A stretch of 50,449 bases of DNA from Bacteroidia bacterium (GTDB taxonomy: Bacteria; Bacteroidota; Ignavibacteria; UBA10030). Shown here one piece after another: positions 1 through 50,449 of the stretch (its first letter is position 1; each line of letters opens with the position of its first letter). The stretch spans positions 1 to 50,449 of the forward strand of contig BQML01000013.1 of the NCBI GenBank assembly GCA_022180565.1, read 5' to 3'. The position numbers and the translations under genes are program-made. The notes under the pieces were generated by a model, which was not told the DNA's origin, made no database searches, and saw only the letters and a list, made by a program, of their open reading frames with translations.

Positions 1-33
1 GTCTCTTCGCCATTGAGAGAACGGCAGTCATGA
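1..33 (+). CDS. C-terminal tail of an upstream gene (partial)
   Basis: The frame starting at base 1 stays open for ten codons and ends in TGA at 31-33. It overlaps the ATG of the next gene (ATG at 30) in the same ATGA arrangement seen at many later junctions of this operon. This suggests the operon began left of the window. Only ten residues are visible, so the product cannot be named and the frame could be chance. Confidence 0.35.
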   Translation, partial: VSSPLRERQS

Positions 34-674
34 GTGCTCCGATTGAAAGGCCTCGAAAGATTGTTGCGATTGGTCTGAACGATGCCCTCCATGCAGCCGA
101 GGGAAAATTCCAGGTCCCTGAGGAACCTATCATCTTCCTGAAGGCGGGCTCATCGGTTATCGGCCCGGAAGAAACGGTGAGGATCCCCCGCGGCATGGGA
201 CGTATGGACCACGAAGTCGAGCTGGCCGTGATCATCGGCACAAAAGCCTCCGGAGTGAACCGAAGAAACGCCTACGCGTATATCTCGGGCTATACCATCG
301 TTAATGACGTCAGTGCGAGGGACCTCCAGACAAAAGACCTGGAAAAGAAGCATCCCTGGTTCAGATCGAAGAGCTTTGACACCTTCACACCGCTGGGCCC
401 GTGGATGGTAACGGCCGATGAGATCAAACCTCCGGTTCATCTGGATATCGAATGCCGGGTCAACGGAAAGGTCAGACAAAAAGCAAATACGCGCGATATG
501 GTGTTCGATATTCCGACGGTGATCGAGTTCATTTCCAAACATATCACCCTGGAACCCGGCGACGTGATATCGACCGGTACCCCCGAGGGCATCGGGCCGA
601 TCAGGCACGGCGATACGATGGTGTGCAGGATCCACAAAATCGGAGAACTGAGGAATCCTGTCCGCAACAAATGA
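30..674 (+). CDS. Fumarylacetoacetate hydrolase (FAH) family protein
   Basis: This 214-residue protein has the length of the short FAHD1/YcgM-like members, which hydrolyse or decarboxylate acyl-pyruvates and related 2,4-diketo acids in the cytoplasm. The metal site is visible: HEVEL supplies E62 and E64, and NDVSARD supplies D93. The C-terminal part carries the usual STGTPEG(I/V)GP loop. It is the first complete gene of the operon and overlaps the next gene by 4 nt (ATGA). Together with the enolase-superfamily protein and the downstream SDR it could form the last steps of a non-phosphorylating sugar-acid route, where FAH enzymes cleave 2,4-diketo-3-deoxy acids. The family is certain from sequence; the substrate is inference. 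Confidence 0.9.
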   Translation: MSAPIERPRKIVAIGLNDALHAAEGKFQVPEEPIIFLKAGSSVIGPEETVRIPRGMGRMDHEVELAVIIGTKASGVNRRNAYAYISGYTIVNDVSARDLQTKDLEKKHPWFRSKSFDTFTPLGPWMVTADEIKPPVHLDIECRVNGKVRQKANTRDMVFDIPTVIEFISKHITLEPGDVISTGTPEGIGPIRHGDTMVCRIHKIGELRNPVRNK

Positions 675-1780
675 GCATTGACAGAATTACGCTGACGCAC
701 GTTCGGGTTCCCCTGGTCGAACCGTTCCGGATCAGCAGTGGTCAGGTCAGCTGCAAGGATGGAATCCTTGTTGCGGTCGATTCCGAAGGGGTAAGGGGCT
801 ACGGGGAAGCCTCCCCCATGGCCGGGGCGTTCTATTCCGCCGATACGCCTGAAAGCGTTTGGAAGGACCTTACTGATATTCTGATCCCGGCGGTTCTCCA
901 CCACGGAAGCAGTTCGGTCGCGGAGATCAACAAGGTCCTGAAGAGCGCTGGAGGCAGTCCATTCGCTCGGGCAGGCGTTGAGACGGCGTTTTGGGAGCTG
1001 GAAGGCCGAAAAACGAACAGGCCGCTGTGGAATCTGCTGGGAGCCGAAAACAAGCCTGTGGCGTCAGGCCTTGCGGTCGGCATCTATTCGAGCATTCCCA
1101 AGCTGCTGGACGCTGTCGGAAGATTCATGCAGGAAGGGTACAAGAGAATCAAAATCAAGATCCAACCCGGGTGGGATTTGGGCCCGCTGGAAGCAATGCG
1201 GAAGCTCTACCCGGAGACGCCTCTGATGGTGGATGCAAATTGCGCCTATACGCGGAACGACATCGCCCATCTGAAGAAACTCGACACCTTCGGATTGATG
1301 ATGATCGAACAACCGCTCCCCAAGGACGACTTGGAAGGACACGCGAGTCTCCAGGCGGCGTTGCAAACAGCGGTTTGTCTCGATGAAAGCGTGGAAGATG
1401 TTGGTTCGCTGGAGAAAGCTCTCGCCCTGAATGCGTGCAAGATCGTCAATATCAAGATCCAACGAGTGGGCGGTTTGATGAATGCGAAGGCCATCCACGA
1501 TCGGTGCAAGGAAAAGGGTATTCCGGTGTGGGCCGGGACCATGCCGGAACTCGGCATCGGCGGAGCGCAAACACTGCATTTGGCGATGCTCGAAAATTTT
1601 GCCTTTCCCACGGACGTAGAGTCCTCGGCTCGCTGGTTTACCAGCGAGATCATTGATCCACCTTTGCAGGTGGAGAACGGGATTCTTCGGGTGGCCCCTG
1701 GCCCGGGAAACGGTCACCGTGTGAACCCGAATACCGTAAAAAAATGGACGGTGAGAACAGCGGAATTCAGCTTGTCCTAA
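671..1780 (+). CDS. Enolase-superfamily protein, OSBS / N-acylamino acid racemase / dipeptide epimerase type
   Basis: The 369-residue product is an enolase-superfamily enzyme of the muconate lactonizing subgroup, as shown by paired catalytic lysines rather than a Lys/His pair. Visible elements are the KIKIQPG strand (KxK), DANCAYT (metal Asp), IEQPL (metal Glu), LDESV (metal Asp) and VNIKIQRVGG (second Lys). The C-terminal part, with MPELGIG and a conserved proline/glycine tail, is most like o-succinylbenzoate synthase/N-succinylamino acid racemase. The start at 671 overlaps the FAH stop; a longer upstream reading would run through FAH and is rejected. No other menaquinone gene is nearby, so racemisation or epimerisation of an N-acyl amino acid or dipeptide is more likely than MenC. 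It lies four genes upstream of an M20 amidohydrolase that could deacylate such a product. Confidence 0.85.
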   Translation: MSIDRITLTHVRVPLVEPFRISSGQVSCKDGILVAVDSEGVRGYGEASPMAGAFYSADTPESVWKDLTDILIPAVLHHGSSSVAEINKVLKSAGGSPFARAGVETAFWELEGRKTNRPLWNLLGAENKPVASGLAVGIYSSIPKLLDAVGRFMQEGYKRIKIKIQPGWDLGPLEAMRKLYPETPLMVDANCAYTRNDIAHLKKLDTFGLMMIEQPLPKDDLEGHASLQAALQTAVCLDESVEDVGSLEKALALNACKIVNIKIQRVGGLMNAKAIHDRCKEKGIPVWAGTMPELGIGGAQTLHLAMLENFAFPTDVESSARWFTSEIIDPPLQVENGILRVAPGPGNGHRVNPNTVKKWTVRTAEFSLS

Positions 1781-1784
1781 CGTC

Positions 1785-2837
1785 ATGCGTAACCCTCTAC
1801 AGAACAGCATGCCTCTCCGAACAACGTTCATAGGGCTCTCTCTTTCTCACCCGCTTCTTGTTGCTTCGGGGCCGGCGAGTCATGATGTCAACCAAATCGC
1901 TCTGGCGGAGGAACAGGGTGCCGGTGCCGTAGTGCTGAAGACGGCCTGTTCAGATAAGTACGAGCATATGAGATACTGGCCTCGTCCGAGGTATAAACTG
2001 CTGGACTGGGACAAGCAGATTGGAGGAAGGTCACGACTATTCACGCTCTATTCGTACGAACAGGGATACAGCGGCACTCTGGCCGACTATTGGGCCTTCA
2101 TCGAGGCGTGCAAAGAAACCGCAAGAATACCCATCATCGCGAGCATCTTTGCAGACGCGGCGGAAGATTGGGCTGATCTTGCGGTGCGTGCGGAGGACAG
2201 CGGAGCCGATGCCATTGAGTTGGACATCTCCTCACCGCACCGTCCGGGCACGCTGGATTTCGAACACACGTTCATTGCCGCCATATGGGCGGTGCGCAAG
2301 GCCGTGAAGTTCCCGGTTGTTGTCAAACTTGCAGCGGGTCCGGATGTCCTCCAACAGGCAATGAGTGCTCAGGAATGCGGAGCGGATGCGCTCACGCTCT
2401 GTAATCGCATCAGGGGATTCGATGTCGATATCGAATCCCAACGCCCGATTCTCCACGGCAATTTTGCTGGTGTCGGAGGACCGTGGGCCAAATATTACAC
2501 CTTCCGCCATGTTGCCGAAGCGGCCCAGCATGTACAAATTCCGATTAGTGCGACGGGTGGCGTGATGACCGGCGAAGATGTCATCAAATATATTCTCCTG
2601 GGCGCTACAACAGTGCAGATCCTTTCGGTGATCCTGGTGAACGGATGGGAATCGATCTCCAAAATCAACCAGGAGGTTGAGGCTTACTGCAAACGAAAAC
2701 AGATTCATTCACTGCAAGATCTCCGGGGAGAAGCTCTCAAACATATGACGTCCCCCGATAACATCATACGCTGGTCTGGCGAGTCAAAGATGGGACCGCG
2801 CAACAGGCGGAAGACGCCTCCGGGGATATCGTCATGA
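1785..2837 (+). CDS. Dihydroorotate / dihydropyrimidine dehydrogenase-like flavoprotein (PreA catalytic-domain type)
   Basis: This 350-residue protein is a TIM-barrel FMN flavoprotein of the DHOD/dihydropyrimidine dehydrogenase family. It shows the N-terminal NPLLVASGP-like strand, an ELDISSPHRPG active-site loop, VVKLA, and the phosphate-binding SATGGVMTGEDVIKYILLGA region near the C-terminus. The loop has Ser where class 1 DHOD and DPD have their catalytic Cys, so the acid/base chemistry may be class 2-like or altered. PreA normally has a C-terminal two-cluster ferredoxin domain; here that part is a separate gene starting at 2834, overlapping by 4 nt. No PreT-like NADPH flavoprotein is visible. 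Either the ATG at 1785 or that at 1809 could be the start; neither has a good Shine-Dalgarno. Likely an electron-transferring reductase or oxidase of an unsaturated cyclic or amide intermediate; substrate unknown. Confidence 0.8.
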   Translation: MRNPLQNSMPLRTTFIGLSLSHPLLVASGPASHDVNQIALAEEQGAGAVVLKTACSDKYEHMRYWPRPRYKLLDWDKQIGGRSRLFTLYSYEQGYSGTLADYWAFIEACKETARIPIIASIFADAAEDWADLAVRAEDSGADAIELDISSPHRPGTLDFEHTFIAAIWAVRKAVKFPVVVKLAAGPDVLQQAMSAQECGADALTLCNRIRGFDVDIESQRPILHGNFAGVGGPWAKYYTFRHVAEAAQHVQIPISATGGVMTGEDVIKYILLGATTVQILSVILVNGWESISKINQEVEAYCKRKQIHSLQDLRGEALKHMTSPDNIIRWSGESKMGPRNRRKTPPGISS

Positions 2838-3160
2838 CGGTCCGAAAAAGAAAATATCCGGGGTTGGATCCTCTCCCGCCCCCCTTTGCCGACCGGTATC
2901 CGCCTATAGCTGTTGTGGAAGAGGATTCCTGTATTGCATGTGACCGATGCCCGCCGGTATGCTTCTTCGACGCCATCGTTATGGAAGATCGACCGCAACA
3001 TAAGTACAAAAGAACCGCCGTCATTCTTGAAGAGAATTGCACGGGGTGCGGACTGTGCTTTGAGGCATGTCCGGTTGACGCGATCAAATGGATCCCCGAC
3101 AAGGCTGGTCTTCCGGGACCCTCGAAATCGTCTGATTCTGTGGAAGATACCGACTTATGA
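2834..3160 (+). CDS. 2[4Fe-4S] ferredoxin-type protein
   Basis: The 108-residue protein holds two complete cluster motifs: CIACDRCPPVC at about residues 33-43 and CTGCGLCFEACP at about residues 65-76. Its ATG overlaps the stop of the DHOD-like gene and its own stop overlaps the ATG of the cyclase gene, so the three are probably translationally coupled. In E. coli PreA and mammalian DPD an equivalent module is fused to the DHOD domain. The parsimonious role is electron acceptor/donor of the flavoprotein encoded just upstream. The proline-rich N-terminus and acidic C-terminal tail are unremarkable. Confidence 0.88.
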   Translation: MTVRKRKYPGLDPLPPPFADRYPPIAVVEEDSCIACDRCPPVCFFDAIVMEDRPQHKYKRTAVILEENCTGCGLCFEACPVDAIKWIPDKAGLPGPSKSSDSVEDTDL

Positions 3161-3774
3161 AGATCATCGACCTCACGCACCCGATCTCCAATGCGATGCC
3201 GGTGTATTTCCCCTGGCATCCCGAGACGAGACTTGAACACACGGCGAACTATAAGGACCATCAATGCGTGGTTACACGTGTTACGGTGGGGACGCACAGC
3301 GGAACCCATATCGACGCACCGTCACATGTGCTCGAAGGGAAACCGACCATCGATCAGTATGCGCCGCAGTTGTGGTATTCGAAAGCGCAGGTGCTGGATT
3401 TCACGCCGCGCGAACCGAAAAAGGCGATCACGGCGGATGAAATAAGACGGAAACTCAAGAAGAAAGGCCTGGGCGTTATTCTCAAGACAGGATGGGATGT
3501 GCGGTTCGGCAAACCCGACTACTACGCAACCTATCCGCCCCTCTCCAAGGAGGCTGCGGAGGCTCTTGTGCAACTGAACGTCCCCGTCATCGCGGCTGAT
3601 ACGCCTTATCCTCTGGATGTGCATTACATCTGTCTGGGACGCGGAATTCCCCTCATTACCAACATCAACAACACAGCGCGGCTCACGGAAGACATTGTCA
3701 CGCTGATCGCCGCTCCGCTTCTGATCGAAGGTGGGGATGGCGCCCCTGCTCGTGTTCTCGCGGTAATCGAATGA
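3157..3774 (+). CDS. Cyclase family protein (kynurenine formamidase-like metal hydrolase)
   Basis: This 205-residue protein belongs to the cyclase family (Pfam Cyclase, kynurenine formamidase and isatin hydrolase type). The metal-binding signature HSGTHIDAPSH is at about residues 48-58, the family's hallmark HxGTHxDxPxH. The C-terminal part has the usual conserved D-TPYPLDVH segment. Family members hydrolyse N-formyl or cyclic amide bonds with Zn or Mn in the cytoplasm. It is coupled to the ferredoxin upstream and the M20 peptidase downstream by 4-nt overlaps. This fits ring or amide hydrolysis after the reductive step by the DHOD-like protein, but the actual substrate is not identifiable. 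Confidence 0.88.
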   Translation: MKIIDLTHPISNAMPVYFPWHPETRLEHTANYKDHQCVVTRVTVGTHSGTHIDAPSHVLEGKPTIDQYAPQLWYSKAQVLDFTPREPKKAITADEIRRKLKKKGLGVILKTGWDVRFGKPDYYATYPPLSKEAAEALVQLNVPVIAADTPYPLDVHYICLGRGIPLITNINNTARLTEDIVTLIAAPLLIEGGDGAPARVLAVIE

Positions 3775-4910
3775 TGACCCAGAAGGAACCGGTCGTGCGT
3801 CTCCTGGCCGACCTCGTGGCCATTCCGAGCATGAATCCGATGGGGCAGAATGTCCCTCCGGACAGGTATTCGGAAAGCGGGGTTGCTTCTTACCTAAGAG
3901 AATATTTGAAAAGGCGAGGTATAGACGCTGAATCATACGAGGTAAGCCCGGGGAGACCCAACGTCGTCGCCTTCATTGATGTGAAGGCTTCCGAAACGCT
4001 CCTGCTCGAAGCCCATATGGACACCGTCCACGCAGAGGGAATGGCGATCGATCCGTTTGATCCAGTTGTCAAGGACGGTAGGCTTTACGGGCGCGGCTCA
4101 TGCGATACGAAAGGCTCGATCGCGGCATTTATCGGCAGTGTCACTGAGTTGCTCCGGAGGGGAAGCAAATTCAAGTACAATGTTTTGCTCCTGTTTGTGG
4201 CCGATGAAGAGTACAGATTCATGGGGGCACAGGCGGCAGTGAGAGGGGGACTGAGGGCCGACTTCGGCATTGTCGGTGAGCCGACAAGTCTCGCAATTGT
4301 GCGCGCTCACAAAGGGGTGACACGCTGGAGGATTCGGACTGAGGGGGTGGCAGCGCATTCCGCCTTTCCCGAACGCGGACGGAACGCCGTGTACATCATG
4401 GGGGAAGTCATCCGTCGTCTTGAAACGTATGCGGAGGAGCTTGCCCGGAGCAAATCCGATCCGGACCTGGGGCAACCGACGATCAGCATCGGTGTGATTC
4501 AAGGCGGTTCAGCGGTCAATGTGGTACCGGACTCGTGCTGGATTGAAATCGACCGAAGAACGCTCCCTGGCGAACAGATCGAGGAGATTCTTGGCGCCGC
4601 GGCCGCAAAACTGGGAGACCTTCCCCATGTTCGAATGGATCCGCCGTATCTCTCAGTTCAGGGAATGAGCGTGGCGGAGGACGATGCGGTGGTGAGGATG
4701 CTTTCAAATGCTCTGGCGAGAGGCGGAACAAATGCTGTGAACACGGTTGCCCCGTATGCAACGGACGCGGGAATATACAACGCAGAGGGAATCAAGACGG
4801 TGGTCTTCGGCCCAGGGGATATCGCACAAGCCCACACTGCGGCGGAATTCATCGAGCTCGATCAGGTGAAGAAGGCTGTTGATGTCCTGAAATGCCTGAT
4901 GGCTGCGTAA
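3771..4910 (+). CDS. M20 family metallopeptidase (ArgE/DapE/acetylornithine deacetylase type)
   Basis: The 379-residue product has the full M20 metal and catalytic set: HMD at 82-84, GRGSCDTKG with the bridging Asp at 112, DEE at 145-147 with the general-base Glu, VGEPT around 169-172, and a C-terminal AHTAAEF His near residue 353. The central dimerisation-domain segment AHSAFPERGRNAV is present. M20 enzymes hydrolyse N-acyl, N-carbamoyl or succinyl amino acids in the cytoplasm. The gene overlaps the cyclase stop, and its TAA overlaps the possible ATG of the lyase gene. With an N-acylamino acid racemase-like protein in the same operon, an N-acyl amino acid or amino-sugar substrate is a reasonable guess. 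Confidence 0.9.
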   Translation: MMTQKEPVVRLLADLVAIPSMNPMGQNVPPDRYSESGVASYLREYLKRRGIDAESYEVSPGRPNVVAFIDVKASETLLLEAHMDTVHAEGMAIDPFDPVVKDGRLYGRGSCDTKGSIAAFIGSVTELLRRGSKFKYNVLLLFVADEEYRFMGAQAAVRGGLRADFGIVGEPTSLAIVRAHKGVTRWRIRTEGVAAHSAFPERGRNAVYIMGEVIRRLETYAEELARSKSDPDLGQPTISIGVIQGGSAVNVVPDSCWIEIDRRTLPGEQIEEILGAAAAKLGDLPHVRMDPPYLSVQGMSVAEDDAVVRMLSNALARGGTNAVNTVAPYATDAGIYNAEGIKTVVFGPGDIAQAHTAAEFIELDQVKKAVDVLKCLMAA

Positions 4911-7219
4911 TGAACTGGAGACCAAAAATTGTTTGGAGAATCATGGCCAAAAGACAAATTGCCGGGTTGAGGTTGGTCGGTTTCCTCACGCTTTTCGGGA
5001 TGGTGGGCCCCATGAGCCACACCAGCCTGGCACAGAAAACGTTGTACCTTGAAAAGATCCGGGAGTCGGCTGAAAAGGGCTGGAAGGAGTACCCGGGGTG
5101 GATCGAGCAATGGAAGAAATCGGCGAAAACAAGCGTGCTGTGGGGGTACGACGCGCCGGGAGCGCCTCCTTACCTTGCTGCCGTGCTGGGATTCCTCTAC
5201 GAAGAGACCCGCAACCGGGAATATGCGCGTCGTGCAGCCGAAATTCTGCTCAACTACGGTCGCCTACGCTCCGAATTGCCCAAAGGATACGAGAACACCC
5301 GTGCAGAGTACAAAGAGGGCGTGCCCGCAATCTCCAATTTCTTCTTCATGGCTCCCTACATTCGAGCCTACTTGCGCGTCAAGGATGCAGGTGTGCTCAA
5401 CCCAGAAGCCAGAAGAATCGTAGAACGCGATGTTGCAGGGAGCGCTGATTTCATCTTCCATTTTCCTGAATGGGGTGCGCATAACAGGGCCATCCTGAGG
5501 GCCGAAGCCCTTCTCTATGCCGCTCTTGCAATCCCCGACCACCCCAACGCGGGAAAATGGCGAAAGATGGCGAACGTCATTGCGCGCGATAACCTGCACT
5601 CCTGGGAAATCGAGGATGCCACAGGATATCACGGTGTCTGGCTGCTGTCTCTGTATTCGTACGCAGAAGCGTCCGGAAACACGGAATTCTTCGATTCTCC
5701 GATTACCCACTACTATCTTGATTACTATTTGAGACTGATCGGTCCCCAGGGCACCATTCCTGAGTTCGGCGATTCCAGATGGAATTCAGGATGGGAATCG
5801 CTTCGGTTTGTGCCGGTTTTCGAAAGAGGCGCGGCGGTTCGGAAGGATCCGGAACTGAAATGGGCGGCGAAGACCATCTTTGAGAGACGTCCCCGATCTT
5901 CAGCCATCCTTAGTGTCAGCGAGGGATACTCGCTCTCGGAAGCGTATCGATGGTGTGATGAAACCATCCAACCGCGACAGCCGCAAAGTCTGAGCCAGGA
6001 AGTCCTGGATGATGTGGTGGGAAAGAAGATCGTCTTCCGGAACGGTTGGACGGAAGGCAGTACCTATATGCTGTTGAATTATCGGGACGAAGGAGACGGC
6101 GGATATCAGAGCCGGGAATTCCTCCGCAGGACCATCTCCGTGGAAGAGGAAAAGATGCATCATGGACACTCGGATGAAAACAGCATCGCCTTGTTGATGA
6201 AGAATGGCTCGGTCCTTCTGCACGATGGTGACTACCGCAGCGATCTTCCCAGCGGACCCTACGGCGCGTGGAGACAGGACTATTTCCACAACAGGCTCGT
6301 GACGCGGTTGAACAAGCGCGACCCCAGGCAAACAGTGCTCGAATTTGTCCGGAATTCCGGCGCTTATCGGACAGTGCGCACGCAAAAGGTGGATTTTCTG
6401 AGCCTGCAGGATGTGGACATGAGCAGGACCCGTCTGATTGATGAGGTGCTGGGTTATCAATGGGACCGGGCTGTCACCTACCTGAGGGGGCAGGACTTCT
6501 TTGTCGTCGTGGACGGCATCAAGATCTTGCGATCAGACTACTTCACGTTTGTCAACTTTTGGCACGGCCAGCAGATCCTGGAAAAAGGTGATGACTATGT
6601 TGTGCTGGCGACAGACTCTGTTCCCGGTTTTCATTTTTCACAAGATCAGGCTCTGATCGTCTATTTCCCCGAAACCTATGGCAAATCGGCAGGGAGCGAG
6701 CAGATCAATCGCAGCAGGCAGACGGAGTGGGCGGTCTATCAGACTCAGTCGAGTCACTACAAGGCAGGCGACACTGAGGTATTCGTCACCGTGTTGTACC
6801 CCGTCAGCCGGCGATCCATCGACGCGAAGAAAATCCGGTCTTCCATCAATGTGGTTCGCTCGTCAAAGCCCTATCGCGCGGTGGGTGTGGAGATCAGAGA
6901 GGATGGCACGGTAACGACCCTGGGAGTGAAGATCGATCTTGAAATGGATCTCGCACGGGAGAACATCAGGCCGAGATATCTCTATGACCTCGGAAGAGTG
7001 CAGTATGGAGAGTTTGAAACGGATGCCGATTTTCTGTGTGCAACTGCATCGGGGAAAAGCGTGAAGTACAGCGCCTCGAATGTACTGCGGGTCATACACA
7101 AGGGAAAAACCCTCATGGAAGCCCTGCCCAACACACACGGCCTCCAGCTCGATGGTACTTCGGAACGGATTGGATTCGCGAAGTGGAGGTTGTGGGAGGA
7201 TGACATTCTTGATCAGTGA
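4910..7219 (+). CDS. Heparinase II/III-like polysaccharide lyase, exported
   Basis: A protein of about 769 residues with a hydrophobic signal segment (GLRLVGFLTLFGMVGP) ending near SLAQ. The start is either ATG 4910, sharing a base with the M20 stop, or ATG 4943 with a GGAG just upstream; both leave a plausible signal peptide. The N-terminal half is an alpha/alpha toroid of the alginate lyase/heparinase type, with the EWGAHNRAIL segment. The C-terminal half is the beta-sandwich seen in PL12/PL15/PL17/PL21-type enzymes, with HHGHSDENS, HDGDY and YFHNRLV. Such lyases cleave uronate-containing polysaccharides by beta-elimination, leaving a 4,5-unsaturated uronate, the substrate of the GH88-type enzyme at the end of this operon. 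The precise PL family and polysaccharide are not assignable by eye. Confidence 0.85.
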   Translation: MNWRPKIVWRIMAKRQIAGLRLVGFLTLFGMVGPMSHTSLAQKTLYLEKIRESAEKGWKEYPGWIEQWKKSAKTSVLWGYDAPGAPPYLAAVLGFLYEETRNREYARRAAEILLNYGRLRSELPKGYENTRAEYKEGVPAISNFFFMAPYIRAYLRVKDAGVLNPEARRIVERDVAGSADFIFHFPEWGAHNRAILRAEALLYAALAIPDHPNAGKWRKMANVIARDNLHSWEIEDATGYHGVWLLSLYSYAEASGNTEFFDSPITHYYLDYYLRLIGPQGTIPEFGDSRWNSGWESLRFVPVFERGAAVRKDPELKWAAKTIFERRPRSSAILSVSEGYSLSEAYRWCDETIQPRQPQSLSQEVLDDVVGKKIVFRNGWTEGSTYMLLNYRDEGDGGYQSREFLRRTISVEEEKMHHGHSDENSIALLMKNGSVLLHDGDYRSDLPSGPYGAWRQDYFHNRLVTRLNKRDPRQTVLEFVRNSGAYRTVRTQKVDFLSLQDVDMSRTRLIDEVLGYQWDRAVTYLRGQDFFVVVDGIKILRSDYFTFVNFWHGQQILEKGDDYVVLATDSVPGFHFSQDQALIVYFPETYGKSAGSEQINRSRQTEWAVYQTQSSHYKAGDTEVFVTVLYPVSRRSIDAKKIRSSINVVRSSKPYRAVGVEIREDGTVTTLGVKIDLEMDLARENIRPRYLYDLGRVQYGEFETDADFLCATASGKSVKYSASNVLRVIHKGKTLMEALPNTHGLQLDGTSERIGFAKWRLWEDDILDQ

Positions 7220-7274
7220 TACGTGTCCACGGTCCGATATCCGATAATCAACAACCAGACTCAACACTGAACCT

Positions 7275-8102
7275 ATGACGACTGGAACAACTCTCCGACT
7301 CCGACGCATTTGGAAACATGAGCGCACGGTAATCATTCCCTTTGATCACGGCCAGTACGGCGGAGTGCCGGATGGGCTGGAGCATCCGGAACAATTGACT
7401 GAGCAGATCGCCTCGACGCCGGCCGATGCCGTGTTGGTGACACCGGGCGTTCTAAGCAGAATTGCGCCCTTTCTTGGCTCGTTGGGAGTGGTGCTGCGGC
7501 TCGATGGTGCGTTTACAAAATACTCGCCTTCCGCCAGTGACTATGAACCGGTGTGTACCGTCCCGAATGCCGTTCGATTGGGTGCTGATGCAGGCATTGT
7601 GTTTACCTTTGTAGGTACGGAGTTCGACGCGGCTTCCCTGGCCAGATTGGGTGCCGTGTCCCAGGACGCCGAACAATGGGGACTCCCCTTGGTGTCGGAG
7701 GTGCTCGCACCTTCACTACTGGACAACCACTTCGAACGCAAGATCTTCAAAGTCGCGGGCGGCGAATCGCTGGAGGAGGAGACCACGACCGTCGCGAGGA
7801 TCGCCGCCGAACATGGAGCGCAGATTGTGAAGACAAGGTACTCCGGTTCCGTCGATGCCTTTAGGCGGACGGTGGAGACGTGTGGAGCAAAGGTCATTGT
7901 TGCCGGAGGGCCGGTTGGAGCAGAGAAGAGCGACGAGGGGCTCCTGAAACTCGCCCATGACAGCACTCAAGCCGGTGCCGCCGGTATTGTGTTCGGACGG
8001 TCGGTCTGGCAGCGCCCGAATATGAAAAAGCTGATTCAGGCCCTGTGCGCGATTGTGCACGAAGGGGCAACCGTCCCAAGCGCCTCCAAACTGCTGAAAT
8101 GA
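7275..8102 (+). CDS. Class I aldolase of the DeoC/FbaB/LacD superfamily
   Basis: The 275-residue protein is a class I (Schiff base) aldolase of the DhnA/FbaB type. It opens with VIIPFDHGQYGG, like archaeal-type fructose-bisphosphate aldolases, and has the lysine strand IVKTRYSG at about residues 187-194. A phosphate-binding VAGGPVG loop and GIVFGRSVWQ follow. No metal-ligand set of class II enzymes is seen. Its stop overlaps the ATG of the PfkB kinase, which would supply a phosphorylated sugar for cleavage; together they make a tagatose/fructose 1,6-bisphosphate-like or deoxy-sugar acid phosphate branch. A gap of about 55 nt without other features precedes it. Confidence 0.85.
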   Translation: MTTGTTLRLRRIWKHERTVIIPFDHGQYGGVPDGLEHPEQLTEQIASTPADAVLVTPGVLSRIAPFLGSLGVVLRLDGAFTKYSPSASDYEPVCTVPNAVRLGADAGIVFTFVGTEFDAASLARLGAVSQDAEQWGLPLVSEVLAPSLLDNHFERKIFKVAGGESLEEETTTVARIAAEHGAQIVKTRYSGSVDAFRRTVETCGAKVIVAGGPVGAEKSDEGLLKLAHDSTQAGAAGIVFGRSVWQRPNMKKLIQALCAIVHEGATVPSASKLLK

Positions 8103-9040
8103 TTCTCACCGTCACGCTGAACGCAATGCTGGACAAGACGGTCCAGCTTACATCACTGCGCCGCGGCACGATCCAGAGGGCTACAGGGCTCAGCATGGTG
8201 GCCGGCGGAAAAGGCATTAACGTCTCACGGCAACTCAGGATCCTGGGTGTCTCGACGATGGCGACGGGATTTCTGGGCGGGGAGACCGGAGCGATGATCC
8301 GAAAATCGCTCGAGATCGACAAGATCACGCATGATTTCGTTGAAACAGCATCTTTGACCCGCGAGGGGGTAACTTACCGGGAGGCGAACGGCATGGTGAC
8401 CTCGGTCTTCGAGCCGCCCGGCAAGGTGACCGAGCGGGAGGTGCAGTTGCTCTTGAGAAAAGTCGGCGAGATGATCCCCCAGACCTCCTGGGTTGTGTGC
8501 AGTGGGAGTTCGCCGTCTCATGAGGCAGACGATGTGTTCCGCCGCGCAATTGCCGAAGCTCGCCGGCAAGGCAAGAAGACCGTCCTGGATTCCTACGGCT
8601 TACCTCTCAAAAAGGCATGGAATGAGGCGCCGACGCTCGTCAAGCCCAACCGCCGTGAGTACGCAACAACGTTCGGGGAAACCCTGAGGGGCATTCGCTC
8701 GATCCGCGGCGCCATCGATGAGGCCCTTGAACTCGGTATCGAGTATGTCGTGGTGACCGACGGAGCCGGGCCGACGTATGCAGGGTCGCGAGAGGGATAT
8801 TGGAAGGTTACAAGCCCGCGAGTAAGGGCCATCAATCCTATCGGTTCCGGGGACGCGATGGTGGCGGGCATTCTGTATGCATTGGAACAGGGACATGATT
8901 TCGAGCGGGCGCTGGCATTCGGGTCGGCCGCGGGTACGGCCAACGCACAGGTTTGGGATGTGGCTCGTTCTCCGCTTGCCGAGATTACCCTGCTCGAGCC
9001 GAAAATCCGGGTCGAACGGCTCGCCTGGAAGCGGACATGA
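8099..9040 (+). CDS. PfkB-family sugar kinase (1-phosphofructokinase / tagatose-6-phosphate kinase type)
   Basis: The 313-residue protein starts MILTVTLNAMLDKT, the classic FruK/LacC opening. It has the glycine-rich AGGKGINVSRQL substrate loop, KPNRREY in the middle, and the C-terminal NPIGSGDAMVAG signature with the catalytic Asp. These features place it in the 1-phosphofructokinase subgroup of PfkB, which makes sugar 1,6-bisphosphates from phosphosugars with ATP. The ATG at 8099 overlaps the aldolase stop by 4 nt; a longer reading upstream would only cover the end of the aldolase gene. The kinase-aldolase pairing supports a phosphorylative end of the pathway, yielding triose phosphates. Confidence 0.9.
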   Translation: MILTVTLNAMLDKTVQLTSLRRGTIQRATGLSMVAGGKGINVSRQLRILGVSTMATGFLGGETGAMIRKSLEIDKITHDFVETASLTREGVTYREANGMVTSVFEPPGKVTEREVQLLLRKVGEMIPQTSWVVCSGSSPSHEADDVFRRAIAEARRQGKKTVLDSYGLPLKKAWNEAPTLVKPNRREYATTFGETLRGIRSIRGAIDEALELGIEYVVVTDGAGPTYAGSREGYWKVTSPRVRAINPIGSGDAMVAGILYALEQGHDFERALAFGSAAGTANAQVWDVARSPLAEITLLEPKIRVERLAWKRT

Positions 9041-10062
9041 CAACGAAGGCCATGAGATTCCTCGAGGCGCTTGAATGCAGGACGCCCGATCGTGTTCCCT
9101 TCGTTCCCGCGATCTATGAACATAAGGGTTGGTTCATCGGTCAGACGCCTTCGGCCATTGCGCGCGATGCGGCGCTGTTGACCGAGGCCGCACTCTCGGA
9201 ATACGAGCAGGTGCGGGCCGATGCCTTGGTGATCGGCGTCGACGTGTACAACGTTGAGGCCGAAGCCGTGGGAAGCAAAGTGACGTTCTTCGACGATACG
9301 GGAATACCGGCTGTTGCGGAAGAAGATGCGATTCTTCAGGGAGGAAGGTCGGTCCATGAATGTTCCGTTCCCAATCCCCGCAAGGACGGCCGGATGCCGC
9401 TGTTTGTGGAGTCTGCCAGACGTGTCGCGGGGAAGCTCGGAAAATTCGTGCCGATCAGGGGCGCCGTATCGGGTCCGTTTTCGCTCGCGGCGAATCTCGC
9501 GGGACCTCTGAATCTTTTTACGATGACCCTGTCGAATCCACAGCGCGTACACGACACCCTGGACTTTTCCGTCCGCGTTGCCTATGAATATGGCCGGGCA
9601 TTCATCGAGGCCGGATGCGGCGTGATCGTTTTCGATTCACAGGCTTCCCCCGATCTTCTGTCCCCGGCGATGTATAAGGAATTCGTCCTGAGGCCGACAC
9701 GAGACCTCATCTCTCGGTTTCGGGCGCTTGGTGTTCGTCATGTGCCGCTGATCATCGGAGGAAATACGACTGCTATTCTTGAATACTATCTGGAAACGGG
9801 CGCGAACAACATCCTGTGTGATTTTTCGGCAGATGTATCGAGATTCCTTGAAGAATGCCGGCAGCATCGAGTGGCATTCCGGCGTAACATTGATTCCCGG
9901 GATTTCTTGACGATTGCTCCTGATGAAGTTTATTGCCGGGCACGGACAGCCATCGGTGAATCCCGCGGATATTCTGGCTTCATTCTCGGCACAGGCGTCG
10001 TACCGTACGGCACGGCGCTTGAATGCCTGCTCGCGGCAGGAACAGCCGCCCGGAGCCGATAA
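9037..10062 (+). CDS. Uroporphyrinogen decarboxylase-like protein, non-heme subfamily
   Basis: This 341-residue protein has the UroD/MtaA fold pattern: the opening TPDRVPFVPAIYEH, the GPFSLAANLAG strand, the acidic strand with FDSQAS, and a late GTGVVPYGT loop. It is not a heme enzyme by context, since no other porphyrin gene is nearby. Corrinoid methyltransferases of this superfamily bind Zn through an HxCGN motif and a later Cys. Here the corresponding positions read VPLIIGGNT and ILGTGVVP, so the expected cysteines are absent. UroD-like genes of this divergent kind occur in sugar operons, where their reaction is often unknown. The start at 9037 overlaps the PfkB stop by 4 nt. Confidence 0.78.
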   Translation: MTTKAMRFLEALECRTPDRVPFVPAIYEHKGWFIGQTPSAIARDAALLTEAALSEYEQVRADALVIGVDVYNVEAEAVGSKVTFFDDTGIPAVAEEDAILQGGRSVHECSVPNPRKDGRMPLFVESARRVAGKLGKFVPIRGAVSGPFSLAANLAGPLNLFTMTLSNPQRVHDTLDFSVRVAYEYGRAFIEAGCGVIVFDSQASPDLLSPAMYKEFVLRPTRDLISRFRALGVRHVPLIIGGNTTAILEYYLETGANNILCDFSADVSRFLEECRQHRVAFRRNIDSRDFLTIAPDEVYCRARTAIGESRGYSGFILGTGVVPYGTALECLLAAGTAARSR

Positions 10063-10106
10063 CCAACAATCAATCCCCCCACGAATCAACTCTCGAGGAG
10101 ATTCTG

Positions 10107-12473
10107 ATGCCTTCGTTGAATGATATTCTTTCCCAAGCAACAGCCATTCGTTATGGAACCCGCTTCGCGGTTGAAAAGACGGTAGCCGAAGAACTTGGAT
10201 CGATGGTCGGTGCACGCGTTATGCTGTCACCGTCCGACTCTTCCGAGGCGGAGCAAGGGGTGATTCTCATTAGCGTCGCCAATGAGAAGAAAAAATGGGG
10301 GGCTCTTCATCCTTCCCTCCAGGAATCGGAGGAATGGATGATGGTCCGGGTGAAGGAGGGAAAAGGGATGGAAATCAGGGCATCGCGGCCTCATCTTTTG
10401 TATTCGGTGTTCTCGACGATGAGAGAAGAGTGGAAGACAATGGATGTTGCCGCCTTTGCACAGGGAAAGATCCTGAAACCGGCTTTTTCCAACCTTCGGC
10501 CTGTTTATGATCTCTTTCTCACCCAACATGCCCGTTCTGTCAGAAACTTTGACCGGCCCGGATATTTCAGACAACTTGCCCGGCTGGGTTTCTCTCATGC
10601 CGAGGTAAACGGTCTCGCATTCCCGGTTCCGTTCGAACAGGGTCCGAAGGGTGAGCTCCTGCACCGCTTCTACACGTATTGCCCCGCCCTGGATCAATTC
10701 GTCAGCAGCCGCCTTACCAAGGGCTTTTACGACGAGGACTACTTGCAGGCAAATCTCAACTATTTGAAAACCAATGCGGAGTATGCGGACAAGTACGGAT
10801 TGACCCCCGGCATCGTGTGTTTCGAGCCCAGGTCTGTTCCCGAGGAACTGCTCATGCGCTATCCGGTTCTCCGCGGCGCCAGGGTTGATCATCCACTTCG
10901 GAGTTTTCGTCCGAGATTCAATCTGTCGATCGCCCACCCGGTCGTGCGAGAGCACTATGCGGAAATGGTCGAAAATCTTCTGAAACAGGTACCCAAGCTT
11001 GGCTACATGTCCGTCTGGTCGAACGACAGCGGTGCAGGCTTCGAGTACACAAGCTCCCTCTATGTTGGAAGAAACGGAGGGGGCTATGTGATCAGGGAAT
11101 GGAAGGGCGACAAGGAGATCGCCGAAGCCGCCGCCCTCAATCTTGTTCGCTACTTGCGGACACTTCGGGATGCCGGAAGAAAGATAAACCCTTCCTTTCG
11201 AACCCTCATCCGCCTCGAACCCTTCTGGGCTGAGCACGACTATATCTGGAGAGAGCTGGAGGACGGACTTGATGTCGAGGTGTCATCCCTTCAAACCAAG
11301 GGCTGGTCGCTCTCGTACAAGCACCCGAAGTACCCTGAGGCGCGGGAAATTCATCAAATGGCGCTATACAATCACTTCACAAAAGAAGAAATCCCGCTCA
11401 TGAAGGAACTGAAGAGAAAAGGAGTCGGGACCGACGTCTATTTCACTCCGGGAATCATCTGGAATCATGAGCCGTTGATGGGTGTGGCTTTTCCCTGGCT
11501 CGTGTACGACAAGATCAAAGACATGGCCGATGCGGGAGTGGAAACCGCCGCCCTTCTCGGCGGGGCCGTGCCGGAGTCCTTCGCACCCTACAACATTAAC
11601 CAGGAACTCGTCAGAGCATTCCAGCAAAACCCCGCACTTGATCTCGAATCGTTCCTCAAAGAAAAGGCCGCATCGTGGGTTGGAGCAGAACTCGCCGGTG
11701 ATTTGGTCAGAGTCTGGAGGCACTCCGACGAGGCTTTCAGATCCTTTCCGATCCCGATCTGGATCTATGCCGCCTGGGGCGTGTGGTACCGACTCATGGT
11801 GCGTCCTATCGTGCCGAATATCGAGGCGATTCCGGAAACGGACAGGGCGTATTACGAGGACTTTCTGCTTGCCACCAGCCACAACCGGACTCGTGTGGAT
11901 TTCCGGTACGATGTCGGCTTCGACCTTGTCGATCCAGCCCATGCCGCGTTCTGTGTCGATGTCATGAACAAGGATTTGTTCCCTGAGATCTTCAAAGCGC
12001 TGGATCTGCTCGAGCGGATGAAGAAAAAGGCAGGCACGTATGAAGCATGCATCACCGATCAGCTTGACAGAATGAAAGCGCTCAACAGCTGGTACCGTAC
12101 CCAGCGGAACGTGACCCAGTGGGTCGCTTCGGTGCATGGGTACTTTGAGGCGAAGGACAAGGCCGAGAAGAAACGCCACCGCGAAGCACTAAAATCGATG
12201 GTGTTGGATGAGATCGAAAATGCAAAGGAACTGCTCGCGCTGTGGGAGACGTCAAAGACGAACTGGATGATCGTGTCCGAGGTGGGTGAAACAACGTTCA
12301 TCTACTATTCGAATTTTGGTGATCTCGTGAAGCGAAAGATCGAGCTTATGAGAGGACGCGAAAACGACGAACCGTACGTCGACCCGAATTTCCAATGGCG
12401 TGTGCCGGGGTTTTCATTCACGGAAGAACCCGAACGCGGCGTGTCGATTCTGCCGGCCCCTCTTCATGGATGA
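10107..12473 (+). CDS. Large putative glycoside hydrolase, alpha-glucuronidase/GH20-like architecture, family unclear
   Basis: A 788-residue protein with no signal peptide. The ATG at 10107 is chosen because GAGGAG lies 6 nt upstream. Residues 1-135 resemble the small alpha/beta domain that precedes the barrel in GH20, GH67 and GH84 enzymes, ending with the LLYSVFSTMREEW helix. Residues about 150-500 look like a TIM barrel, with strands around SHAEVNGLAF, LTPGIVCFEP, KLGYMSVWSNDSGAGFEY and GVGTDVYFTPGI. The C-terminal 250 residues are mainly helical and rich in charged residues. The SNDSG and EP segments are candidate catalytic strands. I do not recognise a named family; cytosolic cleavage of oligosaccharides made by the lyase is a context-based guess. 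Confidence 0.6.
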   Translation: MPSLNDILSQATAIRYGTRFAVEKTVAEELGSMVGARVMLSPSDSSEAEQGVILISVANEKKKWGALHPSLQESEEWMMVRVKEGKGMEIRASRPHLLYSVFSTMREEWKTMDVAAFAQGKILKPAFSNLRPVYDLFLTQHARSVRNFDRPGYFRQLARLGFSHAEVNGLAFPVPFEQGPKGELLHRFYTYCPALDQFVSSRLTKGFYDEDYLQANLNYLKTNAEYADKYGLTPGIVCFEPRSVPEELLMRYPVLRGARVDHPLRSFRPRFNLSIAHPVVREHYAEMVENLLKQVPKLGYMSVWSNDSGAGFEYTSSLYVGRNGGGYVIREWKGDKEIAEAAALNLVRYLRTLRDAGRKINPSFRTLIRLEPFWAEHDYIWRELEDGLDVEVSSLQTKGWSLSYKHPKYPEAREIHQMALYNHFTKEEIPLMKELKRKGVGTDVYFTPGIIWNHEPLMGVAFPWLVYDKIKDMADAGVETAALLGGAVPESFAPYNINQELVRAFQQNPALDLESFLKEKAASWVGAELAGDLVRVWRHSDEAFRSFPIPIWIYAAWGVWYRLMVRPIVPNIEAIPETDRAYYEDFLLATSHNRTRVDFRYDVGFDLVDPAHAAFCVDVMNKDLFPEIFKALDLLERMKKKAGTYEACITDQLDRMKALNSWYRTQRNVTQWVASVHGYFEAKDKAEKKRHREALKSMVLDEIENAKELLALWETSKTNWMIVSEVGETTFIYYSNFGDLVKRKIELMRGRENDEPYVDPNFQWRVPGFSFTEEPERGVSILPAPLHG

Positions 12474-14229
12474 GTTCAACACGGTGAACGCGGTCGACTA
12501 CGGCCTGATCGCGTTCTACTTCATCGCGATCATCTGGGTGGGCATCTATGCGGCCCGCAAGAGCAGAAACACGGACGAATATTTCCGCGGGGGCGGAAAG
12601 ATACCGTGGGTCGTAGCTGGACTTTCCAACTGGGTGTCGGGATACTCGGCGTTCATGTTCGTTGCAGCGGCGGGTTTCACGTACCTGAACGGCCTCGGGG
12701 CCGCAGTGATCTTTACGTCGGCCTTCTGGGCATATCTGCTCGGCTACTTTGTCTACGGAGTCCGGTGGAGAAGATCAAGAATCCGCTCTCCGTTGGAGTT
12801 CCTGACAAAACGCTACTCCGCGTCGACAACGTATTTTTACTCCCTGACGGCGATCATTCCCCAGATTGTCGGAATCGGGCAGGGATTGTACATCCTTTGC
12901 ATTTTCATCTCAACGGCGCTCGGCTTCAGTGAGCAGGATTTTGATCTCGGCCCCGTCACGATCACCGGTTTCCAGCTATCGATTATCCTTACGGGCATCG
13001 TCATGGTCGTCTACTCTGTCGTCGGAGGTCTCTGGGCGGCGGTGCTTTCCGACACTGTTCAGGCTGTCATCATCACCGTCATGACCCTCGTTATCTTTCC
13101 CGTTTCGTTCATGTATCTGGGGCAAGGTCAAGGATTCTTGGCGGGGATCGACCGTCTGCTGGCGGAAGCCCCCGAGGGCTATTTTCGTCTCTCCGGCGAT
13201 ACGGCCAATCCGCTCTTTCTTGTTGCCTATCTGATCAACGTGATCCTCGGCTATAACGTGGGGTGGCAGATTGTCCAGCGCTACCATAGCGTGCCCGATG
13301 AACGCGATACAAAGAAAATGGCTGTCCTCTGCGCGGTGCTTTCCGTGCTGGGACCGCTTCTCTGGATCCTGCCGGTCATGGCCTCGCGCATTATCTTTCC
13401 GAATATCGACTCCCTCTGGCCGTCCTTTGCCGTGCCTGCGGAAGCTTCGTTTGTGAGCCTGGCGCTCAAGCTCCTGCCGCACGGTCTCATAGGTTTCGTA
13501 GTATCCGCCATTCTCTCCGCCACGCTCGGGCAAGCCAACGACTCGTTCAACTGGCTGGCGGCGACACTGACGCGGGATGTCTATGCGCCGGCCAGGGAAA
13601 AACTGACCGGCCGGCCTGCATCGGATCGTTCGCTGCTGCTGATCGCCCGCATGACCATGCTTGTCGTCGGTATTCTCGGAATTGCCGTTGCTTTGTACAT
13701 TCCGCAGTTCGGAGGAGCGTTCCAGTTTGCCCTGGTGTTCTATTCGCTTACGGCAGCGTTCACCATGCCCGTTGCCCTCGGCATCATCTATACGCGCACG
13801 CCCTGGTGGTCGGGTATCGCTTCATGCTCCGCGGCTATCATAGTGGCACTTGTCCTGATGATCACCGATCTTTGGGGCGAGCATGCTTTCATCCGCAACA
13901 TGCTGAGCGAAACCGTAGTTGCAGCCGTCGTCTTCTTCGGCTCGTCTCTCTGGTTCAGGGAGAGCGATCCCAGGAACCAGTCCATCCTCGCATTTGAGCG
14001 AGACCTGGCAACGCCGGCTCTCGATACGGGCACGGAGCAAAAATACGAAGGAATGAAGATTTACGCGCTGATCGGACGCATTTGCTTTGTGCTTGCCGGC
14101 ATCCTGCTGGCCTGCTCATTCCTGCCCTCCACACAGGACGCACCGGCAATTCTGAATGCCGCCGCCGCCGGGCTTCTGTTTCTTACGGGATTTGCCGCAT
14201 GGAAAGCGTCGAGGGCGGTCGCACCATGA
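12466..14229 (+). CDS. Sodium:solute symporter family transporter
   Basis: The 587-residue protein has roughly 13-14 hydrophobic segments and the SSS family core: FRGGGKIPWVVAGLSNWVSGYSAFMF near residues 42-67, the VYSVVGGLWAAVLSDTVQAVI segment, and the ILSATLGQANDSFNW region. It lies in the inner membrane and would import a small solute, such as a sugar acid, unsaturated disaccharide or amino-acid-like compound, with sodium. Its ATG overlaps the preceding glycosidase-like gene by 8 nt. It is the only transporter in the operon, and no SusC/SusD pair is present. A long N-terminal extension from 12400 would run through the upstream gene and is rejected. Confidence 0.9.
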   Translation: MDEFNTVNAVDYGLIAFYFIAIIWVGIYAARKSRNTDEYFRGGGKIPWVVAGLSNWVSGYSAFMFVAAAGFTYLNGLGAAVIFTSAFWAYLLGYFVYGVRWRRSRIRSPLEFLTKRYSASTTYFYSLTAIIPQIVGIGQGLYILCIFISTALGFSEQDFDLGPVTITGFQLSIILTGIVMVVYSVVGGLWAAVLSDTVQAVIITVMTLVIFPVSFMYLGQGQGFLAGIDRLLAEAPEGYFRLSGDTANPLFLVAYLINVILGYNVGWQIVQRYHSVPDERDTKKMAVLCAVLSVLGPLLWILPVMASRIIFPNIDSLWPSFAVPAEASFVSLALKLLPHGLIGFVVSAILSATLGQANDSFNWLAATLTRDVYAPAREKLTGRPASDRSLLLIARMTMLVVGILGIAVALYIPQFGGAFQFALVFYSLTAAFTMPVALGIIYTRTPWWSGIASCSAAIIVALVLMITDLWGEHAFIRNMLSETVVAAVVFFGSSLWFRESDPRNQSILAFERDLATPALDTGTEQKYEGMKIYALIGRICFVLAGILLACSFLPSTQDAPAILNAAAAGLLFLTGFAAWKASRAVAP

Positions 14230-15152
14230 AACACGAAAGACAACGCATCGTGAGATTCGCCGCCGGTCAGCTTCCCGCCGAAGCACCGTCAGGGACGAGA
14301 CGTGGAAGCAAGGAGTGGGTGCTGGAGGCCATTGTTGGAATGATCCGCGACGCGGGCGAGAGGGAATCGGACGTTGTTCTGTTTGGAGAATACGCCAATC
14401 TGTTTCACCGTTCTCTTTCACCCAGAAAAGAGGACTATGAAGCCGATGCCATCCCGGGTCCGTTTGTGGAAGCCGTTGCTGCCGCTGCGAGACGATACAG
14501 AATCAATGTGGGATTGCCGGTGTTGGGCCGATACAGGCGTACGGTCTCCAGCTACGTAGTGTATCTCGACCGCAAGGGATCGCTGGCGGGAGTGTATCAG
14601 AAAACACATCCGACGATTCAGGAACAGAGCCTGGGCATCAGGGGGGGAAGGGATCTGAAGATTATCGAACTGGATTTCGGTCGTGTCGGAACCATGACGT
14701 GCATGGATATCGAGTATCCGGAAGTGGCGCAGACCCTGATGCTGAGGGGGGCCGAAGTGCTCTTCTTTCCGCACGTCCAATCAGGGTGGGGAGAAGTAAA
14801 TTGGGAGATCCGCTACCGCGCACGCGCGATCGATACGGGCCTTCCGATCGTTTCGGCTTGCTACGGGTATCCAGAGGGAGAATGGAGGCCGGGCAAGATG
14901 TTGGGCCGAAGCGGCGTTATCGGCAGGGACGGAGGAATCCTCGGCGATCTGGGCCGATCCATCGGCATCATCACTTGCGATGTGGACCTTGTGAAAGGAC
15001 GCCGTACCGAATTCTATTTTCCGATGAAGCTGGATCGAACGCTCGCCGTGAAAGCATCTCGCCGCCCTGAGTTGTACAGAGACCTGGCAAACCCGTCGTT
15101 CCGGAAGAGAGCGTTGAGACTCTTGAAGAAGAGTACGAGAAGAACATCATGA
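14226..15152 (+). CDS. Carbon-nitrogen hydrolase (nitrilase superfamily amidase)
   Basis: The 308-residue protein shows the complete nitrilase-superfamily triad: Glu55 in FGEYAN, Lys126 in VYQKTHP, and Cys159 in MTCMDIEYPE. The members hydrolyse C-N bonds in amides, N-carbamoyl compounds (beta-ureidopropionase, N-carbamylase) or nitriles in the cytoplasm. The ATG at 14226 overlaps the symporter stop by 4 nt. With the PreA-like flavoprotein and the cyclase-type hydrolase in the same operon, an N-carbamoyl or amide intermediate is suggestive, similar in logic to reductive pyrimidine catabolism, but no dihydropyrimidinase is seen, so this is only a hypothesis. Confidence 0.88.
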   Translation: MKHERQRIVRFAAGQLPAEAPSGTRRGSKEWVLEAIVGMIRDAGERESDVVLFGEYANLFHRSLSPRKEDYEADAIPGPFVEAVAAAARRYRINVGLPVLGRYRRTVSSYVVYLDRKGSLAGVYQKTHPTIQEQSLGIRGGRDLKIIELDFGRVGTMTCMDIEYPEVAQTLMLRGAEVLFFPHVQSGWGEVNWEIRYRARAIDTGLPIVSACYGYPEGEWRPGKMLGRSGVIGRDGGILGDLGRSIGIITCDVDLVKGRRTEFYFPMKLDRTLAVKASRRPELYRDLANPSFRKRALRLLKKSTRRTS

Positions 15153-15183
15153 TTGCCCTGCAGAGAGAGAGTACGAGAACAAT

Positions 15184-15978
15184 ATGGCGAACAATACTCC
15201 TGTTGTCTTGATCACTGGAGCGAGCCGCGGTTTGGGCCGCGGAATTGCCGAACGCGCCGCCGAAGCGGCATGCTCCGTGGGTATCAATTACTCGGCGAAT
15301 CGGAAGGCAGCAGAGGAAACTGCAGCCCTCTGCCGGAAAAGAGCCGTGAGTCCGGATCAACAATTTCTCCCTCTGCAAGCGGATGTCGGAAGGAGCGATC
15401 AGAGAACCTCGCTTGTCGAAGATTGCCTTAAGGCTTTTGGCAGGATTGATGCACTTGTGAACAATGCGGGCGTGGGGCCTGAAAGAAGGGTGGATCTGAT
15501 GGAAATGTCGGAAGAATCATACACGAGGGTTATGAACACAAATCTGGCTGGTGCGCACTTTCTCACTCAGCGCGTTGCGCAGTATTGGTTGGAGTCCAAA
15601 CAAAAGCCCCTCCTTCCGGGGGGTAATGCGGTCATTTTTGTGGGTTCTGTTTCCGCAGAGATGGCCTCGCTCAATCGCGGCGAATACTGCATCTCGAAGG
15701 CCGGACTGGCCATGGCCGCAAAACTGTGGGCGGCACGGCTGGCTGACGAGGGTATTCCGGTCTACGAGATTCGCCCTGGGATCATGGCGACGGAGATGAC
15801 GCAGAGTGTCAAGGAGAAGTACGAGGCATCCTTTGCCGGGGGGCTGGTACCACAGAAACGTTGGGGCACCGCTGATGACGTGGGGCTCGCGGTGAAAGCG
15901 ATCCTCCAAGGATACTTTCCATTCTCGACAGGTTCTGTCATGACAATCGACGGCGGACTCACGATTCCGAGGCTCTGA
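15184..15978 (+). CDS. Short-chain dehydrogenase/reductase (FabG-like)
   Basis: A 264-residue classical SDR. The NAD(P) motif TGASRGLGRG is at about residues 11-20, NNAG at about 95-98, the catalytic SVSAEM serine strand near 155-160 and the YCISK catalytic Tyr/Lys near 168-172. The C-terminal MTIDGGLTIPRL end is typical. SDRs in polyuronate operons usually reduce 5-keto-4-deoxyuronate-type or 2-keto-3-deoxy sugars, or oxidise sugar acids. A 31-nt spacer separates it from the nitrilase gene and 1 nt from the GH88-type gene. Which substrate it uses is not shown by the sequence. Confidence 0.9.
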   Translation: MANNTPVVLITGASRGLGRGIAERAAEAACSVGINYSANRKAAEETAALCRKRAVSPDQQFLPLQADVGRSDQRTSLVEDCLKAFGRIDALVNNAGVGPERRVDLMEMSEESYTRVMNTNLAGAHFLTQRVAQYWLESKQKPLLPGGNAVIFVGSVSAEMASLNRGEYCISKAGLAMAAKLWAARLADEGIPVYEIRPGIMATEMTQSVKEKYEASFAGGLVPQKRWGTADDVGLAVKAILQGYFPFSTGSVMTIDGGLTIPRL

Positions 15979-15979
15979 T

Positions 15980-17395
15980 ATGATCGTTCCGGATAAGATT
16001 GCTGATCTTTCAGAAGTGAAGAACCGCGCGCGGAGGGTGTTCGAATGTTCCGCCGCCAAGATCGTGAGTTTGAACAAGACCTGGAACACCTCGGCAGGCG
16101 CCCCCGTCTTCACGGTACGGGGGAAATACACCTCGCGCGGATGGACGGAATGGACGCATGGATTCCAGTTCGGCTCGGCTCTTCTTCAGTTCGATGCCAC
16201 CGGTGAGGAGCAGTTCCTGCAAATGGGTCGCGAGGGTATCCGCGCCGCCATGCCGAAGCACCTTACGCACCGCGGAGTCCATGACCACGGATTCAATATC
16301 ATCTCGACCTACGGAAATCTCCTGAGGCTCATCCGCGAAGGGCGATTGGGAACGGCCGACGAGGAAGCCCGGACATGCGAGGTCGCCCTGAGAGTGAGCG
16401 GAGCCATTCAGGCGTCCCGGTGGACGAACCTTCCGGACGGGCTGGGATACATCTATTCGTTCAACGGGCCGCACTCCCTGTTCGCGGATACGATCAGATC
16501 CCTCCGTTCTCTCGCCGTTGCTCACCGGCTTGGACAAGTGTTGATGGACGAGGGCGACAGGGAGGTGAATCTGTTTCATCGTCTGTTGGTGCACGCCGAA
16601 ACGACGGGCCGCTATAACGTGTATTTCGGACGCGGCCGCGATGCCTATGATGTGCGGGGGAGGGTTGCGCATGAATCGATCTTCAATATCAACGATGGAT
16701 CATACCGCTGTCCATCCACTCAGCAGGGATATTCCCCGTTTACAACCTGGACGCGCGCTCTCGCATGGATTCTTCTGGGATACGCTGAGCAACTCGAGTT
16801 TCTGGCCGCCGTACCGGACCACGAGTTTCCGCCGAGACAGAAGAAGAAGCAGGTTCTGAAGCGTTTTGAGGAGATCGCCATCGCCGTCGCCGATTACTAT
16901 GTGTCGGAGAGTCCATCTGACGGAATTCCCTACTGGGACACCGGTGCCCCCGGTCTGATAAAACTGGGAGACTACCGGTCTCAGCCTGCAGATCCCTTCA
17001 ACGATTGTGAGCCCGTGGACAGCTCGGCCGCAGTCATTGCCGCGCAGGGATTTCTGCGTCTCGGCAGTTACCTTACGGCGAAGGGGGACAGGAAGAGAGG
17101 AGAACTGTATGCCCGGACGGGCCTCGCCATCGCAAAGGTGCTTTTCGTCGAACCGTACCTTTCAACGGACCCCGGGCATCAGGGATTGGTTCTCCACTCT
17201 GTGTATCACCGCCCCAATGGTTGGGATTACGTGCCAAAGGGAAGCAGGATTCCCCGCGGCGAGTCCTCGATGTGGGGAGACTACCATGCACGCGAACTGG
17301 CGCTGATGATTTTGAGGATGGGGGAGGGAGCTGAGTACCGGTTTTGGGGTGTGGAGAAAGCGGAGGACCTCGCAAAAGCAAGACGTGAGAAGTAA
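15980..17395 (+). CDS. Unsaturated glucuronyl hydrolase-like glycoside hydrolase (GH88 type)
   Basis: The 471-residue protein has the alpha6/alpha6-barrel pattern of unsaturated glucuronyl hydrolases. Two Asp residues line up with the catalytic pair of the Bacillus enzyme: VHDHGF (about D102) and LFADTIRSL (about D170). Other family marks are WTEWTHGFQFG, YSPFTTWTRALAWILLGYAE and PVDSSAAVIAAQG. No signal peptide is present, so it probably works in the cytoplasm on imported unsaturated disaccharides. It is the last gene of the operon and the natural partner of the heparinase-like lyase. The GH88 rather than GH105 call rests on general resemblance and is less sure than the superfamily. Confidence 0.82.
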   Translation: MIVPDKIADLSEVKNRARRVFECSAAKIVSLNKTWNTSAGAPVFTVRGKYTSRGWTEWTHGFQFGSALLQFDATGEEQFLQMGREGIRAAMPKHLTHRGVHDHGFNIISTYGNLLRLIREGRLGTADEEARTCEVALRVSGAIQASRWTNLPDGLGYIYSFNGPHSLFADTIRSLRSLAVAHRLGQVLMDEGDREVNLFHRLLVHAETTGRYNVYFGRGRDAYDVRGRVAHESIFNINDGSYRCPSTQQGYSPFTTWTRALAWILLGYAEQLEFLAAVPDHEFPPRQKKKQVLKRFEEIAIAVADYYVSESPSDGIPYWDTGAPGLIKLGDYRSQPADPFNDCEPVDSSAAVIAAQGFLRLGSYLTAKGDRKRGELYARTGLAIAKVLFVEPYLSTDPGHQGLVLHSVYHRPNGWDYVPKGSRIPRGESSMWGDYHARELALMILRMGEGAEYRFWGVEKAEDLAKARREK

Positions 17396-17425
17396 GAAAA
17401 TTTAACGCCCATCCCCCCTCAAACA

Positions 17426-17452
17426 CAAAACCCCGCTCATCGCGGGGTTTTG
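17426..17452. terminator. Bidirectional hairpin terminator between catabolic operon and cspA
   Basis: A perfect 11-bp stem (CAAAACCCCGC with GCGGGGTTTTG) closes a 5-nt loop. A-rich and T-rich ends sit on both sides, so it can terminate transcription from either direction. It lies in the 77-nt space between the convergent GH88-type gene and cspA. Confidence 0.9.
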
Positions 17453-17472
17453 CTTGTGGTTCAGGATGCCGT

Positions 17473-17673
17473 TTAGACAACCCGGACGTTCTTGGCCGAT
17501 GGGCCTTTGGGGCCGTTCTCGACGTCGAACTCAACCGTGTCGCCTTCGTTCAGGGTCTTGTACCCGTCTCCGTTAATGGCGCGGAAGTGCACAAACACAT
17601 CGCTGCCGCCATTGCGGGAAATGAAGCCGAAACCTTTTGCTGCGTTGAACCACTTGACTGTTCCTTTTTCCAT
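17473..17673 (-). CDS. cspA: Cold shock protein, CspA family
   Basis: The 66-residue protein is a single cold-shock domain. It begins [18 protein letters not shown] with RNP1 (KGFGFI) and continues with DVFVHF (RNP2), the standard OB-fold single-strand nucleic acid binding surface; the length is that of CspA/CspB. The start at 17673 is set by family alignment and by GAAAGGA a few bases upstream on the minus strand; a longer frame reaching 17769 adds 32 residues foreign to the family. A predicted promoter near 17950 would give a leader of about 240 nt, as is usual for cold-inducible csp genes. Confidence 0.95.
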
Positions 17674-17700
17674 GGAACGAGTCCTTTCTTGTAGAGTGAC

Positions 17701-17720
17701 CTCCGGCTGAACCGCCGGAG
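17701..17720 (-). promoter_or_regulatory. Hairpin in the cspA leader
   Basis: A perfect 7-bp inverted repeat, CTCCGGC and GCCGGAG with a 6-nt loop, lies about 30 nt upstream of the cspA start codon on the transcribed strand. In other bacteria csp leaders fold into temperature-dependent structures that control ribosome access. Whether this hairpin does so is inference. Confidence 0.4.
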
Positions 17721-17924
17721 AAGGTGTACGCCGAACAACCGAAAACATCACTTCCTCCTCACGAATCACATCTCATGAGTTCTCATCTGACTGACGGCGC
17801 TTAACCTCTGCCTGAGGACAGGCTTGGAAGGTACTCTTGCGGCAGCAGCGGATCCGCTTTCGTCTCGCAACGAATCGCGGGGACTTGAAGATGTGTGGAC
17901 GGTGTACAGTTATTTGACATAGCT

Positions 17925-17953
17925 AATATACTATCCTTCCGCATGAGAAGCAA
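17925..17953 (-). promoter_or_regulatory. Predicted promoter for cspA
   Basis: On the minus strand, TTGCTT (17948-17953) and TATATT (17925-17930) are separated by exactly 17 bp. The pair matches the TTGnnn, 17 bp, TAnnTT pattern found before several other genes in this window. Transcription would start near 17918, giving a long leader before the ATG at 17673. The stretch 17674-18142 contains no gene. Confidence 0.55.
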
Positions 17954-18065
17954 GCTTATTCGTCGGACAATTTCTCCCGCCACGCTTCCCAACGTCTTGA
18001 CCTTCGTGATTCTTTCCCGTTCTCTCACACTCCAACGTTCTCATGCTCAACCCATTACGCTTTTA

Positions 18066-18094
18066 TTGACTTTTCTCCCATTTTTGTCTAAACT
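18066..18094 (+). promoter_or_regulatory. Predicted promoter for the nuo operon
   Basis: TTGACT at 18066-18071 and TAAACT at 18089-18094 are spaced by 17 bp. The predicted start falls near 18101, about 42 nt before the nuoA ATG. The surrounding sequence is AT-rich compared with the flanking genes. Confidence 0.55.
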
Positions 18095-18098
18095 TCAC

Positions 18099-18119
18099 TG
18101 TCAAAAGTTGACACTTTTG
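18099..18119. promoter_or_regulatory. Inverted repeats over the nuo transcription start, possible operator
   Basis: Two overlapping perfect inverted repeats are present: TGTCAA-AAG-TTGACA (18099-18113) and CAAAAGT-TGAC-ACTTTTG (18102-18119). They cover the predicted start site of the nuo transcript. This is the position expected of a repressor site, though a short mRNA hairpin is an alternative. No cognate regulator is visible nearby. Confidence 0.4.
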
Positions 18120-18142
18120 CCCGTTTTTCGCTGTTGTATTCT

Positions 18143-18499
18143 ATGATTGAACAGTATCTCCCGATCTTTCTGACGCTGACGGCCGCCGTACTGTTCGGCT
18201 TTGTCATGGTCAAGCTGAACGAATGGCTCGGTCCGAAGAGGCCCGATCCTGAAAAGCTTTCGACGTATGAGAGCGGAATGGAACCGGTCAGAACTGCCCG
18301 GGAGCGCTTCTCCGTAAAGTTCTACATGGTTGCTGTGCTGTTTATCATCTTCGACATTGAGGTTGTGTTCATGTATCCGTGGGCCGTGTCGTTCCACGAT
18401 CTTGGTCCGATTGGTTTCTTCAGCATGATGACGTTCATCCTCATCCTCCTCGTGGGATATTTTTACGTGTGGCGGAAAGGAGCGTTGCAATGGGATTAG
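18143..18499 (+). CDS. nuoA: NADH-quinone oxidoreductase subunit A
   Basis: A 118-residue membrane subunit of complex I with three hydrophobic helices (near residues 5-25, 62-82 and 87-108). The conserved loop between helices 1 and 2 shows YESGMEPV, and helix 2 has [15 protein letters not shown], both diagnostic for NuoA. The ATG at 18143 is preferred over a TTG at 18134. It overlaps nuoB by 10 nt and begins a nuoABCDEF block behind its own promoter. Confidence 0.95.
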
Positions 18500-19026
18500 A
18501 GAAAGCGCTGGGCGATGCCCTGATGCTCACAAGGCTTGATGACGCCATCAACTGGTGCCGCAAGAATTCCCTCTTTCCCATGCCGATGGGCATTTCCTGC
18601 TGCGCAATCGAGATGATGGCGTTCGCCGGCCCAAGGTTCGATGCCTCGCGCTTCGGATCGGAGGTCTTTCGCTTCTCGCCGCGGCAGGCAGATGTGATGA
18701 TCGTGGCCGGAACCACAACGTACAAGATGGCCAGAGTCGTGCGCAAGATTTATGACCAGATGCCTGATCCGAAATGGGTGATCGCAATGGGGGCCTGCAC
18801 TTCGTCCGGAGGTATGTACAGGACGTACTCCGTTGTCCAGGGAATTGATCAGTTCCTTCCGGTGGATCTCTATGTCGCGGGCTGTCCGCCTCGTCCCGAT
18901 AACCTCTTGAATGCCTTGATCCATCTGCAGAAAAAAGTGCAACGCGGGGAGAGCAGGGGGAGTTCGACGTCGATCATTGGCGAGTTTCCCCGTCCGGAGT
19001 CTGCGCTCGTCAAGACTGCAGTATGA
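18490..19026 (+). CDS. nuoB: NADH-quinone oxidoreductase subunit B
   Basis: A 178-residue subunit that holds cluster N2, the last iron-sulfur centre before quinone. The four ligands are visible: the tandem C37-C38 in [11 protein letters not shown]103 in GACTSSGG and C132 in AGCPPRP. The peripheral-arm signature [16 protein letters not shown] is intact. The start at 18490 lies inside the end of nuoA, and its stop overlaps the nuoC ATG, which indicates translational coupling. Confidence 0.97.
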
Positions 19027-19505
19027 ACAACACCGTTCTTCAGAAGCTCCGATCAACGTTCGGAGATGCCGTGATCGAAGCGGGAGAGTTCCGCGGTGAA
19101 CTTACGGTCGTGATCGCGAAGGACCGCATCATCGACGTCTGCCGTTTCCTCAAGGAAGATCCCGTTCTCCGGTACGACCTCCTGGCAGACCTGTGCGGCC
19201 TCGACATGTATACTCCGATCAAACGATTCGGTGTTGTGTACAATCTGTACTCCCTCAAGAACAAGCATCGCATCCGGTTGAAGACGTTTGTGGATGAAGA
19301 TGATCCGCACGTGGCAAGCGTCACCGGCGTGTGGGGAACGGCCAACTGGCACGAGAGAGAAGCCTACGACATGTTCGGCATTGTGTTCGACGGCCACCCG
19401 GACCTGAGACGGATCTACATGCCGGATGAATTTGAGTTTTACCCCCTTCGCAAAGATTTTCCGCTCATGGGAATCCCAGGATCGATTCCCCTTCCGAAAA
19501 AATAA
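19023..19505 (+). CDS. nuoC: NADH-quinone oxidoreductase subunit C
   Basis: A 160-residue 30-kDa-type subunit of the peripheral arm. The family signature is present as [23 protein letters not shown] around residues 109-131, followed by the LRKDFPL end. It is a separate gene and not fused to nuoD as in E. coli. It overlaps nuoB by 4 nt and is followed within 4 nt by nuoD. Confidence 0.96.
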
Positions 19506-19509
19506 CGGG

Positions 19510-20772
19510 ATGGATCATCCGCTCCAGGAAAAAGAAGTCAGCCGTAAATCGAGAATTCTCCAGGCACTCGAAGATCAGAATACGGCAATCTCGTTTGACG
19601 ATCCGCTTGAGAGCGATCTCGTCCTGAACATGGGTCCTCAGCATCCGGCAACCCACGGCGTGCTGAGATTGCTGATTCGGCTGGACGGCGAAACCGTGAT
19701 CGGATGTGTTCCCGAAGTGGGGTATCTCCACCGGGGCTACGAAAAACTTGCCGAAGCCTCGTCCTACCATGAGTTCATTCCGCACACCGACAGGCTCGAC
19801 TATCTCTCGCCTCTGTCGAACAACGTTGCCTATGTGCTGGCAGTGGAAAAGCTGTTGGGAATCGAAGCTCCGCCGCGGGCACAGTACATCAGAACAATGA
19901 TCTCAGAACTGGCGAGGATATCCTCTCATCTGCTCTGGCTGGGCAGTATGGCCATGGACGTCGGCGCTCTTACCGTGTTCATGTGGAGCTTCCGCGAACG
20001 GGAGAAGCTCTACGATGTGTTTGAGCTCCTGGTGGGTGCCAGGTTTACGACAAGTTACACCCGCATTGGCGGACTGGCGCATGATATGACGGACGAGGCA
20101 GAAGCCGCTGTTCGTGCATTTATCAGCGAATTCCCCGAGAGACTTCTTGAATGCGAGAAACTGCTCAACAAGAACCGCATTTTTGTGGAGCGCACGGACG
20201 GGATTGGCGTGATCGCACGGGATGTGGCGATCGACCTGGGATTAACCGGTCCCAACCTTCGGGCTTGCGGCGTTCAGCACGACCTGCGCCGCGCCAATCC
20301 GTATCTTGTGTACGACCAGCTCGATTTTGAGATTCCCGTGTACGAGGGGGGAGACTCGCTGGCACGGTACTACGTTCGCATGGAGGAAATGAAGCAAAGC
20401 CAGAAGATGGTGGTTCAGCTTCTGGAGAAGATCCCGCGGGGTGAGATCCATACGCAGGCACCGAAGAAGGTTCTCCCCCGGAAGGAGCGGATCTACACAA
20501 AAATGGAGGAATTGATTCACGATTTCATGCTGATCAATTTCGGGATTGATCCGCCCCCGGGCGAAGTGTATCACGCGGTCGAAGCCCCGAAAGGGGAGCT
20601 CGGATTCTATTTTTACAGCAACGGGGAAGGCAATCCCTGGCGTATGAAGATCCGCTCGCCTTCGTTCGTGAACCTTCAATCGCTTCCTGTGATGTTGTTG
20701 GGAAACATGGTTTCTGACGTGGTTGCCATCATCGGCAGTTTGGATCCCGTGATGGGGGAAGCGGATAAATGA
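19510..20772 (+). CDS. nuoD: NADH-quinone oxidoreductase subunit D
   Basis: A 420-residue 49-kDa-type subunit that forms the quinone site with NuoB. It has LNMGPQHPATHGVLRLL near residues 40-56, EVGYLHRGYEK, and the C-terminal run IRSPSFVNLQSLP, ending with DPVMGEADK, close to the family's usual DPVMGEVDR. The ATG at 19510 is chosen because family alignment begins shortly after it; the longer frame from 19426 would overlap nuoC by 80 nt. The residues before the conserved core form a short charged extension. Confidence 0.96.
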   Translation: MDHPLQEKEVSRKSRILQALEDQNTAISFDDPLESDLVLNMGPQHPATHGVLRLLIRLDGETVIGCVPEVGYLHRGYEKLAEASSYHEFIPHTDRLDYLSPLSNNVAYVLAVEKLLGIEAPPRAQYIRTMISELARISSHLLWLGSMAMDVGALTVFMWSFREREKLYDVFELLVGARFTTSYTRIGGLAHDMTDEAEAAVRAFISEFPERLLECEKLLNKNRIFVERTDGIGVIARDVAIDLGLTGPNLRACGVQHDLRRANPYLVYDQLDFEIPVYEGGDSLARYYVRMEEMKQSQKMVVQLLEKIPRGEIHTQAPKKVLPRKERIYTKMEELIHDFMLINFGIDPPPGEVYHAVEAPKGELGFYFYSNGEGNPWRMKIRSPSFVNLQSLPVMLLGNMVSDVVAIIGSLDPVMGEADK

Positions 20773-20839
20773 ACCTGTCGTCAACCGATTTCCACTTGCC
20801 GTTTGGCATTTGAAGCCATTGGCAAGGGGAACATTCAAA

Positions 20840-21325
20840 TTGGAAATCCTGAAGAACCGCATGCTTGGTCCCCACCATCTCCAACACCTCGAAGAACTGA
20901 AGAAACTGTATCCGACGTCCCAGGCTCTTGTCCTTCCCGTATTGTGGATGGTGCAGGAACAGGAGGGATACATTTCAAAGGAGAGCATGCGCTACGTGGC
21001 GGATCTGCTGAGTGTTCCGTACGGGCACGTTTTGGGCGTGGTGACGTTCTACACCATGTTCCATCAGAGCCCTGTTGGGAAGCATCACATTGAAGTCTGC
21101 ACGAACGTCTCCTGCATGTTGAAGGGGGCCGCGAACATCGTCAGGCATCTGGAGAGCAAACTTGGCATCAGAATAGGGGAAACCTCGAAGGACGGCAAGT
21201 GGTCTCTTGCCGAGGTGGAGTGCATGGGGGCCTGCGGCGGCGCGCCGATGTGCGCTGTCGGAGGGGAATATCATGAACATCTGACAACCCAAGAGATCGA
21301 CCGGTTGCTGGAGCGCCTTTCTTGA
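20840..21325 (+). CDS. nuoE: NADH-quinone oxidoreductase subunit E
   Basis: A 24-kDa-type subunit of about 161 residues with a thioredoxin-like [2Fe-2S] domain. Four cysteines appear as CTNVSC and CMGAC. The start is set by the ribosome site: a TTG at 20840 has AAGGGGA at 20824-20830, 9 nt upstream. Alternatives are TTG 20810 and ATG 20861. A 67-nt gap separates it from nuoD. Its TGA overlaps the TTG of nuoF. Confidence 0.92.
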   Translation: MEILKNRMLGPHHLQHLEELKKLYPTSQALVLPVLWMVQEQEGYISKESMRYVADLLSVPYGHVLGVVTFYTMFHQSPVGKHHIEVCTNVSCMLKGAANIVRHLESKLGIRIGETSKDGKWSLAEVECMGACGGAPMCAVGGEYHEHLTTQEIDRLLERLS

Positions 21326-22599
21326 ACCCGCTGAAGATGGAACCCGTCATCCTCCCAAATATCAAGAATCTTCACACGATTGAAGTGTACGAGGCCCATG
21401 GGGGCTACAAGGCTCTCCGGAAGGCGTTGGGCATGAAGCCCGAAGAGGTGGTGGAGGAGGTAAAGAAATCGAACCTGCGGGGCAGAGGGGGCGCGTGTTT
21501 TCCCACCGGCCTCAAGTGGTCATTCATGCCGAAAAAGACAGACAAGCCGAAGTATCTGTGCGTGAACGGCGATGAGTCGGAGCCGGGGACATTCAAGGAC
21601 CGTCAGATTTTCGAATTCAATCCGCATCTGATGATCGAAGGGACGCTCATCGCGTGTTACGCGATGGGAATTAAGACCGCTTTCATCTACATCAGAGGTG
21701 AATACGAGCGATGGATCCGCATGGTGGAGAAGGCGCTCATGGATGCGCGCCGCAGAGGATACGTTGGAGAGAACATTCTTGATTCGGGTTTCTCGACGGA
21801 CATTGTCGTCCATAAAGGAGCCGGTGCCTACATCTGCGGAGAGGAATCGGCCCTGATGAATTCGATCGAGGGGGAGAGGGGCTATCCGCGTGTCAAGCCC
21901 CCGTTCCCGGCGCAATACGGCCTCTGGGGATGTCCAACCACGATCAACAACGTTGAAACGATCAGCAATGTGCCGTTGATCGTCTCGAACGGGTGGGAAT
22001 GGTACGCAAAGATCGGCGCGCCCAAGCATCCCGGTCCGATTCTGGTTGGTGTAAGCGGTCATGTCAAGAAGCCGGGCGTGTATGAAATGCCCACAGGTGT
22101 TTCCCTGCTGGAAATCATCTACAAATATGCCGGCGGCGTTCCCGATGACAAGAAAATCAAGGCGGTGATTCCCGGAGGATCTTCGACCCCGATTCTTCGG
22201 GGCGACCAACTCGAAGGTGTATGCATGGATGCGGATTCCATGAAGGCGGCAGGTTCAGCCGTGGGCACGGCAGGACTGATTGTCATGGATGAAGATACGG
22301 ATCTGATTGCCGTCCTTGCCCGCATTGCAAAGTTCTATCACCATGAATCCTGCGGCCAGTGTACGCCGTGCCGGGAGGGAACGGGATGGTTGGAGAAGAT
22401 TCTGAACAGGTTTGTGAGGGGGGAGGGGCGAAAAGAGGATCTGGATCTGTTGATGGACGTTGCCAACAATATCGAAGGCAACACGATCTGTGCGTTGGGT
22501 GACGCCGCGGCATGGCCCGTGCAATCGATGTTACGGCGCTTCAGGGATGAATTCGAGCGCCGGGTTCTCTCGCGCCCGGTGGAGGACCTGGTCGCCTGA
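21322..22599 (+). CDS. nuoF: NADH-quinone oxidoreductase subunit F
   Basis: A 425-residue 51-kDa-type subunit that binds FMN, NADH and cluster N3. The nucleotide-binding loop GRGGACFPTGLKW is near residues 54-66, VNGDESEPGTFKD follows, and the cluster ligands are in ESCGQCTPCREGT plus C-ALGDAAAWP. A TTG at 21322 with GGAG 8 nt upstream is taken as the start; ATG 21337 is the alternative. It is the last nuo gene here; nuoG to nuoN are not in the window. Confidence 0.95.
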   Translation: MNPLKMEPVILPNIKNLHTIEVYEAHGGYKALRKALGMKPEEVVEEVKKSNLRGRGGACFPTGLKWSFMPKKTDKPKYLCVNGDESEPGTFKDRQIFEFNPHLMIEGTLIACYAMGIKTAFIYIRGEYERWIRMVEKALMDARRRGYVGENILDSGFSTDIVVHKGAGAYICGEESALMNSIEGERGYPRVKPPFPAQYGLWGCPTTINNVETISNVPLIVSNGWEWYAKIGAPKHPGPILVGVSGHVKKPGVYEMPTGVSLLEIIYKYAGGVPDDKKIKAVIPGGSSTPILRGDQLEGVCMDADSMKAAGSAVGTAGLIVMDEDTDLIAVLARIAKFYHHESCGQCTPCREGTGWLEKILNRFVRGEGRKEDLDLLMDVANNIEGNTICALGDAAAWPVQSMLRRFRDEFERRVLSRPVEDLVA

Positions 22600-22619
22600 G
22601 CCCGCCGGAACTTCCGGGG

Positions 22620-22678
22620 AAAAAACTCGTATACGATCCCAAAGGACAGGCTCCTGGGGACGCGCATACGGGTTTTTT
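22620..22678 (+). terminator. Long nested hairpin terminator of the nuo operon
   Basis: Bases 22620-22635 (starting A6) pair with 22663-22678 (ending T6) over 16 positions with one G-U wobble and one mismatch. A second hairpin, CCC/AGGA with TCCT/GGGG, sits inside the loop. The A6/T6 ends give the usual terminator form. It lies 20 nt after the nuoF stop and 43 nt before the sigma factor ATG. Confidence 0.75.
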
Positions 22679-22721
22679 GCTTTCCGGAACCCAGCGCCGA
22701 ACGCGACCCGGCGGGAACACG

Positions 22722-23378
22722 ATGGCGAAAGCATCCGTCTATATGAATGAGCCCCTGCACAAAGCAGGATCAGACCGGTCGTCGGACCGTCGGCCGATGC
22801 CTGACGAGGCAATGGAAACCAGGAACGACGATGTGCTGATCTCGCTGTTTCAGAGCGGAGACCAGGGTGTCTTTCGCGTTCTGGTAGAACGGTATCAGGA
22901 GCGCATCCGCAATCTGTTATTCTCGATCTTCCATGAGACCGAGACGATTGACGACCTCGCCCAGGAGGTGTTCATCAAGGCATATGAGGGCCTCGGCCGG
23001 TTCCGATTCGAATCTTCCTTCTACACGTGGCTCTACAGGATCGCGGTCAATCGCGCTCGGGACGAATTGCGAAAGCGCAAAGTGCGCCGATTCTTTTCGT
23101 TCCATGGACTGGACGGTTCGACAGAAAAGGAAGTGACAGAGCGCACCACGGTCCAACCGGTCTCTATAGATGAACAGGAACTTGTGGCGAAGGGTCTTGA
23201 AGCTCTTCCGGAAAAATACCGGATGCCAGTGATTCTGAAGGATCTTGACGGACTTTCCTATGAGGAGATCTCCGAAGTGCTTGAGTGCGAGGTGGGTACC
23301 GTCAAGTCGAGATTGTCGAGAGGTCGCACCATGCTGAGGAATATTCTGGCACCGTTACTGAGGGAATCCGGGCAATGA
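22722..23378 (+). CDS. ECF-type RNA polymerase sigma factor
   Basis: A 218-residue sigma-70 family protein of the extracytoplasmic function group. Region 2 shows DLAQEVFIKAYEGLGRF (about 78-94) and FYTWLYRIAVNRARDELRKRK (about 100-120). Region 4 shows LPEKYRMPVIL, then LSYEEISEVLECEVGTVKSRLSRGR near 175-196. An N-terminal extension of about 35 polar residues precedes region 2; initiation at a later Met (about residue 31) is possible. The stop overlaps the ATG of the next gene, the probable cognate anti-sigma factor. Confidence 0.93.
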   Translation: MAKASVYMNEPLHKAGSDRSSDRRPMPDEAMETRNDDVLISLFQSGDQGVFRVLVERYQERIRNLLFSIFHETETIDDLAQEVFIKAYEGLGRFRFESSFYTWLYRIAVNRARDELRKRKVRRFFSFHGLDGSTEKEVTERTTVQPVSIDEQELVAKGLEALPEKYRMPVILKDLDGLSYEEISEVLECEVGTVKSRLSRGRTMLRNILAPLLRESGQ

Positions 23379-24823
23379 ACGGCTTGTCCAAACAGGAACT
23401 GCGTGAGCTTTTGTCGCTTGCCGTTGACGGGGAACTGGACGCTGAACGTCAGAAGGCCCTTGACGAATACTGCTCTTCACACCCCGAGGCGATGCGCGAA
23501 CTTCAGGAGCTCAGACGCTTAAAGACCCTCATGCGCGCACGGGGAACGATTGCGCCAAACCCGTTCTTCTGGACCCGGCTCTCGAGGTCGCTGGAAAAGA
23601 GTGCAGAGGAGTCTGAAAATCTGCTTCCCTTCCCGTCAAAATTCCTCCCCGCCGCTTCCGCGATTGCGATTGTGACATTCATCGGAATCGGTATTACCGT
23701 CTTCCTCCAGCGTGGACCGCTCCTCCAGTTCATTTCCGAAACCTCCACAGAGGTCCAGCACGCGTATGAAAACAGCATTCTGAAGGGGTCCATCCTGCCG
23801 CTCTTTGCCAATATCGGCAATGACGAGGTTCTTCAGTACGCCCTGTTCGGGACGCTTCCGTTGGACAAGGGATCCGACGCCGCGCTGAGAGTCGATGAGG
23901 CAAGCGCCGAGGGGTACAAGATCGAAGTCGGCTTGAAAGCTGAGAAGCTCAACCGGCCGGCAGTGACCGTTAAGGACCTCTATGCTGAAGTGAAGCCGAC
24001 GAAGGTGCAGGCTGTTCGAATCGACTCGGTTTTGAAATCCGCCAGGGAGAAAATCGCACGCGCCGGATTTTACGCAGAAAACAACGCGCTTGCGATCGAT
24101 CCCGAGATCACCCAGCTGAACAGACGAGTGCTTTCAAGGATCGTTGGGGTCCTTGGGCCCGCCCAGCGAAAGAGGTTGGACAGGTTCCTGAGAGAACGTC
24201 GGGCCGCGTACACGGTGGATTTTGATGAACCACACCCAACAGAGCTTCCCCCGGCCGTTCCCAGGCATGCCTCGGTCAGCGACCGTCCGCGGGACTACAT
24301 CGTGATCACACCGGATTCGTTCGCCGTTGCAACGCTCGCCTTTGATGTGGACAGCCTCCATGGCCAGTGGTCTGTGCAAATACAATCGAATATGGTGCAG
24401 ATGCACAGAAAGCTTGAAGAGTTTGTCCGTGCACAGGCGCGCCGGGCTCCCATCATTCCCGAACGAACGGAAGCGCCAGTGCGGGTTGTCGGGGAGGGGG
24501 ACGTGATGTCGATTGAGATCGGAAGGATCTTTGTGGACGAGGAACGGAATTTGCCACGGCTGGTTGTGGCTCCCAGGGGACGGGGGGAGACGTTCTTCAG
24601 ATTTGAAATGCGCACCGGTACGGTGTCCGGCGACAGCGATCGCCTGAATATCCATCCCGAGCTTGATATCGAGGCTCAAGTCCGCACTCAGATGGATTCC
24701 ATGGTGAAACACCTGGAAAGAATGCAGGACAGGCAGTTGAGGGAATTGCGGACTCGCGATTCCCTCAGGGCTCTCCGCGAGGCCGCTCACCGCCGCGCGG
24801 TGATTGCGGATTCTCTTCGGTAA
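23375..24823 (+). CDS. Probable anti-sigma factor with one membrane helix and a large extracytoplasmic domain
   Basis: A 482-residue protein coupled by ATGA to the ECF sigma gene. The N-terminal 75 residues resemble an anti-sigma domain (LSLAVDGELDAERQKALDEY, then C-SSHPEAMRELQEL), but only one Cys is present, so it is not a zinc-binding ZAS domain. A single membrane helix spans about 91-111. The outer part of about 370 residues is basic and Arg-rich at its end. It has an LNRRVLSRIVGVLGPAQRKRL segment reminiscent of Spy/CpxP-like periplasmic helices, and a C-terminal coiled-coil-like tail. Sensing of envelope state through this domain is an inference; I do not recognise its family. Confidence 0.7.
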   Translation: MNGLSKQELRELLSLAVDGELDAERQKALDEYCSSHPEAMRELQELRRLKTLMRARGTIAPNPFFWTRLSRSLEKSAEESENLLPFPSKFLPAASAIAIVTFIGIGITVFLQRGPLLQFISETSTEVQHAYENSILKGSILPLFANIGNDEVLQYALFGTLPLDKGSDAALRVDEASAEGYKIEVGLKAEKLNRPAVTVKDLYAEVKPTKVQAVRIDSVLKSAREKIARAGFYAENNALAIDPEITQLNRRVLSRIVGVLGPAQRKRLDRFLRERRAAYTVDFDEPHPTELPPAVPRHASVSDRPRDYIVITPDSFAVATLAFDVDSLHGQWSVQIQSNMVQMHRKLEEFVRAQARRAPIIPERTEAPVRVVGEGDVMSIEIGRIFVDEERNLPRLVVAPRGRGETFFRFEMRTGTVSGDSDRLNIHPELDIEAQVRTQMDSMVKHLERMQDRQLRELRTRDSLRALREAAHRRAVIADSLR

Positions 24824-24842
24824 GCAAGAGAATCTTGCTTTT
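24822..24842 (+). terminator. Terminator after the sigma/anti-sigma pair
   Basis: AAGCAAGA pairs with TCTTGCTT around a GAA loop immediately after the anti-sigma stop codon, followed by TT. The right arm contains the TTGCTT proposed as the -35 box of the dut promoter, so terminator and promoter overlap. Confidence 0.65.
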
Positions 24843-24864
24843 CGCACCATCGGTATCTATATTT
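24835..24864 (+). promoter_or_regulatory. Predicted promoter for dut
   Basis: TTGCTT (24835-24840) and TATATT (24858-24863) with 17 bp between. The start would be near 24870, about 30 nt before the TTG codon of dut. The same two hexamers with the same spacing occur before cspA. Confidence 0.55.
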
Positions 24865-24901
24865 CCCCACTGAATTCCCTTCCACCAGCCAGTCGAACCC
24901 T

Positions 24902-25372
24902 TTGTCGACTCCGATTACAGTAAGGATTTCCCGCGTCGGATCGCATGACCTGCCGCTTCCGGCTTATGCCACAGAAGGGTCGGCAGGTATGGATATCTGT
25001 GCCGCTGTGGAAGCCGATGTACACATCCGGCCCGGCGAAACCGCCCTGATCCCCGCGGGCATCATCATCGAACTGCCTCCCGGGTATGAGGCCCAAATCA
25101 GACCGCGGAGCGGCCTTGCCCTGAAACACAGCGTGGGAATCCTCAATTCGCCTGGCACGATTGACTCCGATTACCGGGGGGAAGTGAAGATCATCCTCAC
25201 CAATTTCGGCAAGACGGACTTTGTGGTTCGAAAAGGGGACAGGATCGCCCAGATGATCGTAGCGCGGTACGAGCGCGTCCGCTGGAACGAGGTGCCCGAT
25301 GTCGCCGCAACCGAACGCGGGGCAGGAGGGTTCGGACATACCGGCGTTAAAGCAGAGCGATTCAATGGCTAG
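24902..25372 (+). CDS. dut: dUTP diphosphatase
   Basis: A 156-residue trimeric-type dUTPase, which hydrolyses dUTP to dUMP and pyrophosphate. All five motifs can be read: AGMDICA (1), IRPRSGLAL (2), [11 protein letters not shown] with the catalytic Asp (3), GDRIAQM (4) and [10 protein letters not shown] (5). The only start before motif 1 with the right spacing is TTG at 24902; no clear Shine-Dalgarno precedes it. Motif 5 has His in place of the usual Ser in GFGST. It overlaps the next gene by 8 nt. Confidence 0.93.
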
Positions 25373-26672
25373 GTCCGGGAGGAGGCAGAAAACAATCCGG
25401 GGAAGGCCTCGCGAGCGTCAGCCGGAAGAAGCCTGGGAATCTCTGTTTCAATCCATGGGCCGCATCGAGATCGCCCTTCTCGTCGGGGCTGTCCTGCTTC
25501 TCATGGTCCTGATCTACACGATTCAAACGGTTGTCTCTCCCTTTGTCGCGGTCGGCGCTATTCTCTTTCTCCTTTTTCCTCTGCGGCACTACGCCCTGGC
25601 CAGAAATCTCATGTGGCTGAGTGTCGTCCTCTTCAGCCTCTGGTTCGTTTCGGCGGTTTCCAGCATCCTCGCGCCGTTCGTTGTTTCGCTCGTGATAGCC
25701 TATCTTCTCAACCCTGTGGTCTCCCGGCTCGAAGGCTGGAAGATCCCTCGCTGGATCTCCTCGCTCGTGCTGATTCTTCTGGTGGTCGCGGTTATTGTCT
25801 TGGTCCTCTTCTTTGTCCTGCCGATTGCCGTCACCCAGTTCGAGGCACTGCTGGATGCCCTCTCGGGCATTTTTACGGAATTCCGCGACTGGCTGTGGTC
25901 ATCGCGGATGGCAACGGCTCTCGAGCGTTACGGTGTGTCGGCCGAAGAGCTGAGGACAACGGTCTCGAAAGAACTCGTCCCCAGATTCGAGGATATTCTG
26001 CGGAACCTTCTCCAGGGAATCCTGACGGTCATGAGCTCACTGTCGCGTTTTGTGACGCAGATCCTTTACGTGATCATGGTTCCTTTCCTCACGTTCTATT
26101 TGCTGACGGATTTTCCCAAGATCACGCACCGGTTCCTCATGCTGATCCCGGGTCGTTACCGTGACAGAGTCGGTGAATATCTACGTGAAGCCGACGAGAT
26201 CATCGGGCGCTACCTTCGAGGCGCTCTGCTCGTGGCCTTTCTCCAGGGCGTCATGGTAACCCTCCTCTTCAGTCTCTTCGGTATCAAGTACTCACTGCTT
26301 CTCGGCATGATGGCCGCCTTGCTGGATCTGGTTCCCTATTTCGGATTGATCCTCACGATGATTCTCTCCGGTCTCGTTGCCGCCCTGAGCGATCCCCCCG
26401 TGCTCTCAAAGGTTCTCTCGGCGGTCTTTTCCGTGGGCATCCTGCATTTACTGGAGGTGACCCTCCTCTCTCCTCGCATTGTGGGGAGCCGCGTGGGACT
26501 TCATCCTCTTCTCATCATTTTGGCTCTTCTCGTGTTTGCCTCCTTCCTTGGTTTCGTCGGCCTGCTGATCGCTATCCCCGTCACGGCCTTGCTCATCCTC
26601 GGCGTGCGCGAATGGGAGGCCGCAAGCAAAGGCGTGCCTCTGAGCCAATATCACAGCATTCCTCCGGAGTAG
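25365..26672 (+). CDS. AI-2E family transporter (PerM-like permease)
   Basis: A 435-residue inner-membrane protein with about eight hydrophobic helices and the usual AI-2E/PerM layout. After a basic, Arg-rich N-terminal tail of about 30 residues come the first helices. A soluble segment follows ([25 protein letters not shown]), then [19 protein letters not shown] and the late [22 protein letters not shown]. Family members are proposed exporters of small molecules or sodium antiporters; the substrate here is unknown. It is probably co-transcribed with dut and the methyltransferase gene that starts 3 nt after its stop. Confidence 0.9.
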
Positions 26673-26675
26673 CAC

Positions 26676-27353
26676 ATGTCCGGAATTCTGTATCTGGTGG
26701 CGACTCCGATAGGAAACACGGAGGACATCACGCTTCGTGCGTTGCGGGTGCTGAAGGAGGCTGATCTGGTGGTATACGAGGAGCGGAAGGAAGGAACGAG
26801 GCTTCTCAGGGAGTACGGCATCGAGAACAAGCCGGTGGAAACGCTGAATGAGCACAACGAATCGGCTGCATCGACGCTGATCATTCAGGAACTGCAACGG
26901 GGCAGGTCCGTTGCCCTCGTTTCGGATGCCGGCACACCCGTGTTCGCCGATCCCGGACAGATCCTCGTCAGGAAAGCCATCGCGGCAGGGATCCGCATCG
27001 TCCCCGTGCCCGGCGCTTCATCAGTTCTCCCCGCACTGATCGTTTCAGGGTTTCCAATCCAGACCTTTCTGTTTTACGGTTTCCTCTCGCCGAAGCGCCC
27101 GCGGAGAATCGCGGAGCTTCAACAGCTCAAACGCGATCGACGAACGATCGTTTTCATGGAAACCCCCTACCGGTTGCTTCAGCTTCTGCGGGATATGGCG
27201 GAAGTGTTCGGTACATCGCGGAACATCTGTGTCGCCTTCGACCTCACGCTCCCCACCGAAGAGATCTTTCGGGGGAATGCCCCCGAGTTGTATCAGAAAC
27301 TCGCCAAGGAAGGAAAGAAGGGGGAGTTTGTGGTCGTTCTTGGCCCATCGTAG
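26676..27353 (+). CDS. rsmI: SAM-dependent methyltransferase of the RsmI (16S rRNA C1402 2'-O) family
   Basis: A 225-residue tetrapyrrole-methylase-fold protein. It opens with LYLVATPIGNTEDITLRAL and has NEHNESAA, VALVSDAGTPVFADPG and VPVPGASSVLPAL, all marks of RsmI. Two points differ from typical RsmI: the AEDTR motif reads YEERKEGTRLL, and the protein lacks the C-terminal helix-turn-helix part that brings E. coli RsmI to about 286 residues. It may therefore be a paralogous short form rather than the housekeeping enzyme. It converges on the arginine decarboxylase gene with 68 nt between. Confidence 0.78.
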   Translation: MSGILYLVATPIGNTEDITLRALRVLKEADLVVYEERKEGTRLLREYGIENKPVETLNEHNESAASTLIIQELQRGRSVALVSDAGTPVFADPGQILVRKAIAAGIRIVPVPGASSVLPALIVSGFPIQTFLFYGFLSPKRPRRIAELQQLKRDRRTIVFMETPYRLLQLLRDMAEVFGTSRNICVAFDLTLPTEEIFRGNAPELYQKLAKEGKKGEFVVVLGPS

Positions 27354-27421
27354 CACCTTCACAAACAATCCAAAAAAGAATCCCGCCAGAAGCCCTCGTG
27401 TTGTTCAGCGCGGCAAGGAAG

Positions 27422-28009
27422 TCATTGTGCGTTGCGTGCACCGCCGTTCCCGCCCTCCCATTCCTGCGGAATAAGCACCGCTGCGGCAACAACGGTCGTC
27501 CATAACCCGTTCTTGTCGCCCTCGGCCGACTGCGTAATATTGAACGTCCGGATGATCTTCCCGGACATCTTGAAAATCTTCTCCCGTTCGTCCCATGCCG
27601 TGTTGGGATCAAAGTCGATGCCGAGCGTGGTCGCGAGCATGGTGGCGGCAAGATCCTCGGAGTATTCGCCCGCGCGTTCGTCGGTTTCTCCATACGGATG
27701 GTGTTCCGACAGATAGCCGTAGGCCGCGGGATCCGCAGGTTGAGCCACTCCGATGGATGCGGCAATGAGGCGGTTGGGCTCGTTGGTTGCGTTCCGAGCC
27801 ATCACGCAGAACGTGATGGCCCCCGGCAGTAACACCTTCAATCCTTCCTCCTTTGTGATCCGCTTACAATTGGGCGGAAAGATGCTTGAAACGGTCACAA
27901 TGTTGCATTTTTCGATGCCTGCATCGCGAAGGGCAAGCTCGAACGACTGCAGATAATCTTTGTGGCGTCCAACGCCCTTCGTGAAGAACATTTTGGTGGG
28001 TACGAACAC
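27422..28009 (-). CDS. pdaD: Pyruvoyl-dependent arginine decarboxylase
   Basis: A 195-residue proenzyme that decarboxylates arginine to agmatine, the first step to polyamines. The self-cleavage site is seen as TVSSIFPP, with cleavage expected between Ser41 and Ser42 to give the beta chain and the pyruvoyl-capped alpha chain. The N-terminal KVFFTKG-like segment and the [12 protein letters not shown] stretch are typical. The start is GTG at 28009 with GGAGATGAGG directly upstream. It lies downstream of tyrS on the same strand, 23 nt away. This family is known from archaea, Chlamydia and the Bacteroidota/Chlorobiota group. Confidence 0.9.
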
Positions 28010-28032
28010 TTCCTCATCTCCGACTTTGTTGT

Positions 28033-29250
28033 TTAGGAACCAATGACTTTAAGAAACCGTCGTTTGCCGACCTTCAGCACGAATTCGGCCTTGTCCGGAA
28101 TACGGGCATTGGGATCCGACACCTTCTCACCGTCGATCGAAACACCACCCTGTTCGATGAGTCGGCGAGCCTCTCCCCGCGACGAGGCAAGCTTCGCCTC
28201 TGTCATCAACGACACAATGGTCTCGATACCGTTCCGCTCTTTCACAGAGAAAACATCCATGTCGTCGGGGGCCGATTTTTCGACGAAGATTTTGTCAAAT
28301 TCCTCCTCGGCCTTTGCGGCCTCCTCCTCGGAGTGATACATCGAAACGAGCGTGCGCGCCAGCCGGCGTTTAAGATCCCGCGGATTGACTTTCCGGTCCG
28401 CAAGCTGTTTCTGAATTTCCCTCAGATCCTTGTTCGAAATGTTGGTCGTCAACTCGTAGTACGTATAGATCAGAAAGTCCGGAATGCGAAGCGACTTGCC
28501 GAACATGTCCCGGGGGGTGTCATTGAGGCCGATGTAATTGTCCAGCGATTTACTCATTTTCTCGATGCCGTCAGTGCCCGGAAGGATCGGCATGGTCAGA
28601 ATCGCCTGCGGCTCCTGGCCGTATTCACGCTGGATGTCGCGGCCGACAAGCAGATTGAATTTCTGGTCCGTTCCGCCGAGCTCCACATCGGCCTCCACGG
28701 CCACGGAATCCATGGCCTGAGCCAAAGGATAGAGGAATTCGTGAATGCCGATCGGCTCACCCGCCTTGTGCCGCTCCGTGAAGTCATCGCGTTCCAGCAT
28801 ACGGGCAACGGTGTACCGACCCGCAAGCAGAATGACGTCGGCGAAGCTCATCTTGCCCAGCCATTCCGAATTGTACAGCATCTTGAACTTCTGCGCCGCC
28901 AACACCTTTGTGGCCTGCTCAAAATATGTCTGTCCGTTCCGACGAGTCTCCTCAAGGGAAAGCGGAGGACGCGTCTTGCTCTTGCCGGACGGATCGCCGA
29001 TCATGCCGGTGAAATCCCCGATGATCAGAATGGCCTGGTGGCCGAGATCCTGAAATTGCCGCAGTTTTCGGAGGACAACAGAATGGCCCAGATGCAGGTC
29101 GGGACGGCTGGGATCACACCCCAGCTTCACTCGGAGGGGCTTCTTGGATTTGATGGATCGCTCAATCTTCCGTGCAAGGTCGTCTTCGGGAATAATCTCG
29201 GCCGCACCGCGCCGGATGAGATCCATCTGCTCATTGAGCTTGGGAAACAA
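28033..29250 (-). CDS. tyrS: Tyrosyl-tRNA synthetase
   Basis: A 405-residue class I aminoacyl-tRNA synthetase. The HIGH motif reads HLGH near residue 53, the KMSKS motif reads KMSKSLDN near residue 230, and a C-terminal S4 RNA-binding domain spans roughly 340-400 ([21 protein letters not shown]). The arrangement and length match the TyrZ-like bacterial group. Translation appears to begin at TTG 29250, with AAGGAG about 11 nt upstream inside the end of smpB; the in-frame ATG nine codons later is less likely because family alignment starts earlier. Confidence 0.95.
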
Positions 29251-29251
29251 G

Positions 29252-29716
29252 TTATGGAATGCTCCTTTTCATACGTTGTCGCATTTCCCGCTCCGCTTCC
29301 CGCTGAGCCGTTGCTTCACGCTTGTCATGTTTCTTCTTCCCCTGAGCAAGTGCCAGCTCGATCTTCGCGTGAGGCCCGCTGAAGTATACCGACAGTGGGA
29401 TCAACGTCAATCCTTTCTCACGCACGTTGCCGATCAACTTTCGGATTTGCTTTTTGTGGAGGAGGAGCTTGCGTGTGCGGACGGGATCGTGATTGTTGAT
29501 GTTTCCTTTCTCATACGGACTGATATGCATGTTGTGCAGCCATATCTCACCGTCCTTGAGAACAGCATAACTGTCCTGCAGATTGGCTTTTCCCTGCCGG
29601 AGAGACTTGACCTCAGTGCCTTTCAGAACAATCCCGGCTTCAAATGTGTCAAGAACGTAATACTCGTGCCGCGCCCTCCGGTTTGAGACGACAACCCTGC
29701 GTTCCGACTCTGCCAT
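29252..29716 (-). CDS. smpB: SsrA-binding protein
   Basis: A 154-residue SmpB, partner of tmRNA in ribosome rescue. The conserved run includes NRRARHEYYVLDTFEAGIVL, GTEVKSLRQGKANLQDSY and the tmRNA-binding SPYEKGN; the C-terminal basic tail (KKKHDKREATAQREAERE) is normal. ATG at 29716 is chosen by family length; a longer frame adds 94 unrelated residues. No Shine-Dalgarno is seen. It is followed after 1 nt by tyrS on the same strand. No ssrA gene was found in the window. Confidence 0.95.
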   Translation of the reverse strand: MAESERRVVVSNRRARHEYYVLDTFEAGIVLKGTEVKSLRQGKANLQDSYAVLKDGEIWLHNMHISPYEKGNINNHDPVRTRKLLLHKKQIRKLIGNVREKGLTLIPLSVYFSGPHAKIELALAQGKKKHDKREATAQREAEREMRQRMKRSIP

Positions 29717-29734
29717 GCAGAAATTTTTGCACCC

Positions 29735-29763
29735 AACGTACGGGAAAAGTGAAAAAGAATCAA
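29735..29763 (-). promoter_or_regulatory. Predicted promoter for smpB-tyrS-pdaD
   Basis: On the minus strand TTGATT (29758-29763) and TACGTT (29735-29740) are 17 bp apart, followed by GG. The start would be about 12 nt before the smpB ATG, so the leader is nearly absent, consistent with no ribosome site being visible. The rest of the 29717-30128 interval shows no gene. Confidence 0.45.
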
Positions 29764-30007
29764 TTCCGATGGGGAAATTTGTTTGCCCCGCTTCTGAACC
29801 GAGCGGGTCGTGTGTCCGCACACACGCGTGAAGTTGTCCGTCACGTGAGGCGGCAATCGTAATCGGTCCCCGATCAGTCCATGGGGAAGATTCGCGGCTC
29901 ACGGAGACCCCCGTCACAGATTCCCCTCGGACAATCGAGGGTCGGACGACCGAACAACCGATTGAGATGATCAAGTATCTGCGGGTATCAGTGAACATTC
30001 CGCCATA

Positions 30008-30036
30008 TTGCGTTTGGGGACACTTCTGCCTATATT
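30008..30036 (+). promoter_or_regulatory. Predicted promoter for the lpd-lipB-E1 operon
   Basis: TTGCGT (30008-30013) and TATATT (30031-30036) are separated by 17 bp. The start would be near 30043, with a leader of about 85 nt to the lpd ATG. Confidence 0.55.
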
Positions 30037-30128
30037 TTTTGCCGCATCCTTGAAGAAAAAGCCATCTGCCGGCCTGAGGCGTCCCGGCAGGAACAGATCC
30101 ACCCTTCGTACCACTACCCGAGGCTTCA

Positions 30129-31523
30129 ATGTCTGAACGTCAGTATGATGTTACGGTAATCGGCGGGGGTCCTGGCGGCTATGTGGCCGCCATCAGAGCG
30201 GCGCAACTCGGCATGAAGGTCGGCCTCGTGGAAGCCGACCGTCTGGGCGGTATTTGCCTGAACTGGGGGTGTATCCCGTCCAAAGCCCTGCTGAAAAGCG
30301 CCGAACTCTATAATACCATGAAACGGTCGGATGAGTTCGGCATCAGCCACAAAGACCTCTCCTACGACTTCACAAAGATCATTAAACGAAGCCGGGATGT
30401 TTCCGAAAGAATTACCAAAGGCGTCGAGTTTCTTATGAAGAAGAATAAGATCGACGTCGTCAAGGGTTACGGGAAGCTCACCGGAAAGAACACTCTTTCC
30501 GTTTCCAACGACGGAAAGGTGACCGATACGATCAAGTCCAAAGCCATTGTCCTTGCCACGGGGGCCCGCCCGCGGTCGATTCCGGGGGTCGAGATCGACC
30601 GGAAGAAGATCATCACCAGTACAGAGGCGATGACGCTGAAGGAACAGCCGAAAAGCATGGCCATTATCGGCGGCGGAGCAATCGGGATTGAGTTTGCCTA
30701 TTTTTACAACGCTATCGGCACAAAGGTGACCGTCGTTGAAATGATGCCCGGGATTCTCCCCTTGGAGGATCGGGAAATGACGAAGCTGGTGGAATCGAGT
30801 CTCAAGAAATCAGGGATCGAAATTCTGACAAGGACGAAGGTCGAAGGCGTGAAAGCCGGGAATGATGTGGAAGTCATGGTCTCGTCAGAAGAAGGAACGA
30901 AGACCGTCAAGGCCGAAGTGGCGCTCATGGCCATCGGCGTGCAGGGGAATTCGGAGAATCTGGGCCTGGAGGCGGCGGGTGTGAAGGCGGAAAAAGGATT
31001 TATCAAGGTCGACGAGTTTGGCCGCACCAATGTGCAGGGTATCTATGCTATCGGTGATGTCAGCGGCCCTCCACTCCTGGCCCACGTGGCCTCCCACGAA
31101 GGGATCGTGGCTGCTGAGCATATTGCAGGGAAGGCCAAACATGGTCTCGACCGAAGCGTGTTTCCAAGCTGTACGTACTGCCAACCCCAGGTAGCGAGCG
31201 TGGGGATGACGGAGGAGGCAGCGACGAAGGCCGGCTACAAGGTCAGAATCGGCAAATTTCCCTTCCGCCCGCTGGGTAAGGCCCTTGCCATCGGGGAAAC
31301 GGAAGGACAGGTAAAGCTGATTTTCGACGAAAAGTACGGTGAACTTCTGGGAGCCCACATTGTTGGCTCGGAAGCCACAGAAATGATCGCGGAACTCGTG
31401 ACCGCCAAGGCTCTCGAGACGACCTACGAAGAGTTGTGGCGCACCATGCACGCCCATCCGACGCTTTCGGAAGCCGTGATGGAAGCCGCCGGCAACGCTT
31501 ACGGTGTCGCAATCCACCTCTGA
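30129..31523 (+). CDS. lpd: Dihydrolipoyl dehydrogenase (E3)
   Basis: A 464-residue flavoprotein disulfide reductase that reoxidises the lipoyl arm of 2-oxoacid dehydrogenases. It has the FAD motif GGGPGGYVAAIRAAQLG, the redox pair in GGICLNWGCIPSKALL (C43 and C48 approximately), the NAD motif AIIGGGAIGIEFA and the C-terminal His-Glu pair in HAHPTLSEAV. The ATG has GAGG nearby. It opens a lipoate-related operon and its stop shares bases with the lipB start (TGATG). Confidence 0.96.
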   Translation: MSERQYDVTVIGGGPGGYVAAIRAAQLGMKVGLVEADRLGGICLNWGCIPSKALLKSAELYNTMKRSDEFGISHKDLSYDFTKIIKRSRDVSERITKGVEFLMKKNKIDVVKGYGKLTGKNTLSVSNDGKVTDTIKSKAIVLATGARPRSIPGVEIDRKKIITSTEAMTLKEQPKSMAIIGGGAIGIEFAYFYNAIGTKVTVVEMMPGILPLEDREMTKLVESSLKKSGIEILTRTKVEGVKAGNDVEVMVSSEEGTKTVKAEVALMAIGVQGNSENLGLEAAGVKAEKGFIKVDEFGRTNVQGIYAIGDVSGPPLLAHVASHEGIVAAEHIAGKAKHGLDRSVFPSCTYCQPQVASVGMTEEAATKAGYKVRIGKFPFRPLGKALAIGETEGQVKLIFDEKYGELLGAHIVGSEATEMIAELVTAKALETTYEELWRTMHAHPTLSEAVMEAAGNAYGVAIHL

Positions 31524-32221
31524 TGCAGATCGCCTGCACCGATATCGGCCGCACACGTTATGCGGATGCCTGGGACCTTCAGCGAGCACTGTTCGACTTG
31601 CGGCATTACGGGTTGATCGACGATGTTCTCCTGTTGACGGAGCATGAGAAGGTCTATACGCTGGGAAAAGGAGCCGATGCCAATCATCTTCTGGCGAATG
31701 ATGAGGAGTTGAAGCGGTCCGGCATCGAAGTGTTCCATATCGATCGCGGAGGAGATGTCACGTATCACGGTCCTGGCCAGATTGTGGGATATCCGATTCT
31801 GGACCTCGCGCAATACAAGACCGATTTGCATTGGTACCTCCGGGGACTCGAAGAAGTGATTATCCGTACTCTGGAGGAGTACGACATTGAGGCGGAGAGA
31901 GAGGAGGGGATGACCGGCGTCTGGGTGAAGGGGGAAAAGATTGCCGCGATCGGAGTGAAGGTGAGCCGATGGGTCACGATGCACGGATTTGCGCTGAACG
32001 TGAATACCGACCTGAAGGAATTCGGAAGAATCATTCCGTGCGGGATATTTCATAAGGGTGTAACTTCCATGGCGATGCAGACCGGAAAGGAGATTCCCCT
32101 GGAGGAGGTCCGAACGAGACTCATTGAATCCTTCGGCGGCGTCTTCGGATGCAAACCGATCAGAGTGTCGAAAGAAGACTTGCTTCGCGTCGTGAAAGAA
32201 CGTGTAACGGAGCAGGTGTGA
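31523..32221 (+). CDS. lipB: Octanoyl-[acyl carrier protein]:protein N-octanoyltransferase
   Basis: A 232-residue LipB, which moves octanoate from ACP to the lipoyl domains. The signature RGGDVTYHGPGQIVGYPI is present, followed by GVWVKGEKIAAIGVKVSRW with the catalytic Lys, and NVNTDLKEFGRIIPCGI with the catalytic Cys. ATG 31523 overlaps the lpd stop. LipA, which finishes lipoate synthesis, is at the end of the same interrupted operon. Confidence 0.95.
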   Translation: MQIACTDIGRTRYADAWDLQRALFDLRHYGLIDDVLLLTEHEKVYTLGKGADANHLLANDEELKRSGIEVFHIDRGGDVTYHGPGQIVGYPILDLAQYKTDLHWYLRGLEEVIIRTLEEYDIEAEREEGMTGVWVKGEKIAAIGVKVSRWVTMHGFALNVNTDLKEFGRIIPCGIFHKGVTSMAMQTGKEIPLEEVRTRLIESFGGVFGCKPIRVSKEDLLRVVKERVTEQV

Positions 32222-34299
32222 TGGCAAAGGGAGTAAAATCCAGAGGAGAGCGTGATACCATGGTGCAATCCAGGACCGCCGGCTCCGTGCAGGATATCGG
32301 CCTCTCGAAGGCCGAATTGCTGCGCGTGTACAAGAACATGCTCCTGGGACGGCGGATCGATGAAAAACATCTGATTCTCCTGAAGCAGGGCAAGTCGTTC
32401 TTCCACATTGGCGGATCGGGGCACGAAGCTGCACAGACGGCGGCAGCCTCAGCCCTTGAGGCCGGCCGTGATTACGCCTTTCCGTATTACCGCGATCTCA
32501 GCTTCTGTCTTCAACTCGGCTATACCGTCGATGATTATTTCTTTTCGGCCCTTCATCGCGCCGACGACCCCGGCACCGGTGGCCGCCAAATGCCGGGGCA
32601 CTACGGCAAGGTGTCTGCTCGGATCATAACGCAGTCGAGTCCTACCGGAACGCAATATCTCCAGGCTGTCGGCGTGGCTTTGGGTGCCGCACGGGAGGGT
32701 CTGGGCGAAGTCGTGTATGTATCGTCGGGCGAAGGCTCCACGAGTGAAGGTGAGTTTTTCGAAGCAGTGAACTGGGCGGCACGCGAACTCCTGCCGGTCA
32801 TCTTCTTTATTCAGGACAATAAATATGCAATCTCTGTACCGGTTACCCAGCAAACCGCGGGTGGATCGGTCTATGAAGTGACGAAAGGATTCAAGGGTCT
32901 CGAGCGCTACAACGTCGACGGGACGGATTTCTTTGAGACGCACAGGGTCGCAGGCGAGGCAGTAGAACGGGCACGCAAAGGAGGAGGCCCTTCCCTCATT
33001 GTTGCCAATGTCGTTCGCCTGCTTCCTCATTCATCGTCTGATGACGATCGTAAGTACAGGACAAAGGAAGAACTGGATCGCGACCGCCAGCGGGACCCGA
33101 TTCCGAGAATGGCCGCGGTGCTGATCGAAGAGGGGTATCTGACCGAGGAAGAGAACCAACGGCTTCAGGAAGAAGTGAAGGCGGAGGTCGATGCGGCTGT
33201 GGAGCGGGCGGAGGCCGCCCCGCTTCCGGACCCGGCAACGGTTTCGATGCACCTCTATGGCGAGGCGCATGCCCATCCTCCGGAAGGATACGTCGAGCCG
33301 GAACACTCCGGGAACAAAATCGTCCTCGTCGATGCGGTCAATCATGCCCTCCATGAAGAAATGGAGCGTAACGAGAAGGTGCTGGTGTTTGGGGAGGATG
33401 TGGCTGACGGAAAAGGCGGCGTGTTCACAGCAACGAAAGGGCTTTCGACGAAGTTTGGGAGGGAACGCGCGTTCAATTCACCCTTGGCGGAAGCGAGCAT
33501 TGTAGGCGTGGCGATCGGTCTTGCACTGAAAGGCTGGAAGCCCGTCCCCGAAATTCAATTCGGCGACTATATTTGGCCGGCGTTCATGCAGATCCGCGAC
33601 GAACTTGCCATGATGCGCTATCGTTCCAACGGCACCTGGTCGTCGCCTGTGGTCATTCGCGTTGCTGTGGGCGGCTACATTCACGGTGGTCACTACCACA
33701 GCCAGTCCATCGAAAGTTTCATGGCACACATTCCGGGTCTGCGATTGGCGTTCCCTTCGAACGCCGCCGACGCAAAAGGCCTGCTCAAGTCGGCAATCCG
33801 CGGCGACGATCCCGTGATCTTCATGGAACACAAGGGACTCTATCGGCAAGGCTATGCCGCGTCGCCGGAACCTGATGCCGAGTTTCTCCTTCCGTTTGGG
33901 GTCGCGGCCACGCGCAAGGAGGGATCGGACATCTCGATCATTACCTGGGGTGCCATGGTGCAGAAGTCCGTCGAAGCGGCCCGGAAGATGGAGGAGCAGG
34001 GCGTGAGCGTGGAGGTCATCGATCTCCGGACGTTGAGTCCTCTGGATGAAGAAGCCATCTACCGTTCCGTTCGGAAAACCGGTAAAGCGTTGATTGTGCA
34101 TGAGGACACCTTGACGGGTGGATTCGGAGGCGAGATCGCGGCACTGATTGCGGATCATTGCTTTGAATCGCTTGACGGCCCTGTTCTGAGAGTCGCCGCG
34201 CTCGACCTCCCCGTGCCCTACAGTCCGCCGCTGGAGAATGCCATGTTGCCCAATGAGCAGAAGATCACCGCGGCGCTGGAACGACTTGCTGCCTATTAA
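32221..34299 (+). CDS. 2-oxoacid dehydrogenase E1, fused alpha and beta subunits (branched-chain type)
   Basis: A 692-residue fusion. Residues 1 to about 350 are the thiamine-diphosphate alpha part: the TPP motif reads GEGSTSEGEFFEAVNWA, ending in IQDN. Residues about 363-692 are the beta part, with EEMERNEKVLVFGEDVA, FNSPLAEASIVGVAIGLA and HEDTLTGGFGGEIAA. Separate alpha and beta genes are common, so this fused form is a useful taxonomic marker. Substrate is likely a branched-chain 2-oxoacid or pyruvate. It overlaps lipB by 1 nt. Its TAA stop runs straight into the 81-bp repeat array; the E2 gene follows only after about 1 kb of repeats and a small gene. Confidence 0.93.
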   Translation: MAKGVKSRGERDTMVQSRTAGSVQDIGLSKAELLRVYKNMLLGRRIDEKHLILLKQGKSFFHIGGSGHEAAQTAAASALEAGRDYAFPYYRDLSFCLQLGYTVDDYFFSALHRADDPGTGGRQMPGHYGKVSARIITQSSPTGTQYLQAVGVALGAAREGLGEVVYVSSGEGSTSEGEFFEAVNWAARELLPVIFFIQDNKYAISVPVTQQTAGGSVYEVTKGFKGLERYNVDGTDFFETHRVAGEAVERARKGGGPSLIVANVVRLLPHSSSDDDRKYRTKEELDRDRQRDPIPRMAAVLIEEGYLTEEENQRLQEEVKAEVDAAVERAEAAPLPDPATVSMHLYGEAHAHPPEGYVEPEHSGNKIVLVDAVNHALHEEMERNEKVLVFGEDVADGKGGVFTATKGLSTKFGRERAFNSPLAEASIVGVAIGLALKGWKPVPEIQFGDYIWPAFMQIRDELAMMRYRSNGTWSSPVVIRVAVGGYIHGGHYHSQSIESFMAHIPGLRLAFPSNAADAKGLLKSAIRGDDPVIFMEHKGLYRQGYAASPEPDAEFLLPFGVAATRKEGSDISIITWGAMVQKSVEAARKMEEQGVSVEVIDLRTLSPLDEEAIYRSVRKTGKALIVHEDTLTGGFGGEIAALIADHCFESLDGPVLRVAALDLPVPYSPPLENAMLPNEQKITAALERLAAY

Positions 34300-34690
34300 A
34301 AGCGGAAACCGCAAAGGACGCAAAGGAGACACAAAGGACGCGGAGGGGTTAATCGTGGATCGAGAGGGGCACGTTTTGAAAAGCGGAAACCGCAAAGGAC
34401 GCAAAGGAGACACAAAGGACGCGGAGGGGTTAATCGTGGATCGAGAGGGGCACGTTTTGAAAAGCGGAAACCGCAAAGGACGCAAAGGAGACACAAAGGA
34501 CGCGGAGGGGTTAATCGTGGATCGAGAGGGGCACGTTTTGAAAAGCGGAAACCGCAAAGGACGCAAAGGAGACACAAAGGACGCGGAGGGTTGATCGTGG
34601 ATCGAGAGGGGCACGTTTTGAAAAGCGGAAACCGCTAAAGAACGCAAAGGAGACGCAAAGGACGCGGAGCGGTTGAACGGGGATTGCGGT
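34298..34690 (+). repeat. 81-bp tandem repeat array (four units plus a degenerate fifth)
   Basis: Units begin at 34298, 34379, 34460, 34541 and 34621, each starting AAAAGCGGAAACCGC. The first three intervals are 81 bp and the fourth is 80 bp because of a lost G. The first three units are almost identical, which implies recent expansion. The core words (GCAAAGGACGCAAAGGA, GACACAAAGGACGCGGA) are the reverse complement of the TTTGCG words flanking the next gene. The unit length of 27 codons keeps frames open on both strands, so the long reading frames here are not genes. Confidence 0.95.
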
Positions 34691-34693
34691 TAA

Positions 34694-34757
34694 TGAACCA
34701 GAGATCTACATCTTTGCGTCCTTTGCGCCTACTTCGCGCTCTTTGCGGTTAAAAAAT
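34694..34757 (+). repeat. TTTGCG-type 59-bp repeat, left flank of the GxxExxY gene
   Basis: One copy of a unit built as (ACC)AGAGATCTACATC, then spaced TTTGCG words with 9-10 bp spacing, then GCGGTTAAAAAATCAAG. The same unit occurs twice to the right of the gene at 35171 and 35230, in the same orientation. Confidence 0.85.
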
Positions 34758-34773
34758 CAAGCTGGGGGGGAGT

Positions 34774-35151
34774 ATGACAGAGAATGAGCTTTCGTACGAG
34801 GTCATTGGCGGGGCGTTGGAAGTTCACAGGTTGCTGGGGCCTGGACTGCTGGAATCAACATACGAAGCAGCCTTGAAGAAAGAGCTTGAGTTGCGCAGTA
34901 TTCCCGTCTTGCGGCAGGTTGCGCTTCCCGTGATCTATAAGGAGGAGCACTGCGAAGGAGGATACCGGATTGACCTGCTCGTAGGGGGAAAGCTGATCGT
35001 CGAGATCAAAGCCGTGGATGCACTCCACGATATCCATCTTGCACAGGTTCTGACATACTTGAAGCTGGGTGAATTCAAACTTGGGCTTCTTATCAACTTC
35101 AACGTCACGAAACTCAAGAACGGGATCCGGCGTGTGGTCAACAAACTCTGA
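34774..35151 (+). CDS. GxxExxY family protein with PD-(D/E)XK nuclease-like core
   Basis: A 125-residue protein. It has the family-defining motif in LGPGLLESTYEAAL (G-x-x-E-x-x-Y) and, further on, YRIDLLVGGKLIVEIKAVD: an Asp then Glu-x-Lys in the spacing of the PD-(D/E)XK nuclease fold. The end is HLAQVLTYLKLGEFKLGLLINFN. No member's function is firmly known to me. The ATG at 34774 lies just after a run of seven G and AG, a strong ribosome site. The gene is framed by 59-bp repeats in direct orientation and sits within a lipoate/2-oxoacid dehydrogenase operon. Its mobility or a role in acting on the repeats is hypothesis. Confidence 0.88.
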   Translation: MTENELSYEVIGGALEVHRLLGPGLLESTYEAALKKELELRSIPVLRQVALPVIYKEEHCEGGYRIDLLVGGKLIVEIKAVDALHDIHLAQVLTYLKLGEFKLGLLINFNVTKLKNGIRRVVNKL

Positions 35152-35170
35152 TTGCGACCTTTGCCATTCA

Positions 35171-35288
35171 AAAATCAGAGCTCTACATCTTTGCGCCCTT
35201 TGCGCCTTCTTCGCGCTCTTTGCGGTTAAAAAATCAGAGCTCTACATCTTTGCGTTCTTTGCGCCTTCTTCGCGCTCTTTGTGGTTAA
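35171..35288 (+). repeat. Two 59-bp TTTGCG-type repeats, right flank of the GxxExxY gene
   Basis: Two units start at 35171 and 35230. Both read AAAATCAGAGCTCTACATC, then TTTGCG words and GCG(C)TCTTTG(C/T)GGTTAAA. The left-flank copy has AGATCT where these have AGAGCTCT, keeping a palindrome at the same place. They end about 25 nt before the E2 start codon. Confidence 0.9.
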
Positions 35289-35314
35289 AAAACAAAGCCC
35301 CCTGAGGACTCAGC

Positions 35315-36640
35315 ATGCAAGTTGAAGTAGTGATGCCGAAAATGGGAGAAAGCATTCAGGAAGGGAAGATCCTTCGCTGGACGAAAAAGCCCGGCGACAA
35401 GGTTCAGAAGGACGAAACCATTCTGGAGATCAGCACCGACAAGGTCGATTCGGAGATCCCCTCTCCGGCTTCAGGGATCCTCACGAAGATCGTGGTTCCG
35501 GAAAACGAGACGGTGGAGGTCGGTACGGTCATTGCCATGATCGAGACCGATGAGGCAACCACCAAGGTTGAACCTGCGGACCCGGAGCTGAAGAGAGGAG
35601 AAGCTCAACCCAGGTCAGAAGAAAGGCCTGAACCGGTTCGGAAACCTTCAGAAACACAGGCTGAGCCTTTCCGACGGCGGGCGAACGGAGACAGGTTTTA
35701 TTCCCCCGTTGTACGAAGTATTGCAGAGAAAGAGGGGCTTTCACGGGAAGAACTGGATTCGATCAGCGGGAGCGGAGCAGGAGGCAGGGTTACGAAAAAT
35801 GATGTGTTGGGGTATTTGAAGAACAGAACCCGGGAACCGGAATTCAGGAGTCCGGCGGCGGGTGTCCGAAGTGAGGAACGGGCGGTGAGGATGGTGGATA
35901 TCAAGGAGCTGGCAAAGCAGTACCCGCCGCCGCAGTACGAGATTCGGCAGATGGATAACATTCAGCAGAAGATGGCGGAGCACATGGTGCGGAGTGTGCA
36001 GACGTCTCCTCATGTCCAGGCGATATCTGAGTGTGACCTGACCCGGATTGCGGCGTTCCGAATGGAAAAGGCGGCGGGGTTTGAGAAGCGCGAGGGCTTC
36101 AAGCTTACCTACACGCCGTTCTTCCTGGATGCCACCATCCGCGCCCTGAAGCAATTCCCCCTCGTGAACAGCTCGGTCGAAGGCGACAAGATCATTCTCA
36201 AGCGATTCATTCATCTCGGCATGGCCGTGGCAACTCCTTCGGGCTTGATCGTGCCGGTGATCCGGCATGCCGAGGAAAAGAGCTTCCTGGGAATTGCCCG
36301 GGCAGCGAACGACATCGGAGTCAGGGCCCGCAACAGGAAATTAACGCCCGACGACATCCAGGGCGGCACGTTCACGGTGACGAACTACGGGGTGTTCGGG
36401 AACATCATCGGAATCCCGATTATTCATCAGCCCCAGGTCGCCATTCTGGGTTTCGGAGCCATCAAGAAGCGACCGGTCGTGATCACCGACGCCAATGGAA
36501 CCGATGCTCTTGCCATCCGGTCGATGTGCTATCTCACGCTCTCGTTTGATCATCGGATCCTCGACGGCGCGATCGGTGGACAGTTCATCGAAGCCGTGGT
36601 CTCGAATCTCGAAAACTTTGACTTTGGCAATTTGTTCTGA
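35315..36640 (+). CDS. Dihydrolipoamide acyltransferase (E2)
   Basis: A 441-residue E2. It has an N-terminal lipoyl domain (residues 1-78, lipoylated Lys in [11 protein letters not shown]), a Pro/Glu-rich linker, a peripheral-subunit binding domain around 128-165 ([19 protein letters not shown]) and the catalytic domain to the end with [11 protein letters not shown]. The lack of a second lipoyl domain suggests a branched-chain or 2-oxoglutarate-type E2 rather than a multi-lipoyl pyruvate type. GAGG lies 7 nt upstream of the ATG. It belongs with the fused E1 at 32221 and E3 at 30129. Confidence 0.94.
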
Positions 36641-36662
36641 GGTTAGTACAGAGAGTTTCATC

Positions 36663-37547
36663 ATGGCCGATATTATTGCCGAGATACCAGCTGTTACGGA
36701 TTCCGCCGGGCCGCGTCGGCCGGAGTGGCTGAAGGCGAAGATTCCGGGCGGGGAGAACTATGCTCGGATCAAGCAGCTGGTGGATCATCAGCGGTTGCAC
36801 ACCGTGTGCGAAGAGGCCCGGTGCCCCAATCTCGGCGAATGCTGGAACTCTGGAACAGCGACATTCATGATCCTCGGCGACATCTGCACGCGCTCGTGTG
36901 GATTCTGTGCTGTGAAAACCGGTCGTCCGGATTACGGGCTCGATTGGGACGAGCCGCGGAGGGTCGCGGAGACGGTGCGCACGATGAATCTCCGCCACGC
37001 GGTGATCACCTCGGTGAACCGGGATGAGCGAAGGGATGGCGGTTCGCCGATTTTTGCCGAGACGATCCGTGTGATCCGGGAATTTGTTCCCACGTGCAGT
37101 GTCGAAGTGCTGATTCCGGATTTCAAGGGGAGCGACGAGGCCTTGAAGACGGTACTCGACGCCCGCCCGGACATTCTGAACCACAACCTGGAAACGGTTC
37201 CCCGGTTGTACCACATCGTCCGGCCGCAGGCGAATTACCGGCAGTCTCTTGAGGTCCTGGAACGATCGAAGAAGAGGGGGTTTGTGACGAAAACCGGACT
37301 GATGTTGGGAATTGGAGAGCGGACGGAGGAGATTCTCGAGGTTATGAGGGATGCCCGGGCCGTTGATTGTGATATTCTGACGCTCGGACAGTACCTCCAG
37401 CCCACGCGGGAGCATTTGCCCGTGGACCGGTATGTTCATCCCGACGAGTTTCGTATGCTGAAAGAAGAAGGACTTGCCATGGGATTCCGCCACGTCGAAT
37501 CCGGCCCCCTCGTTCGTAGTTCCTACCACGCGGCGAACCACGTGTAG
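36663..37547 (+). CDS. lipA: Lipoyl synthase
   Basis: A 294-residue radical SAM enzyme that inserts two sulfurs into octanoyl-lipoyl domains. The auxiliary cluster ligands are in [12 protein letters not shown]; the radical SAM cluster is in CTRSCGFC; the C-terminal RSSYHA motif is present. ATG 36663 is taken from family alignment; the frame from 36495 overlaps E2. It follows E2 by 22 nt, closing the lpd-lipB-E1-E2-lipA set. Confidence 0.96.
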
Positions 37548-37580
37548 AGCGCGTTGAGTGAGACGTGAGACTTCTGATTG

Positions 37581-37609
37581 TTGACTTTCTCCCGCCTTTT
37601 TGCTACATT
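37581..37609 (+). promoter_or_regulatory. Predicted promoter for rplM-rpsI
   Basis: TTGACT (37581-37586) and TACATT (37604-37609) with 17 bp between. The transcript would begin near 37616, about 40 nt before rplM. It is the best match in the window to the shared pattern. Confidence 0.6.
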
Positions 37610-37656
37610 TAAAGGCTTTATCCATTCATTTGATCGATTTCTTCCGGAGTTATGAA

Positions 37657-38115
37657 ATGCAGTCATCGCCGAAGACACATTTTTTTAAGCCCGAAGAAGT
37701 GCCGCAGAGGTGGTATTTGGTTGATGCCGCGGGCCAAACCCTGGGGCGGATTGCATCCCAGGTCGCCCACATTCTGCGCGGCAAGCACAAGCCCCAGTTT
37801 ACGCCAAATTTTGACGTCGGCGATTATGTGGTGGTGATCAATGCCGAAAAGGTGGTTGTCACGGGCAATCGTGAGGAGTTGAAACAGCTCTATCACAACA
37901 CGCTCTATCCCGGCGGTGCGCGCTTCGAGTCGATCAGAGACCTCCTCAAGCGTCGTCCGGAGTATGTGATGGAACATGCCGTCAAGGGCATGCTTCCCCA
38001 TAATCGTCTGGGCCGAAAGATCTTCAGGAAACTGAAGGTCTATGCGGGCGACAAGCATCCGCATTCAGCCCAGAAACCCGAGCCCCTTCCGCAGACAGTG
38101 AAACGATCATCATAA
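37657..38115 (+). CDS. rplM: 50S ribosomal protein L13
   Basis: A 152-residue L13 of the large subunit. Conserved pieces are WYLVDAAGQTLGRIASQVAHILRGKHKP, the NAEKVVVTGN strand and the VKGMLPHNRLGRKIFRKLKVYAG segment. ATG 37657 is preferred because CGGAG lies 7 nt upstream; the frame to 37600 has no ribosome site. It forms the standard rplM-rpsI pair, with a 9-nt gap. Confidence 0.97.
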   Translation: MQSSPKTHFFKPEEVPQRWYLVDAAGQTLGRIASQVAHILRGKHKPQFTPNFDVGDYVVVINAEKVVVTGNREELKQLYHNTLYPGGARFESIRDLLKRRPEYVMEHAVKGMLPHNRLGRKIFRKLKVYAGDKHPHSAQKPEPLPQTVKRSS

Positions 38116-38124
38116 GGAAATTCG

Positions 38125-38511
38125 ATGCAGCCTCGAGTACATGTTGGACGCCGTAAGACCTCAATCGCCCGGGTCAAGATCTCCGACGGATCCGGAAAGA
38201 TCCTCATCAACAACCGTCCGCTTGATCAATACTTCGGGCTTGACATCCTGCGGAATGAAGTCTTGAAGCCCTTTGCGGTAACGAACACGGTGGGGCGTTA
38301 TGATGCAAAGATCAATGTCGAGGGCGGTGGACCGACCGGGCAGGCCGGAGCGATCAAGCTCGGCATTGCCCGTTCCCTTGTTGCGCTCGATGGAGACCTT
38401 CGCTCCAGCCTTCGGGGCGCAGGCCTCCTGACGCGTGATCCCCGAATGGTGGAGAGAAAGAAATACGGGCAGAAGAAGGCCCGAAAGCGGTTCCAGTTCT
38501 CGAAGCGATAA
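38125..38511 (+). CDS. rpsI: 30S ribosomal protein S9
   Basis: A 128-residue S9. It shows VGRRKTSIARVKI at the start, GGGPTGQAGAIKLGIARSL in the middle and the basic end KKARKRFQFSKR that reaches the P-site tRNA. AAGGAA precedes the ATG. A repeat-bearing space of 278 nt follows before rpsB. Confidence 0.97.
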   Translation: MQPRVHVGRRKTSIARVKISDGSGKILINNRPLDQYFGLDILRNEVLKPFAVTNTVGRYDAKINVEGGGPTGQAGAIKLGIARSLVALDGDLRSSLRGAGLLTRDPRMVERKKYGQKKARKRFQFSKR

Positions 38512-38512
38512 A

Positions 38513-38690
38513 ACTGGAAATTCGAAATCCGAATTTCGAAGCCCGAAACAAATTCCAAATCTGAAGTACGCCTGCGTGCCGTTTCGAATTTCGAGTTTAG
38601 GTTTCGAACTTGTCTCGAATTTCGAATTTTCGAATGTTTCGTTTTTTTTCGTATTTCTGATTTCGAATTTCGAATTTATCAATCATATCC
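38513..38690. repeat. Palindromic TTCGAATTTC-type repeat cluster between rpsI and rpsB
   Basis: The left half is made of GAAATTCGAAATCCGAA-like words and the right half of their complements (TTTCGAATTTCGAG and similar), so the transcript could fold into a long imperfect hairpin. It begins 2 nt after the rpsI stop. Related clusters lie after frr and after the double-PspC gene. The rest of the space, 38691-38789, shows only the rpsB leader. Confidence 0.8.
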
Positions 38691-38789
38691 TCCGATCCGA
38701 CCGGAAGTGCCCTGAGTTCATGAAATGACCGAAGGGTCCCGCAAGGAAATGACGGGGATAGTCGACCAACTAACCCAAGAGGAAGCATC

Positions 38790-39551
38790 ATGCCACGTGT
38801 AGATCTGGAAGCGCTGCTGACCGCGGGTGCGCATTTCGGGCACCTGACCCGCCGATGGAATCCCAAGATGAAGCCGTTCATTTTCATGGAGCGGAACGGG
38901 ATTCATATCATTGATCTCAAGAAGACCCAGGAAATGCTTGAAGCCGCCTGCAACGCGGTTTCAAATATCGTTGCAGAGAACAAACGCGTGCTGTTTGTGG
39001 CGACGAAGAAGCCCGCCAGGGACGTTGTCCGCAGTGAGGCGACGCGGTGCAATGCGTTCTATGTCACCGAACGCTGGCTAGGCGGCATGTTGACCAACTT
39101 TACCACCATCCGCAAGAGCGTCAAGCGTCTCAACAATATTGAAAAGATGGAGAGCGACGGGACGTTCGAGAACATCACCAAGAAGGAGCGCCTGTTCCTA
39201 AGCCGTGAACGGGAGAAACTGCAGGGAGTGCTGAGCGGCGTCGTAGAAATGTCCCGCCTCCCCGGCCTCGTGTATGTAGTGGACATCAAGAAAGAGGCCA
39301 TCGCAGTTAACGAAGCCCGGCGCCTCGGTATTCCGGTTGTCGCGATCGTCGACACCAACTGCGACCCGGAACTCGTCGATTATCCGATACCTGCAAACGA
39401 CGATGCGTTGAAGGCGGTGCAGGTGATTACAACCGCGATCGCCGATGCCGTGATCGAGGGCAGTCAGCGTGCCGCGTCGGCGCGAGCGGCCGAAGCCGAG
39501 AATGCGGCCGAGGCAGAGAAGATCGAATTGGAACACAAGGCGTCATCGTGA
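38790..39551 (+). CDS. rpsB: 30S ribosomal protein S2
   Basis: A 253-residue S2. Conserved stretches are LLTAGAHFGHLTRRWNPKMKPFIF, the FVATKKPARDVV strand, RWLGGMLTNFTTI and VVAIVDTNCDPELVDYPIPANDDA. A C-terminal tail of Ala/Glu-rich residues follows. AGAGGA lies 8 nt upstream of the ATG. The next gene, tsf, is 15 nt downstream. Confidence 0.97.
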   Translation: MPRVDLEALLTAGAHFGHLTRRWNPKMKPFIFMERNGIHIIDLKKTQEMLEAACNAVSNIVAENKRVLFVATKKPARDVVRSEATRCNAFYVTERWLGGMLTNFTTIRKSVKRLNNIEKMESDGTFENITKKERLFLSREREKLQGVLSGVVEMSRLPGLVYVVDIKKEAIAVNEARRLGIPVVAIVDTNCDPELVDYPIPANDDALKAVQVITTAIADAVIEGSQRAASARAAEAENAAEAEKIELEHKASS

Positions 39552-39566
39552 GGAGCATACATCAGA

Positions 39567-40175
39567 ATGAGCGCAGTAACGACAGAGAAAATCAAGGAGT
39601 TGCGTGAGCTAAGCGGTGCGGGGATGATGGACTGCAAGCGGGCACTGGAGGAGGCCGGCGGCGACCTGCAGAAGGCCATGGAAGTGCTCAGAAAGAAGGG
39701 CGCGGCCACCGCGGCAAAACGGGCGGACAAAGAAGCCAACCAGGGTGTGGTCGAAGCCTACATCCACGCGGGCGGAAGGATCGGTGCGATGGTGGAGCTG
39801 AACTGCGAAACCGACTTCGTGGCCAAGACCCCGGATTTCAAGGCCCTGGCACACGATATTGCGATGCAAATTGCCGCCATGAGCCCTCGCTACATTTCCC
39901 GAGAACAGGTTGAACCGTCGGTGATCGAAAAAGAAATCGAGATTTATAAGACCCAGGCAAAGAACGAGGGCAAGCCGGCGAATGTTGCGGAAAAAATCGC
40001 TCAGGGTCGTCTCGAAAAGTTCTATGAGGAAGTCTGTCTCATGGAACAATCCTTCATCAAGGATTCCGGCAAGACCATCAAGGATCTCCTCGATGAGGCA
40101 ACCGCCAAGGTTGGCGAACGCGTCTCCATCCGACGATTCATGCGCTACCATCTCGGCGAAGACGGACAAAGCTGA
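39567..40175 (+). CDS. tsf: Translation elongation factor Ts
   Basis: A 202-residue EF-Ts of the short type (about 200 residues rather than the 283 of E. coli). It has the N-terminal UBA-like domain (IKELRELSGAGMMDCKRALEEAGGD), then TDFVAKTPDF in the core that contacts EF-Tu. The short form lacks much of the second core subdomain and coiled coil. It is directly followed by a strong terminator. Confidence 0.96.
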   Translation: MSAVTTEKIKELRELSGAGMMDCKRALEEAGGDLQKAMEVLRKKGAATAAKRADKEANQGVVEAYIHAGGRIGAMVELNCETDFVAKTPDFKALAHDIAMQIAAMSPRYISREQVEPSVIEKEIEIYKTQAKNEGKPANVAEKIAQGRLEKFYEEVCLMEQSFIKDSGKTIKDLLDEATAKVGERVSIRRFMRYHLGEDGQS

Positions 40176-40184
40176 CAATCCATG

Positions 40185-40213
40185 ATCCCGAAGAGATTCG
40201 GGATTTTTTTTTA
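40185..40213 (+). terminator. Strong intrinsic terminator between tsf and pyrH
   Basis: An 8-bp stem (ATCCCGAA with TTCGGGAT), a GAGA tetraloop and a run of ten T. The pyrH start codon lies only 7 nt after the T run, so the terminator sits on top of the pyrH ribosome site. Read-through would therefore be needed for expression from the rpsB promoter. Confidence 0.92.
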
Positions 40214-40220
40214 AGGCGCT

Positions 40221-40949
40221 ATGAAATCACGGTACAAGAGAATTCTCCTGAAGCTGAGCGGCGAGGCGCTGATGGGCGACCAGGAGTACGGCATCGATTC
40301 CAGCGTGCTGAGCGTTTATGCCGATGAGATTAAGAGCGTGCAGGCCGAAGGCGTGCAGGTTGGGATCGTTATCGGGGGCGGGAACATCTACCGGGGTATC
40401 GAGAACTCGTCCGATGGTATCGACAAGGTGACGGGCGACCACATGGGTATGCTGGCAACGGTCATTAATGCCCTCGCCCTGCAGAGCGCTCTGGAGCACA
40501 AAGGGGTGCTCACGCGATGTCTTACGGCCATCAACATGGAGAAAATCGCCGAGCCCTTCATTCGCCGCAGAGCCATCCGGCACCTCGAGAAAGACAGAGT
40601 CGTGATCTTCGCCGCCGGCACCGGAAATCCATACTTTACGACCGACACGGCCGCAGTGCTGAGGGCAATCGAAATCGAGGCCGACGTGATTCTCAAGGGT
40701 ACGCGCGTGGACGGCATCTATGACAGCGACCCCGAAAAAAACAGCAAGGCGGTGCATTTTCCGAAAATATCGTACAGCGACGTACTGCGACGGGATCTGA
40801 AAGTGATGGACCTTACGGCTATCACCCTTTGTAAAGAGAACGACCTTCCGCTCATCGTCTTTAACATGAATAGGACGGGTAATCTGAAGAGGCTTGTTCG
40901 CGGAGAGAATGTCGGCTCAATTGTCACCGCGACAGGGCAGGAAGCCTGA
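40221..40949 (+). CDS. pyrH: UMP kinase
   Basis: A 242-residue bacterial UMP kinase of the amino acid kinase superfamily. It has [24 protein letters not shown], and the [30 protein letters not shown] run. The usual pyrH-frr order is kept. There is no space for a separate promoter between the upstream terminator and the ATG, so transcription depends on read-through or a start within tsf. Confidence 0.97.
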
Positions 40950-40972
40950 TCATCAATCTGTACGAGGACCCT

Positions 40973-41530
40973 ATGGTGAAGAACATACTTGCCGATGCCG
41001 ACAACCGTATGAAAAAAGCTGTGGAGGTGGTAAGGGATGAGTTTTCCAAAATCAGAACGGGAAAAGCAACGACCGCGCTCCTTGATGCGGTGAAGGTGGA
41101 CTATTACGGCACCATGACACCGTTGAAGCAAGTCGCCAACGTCAGCACCCCCGATGTTCATACCATCGCCGTTCAGCCGTGGGAAAAGGGGATGCTCCAG
41201 CCTATCGAAAAGGCCATTCTGAACGCGAACCTGGGTTTGAATCCAACGAACGACGGCAATCTCGTCCGGGTTCCTATTCCGCCCCTCAACGAGGAACGCC
41301 GCAGAGAGCTTGTGAAACTGGTGAAGAAGTTTGCAGAGGAGGGCAGGATCGCCGTTCGAAACGTCCGCCGGGACGCGATTGAACATTTGAAGAAGACCGA
41401 AAAGCAAGAGCACATCTCGGAGGATGAGCGCAAGAGGGGTGAGCAGGAGGTTCAAAAGATGACCGATAGGCACATCAAGGAAATCGATCATCTTGTGGAA
41501 TTGAAAGAGAAGGAGATCATGGAAGTGTAG
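40973..41530 (+). CDS. frr: Ribosome recycling factor
   Basis: A 185-residue RRF, which splits post-termination ribosomes with EF-G. Domain I shows FSKIRTGKATTALLDAVKVDYYG, then the domain II stretch and the final helix with VRRDAIEHLKKTEKQEHISEDE. Length and motif positions are standard. GAGGACC lies just before the ATG. Repeats begin a few bases after the stop. Confidence 0.97.
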   Translation: MVKNILADADNRMKKAVEVVRDEFSKIRTGKATTALLDAVKVDYYGTMTPLKQVANVSTPDVHTIAVQPWEKGMLQPIEKAILNANLGLNPTNDGNLVRVPIPPLNEERRRELVKLVKKFAEEGRIAVRNVRRDAIEHLKKTEKQEHISEDERKRGEQEVQKMTDRHIKEIDHLVELKEKEIMEV

Positions 41531-41532
41531 GG

Positions 41533-41695
41533 GGCAAATCCGAAATCCGAAGCTCGAAGCACGAAACAAATCCGAAATCCAAAGCACGAACGATTGCTTG
41601 GAGTTTATGAAATTGCTCCATTTTGTTTCGTATTTCGGACTTAGAGTTTGTTTCGGATTTTGAATTTCGTGCTTCGGAGTTGGGATTTTCTGACC
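41533..41695. repeat. Palindromic TTCGAATTTC-type repeat cluster after frr
   Basis: The left arm has CCGAAATCCGAAGCTCGAAGC words and the right arm has complementary TTTCGGATTTTGAATTTCG words, separated by about 40 nt. It resembles the clusters at 38513 and 42435 in words and layout. The remaining sequence to 41753 contains the leader of the next gene. Confidence 0.8.
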
Positions 41696-41753
41696 AGGCC
41701 CCGAAACTTCACGTCTCCCCCCACGTATGCCATGGTGTCCTTAGGAGGGCACG

Positions 41754-42434
41754 ATGGAACCTTCCCCCAAGCGCCTGTACCGAAGCTCTTCAAACCGCAT
41801 GATCGCCGGCGTCTGCGGCGGGGTCGCTGAATACCTCAATGTTGACCCCACGCTCGTCCGTGTCACCTGGATTCTCCTTTCGATCCTCCCTCTGATCCCC
41901 GGTATTCTCATTTATATCATCGCCTGGTTCATCATTCCTTCTGCTCCGGCGATGAATACCGACATTCCGCGTAGTGCCACTTCCGGGAACCGAACTGGCG
42001 CGGCAGTGCTGGGGGTCCTGTTCATTGCCATCGGGGCTATGATTTTCCTGGGAAACTTGGATATTCTGGACTGGGAGGAGTGGTGGGAAGTTTCCTGGGA
42101 GTATGTCTTTCCTCTCATGCTCGTTGCCATTGGCGTGTTTCTGATGGCCCGCCCGGCACGGGTTTCATCCGGTGAGCCAGCGCCCGAAGATAAACGCTCG
42201 GCGAGGAAAACTTCCGGGCCTGCCTCTGGCCCCCGACTGCACCGGTCGAAAACCGAACGCAAGATCGGAGGAGTCTGCGGTGGCCTCGCCGCATATTTCG
42301 GTGTCGATGTGTCGATCATTCGCGTGGCGTTCGTCTTTTTCACGCTCTGGCCCTTTGGCCTGGGTGCCGTGGTGTACCTGGTCATGATGCTCGTTATGCC
42401 GGAAGAAAATCTGGTAGCAAGTACAAAGCCCTAG
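41754..42434 (+). CDS. Membrane protein with two PspC domains
   Basis: A 226-residue protein. The first PspC domain is at about 6-62 (KRLYRSSSNRMIAGVCGGVAEYLNVDP, then a hydrophobic helix). A middle part with two hydrophobic segments follows at about 80-140, and the second PspC domain is at about 163-220 (KTERKIGGVCGGLAAYFGVDV, then a helix). PspC proteins take part in envelope stress responses, and PspC domains are often paired with LiaF/DUF5668-type membrane parts, which the middle resembles. GGAGG lies close to the ATG. No pspA or pspB gene is visible. Confidence 0.88.
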   Translation: MEPSPKRLYRSSSNRMIAGVCGGVAEYLNVDPTLVRVTWILLSILPLIPGILIYIIAWFIIPSAPAMNTDIPRSATSGNRTGAAVLGVLFIAIGAMIFLGNLDILDWEEWWEVSWEYVFPLMLVAIGVFLMARPARVSSGEPAPEDKRSARKTSGPASGPRLHRSKTERKIGGVCGGLAAYFGVDVSIIRVAFVFFTLWPFGLGAVVYLVMMLVMPEENLVASTKP

Positions 42435-42442
42435 GGAAATCC

Positions 42443-42653
42443 GAAATCCGAAGCTCGAAGCACGAAACAAATACGAAATGCGAAGCTCGAAGCACGAAAC
42501 AAATACGAAATGCGAAGCTCGAAGCACGAAACAAATACGAAATCCGAAGCTCGAAGCACGAAACAAATACGAAATCCGAAGCTCGAAGCACGAAACAAAT
42601 ACGAAATGCGAAGCTCGAAGCACGAAACAAATACGAAATCCGAAGCTCGAAAC
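42443..42653 (+). repeat. 32-bp tandem repeat array (six units and a partial seventh)
   Basis: Units begin at 42443, 42475, 42507, 42539, 42571 and 42603, with a partial one at 42635. Each reads GAAAT(C/G)CGAAGCTCG, then AAGCACGAAACAAATAC. The sixth base varies C, G, G, C, C, G, C along the array, and the other bases are identical. It forms the left arm of a palindromic cluster whose right arm lies at 42672-42740. Confidence 0.95.
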
Positions 42654-42671
42654 TCCAGGGATTAACCTCAT

Positions 42672-42740
42672 TTTCGAATTTCGGATTTAGAATTTCGAAT
42701 TTGTCTCGTATTTCGTATTTCGATATTCGAATTTCCAAAG
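42672..42740. repeat. Right arm of the repeat cluster after the PspC gene
   Basis: The words TTTTCGAATTTCGG, AGAATTTCGAATTTG and TCTCGTATTTCG complement the tandem array to the left. The same kind of word is found in the right arms at 38580-38690 and 41628-41690. The whole space 42435-42749 holds no gene. Confidence 0.75.
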
Positions 42741-42749
42741 CCCTTCATC

Positions 42750-43340
42750 ATGCATACCAAGCTTTCATTTCATCGTGAACCCAGGGCTCTCATCCTCGGT
42801 TCGCTCTTTGTGATCCTGGGCTCCTCTCTCCTGCTCGACCGCCTCGATGTGGTCATGGTTCGCTGGGACAAATTCTTCTGGGTGGCGGGCCTGGCCACGG
42901 GCGGGTTTCTGGTGGCAGACGGATACACGCATGTGCGGAGGGGGCGGATCTACTGGGGGAGTGTGCTCTTGTTCTTCGGGGCGTATCAGACTCTGCTCCG
43001 GTTCGATGTGATCGAGCGGTACGGCATCCACACCGTGCCGGCGCTTTTCGTTGTGTTTGGTCTGGCGTTTCTTGTGTTGTATCTGCGGTTTCCCTCTGAG
43101 TGGCCCTTGCTGATACCCTTCTTCATCCTCTCCGGATCGGGCGCGACGTTTCTGCTTTGGTGGTGGGAGATCGTCGAGTGGTTCGAGATTCGGATGTTCG
43201 TTCGCACCTACTGGCCCGCGCTGCTCATTTTAATCGGCATTGCCATGCTTTTCCGCCGTCGCCCTTCAGCCCCGAGTCCAACTCCGCATGGGGCAGAATT
43301 ACAGCAAGGCCAGAGCGAAGAGCAACCCTCTGTACGTTAG
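42750..43340 (+). CDS. Predicted inner-membrane protein, LiaF/DUF5668-like
   Basis: A 196-residue protein with about six hydrophobic segments (ALILGSLFVILGSSLLLDRLD, the FFWVAGLATGGFLVADG segment, the IYWGSVLLFFGAYQTLL segment, then three more). A short polar C-terminal tail rich in Gln, Glu and Pro follows. Repeated G-x-(L/I)-x-L-x-G-x-(x)-LLxxL patterns resemble the DUF5668/LiaI-LiaF membrane segments often found beside PspC proteins. The preceding gene encodes two PspC domains, so an envelope-stress link is plausible but unproven. Confidence 0.72.
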   Translation: MHTKLSFHREPRALILGSLFVILGSSLLLDRLDVVMVRWDKFFWVAGLATGGFLVADGYTHVRRGRIYWGSVLLFFGAYQTLLRFDVIERYGIHTVPALFVVFGLAFLVLYLRFPSEWPLLIPFFILSGSGATFLLWWWEIVEWFEIRMFVRTYWPALLILIGIAMLFRRRPSAPSPTPHGAELQQGQSEEQPSVR

Positions 43341-43495
43341 ATCCAACCCATCCGTTGATTTATCCCTGATTCTTCTTAACTTCCCTCACCGTTTTGGTCG
43401 GGTAGGCGGTTTCCGTTCACCACCAAACAACCCGAGCAGACGGCCGGCGCACTCGTTTGCCCTATCTCAAGGCCACAACGAAACAGAGGAAGACC

Positions 43496-43819
43496 ATGCA
43501 GGCAAAACATTATCTCTTGTTCTATGAGGTTGTTTCCGACTATGTCACCCGCCGGGCACAGTTCCGGAGTGTTCATCTGGAGCATGCCTGGAAGTCTGCC
43601 GAGCGGGGGGAGCTGATCCTGGCCGGCGCCCTGGCGGATCCTCCGGACGGAGCGGTTCTGCTTTTCAAAGCCGAGTCTCCGAGGGTGGTCGAGGAGTTCG
43701 CCAAGAACGATCCGTATGTGCTCAATGGCGTGGTGACCGGATGGAAGGTGAGAGAATGGACGACGGTGGCAGGGAGGGACTCGATCAATCCCGTGGGAAT
43801 TCAAAAAAATTCAAAATGA
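43496..43819 (+). CDS. YciI family protein
   Basis: A 107-residue YCII-related (dimeric ferredoxin-like fold) protein. It begins MQAKHYLLFYEVVSDYVTRRAQFRSVHLEHA with the family's conserved His, and contains GELILAGALADPPDGAVLLFKAES and FAKNDPYVLNGVVTGWKVREW. GAGGAAG lies 6 nt before the ATG, which sets the start. Members act as small stand-alone domains with few known reactions; no function is claimed. After the stop the region becomes repeat- and pseudogene-rich. Confidence 0.88.
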   Translation: MQAKHYLLFYEVVSDYVTRRAQFRSVHLEHAWKSAERGELILAGALADPPDGAVLLFKAESPRVVEEFAKNDPYVLNGVVTGWKVREWTTVAGRDSINPVGIQKNSK

Positions 43820-43866
43820 ATAACTCAAAAATTGGAATTCAGGAATAATCCCCATATTCCAACACG

Positions 43867-43912
43867 CTTTGCGTCCTTTGCGCCTTCTTAGCGTTCTTTG
43901 CGGTTAAAAAAT
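43867..43912 (+). repeat. TTTGCG-type repeat copy
   Basis: One copy of the core seen around the GxxExxY gene: spaced TTTGCG words, then TTAGCGTTC and TTTGCGGTTAAAAAATT. It lacks the AGAGCTCTACATC lead. It ends about 17 nt before the frameshifted DUF1801-like gene. Confidence 0.85.
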
Positions 43913-43929
43913 TGAGGAATTGAAGGATC

Positions 43930-44296
43930 ATGCCAGGCATCAAGACCGTCGCCGACTATATCAACAGAGTGCCGAAGGAGTCCCGGGGGAAGCTCCGCGA
44001 GCTGAGGGCGATCCTGAAGAAAGCCGCGCCGAAGGCGAAGGAGACCTGAAATGGGGAACGCCGGTGTTCGAGGGTGGGAGGATCCTGTTCTCCTATGCCG
44101 CGTTCCGGTCGCATCTGAATTTCTTTCCCACCGGCCCGGCCCTGAAGCCGTTCCGAAAAGAGCTGGCGAAGTACAAGACCGGTAAGGATTCCGTGCAGTT
44201 CCCCTATGACCGGCCTTTGCCGAAGGGCTCATCCGCAAGATCGCCCTGTATTGTGTGAAGCAGGTAAGGGAAACGGACGCGAAGTGGATGTATTGA
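43930..44296 (+). pseudogene. DUF1801 (YdhG-like) gene with two frameshifts
   Basis: The reading starts at ATG 43930 with GIKTVADYINRVPKESRGKL, a normal DUF1801 opening, and meets TGA at 44047-44049. The rest of the family sequence (LKWGTPVFEGGRILFSYAAF, then FFPTGPALKPF) continues in the frame one base earlier, and the final part (LIRKIALYCVKQVRETDAKW) in a third frame entered near 44225. Both breaks look like single-base deletions, at GAGACCTG and GAAGGGCTC. Restoring them would give a protein of about 122 residues. Decay or sequencing error in short homopolymers are both possible. Confidence 0.8.
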
Positions 44297-44308
44297 ATCA
44301 GGCTTTGC

Positions 44309-44369
44309 TTTGCGTTCTTCTGCCCGCCTTGTTTGACCAACGAGGTCAGGCGGGTGCGAAGGACGCAAA
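44309..44369. repeat. Hairpin form of the TTTGCG repeat
   Basis: TTTGCGTTCTTCTGCCCGCCT (44309-44329) pairs with AGGCGGGTGCGAAGGACGCAAA (44348-44369) with one or two mismatches around an 18-nt loop. Both arms contain the TTTGCG/CGCAAA word of the family, so this is probably a related inverted copy rather than a plain terminator. Confidence 0.6.
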
Positions 44370-44382
44370 ACTCTTATGGTGA

Positions 44383-44582
44383 ATTCCTCTCGACGAGTTC
44401 AAAGAGGCCCTGAATGTCCGGAAACTGCCCAGCGAGGAATCCCTGTCCGTTGAGACGGCGGGCGGCCTTATGATGGTCCTCTTCGGCCGCACGTCGCGTG
44501 GGAGGGATTCATGTTCAGGATCGTCGATATGAACGGGATGAGGATCGATAAGATCATCGCGACGGAACAAAGCAAGAAGTAA
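44383..44582 (+). pseudogene. Remnant of a CorC/HlyC C-terminal domain (hemolysin-like CBS protein)
   Basis: Bases 44386 onward translate as PLDEFKEALNVRKLPSEESL, then TAGGLMMVLFGRTSR, and after a frame change near 44495 as WEGFMFRIVDMNGMRIDKI, ending in TAA at 44580-44582. This matches the transporter-associated domain at the end of TlyC/CorC-type proteins (usual form: LPLDEFN, then LGGLVLERLGRIP, EGFRFEVVDMDGRRIDKVL). The CBS and membrane parts are missing. No start codon or ribosome site is seen, so it is a dead fragment. Confidence 0.6.
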
Positions 44583-44789
44583 GATGCGAGAAGTGAGAGA
44601 GTATGAAGCCCCATGAGCCGCAGTCGGAACCCGGATTTTGCACAACCTGCGGCTAAAGAGCCTTAAAGTTTCTTACTTCTCGCTTCTCACCTCCAAGTGT
44701 TCCAAGAGCACGAAACCTTTCGCCGTCCGTTCGAGTCTAACGGATACTCTTTGGGCCTGATCGCGAACACAAACGCAGGGAAAAACCTC

Positions 44790-45725
44790 ATGAAAGCCAG
44801 AGCCATCCTGCTCTTCACAGCCGTTCTCTTCGCATGTGACGCAAAACGGCAGACGGCCGATCTGGATTTCGATACGAGCGTATCGGAACCGGCGTATTCC
44901 GAAAACGGACCACGTGTGCTGTTCGATGAGGCGCACAAGAACATCCACAAGGCCGACGGACTGTACGAGCCCTTCGCAAACCTTATCCGCAACGACGGAT
45001 ACCAGGTCACACCGAACCGCTCGGCATTTTCACAGGCCTTGCTAGACGAGTATCAGGTCCTCGTGATCGCCAACGCTCTGGGCACGAACGACTCCAACGA
45101 CAGCTCGGCGTTCACAGGGAACGAATGTGAAGCGGTACGGGGATGGGTGGAAGGTGGAGGTTCTCTTCTGCTGATCACCGACCACGCACCGACGGGAGCG
45201 GCGGCGGAACGGCTGGGGCAGACGTTCGGGATCACGATGAGCAAGGGGTTCACGGAGGACTCGCTGAACCACGACGCTCCCTCGGGAGATCTCAGCCAGC
45301 TTGTGTTCACCCGCGAGAACGGCCTGCTTGCTGACCATCCCATCACCAACGGCCGCAATGACCGCGAACGCGTAAATCGTGTCGTGTCCTTCACTGGCCA
45401 ATCCCTCCGAAGCTTCGACCCGACCCATGCCATTCTGAAGCTGAGCCCCACCGCGGTCGATCGTCCGCCCACGATCACTGTGGAACGTTCCGGCGGGGAT
45501 ATGCGGGTGATCATCGAGTACGGCGACCCGGTGCCGTCGACGGGCCACGCACAAGCGGTCGCGTTTCCCTATGGAAAAGGTCGGGTGGTGATCATGGGCG
45601 AGGCAGCCATGCTGACCGCCCAGATCGACGGGCGGACGAAACAACCGTTCGGCATGAACGTGGCGGGAACGGACAACCGCCAGCTCGCGCTGAACATCAT
45701 GCGGTGGCTGTCCGGGCTTCTGTGA
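44790..45725 (+). CDS. Putative lipoprotein with a glutamine amidotransferase-like (DUF4350-type) domain
   Basis: A 311-residue protein. The N-terminus has a short basic part and a hydrophobic stretch ending in LFAC, a lipobox with the modified Cys at about 16, so outer-leaflet lipid anchoring is likely. The rest resembles DUF4350/ThuA-like class I glutamine amidotransferase folds: NGPRVLFDEAHKN, LLDEYQVLVIANALG, and VRGWVEGGGSLLLITDHAP. No Cys-His-Glu triad of true amidotransferases is evident, so it may bind rather than hydrolyse. ATG 44790 is taken because the signal starts there; an earlier start would put 31 polar residues before it. Confidence 0.72.
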   Translation: MKARAILLFTAVLFACDAKRQTADLDFDTSVSEPAYSENGPRVLFDEAHKNIHKADGLYEPFANLIRNDGYQVTPNRSAFSQALLDEYQVLVIANALGTNDSNDSSAFTGNECEAVRGWVEGGGSLLLITDHAPTGAAAERLGQTFGITMSKGFTEDSLNHDAPSGDLSQLVFTRENGLLADHPITNGRNDRERVNRVVSFTGQSLRSFDPTHAILKLSPTAVDRPPTITVERSGGDMRVIIEYGDPVPSTGHAQAVAFPYGKGRVVIMGEAAMLTAQIDGRTKQPFGMNVAGTDNRQLALNIMRWLSGLL

Positions 45726-45764
45726 TCCCCGCTCGTATAGCACGGAGTGAATCCCCGCGCAGGC

Positions 45765-45786
45765 GGCACGGAATGAATTCCGTGCC
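45765..45786. terminator. Inverted repeat between convergent lipoprotein and polA genes
   Basis: GGCACGGAAT and ATTCCGTGCC form a perfect 10-bp stem around GA. A near copy of one arm (GCACGGAGTGAATCC) lies 25 nt upstream. No T run follows, so termination would depend on position rather than the usual form; a short dispersed repeat is the alternative. Confidence 0.5.
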
Positions 45787-45803
45787 TCGGGTTCGATTTC
45801 CCG

Positions 45804-48617
45804 TTAATGCGCCTCGAACCAACTGTGCCCGATGCCCATATCCACCTCAACGGGGACGGTCAACGCTAAGGCACTCTTCATCTTTTCTTCGACTATCGAA
45901 CGAACAACCGTTTCCTCCGTTTCCTCCAAATCAAACACGAGCTCGTCGTGTACCTGGAGAATCATCGCACTTTTCAATTCCTTCTTCACAAATTCCGCAT
46001 CAATTCCTACCATCGCCACCTTGATCATATCCGCCGCCGTGCCCTGGATGGGCATATTGATGGCCTGCCGCTCGGCGTTCGACCGGATGTTCTGATTTTT
46101 ACTCTTGAGGTCAGGTAAATACCTCCTTCTGCCCAACAGCGTGCTGACATACCCCCGAACTCTCGCCGTTTCAATGGTATCGTTGATATATTGCCGCACT
46201 TTCGGGAATCTTTCAAAATACGTTTCAATGATCTCTTTTGCCTCTGTCTGGGAAATGTCCAGACGCCTCGCAAGGCCAAACGGACCGATCCCATACATGA
46301 TTCCAAAATTTACTTCTTTCGCCTTCCTCCTCATCTCCCTGCTTACATCCTTCTGATCCACTCCAAACACCTTTGCCGCCGTGCTGGCGTGGATGTCTTC
46401 CCCAGACAGAAACGCATCAATCAGCCCCCGGTCTCCACTGATGTGGGCCATGATTCTAAGCTCGATTTGTGAATAATCGGCCGCCAGGATCTTTCGCCCC
46501 TCACCCGAGGCAACGAATGCCTTTCTGATCGACCTCCCGATGTCGGTTCTGATGGGAATGTTCTGGAGATTCGGATCACTGCTCGAAAGCCGCCCTGTTG
46601 CCGCCACGGTCTGGTTAAACGACGTGTGCACCCGGCCTGTGTCCGGATGAATCAGTTGGGGCAGGGCGTCGATGTACGTGGATTTGAGCTTCGAAAGCTG
46701 ACGGTATTCCAGCAGTTTCTCCACGATCGGATGTTCGTTGCGCAGGGTTTCCAGAACGGAAACGTCCGTCGAAAAACCGGTCTTGGTCTTGCGGGCAGTC
46801 GTCAAACCGAGCCTCGTGAACAGTACTTCCTGTAACTGTTTTGTGGAGTTGATGTTGAATGGTCCGCCTGCGTCGTTGTGGATTTCTCTCGTGAGGTTTT
46901 CCAGGAGACCGTCGAGTTCCTTGCTCATGGATCGCAAATACGGAACGTCGATGGCCACGCCAGCTTGCTCCATTCTGGCCAGCACCGAAATGAGGGGAAA
47001 CTCAACGTTTTCGGCGAGGTCGGACATCCCCTCTGCTTTCAGCCGCTGTCGCAGGACCGTAAACAACCTGAATGTCACATCGGCATCTTCACATGAGTAT
47101 TCGACCAACTGGTGCAGGGGGATTGCTTCAATGCTCTTCCGGTCTTTCCCTGTCCCGGTAAGTTTGTCGTACAGGAGCGTCCTGTATCCAAGATACTCGC
47201 GGGCAAGCGAATGGATGTTGTGCTGACCATCCTGGCGCAGGAGGTACGCCCCCACCATGGTGTCAAAGACGGCGCCTTTGACTCGAATCCCGTATCGGCT
47301 CAACACCAACATGTCGTACTTGATGTTCTGCCCGATCTTCGCTATCGCGGGATCTTCGAAGACGTGTTTGAGCTTCTGAAGGACAACAGCCGCGGGGAAT
47401 CCCGGGCCTTCAGCCGCTCCTTTTCCTCCGCCGATGGAAGCGGACCTCGTTCCAAAGAGATCTTCGATTTCCACCCCGGGATCGTTTATCCGAACAAAGT
47501 ACGCTTCGCGCTCCTTGACGGAGAACGAGACCCCGACAATCCGGCTCTGGAGCGGATTTGTCGACGTGGTTTCGGTGTCGAACACAAACCGGCGCGCCGA
47601 GAGCAACGTTCGTATGAGGACATCGAGATCTTTCTCCGTGCGGACGAGGTGATACTCGTGGTTATCTGTCGTCCTGTCGGACAAGACGGTCGGTTCCTGT
47701 GGGGGAGCCGGTGATTCCTCCCGGCGGAATGACGAAGACTCTCGCAGCTTACGAAGGAGCGACTTAAACTCGAGCCGTTCAAAGAGTTGTTCAAGCGCAT
47801 CAACATCGGGAGTGCCGGTCTTGAGCGTATGAAAATCGATCTTCACCGGCACATTCGTATCGATCGTCACAAGCTTCTTGGACAGCAAAGCTTCGGCCTT
47901 GAACTTCTGAAGCTTTTCCCGGACCCCCTTTTGCGGAATGTTGTCCGCGTTTGCCAGAAGGTTCTCGATGGAAAGGTATTTCTGTATGAGCGGAATAGCC
48001 GTTTTTTCGCCGATGCCCGGCACGCCGGGAACATTGTCTGATGTATCCCCGATGAGGCCAAGCACGTCTACGACCTTGTCGGGCTCAACGCCGAATTTCT
48101 TCCGCACTTCCTCGAATCCGATGATCTCCAGATCCGTGCCCTGCCGGCCTGGGCGATAGATGCGGATTTTCTCCGTCACCAACTGCATGAAATCCTTGTC
48201 GGCAGTGACGAGAAACGTTTCTACGCCCTCCTGTTCTGCCCTGCGTGCCAACGTTCCCATGATATCATCTGCCTCGTAGCCGTCAAGCTCGATCACGGGC
48301 ACGCCAAAGGCGCGGACCACGTCCTTAAGCATCTCGAGCTGACTCGCCATGTCCTCGGGCATCTTCTGCCGAGTTGCCTTATACTCCTTGTATTCTTTGT
48401 GTCTGAACGTCGGTGCGCTCGTGTCCATGGCCACGGCAAGATAATCGGGCTGTTCCTCCTCGAGGATCTTCTGGAGAAAAGTGACGAACCCGTACACCGC
48501 ACTCGTGTTCTCGCCGCGGGAGTTAATCAACGGGCGCTGAATGAAGGCGAAATAGCTCCGGTAGGCGAGAGCCATGCCGTCGAGCAGGAAGAGACGTTCG
48601 GGCTTAGGACTGCTCAT
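45804..48617 (-). CDS. polA: DNA polymerase I
   Basis: A 937-residue polymerase with all three domains. The 5'-3' exonuclease occupies about 1-290 (LFLLDGMALAYRSYFAF, DYLAVAMDTSAPTFRH, GLIGDTSDNVPGVPGIG). The 3'-5' proofreading domain lies at about 330-530 and keeps its acidic residues (FDTETTSTNP, IGQNIKYDML, YSCEDADVT), unlike Taq-type polymerases. The polymerase domain has DYSQIELR, RRKAKEVNFGIMYGIGPFG and QVHDELVFD. The start at 48617 is set by family alignment and overlaps the stop of the upstream MFS gene by 4 nt; the longer frame is an extension through that gene. Confidence 0.97.
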   Translation of the reverse strand: MSSPKPERLFLLDGMALAYRSYFAFIQRPLINSRGENTSAVYGFVTFLQKILEEEQPDYLAVAMDTSAPTFRHKEYKEYKATRQKMPEDMASQLEMLKDVVRAFGVPVIELDGYEADDIMGTLARRAEQEGVETFLVTADKDFMQLVTEKIRIYRPGRQGTDLEIIGFEEVRKKFGVEPDKVVDVLGLIGDTSDNVPGVPGIGEKTAIPLIQKYLSIENLLANADNIPQKGVREKLQKFKAEALLSKKLVTIDTNVPVKIDFHTLKTGTPDVDALEQLFERLEFKSLLRKLRESSSFRREESPAPPQEPTVLSDRTTDNHEYHLVRTEKDLDVLIRTLLSARRFVFDTETTSTNPLQSRIVGVSFSVKEREAYFVRINDPGVEIEDLFGTRSASIGGGKGAAEGPGFPAAVVLQKLKHVFEDPAIAKIGQNIKYDMLVLSRYGIRVKGAVFDTMVGAYLLRQDGQHNIHSLAREYLGYRTLLYDKLTGTGKDRKSIEAIPLHQLVEYSCEDADVTFRLFTVLRQRLKAEGMSDLAENVEFPLISVLARMEQAGVAIDVPYLRSMSKELDGLLENLTREIHNDAGGPFNINSTKQLQEVLFTRLGLTTARKTKTGFSTDVSVLETLRNEHPIVEKLLEYRQLSKLKSTYIDALPQLIHPDTGRVHTSFNQTVAATGRLSSSDPNLQNIPIRTDIGRSIRKAFVASGEGRKILAADYSQIELRIMAHISGDRGLIDAFLSGEDIHASTAAKVFGVDQKDVSREMRRKAKEVNFGIMYGIGPFGLARRLDISQTEAKEIIETYFERFPKVRQYINDTIETARVRGYVSTLLGRRRYLPDLKSKNQNIRSNAERQAINMPIQGTAADMIKVAMVGIDAEFVKKELKSAMILQVHDELVFDLEETEETVVRSIVEEKMKSALALTVPVEVDMGIGHSWFEAH

Positions 48618-49825
48618 TTTGTTGTCCGCATATCGACGAAAAACCCTCTGACCAACCCTAAGGTCGCCAGCAGGATCGCGCCCGTGAAGAAGAAATTCTG
48701 CCGGATGCCGGTGGATGCCGCGAGGTGTCCTCCGACCGTGGGTCCAATCATGTTCGCAAGGACGTGAAAGCTCGATGCCACGCCCATGATCGCCCCACGG
48801 CGGACAAGATCGGTGTGCTTGCTGATGTAAGAGTACAAGGTCGGAAGGATGCCTCCCATGCAAAAGCCCTGAAGAGCGCGAAGGGGAAGGAGCTGGTAGG
48901 GAGAGGTCACGATCCCCTGGAGGGCGTACGCCACGGCAGCGCCGCCGATGGCAATGGTGAGATTCTTCTTGTAACTCTTCATATCGTTGCGTTTTCCCCA
49001 CCAGGGAGCGGACAACACCATGAAGAACCCTGCCATGGAAAAGACGGCTCCTGCAAGAGTTGCCAGCAACTCCTGGTTGGGGGCGAGGATTTCAACATAG
49101 AGGGCGAAGATCGGCTGGATCATCATGACTGCGCCTTGTGAGAGAAAGATCACGAGCAGGGCGATTCGAATGGGAGTCGATTGGAAAGCGTGGCGGACGT
49201 TTGCCAGGAGCGATTGTTCTTCACCCGGTTCGCCGTGCGACCGCGGATCCTCGACCACGTATCGGATGACCAGAATCCCGGCGGCAGTGCAGATGGCGGC
49301 AACGATAAAGAAGAGAGGCCTAAACCCGATCTGGTCGGCAAGGGAGCCGCCCAGGAGGGGGCCAATGATGTTGCCGCTGGCGGTGGCCGTCTGTAAAAGC
49401 CCGATTGCATAACCTGATTTCTCCCGCGGGCTGGAGGCCGAAACGAGTGCCAGCGCTGCAGCAATGAAACCACTGACCGCCCCCTGGATCATCCGAAACA
49501 AAAAAAGCATTTCCACGCTCTGTGCCAAACCAATCAGGGCCTGGGAAACCGCTAGGCCGAAGAGGGCACGGATGACCATGAGCTTCCGCCCATACTTGTC
49601 GCCCAGATACCCCCAGACGGGAATGAGGAAAAACGAAACAAAGAACGGTCCCGAAAAAACCAGTCCGCTCCACCGGGCCACCTGATCCGGATCCGAAATA
49701 CCGAGGTCTCTGACGTAAAACGGCAGAAAGGGGACAACAAGACTCATTCCCATCATCGTGATGAACTGGGCTATCCAGATGGTGTACAGAGTCTTTCGCC
49801 ACGGTGCAAGGTTACGGAAGGTCAT
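48614..49825 (-). CDS. Major facilitator superfamily exporter (MdtG/TetA-like)
   Basis: A 403-residue transporter with 12 predicted helices. The loop after helix 2 has GYLGDKYGRKLMVIRALFG, the MFS motif A; helix 5 carries the SPREKSGYAIGLLQTATASGNIIGPLLGG run of drug/H+ antiporters (motif C). The second half has GKRNDMKSYKKNL after helix 8. It is expected to export a drug-like compound in the inner membrane. Translation seems coupled to polA by an ATGA overlap, an unusual pairing. A promoter match lies about 37 bp upstream. Confidence 0.9.
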   Translation of the reverse strand: MTFRNLAPWRKTLYTIWIAQFITMMGMSLVVPFLPFYVRDLGISDPDQVARWSGLVFSGPFFVSFFLIPVWGYLGDKYGRKLMVIRALFGLAVSQALIGLAQSVEMLFLFRMIQGAVSGFIAAALALVSASSPREKSGYAIGLLQTATASGNIIGPLLGGSLADQIGFRPLFFIVAAICTAAGILVIRYVVEDPRSHGEPGEEQSLLANVRHAFQSTPIRIALLVIFLSQGAVMMIQPIFALYVEILAPNQELLATLAGAVFSMAGFFMVLSAPWWGKRNDMKSYKKNLTIAIGGAAVAYALQGIVTSPYQLLPLRALQGFCMGGILPTLYSYISKHTDLVRRGAIMGVASSFHVLANMIGPTVGGHLAASTGIRQNFFFTGAILLATLGLVRGFFVDMRTTK

Positions 49826-49861
49826 GTGGGACAGGGGAGGGACTGCAGTGCCATGGAGAGA

Positions 49862-49890
49862 AAGATAGCGAAAACTGGAGAGAGAAACAA
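49862..49890 (-). promoter_or_regulatory. Predicted promoter for the MFS exporter and polA
   Basis: On the minus strand TTGTTT (49885-49890) and TATCTT (49862-49867) are 17 bp apart. The transcript would begin near 49855, with a leader of about 30 nt. The rest of 49826-50014 shows no gene. Confidence 0.5.
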
Positions 49891-50014
49891 AAAGTCAAGG
49901 TTTCCCGCGGCAATGCTTAACACACACGCGCAGAAGCGCACTGCGTTGGACAAAGTTGGGACATTTTGCGACATTAGATGAGAGGGGGATTTTCTTCAAT
50001 TTTTGGAACGAACG

Positions 50015-50449
50015 ATGAGAACCAGAAAACTTCTGATGATCCCCGGACCAAGTCCGGTCGCGAGGTCGATCCAGGATCAGATGGGACGAGAAACGATTGC
50101 CTTTGGGGATCCGGCCTTTGTTCGGGATTTCAAAGAACTCTTGTCGGACCTCAAGTCGCTCTGGAGAACAGACGGTGAGGTCTTTGTGGTGGCGGGGTCC
50201 GGTACGTTGGCCATGGAGATGGCCATTGCGAACACGGTCAGACGCGGCGACAGCGTGCTCGTTGTGTCCCACGGATATTTTGGCGACAGGTTTGTCGAAC
50301 TGTGTGAGCGGAAGGGAATTCAGGTTGACGTCCTAAGGAGTGAATGGGGAAAGATTGTGCCGCTCAAGGAAATACACGACGCCCTTGGCAAAAAGGAGTA
50401 CCATGCGATGACCGTGACGCACGTGGATACGTCAACGGGTGTCAGCGCC
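50015..50449 (+). CDS. Class V aminotransferase (alanine-glyoxylate/serine-pyruvate type), N-terminal part
   Basis: The frame from ATG 50015 is open to the end of the window, giving 145 residues. It begins MRTRKLLMIPGPSPVARSIQ and has VVAGSGTLAMEMAIANTV, LVVSHGYFGDRF and THVDTSTGVSA, matching the N-terminal half of pyridoxal-phosphate-dependent fold type I class V enzymes such as alanine-glyoxylate transaminase. The PLP lysine would lie beyond the edge. GGAACG precedes the ATG. Serine-glyoxylate or alanine-glyoxylate activity cannot be decided from this part. Confidence 0.9.
   Translation, partial: MRTRKLLMIPGPSPVARSIQDQMGRETIAFGDPAFVRDFKELLSDLKSLWRTDGEVFVVAGSGTLAMEMAIANTVRRGDSVLVVSHGYFGDRFVELCERKGIQVDVLRSEWGKIVPLKEIHDALGKKEYHAMTVTHVDTSTGVSA

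Follow-up and report, generated by a model that had tools for sequence, protein, structure and literature searches.

Gene organization of the locus

The window, that is, the entire 50,449-nucleotide stretch of DNA analysed here (contig BQML01000013.1 of assembly GCA_022180565.1), features an operon consisting of a run of same-strand genes, several of them with overlapping ends. A flavoprotein of the DHOD fold (BARREL, 1785..2837, + strand, ORF of 350 aa), identified by a Pfam match to DHO_dh (105 bits), by AF2 models and by comparison with the FMN domain of DPD, is followed by a stand-alone 2[4Fe-4S] ferredoxin of 108 aa (FDX, 2834..3160, + strand; Pfam Fer4_21, 48.7 bits), and the two genes are coupled by an ATGA overlap. 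A DHOD-fold barrel with the loop DISSPHRPG and a separate ferredoxin gene were also what the original prediction had described, and both ORFs are indeed present. As judged from orthologue starts in the alignment, translation of the barrel probably begins at ATG 1809 rather than at 1785, and residue numbers given below count from ATG 1809.

Upstream of this pair lie genes for a FAH-family hydrolase of 214 aa (30..674, + strand), with the HpaG C-terminal domain and 2,4-didehydro-3-deoxy-L-rhamnonate hydrolase as its closest NCBIfam models, both below cut-off, and for an enolase-superfamily protein of the N-acylamino acid racemase/OSBS type (ENOL, 662..1780, + strand). Downstream, a PF04199 "cyclase" metal-dependent hydrolase (CYCL, 3157..3774, + strand) and an ArgE/DapE-family deacylase (M20, 3771..4910, + strand; TIGR01910, 255 bits, above the cut-off of 217.6) are joined to FDX and to each other by further ATGA overlaps, at 3157 and 3771. 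These are followed on the same strand by a large protein of 775 aa with weak heparinase III likeness (HEP, 4892..7219, start uncertain), a DeoC/LacD (DhnA-type) aldolase (7275..8102), a PfkB sugar kinase of the 1-PFK subfamily (8045..9040; TIGR03168, 266 bits, above the cut-off of 216.4) and a URO-D/MtaA-type methyltransferase (8953..10062). HEP matches no Pfam family, and its likeness to heparinases derives from the NCBIfam model HepC (29.6 bits) and from PDB entry 4fnv (E 0.0087). A second large conserved protein of the window (10023-12473, 816 aa) has no Pfam match and no PDB match at E 0.01, and it is possible that this protein and HEP represent new polysaccharide-active families. Two further ORFs of the window, at 15980-17395 (471 aa) and 23285-24823 (512 aa), are also without Pfam matches. 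A label "GH3(41)" in the window most likely reflects an out-of-frame match to an overlong GH3 reference, and was not counted as a gene.

The absence of a PreT-like flavoprotein near the pair, as originally predicted, was confirmed among the genes scanned around it. A flavoprotein of the lipoamide-dehydrogenase type is located approximately 27 kb away, and adjoins pyruvate dehydrogenase genes.

Conservation and distribution of the cassette

The family as defined here comprises 25 barrels, i.e. that of the window and those of 24 loci with a readable loop, with 57-73% identity to the window protein; two additional loci in which the contig end cuts the barrel (L041 and L089) were excluded from the alignment, the tree and the ferredoxin counts. 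The active loop of the window barrel, D139-I-S-S142-P-H144-R-P-G147 (2223..2249, + strand), embedded in the wider context ELDISSPHRPG, is kept in all family members as DISSPH[R/K]PG. FDX is found downstream of the barrel and on the same strand in 25/25 loci whose contig extends there; at one of these, L030, a sodium:solute symporter (SSF) gene (2091-3905) separates barrel from ferredoxin. Such conservation of loop and partner gene rules out chance or a sequencing artefact. ENOL, the first gene of the conserved cassette, is located upstream of the barrel in all 23 loci that extend far enough, the contigs of L030, L033, L038 and L088 ending earlier.

Other neighbours are more variable. The FAH gene is present at 16/27 loci; HEP homologues and M20, counting contig ends among the misses, are present at 18/27 each. 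HEP is absent from the examined stretches of L034, L039 and L082-L084, and the cassettes of one genome family (f20, L077-L081) consist of ENOL, BARREL and FDX without FAH, CYCL and M20 in the examined stretch. Since HEP, M20, CYCL and FAH are each missing at some loci, only ENOL and FDX qualify as obligatory neighbours of the barrel, and the three genes constitute a core cassette within glycan or sugar-acid catabolic operons. Neighbours of the cassette in L078, a locus of the same genome family, are an IclR regulator, a HEP homologue, a DHDPS-family aldolase and a protein of TonB-receptor type; other loci add genes for GH3, ROK, cupin, DUF455, MtaB and corrinoid proteins. Methanol methyltransferase genes of MtaA, corrinoid and MtaB type occur in the glycan operon at many loci (e.g. 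8953-10062 in the window, 10383-12836 in L030 and 14910-16790 in L034), and glycan methyl groups may serve as a carbon source.

When 60 relatives were searched with the window protein, 12 were found to encode an orthologue of 67-74% identity, and a thirteenth (G001) an orthologue fragment at a contig end; next-best identities fall to about 30%. Profile searches at E 1e-45 yielded family members in 26 of the 391 genomes covered for the class, own genome counted, and in 3 of 395 genomes sampled across the phylum, namely the genome under study and two others of the same order. Phyla beyond this one were covered by two narrow peptide patterns only, which retrieved 16 loci from named genomes. All 16 are metagenome-assembled genomes (MAGs) with titles referring to Ignavibacteria, Ignavibacteriae or Ignavibacteriales, to Bacteroidetes or Bacteroidota, or simply to a "bacterium", and the 25 readable loci all derive from the same class (Ignavibacteria-type MAGs). 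No family member was found in the viral contigs searched. The plasmid search returned 181 records, all below 60% identity. Of three examined, two fall with DHOD class 1B, and one from Agrobacterium leguminum (L114) is placed loosely beside DHOD-like proteins. The latter, a 354-aa DHOD-fold "hypothetical" protein (6989-8053) with the loop FNIGTPY and an Arg at the same place as in the family, is encoded in a TRAP transporter/DUF6282/aldolase cluster, and is possibly another catabolic DHOD-fold enzyme.

The enolase partner

ENOL exceeds the cut-off of TIGR01928 (263.6 bits, cut-off 200.65), its best solved relatives in the PDB are N-acylamino acid racemase/OSBS enzymes, and the catalytic set of this group (K-x-K, D, E, D, K) is kept in 23/23 sequences. 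It differs from these enzymes near the active site, with IKIQRVGG and GTMPELG in place of IKPGRVGG and GDMGETG in the PDB match, and in being coupled to flavoprotein and ferredoxin genes. Assignment as MenC (OSBS), considered for the TIGR01928 match, is unlikely because a search of the own genome for menD gave no match at E 0.001. Complex I-type (nuo-type) genes are present in the window (18379-22599), although the genome gave no menD match.

Fold and phylogenetic placement of the barrel

The AF2 model of the barrel built from 46 sequences has a mean pLDDT of 83.7 and a pTM of 0.84, with residues 66-70, 145-147 and 217-219, in the regions of the active-site lid, below 50 pLDDT; it was used in place of an earlier, weaker model with 13 rows (pLDDT 71.5). 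Among Foldseek matches ranked with VIA-align, the FMN domain of DPD comes top with a Z of 39.7 (2.1 A over 309 residues), and DHODB next with a Z of 34.8 (2.6 A over 297 residues). Judging by their titles, close structural matches include DPD with Cys671 changed to Ser.

For phylogenetic analysis, 61 sequences were used: 25 of the family, 13 DHOD-like, 12 fused PreA-type and 7 class 1B proteins, together with single representatives of class 1A, of E. coli PreA, of E. coli class 2 PyrD, with class 2 as outgroup, and of pig DPD. The analysis thus covered DHOD classes 1A, 1B and 2, PreA and DPD. In the first tree, the family forms a single clade (support 99), with the DHOD-like PRK07565 group as its sister (support 100), and the two together adjoin PreA/DPD (support 99). 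A mixture-model tree has the same shape, with support of 97/93 for the family, 100/99 for family plus DHOD-like group, and 99/91 for the separation of PreA/DPD from the family. The tree program flagged long branches, those of the class 1A row and of E. coli PyrD among them. In the AU test, a grouping of the family with class 1B was rejected (p 0.003), whereas one with PreA/DPD to the exclusion of the DHOD-like group was not (p 0.158). A firm placement within a characterised DHOD class, envisaged in the original prediction as the outcome that would speak against it, is not what the trees indicate for classes 1A, 1B and 2.

Curated models lead to a similar picture. The best-scoring NCBIfam model for the window barrel is PRK07565/NF005741 (DHOD-like; 183.6 bits, cut-off 303), and the barrel of L078 also falls short of it (163.1 bits), compared to 507.7 bits for control L017. 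Scores were likewise below cut-off for PRK07259 (class 1B; 160.2 bits, cut-off 269), PRK08318 (PreA; 141.6 bits, cut-off 335), the archaeal PyrD model (141.4 bits, cut-off 330), TIGR01036 (class 2; 28.4 bits, cut-off 200) and the best PRK05286 model (class 2; 47.4 bits, cut-off 366). Three fused PreA-type homologues scored 447, 432.6 and 658.5 bits with PRK08318, and the controls (L017, L090, L107, L095, L105 and L106) exceed the cut-offs of their own groups. On these comparisons of sequences, the barrel shares ancestry with the DHOD-like PRK07565 group and would form a new family of its own within the DHOD/DPD superfamily, which both trees place outside DHOD classes 1A, 1B and 2 and also, with the reservation of the AU test, outside PreA/DPD, class 1S lying beyond this comparison.

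The PRK07565 group, whose NCBIfam name is merely "dihydroorotate dehydrogenase-like protein", is sister to the family in both trees and shares with it an Asn-Arg pair at DPD positions 736-737. It differs in its extended, NxYYIPTDP-type loop, in Tyr (12/13) or His at the position of flavin-contacting Lys574, and in Asp, Asn or Glu at DPD position 671, where the window barrel has Ser; identity to the window protein amounts to 27-30%. The 13 DHOD-like proteins of relatives (L017-L028 and L109), with their odd active site and Arg at Thr737, form a group without assigned function.

A DHOD for pyrimidine synthesis of the class 1S (Sulfolobus) type is suggested by the listing of that class as a heterodimer with a Ser base (PMC10395836, Table 1). 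We regard this as extremely improbable given the score with the archaeal PyrD model, the presence of another PyrD, of class 1B type, in the own genome, the catabolic nature of the neighbouring genes, and the Asp and Arg that replace Asn and Thr in the substrate site, as detailed below.

Active site

In DPD, Lys574, Thr575, Ser670, Lys709 and Asn736 are contacts on the flavin side, and Asn609, Asn668, Asn736 and Thr737 contact the pyrimidine. These positions were mapped on the barrel using pig DPD in the numbering of its PDB chain. The five flavin-side residues are kept in 25/25 family members. Of the pyrimidine-contact set (Asn609, Asn668, Asn736 and Thr737), the family keeps Asn736 alone: Asn609 is replaced by Ser (21 members) or Ala (4 members), Asn668 by Asp (25/25) and Thr737 by Arg (25/25). 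The latter corresponds to Arg200 of the barrel, in the pair Asn199-Arg200 (2403..2408, + strand) which is invariant in 25/25 family members and 13/13 DHOD-like proteins. Ser142 occupies the position of the loop Cys of DPD and PreA, and Cys671 of DPD is thereby replaced by Ser in 25/25 members. That this loop carries Cys in PreA and DPD, as originally stated, holds for pig DPD, E. coli PreA and 12/12 fused PreA-type relatives. Glu611 and His673 are retained throughout the family (25/25), so that part of a pyrimidine-type site persists. Docking reported in PMC13111326 has Asn609, Glu611, Thr737, Asn736 and Cys671 surrounding a ligand. Taken together, the family seems to have an intact flavin site and to have lost most of the residues that read the pyrimidine. 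The suggestion in the original prediction that the substrate is something other than a pyrimidine has become probable, since Asn609, Asn668, Cys671 and Thr737 are replaced in 25/25 members.

If the barrel nevertheless serves as a pyrimidine dehydrogenase, it would be a ferredoxin-fed uracil reductase with Ser as acid/base, comparable to PydAc, for which ferredoxin-fed reduction is documented (PMC7332683). Retention of Glu611, His673, Asn736 and the flavin-side residues fits such a role, as do the fold, closest to that of DPD, and the C671S DPD mutant structures among the near matches. The replacement of Asn609, Asn668 and Thr737 and the position of the family outside PreA/DPD in the trees nevertheless make it quite improbable. 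In addition, no hydantoinase-type dihydropyrimidinase was found among the scanned neighbours, and in G011 and G045, two of the relatives, there is a fused protein of PreA type as well.

These data also bear on the description of the pair as a "split PreA". The two genes and the DHOD-fold barrel stand, and the likeness to PreA/DPD extends to the fold (Z 39.7), the flavin-side residues, Glu611, His673 and the 2[4Fe-4S] partner. However, the description disagrees with the trees, the curated cut-offs, the residues of the active site and the kind of ferredoxin, and a PreA simply cut in two was rejected as the simplest reading, even though the AU test does not reject a grouping with PreA/DPD. Whereas FMN barrel and 2[4Fe-4S] part form one chain in PreA/DPD, they are encoded by two genes in 25/25 readable loci here, with a ferredoxin of another type, Ser for Cys, and replacements at Asn609, Asn668 and Thr737, and the window pair lies without PreT or pyrimidine-degradation genes nearby. 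Fused PreA-type proteins of relatives include a group distinct from E. coli PreA, FusA (L090-L094 and L107), in which the loop reads ECSFSCPQGNIG, Asn668 is replaced by Ser and Glu611 by Asp.

Ser as such is no novelty, being the catalytic base in DHOD class 2 as well as class 1S (PMC8520639, PMC10395836). Class 2 enzymes share with the barrel the Ser at the base position, but are membrane-bound quinone enzymes, and class 1B enzymes differ in having a Cys base. Neither Ser for Cys nor the use of ferredoxin is thus new with the barrel, both being known elsewhere; the label "split PreA" overrates these two points, and underrates the altered substrate site and the constant pairing with an enolase.

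The ferredoxin partner and electron supply

FDX contains two Cx2Cx2Cx3C cluster motifs, CIACDRCPPVC (2930..2962, + strand) and CTGCGLCFEAC (3038..3070, + strand), with all eight Cys invariant in 25/25 sequences. Its N-terminal stretch K-Y-x-G-L-x-P-x-P-P is also conserved, and Tyr, Gly, Leu and two Pro are invariant in 25/25. Among NCBIfam models, FDX scores higher with RnfB (51.9 bits) than with the iron-sulfur end of PreA (38.1 bits), and its best solved relatives in the PDB are polyferredoxins such as FwdF. It was found once in the own genome (E 1e-10). This genome also encodes a full pyruvate:ferredoxin oxidoreductase (PFOR, 1896.9 bits), so reduced ferredoxin should be available.

Electrons would most likely flow in the reductive direction, from reduced cellular ferredoxin via the dedicated 2[4Fe-4S] protein to the flavin of the barrel, presumably FMN. 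The conserved flavin side and the fixed pairing with FDX are consistent with such a path. Alternatively, the barrel may be a dehydrogenase that passes electrons from its substrate through ferredoxin to electron carriers of the cell. DHODs operate in this oxidising direction, FDX resembles electron carriers of the RnfB, NuoI and FwdF type, and a nuo-type cluster is found within the window; nevertheless, we consider oxidation rather unlikely, as the closest fold is that of DPD, a reductase, and PFOR supplies reduced ferredoxin, neither point being decisive for direction. For the preferred, reductive direction, PydAc of Clostridium chromiireducens offers a parallel, as a ferredoxin-dependent DPD in which the FMN barrel is fed by ferredoxin and which is described without FAD/NADPH domain (PMC7332683). 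Direct use of ferredoxin, as suggested in the original prediction, has thereby a published precedent. PydAc differs in having two fused Fdx domains and in lying beside PydB and PydC in a Pyd gene cluster (same source), neither feature being seen here.

Proposed function

We give an even chance to the barrel being an FMN-dependent, ferredoxin-linked oxidoreductase of a family of its own, with a carboxylate that resembles orotate without being a pyrimidine as its substrate. Hydrogen would be added or removed across the alpha-beta carbons of this substrate, which would have N or O on the alpha carbon as well, with hydride going to or coming from the carbon adjoining the carboxylate. Arg200 may bind the acid group of the substrate, and Ser142 would act as acid/base, giving or taking a proton by analogy with the Ser of class 2 DHOD (PMC8520639). 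The environment of the reacting bond would then be that of C5=C6 in orotate, yet in a molecule other than a pyrimidine. Orotate itself may be seen as, in effect, a cyclic N-acyl dehydroamino acid. The substrate could belong among N-acyl amino acids or unsaturated uronates, because both share with orotate the arrangement of carboxylate, hetero-atom and C=C bond. N-acyl amino acids are substrates of racemases and M20 enzymes, and unsaturated uronates are products of polysaccharide lyases. The probable source of the substrate is a glycan (uronic or amino-sugar acid) degraded by the surrounding operon, and ENOL may act on the same alpha carbon as the barrel. Operons with enzymes of pyruvate-forming type, i.e. 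the FAH gene at 16/27 loci and the DHDPS-family aldolase of L078, were counted in favour of this proposal, as were the HEP homologues at 18/27 loci.

A route through cyclic amides and N-acyl amino acids, built like reductive pyrimidine or hydantoin catabolism, would assign the genes differently. Barrel and ferredoxin would serve as the reductase of an unsaturated lactam or N-acyl dehydroamino acid, with CYCL opening the ring, ENOL racemising the N-acyl amino acid, and M20 removing the acyl group. The proximity of the enolase to N-acylamino acid racemases, the M20 score above the ArgE/DapE cut-off, the PF04199 assignment of CYCL, the ATGA overlaps linking BARREL, FDX, CYCL and M20, and a CN_hydrolase gene at 14082-15152 are all in keeping with this route. 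We consider it fairly unlikely, however, as the cassettes of L077-L081 occur without CYCL or M20 in the examined stretch, and a DHDPS-family aldolase and an IclR regulator take their place in L078.

Returning to the glycan-acid reading, it is tempting to speculate, although tentatively, that ENOL, BARREL and FDX form a self-contained catabolic module, in which a racemase-type enolase and a ferredoxin-driven Ser/Arg reductase act one after the other at the alpha carbon of an unsaturated acid that comes from a glycan. An unsaturated uronate or an N-acyl dehydro acid would be candidates for this acid, at the same tentative level. Our literature search, with most subscription journals outside its coverage, retrieved no paper on such a cassette. 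Screening of substrates is practical, given that the family has clear limits, that all its members share the active-site changes and that its partners are known. If the proposed function is correct, the DHOD/DPD fold would have been recruited beyond pyrimidine metabolism in glycan-degrading bacteria, with a dedicated ferredoxin gene as electron donor, and the family would provide a first functional handle on its sister group PRK07565, with which it shares the Asn-Arg pair.
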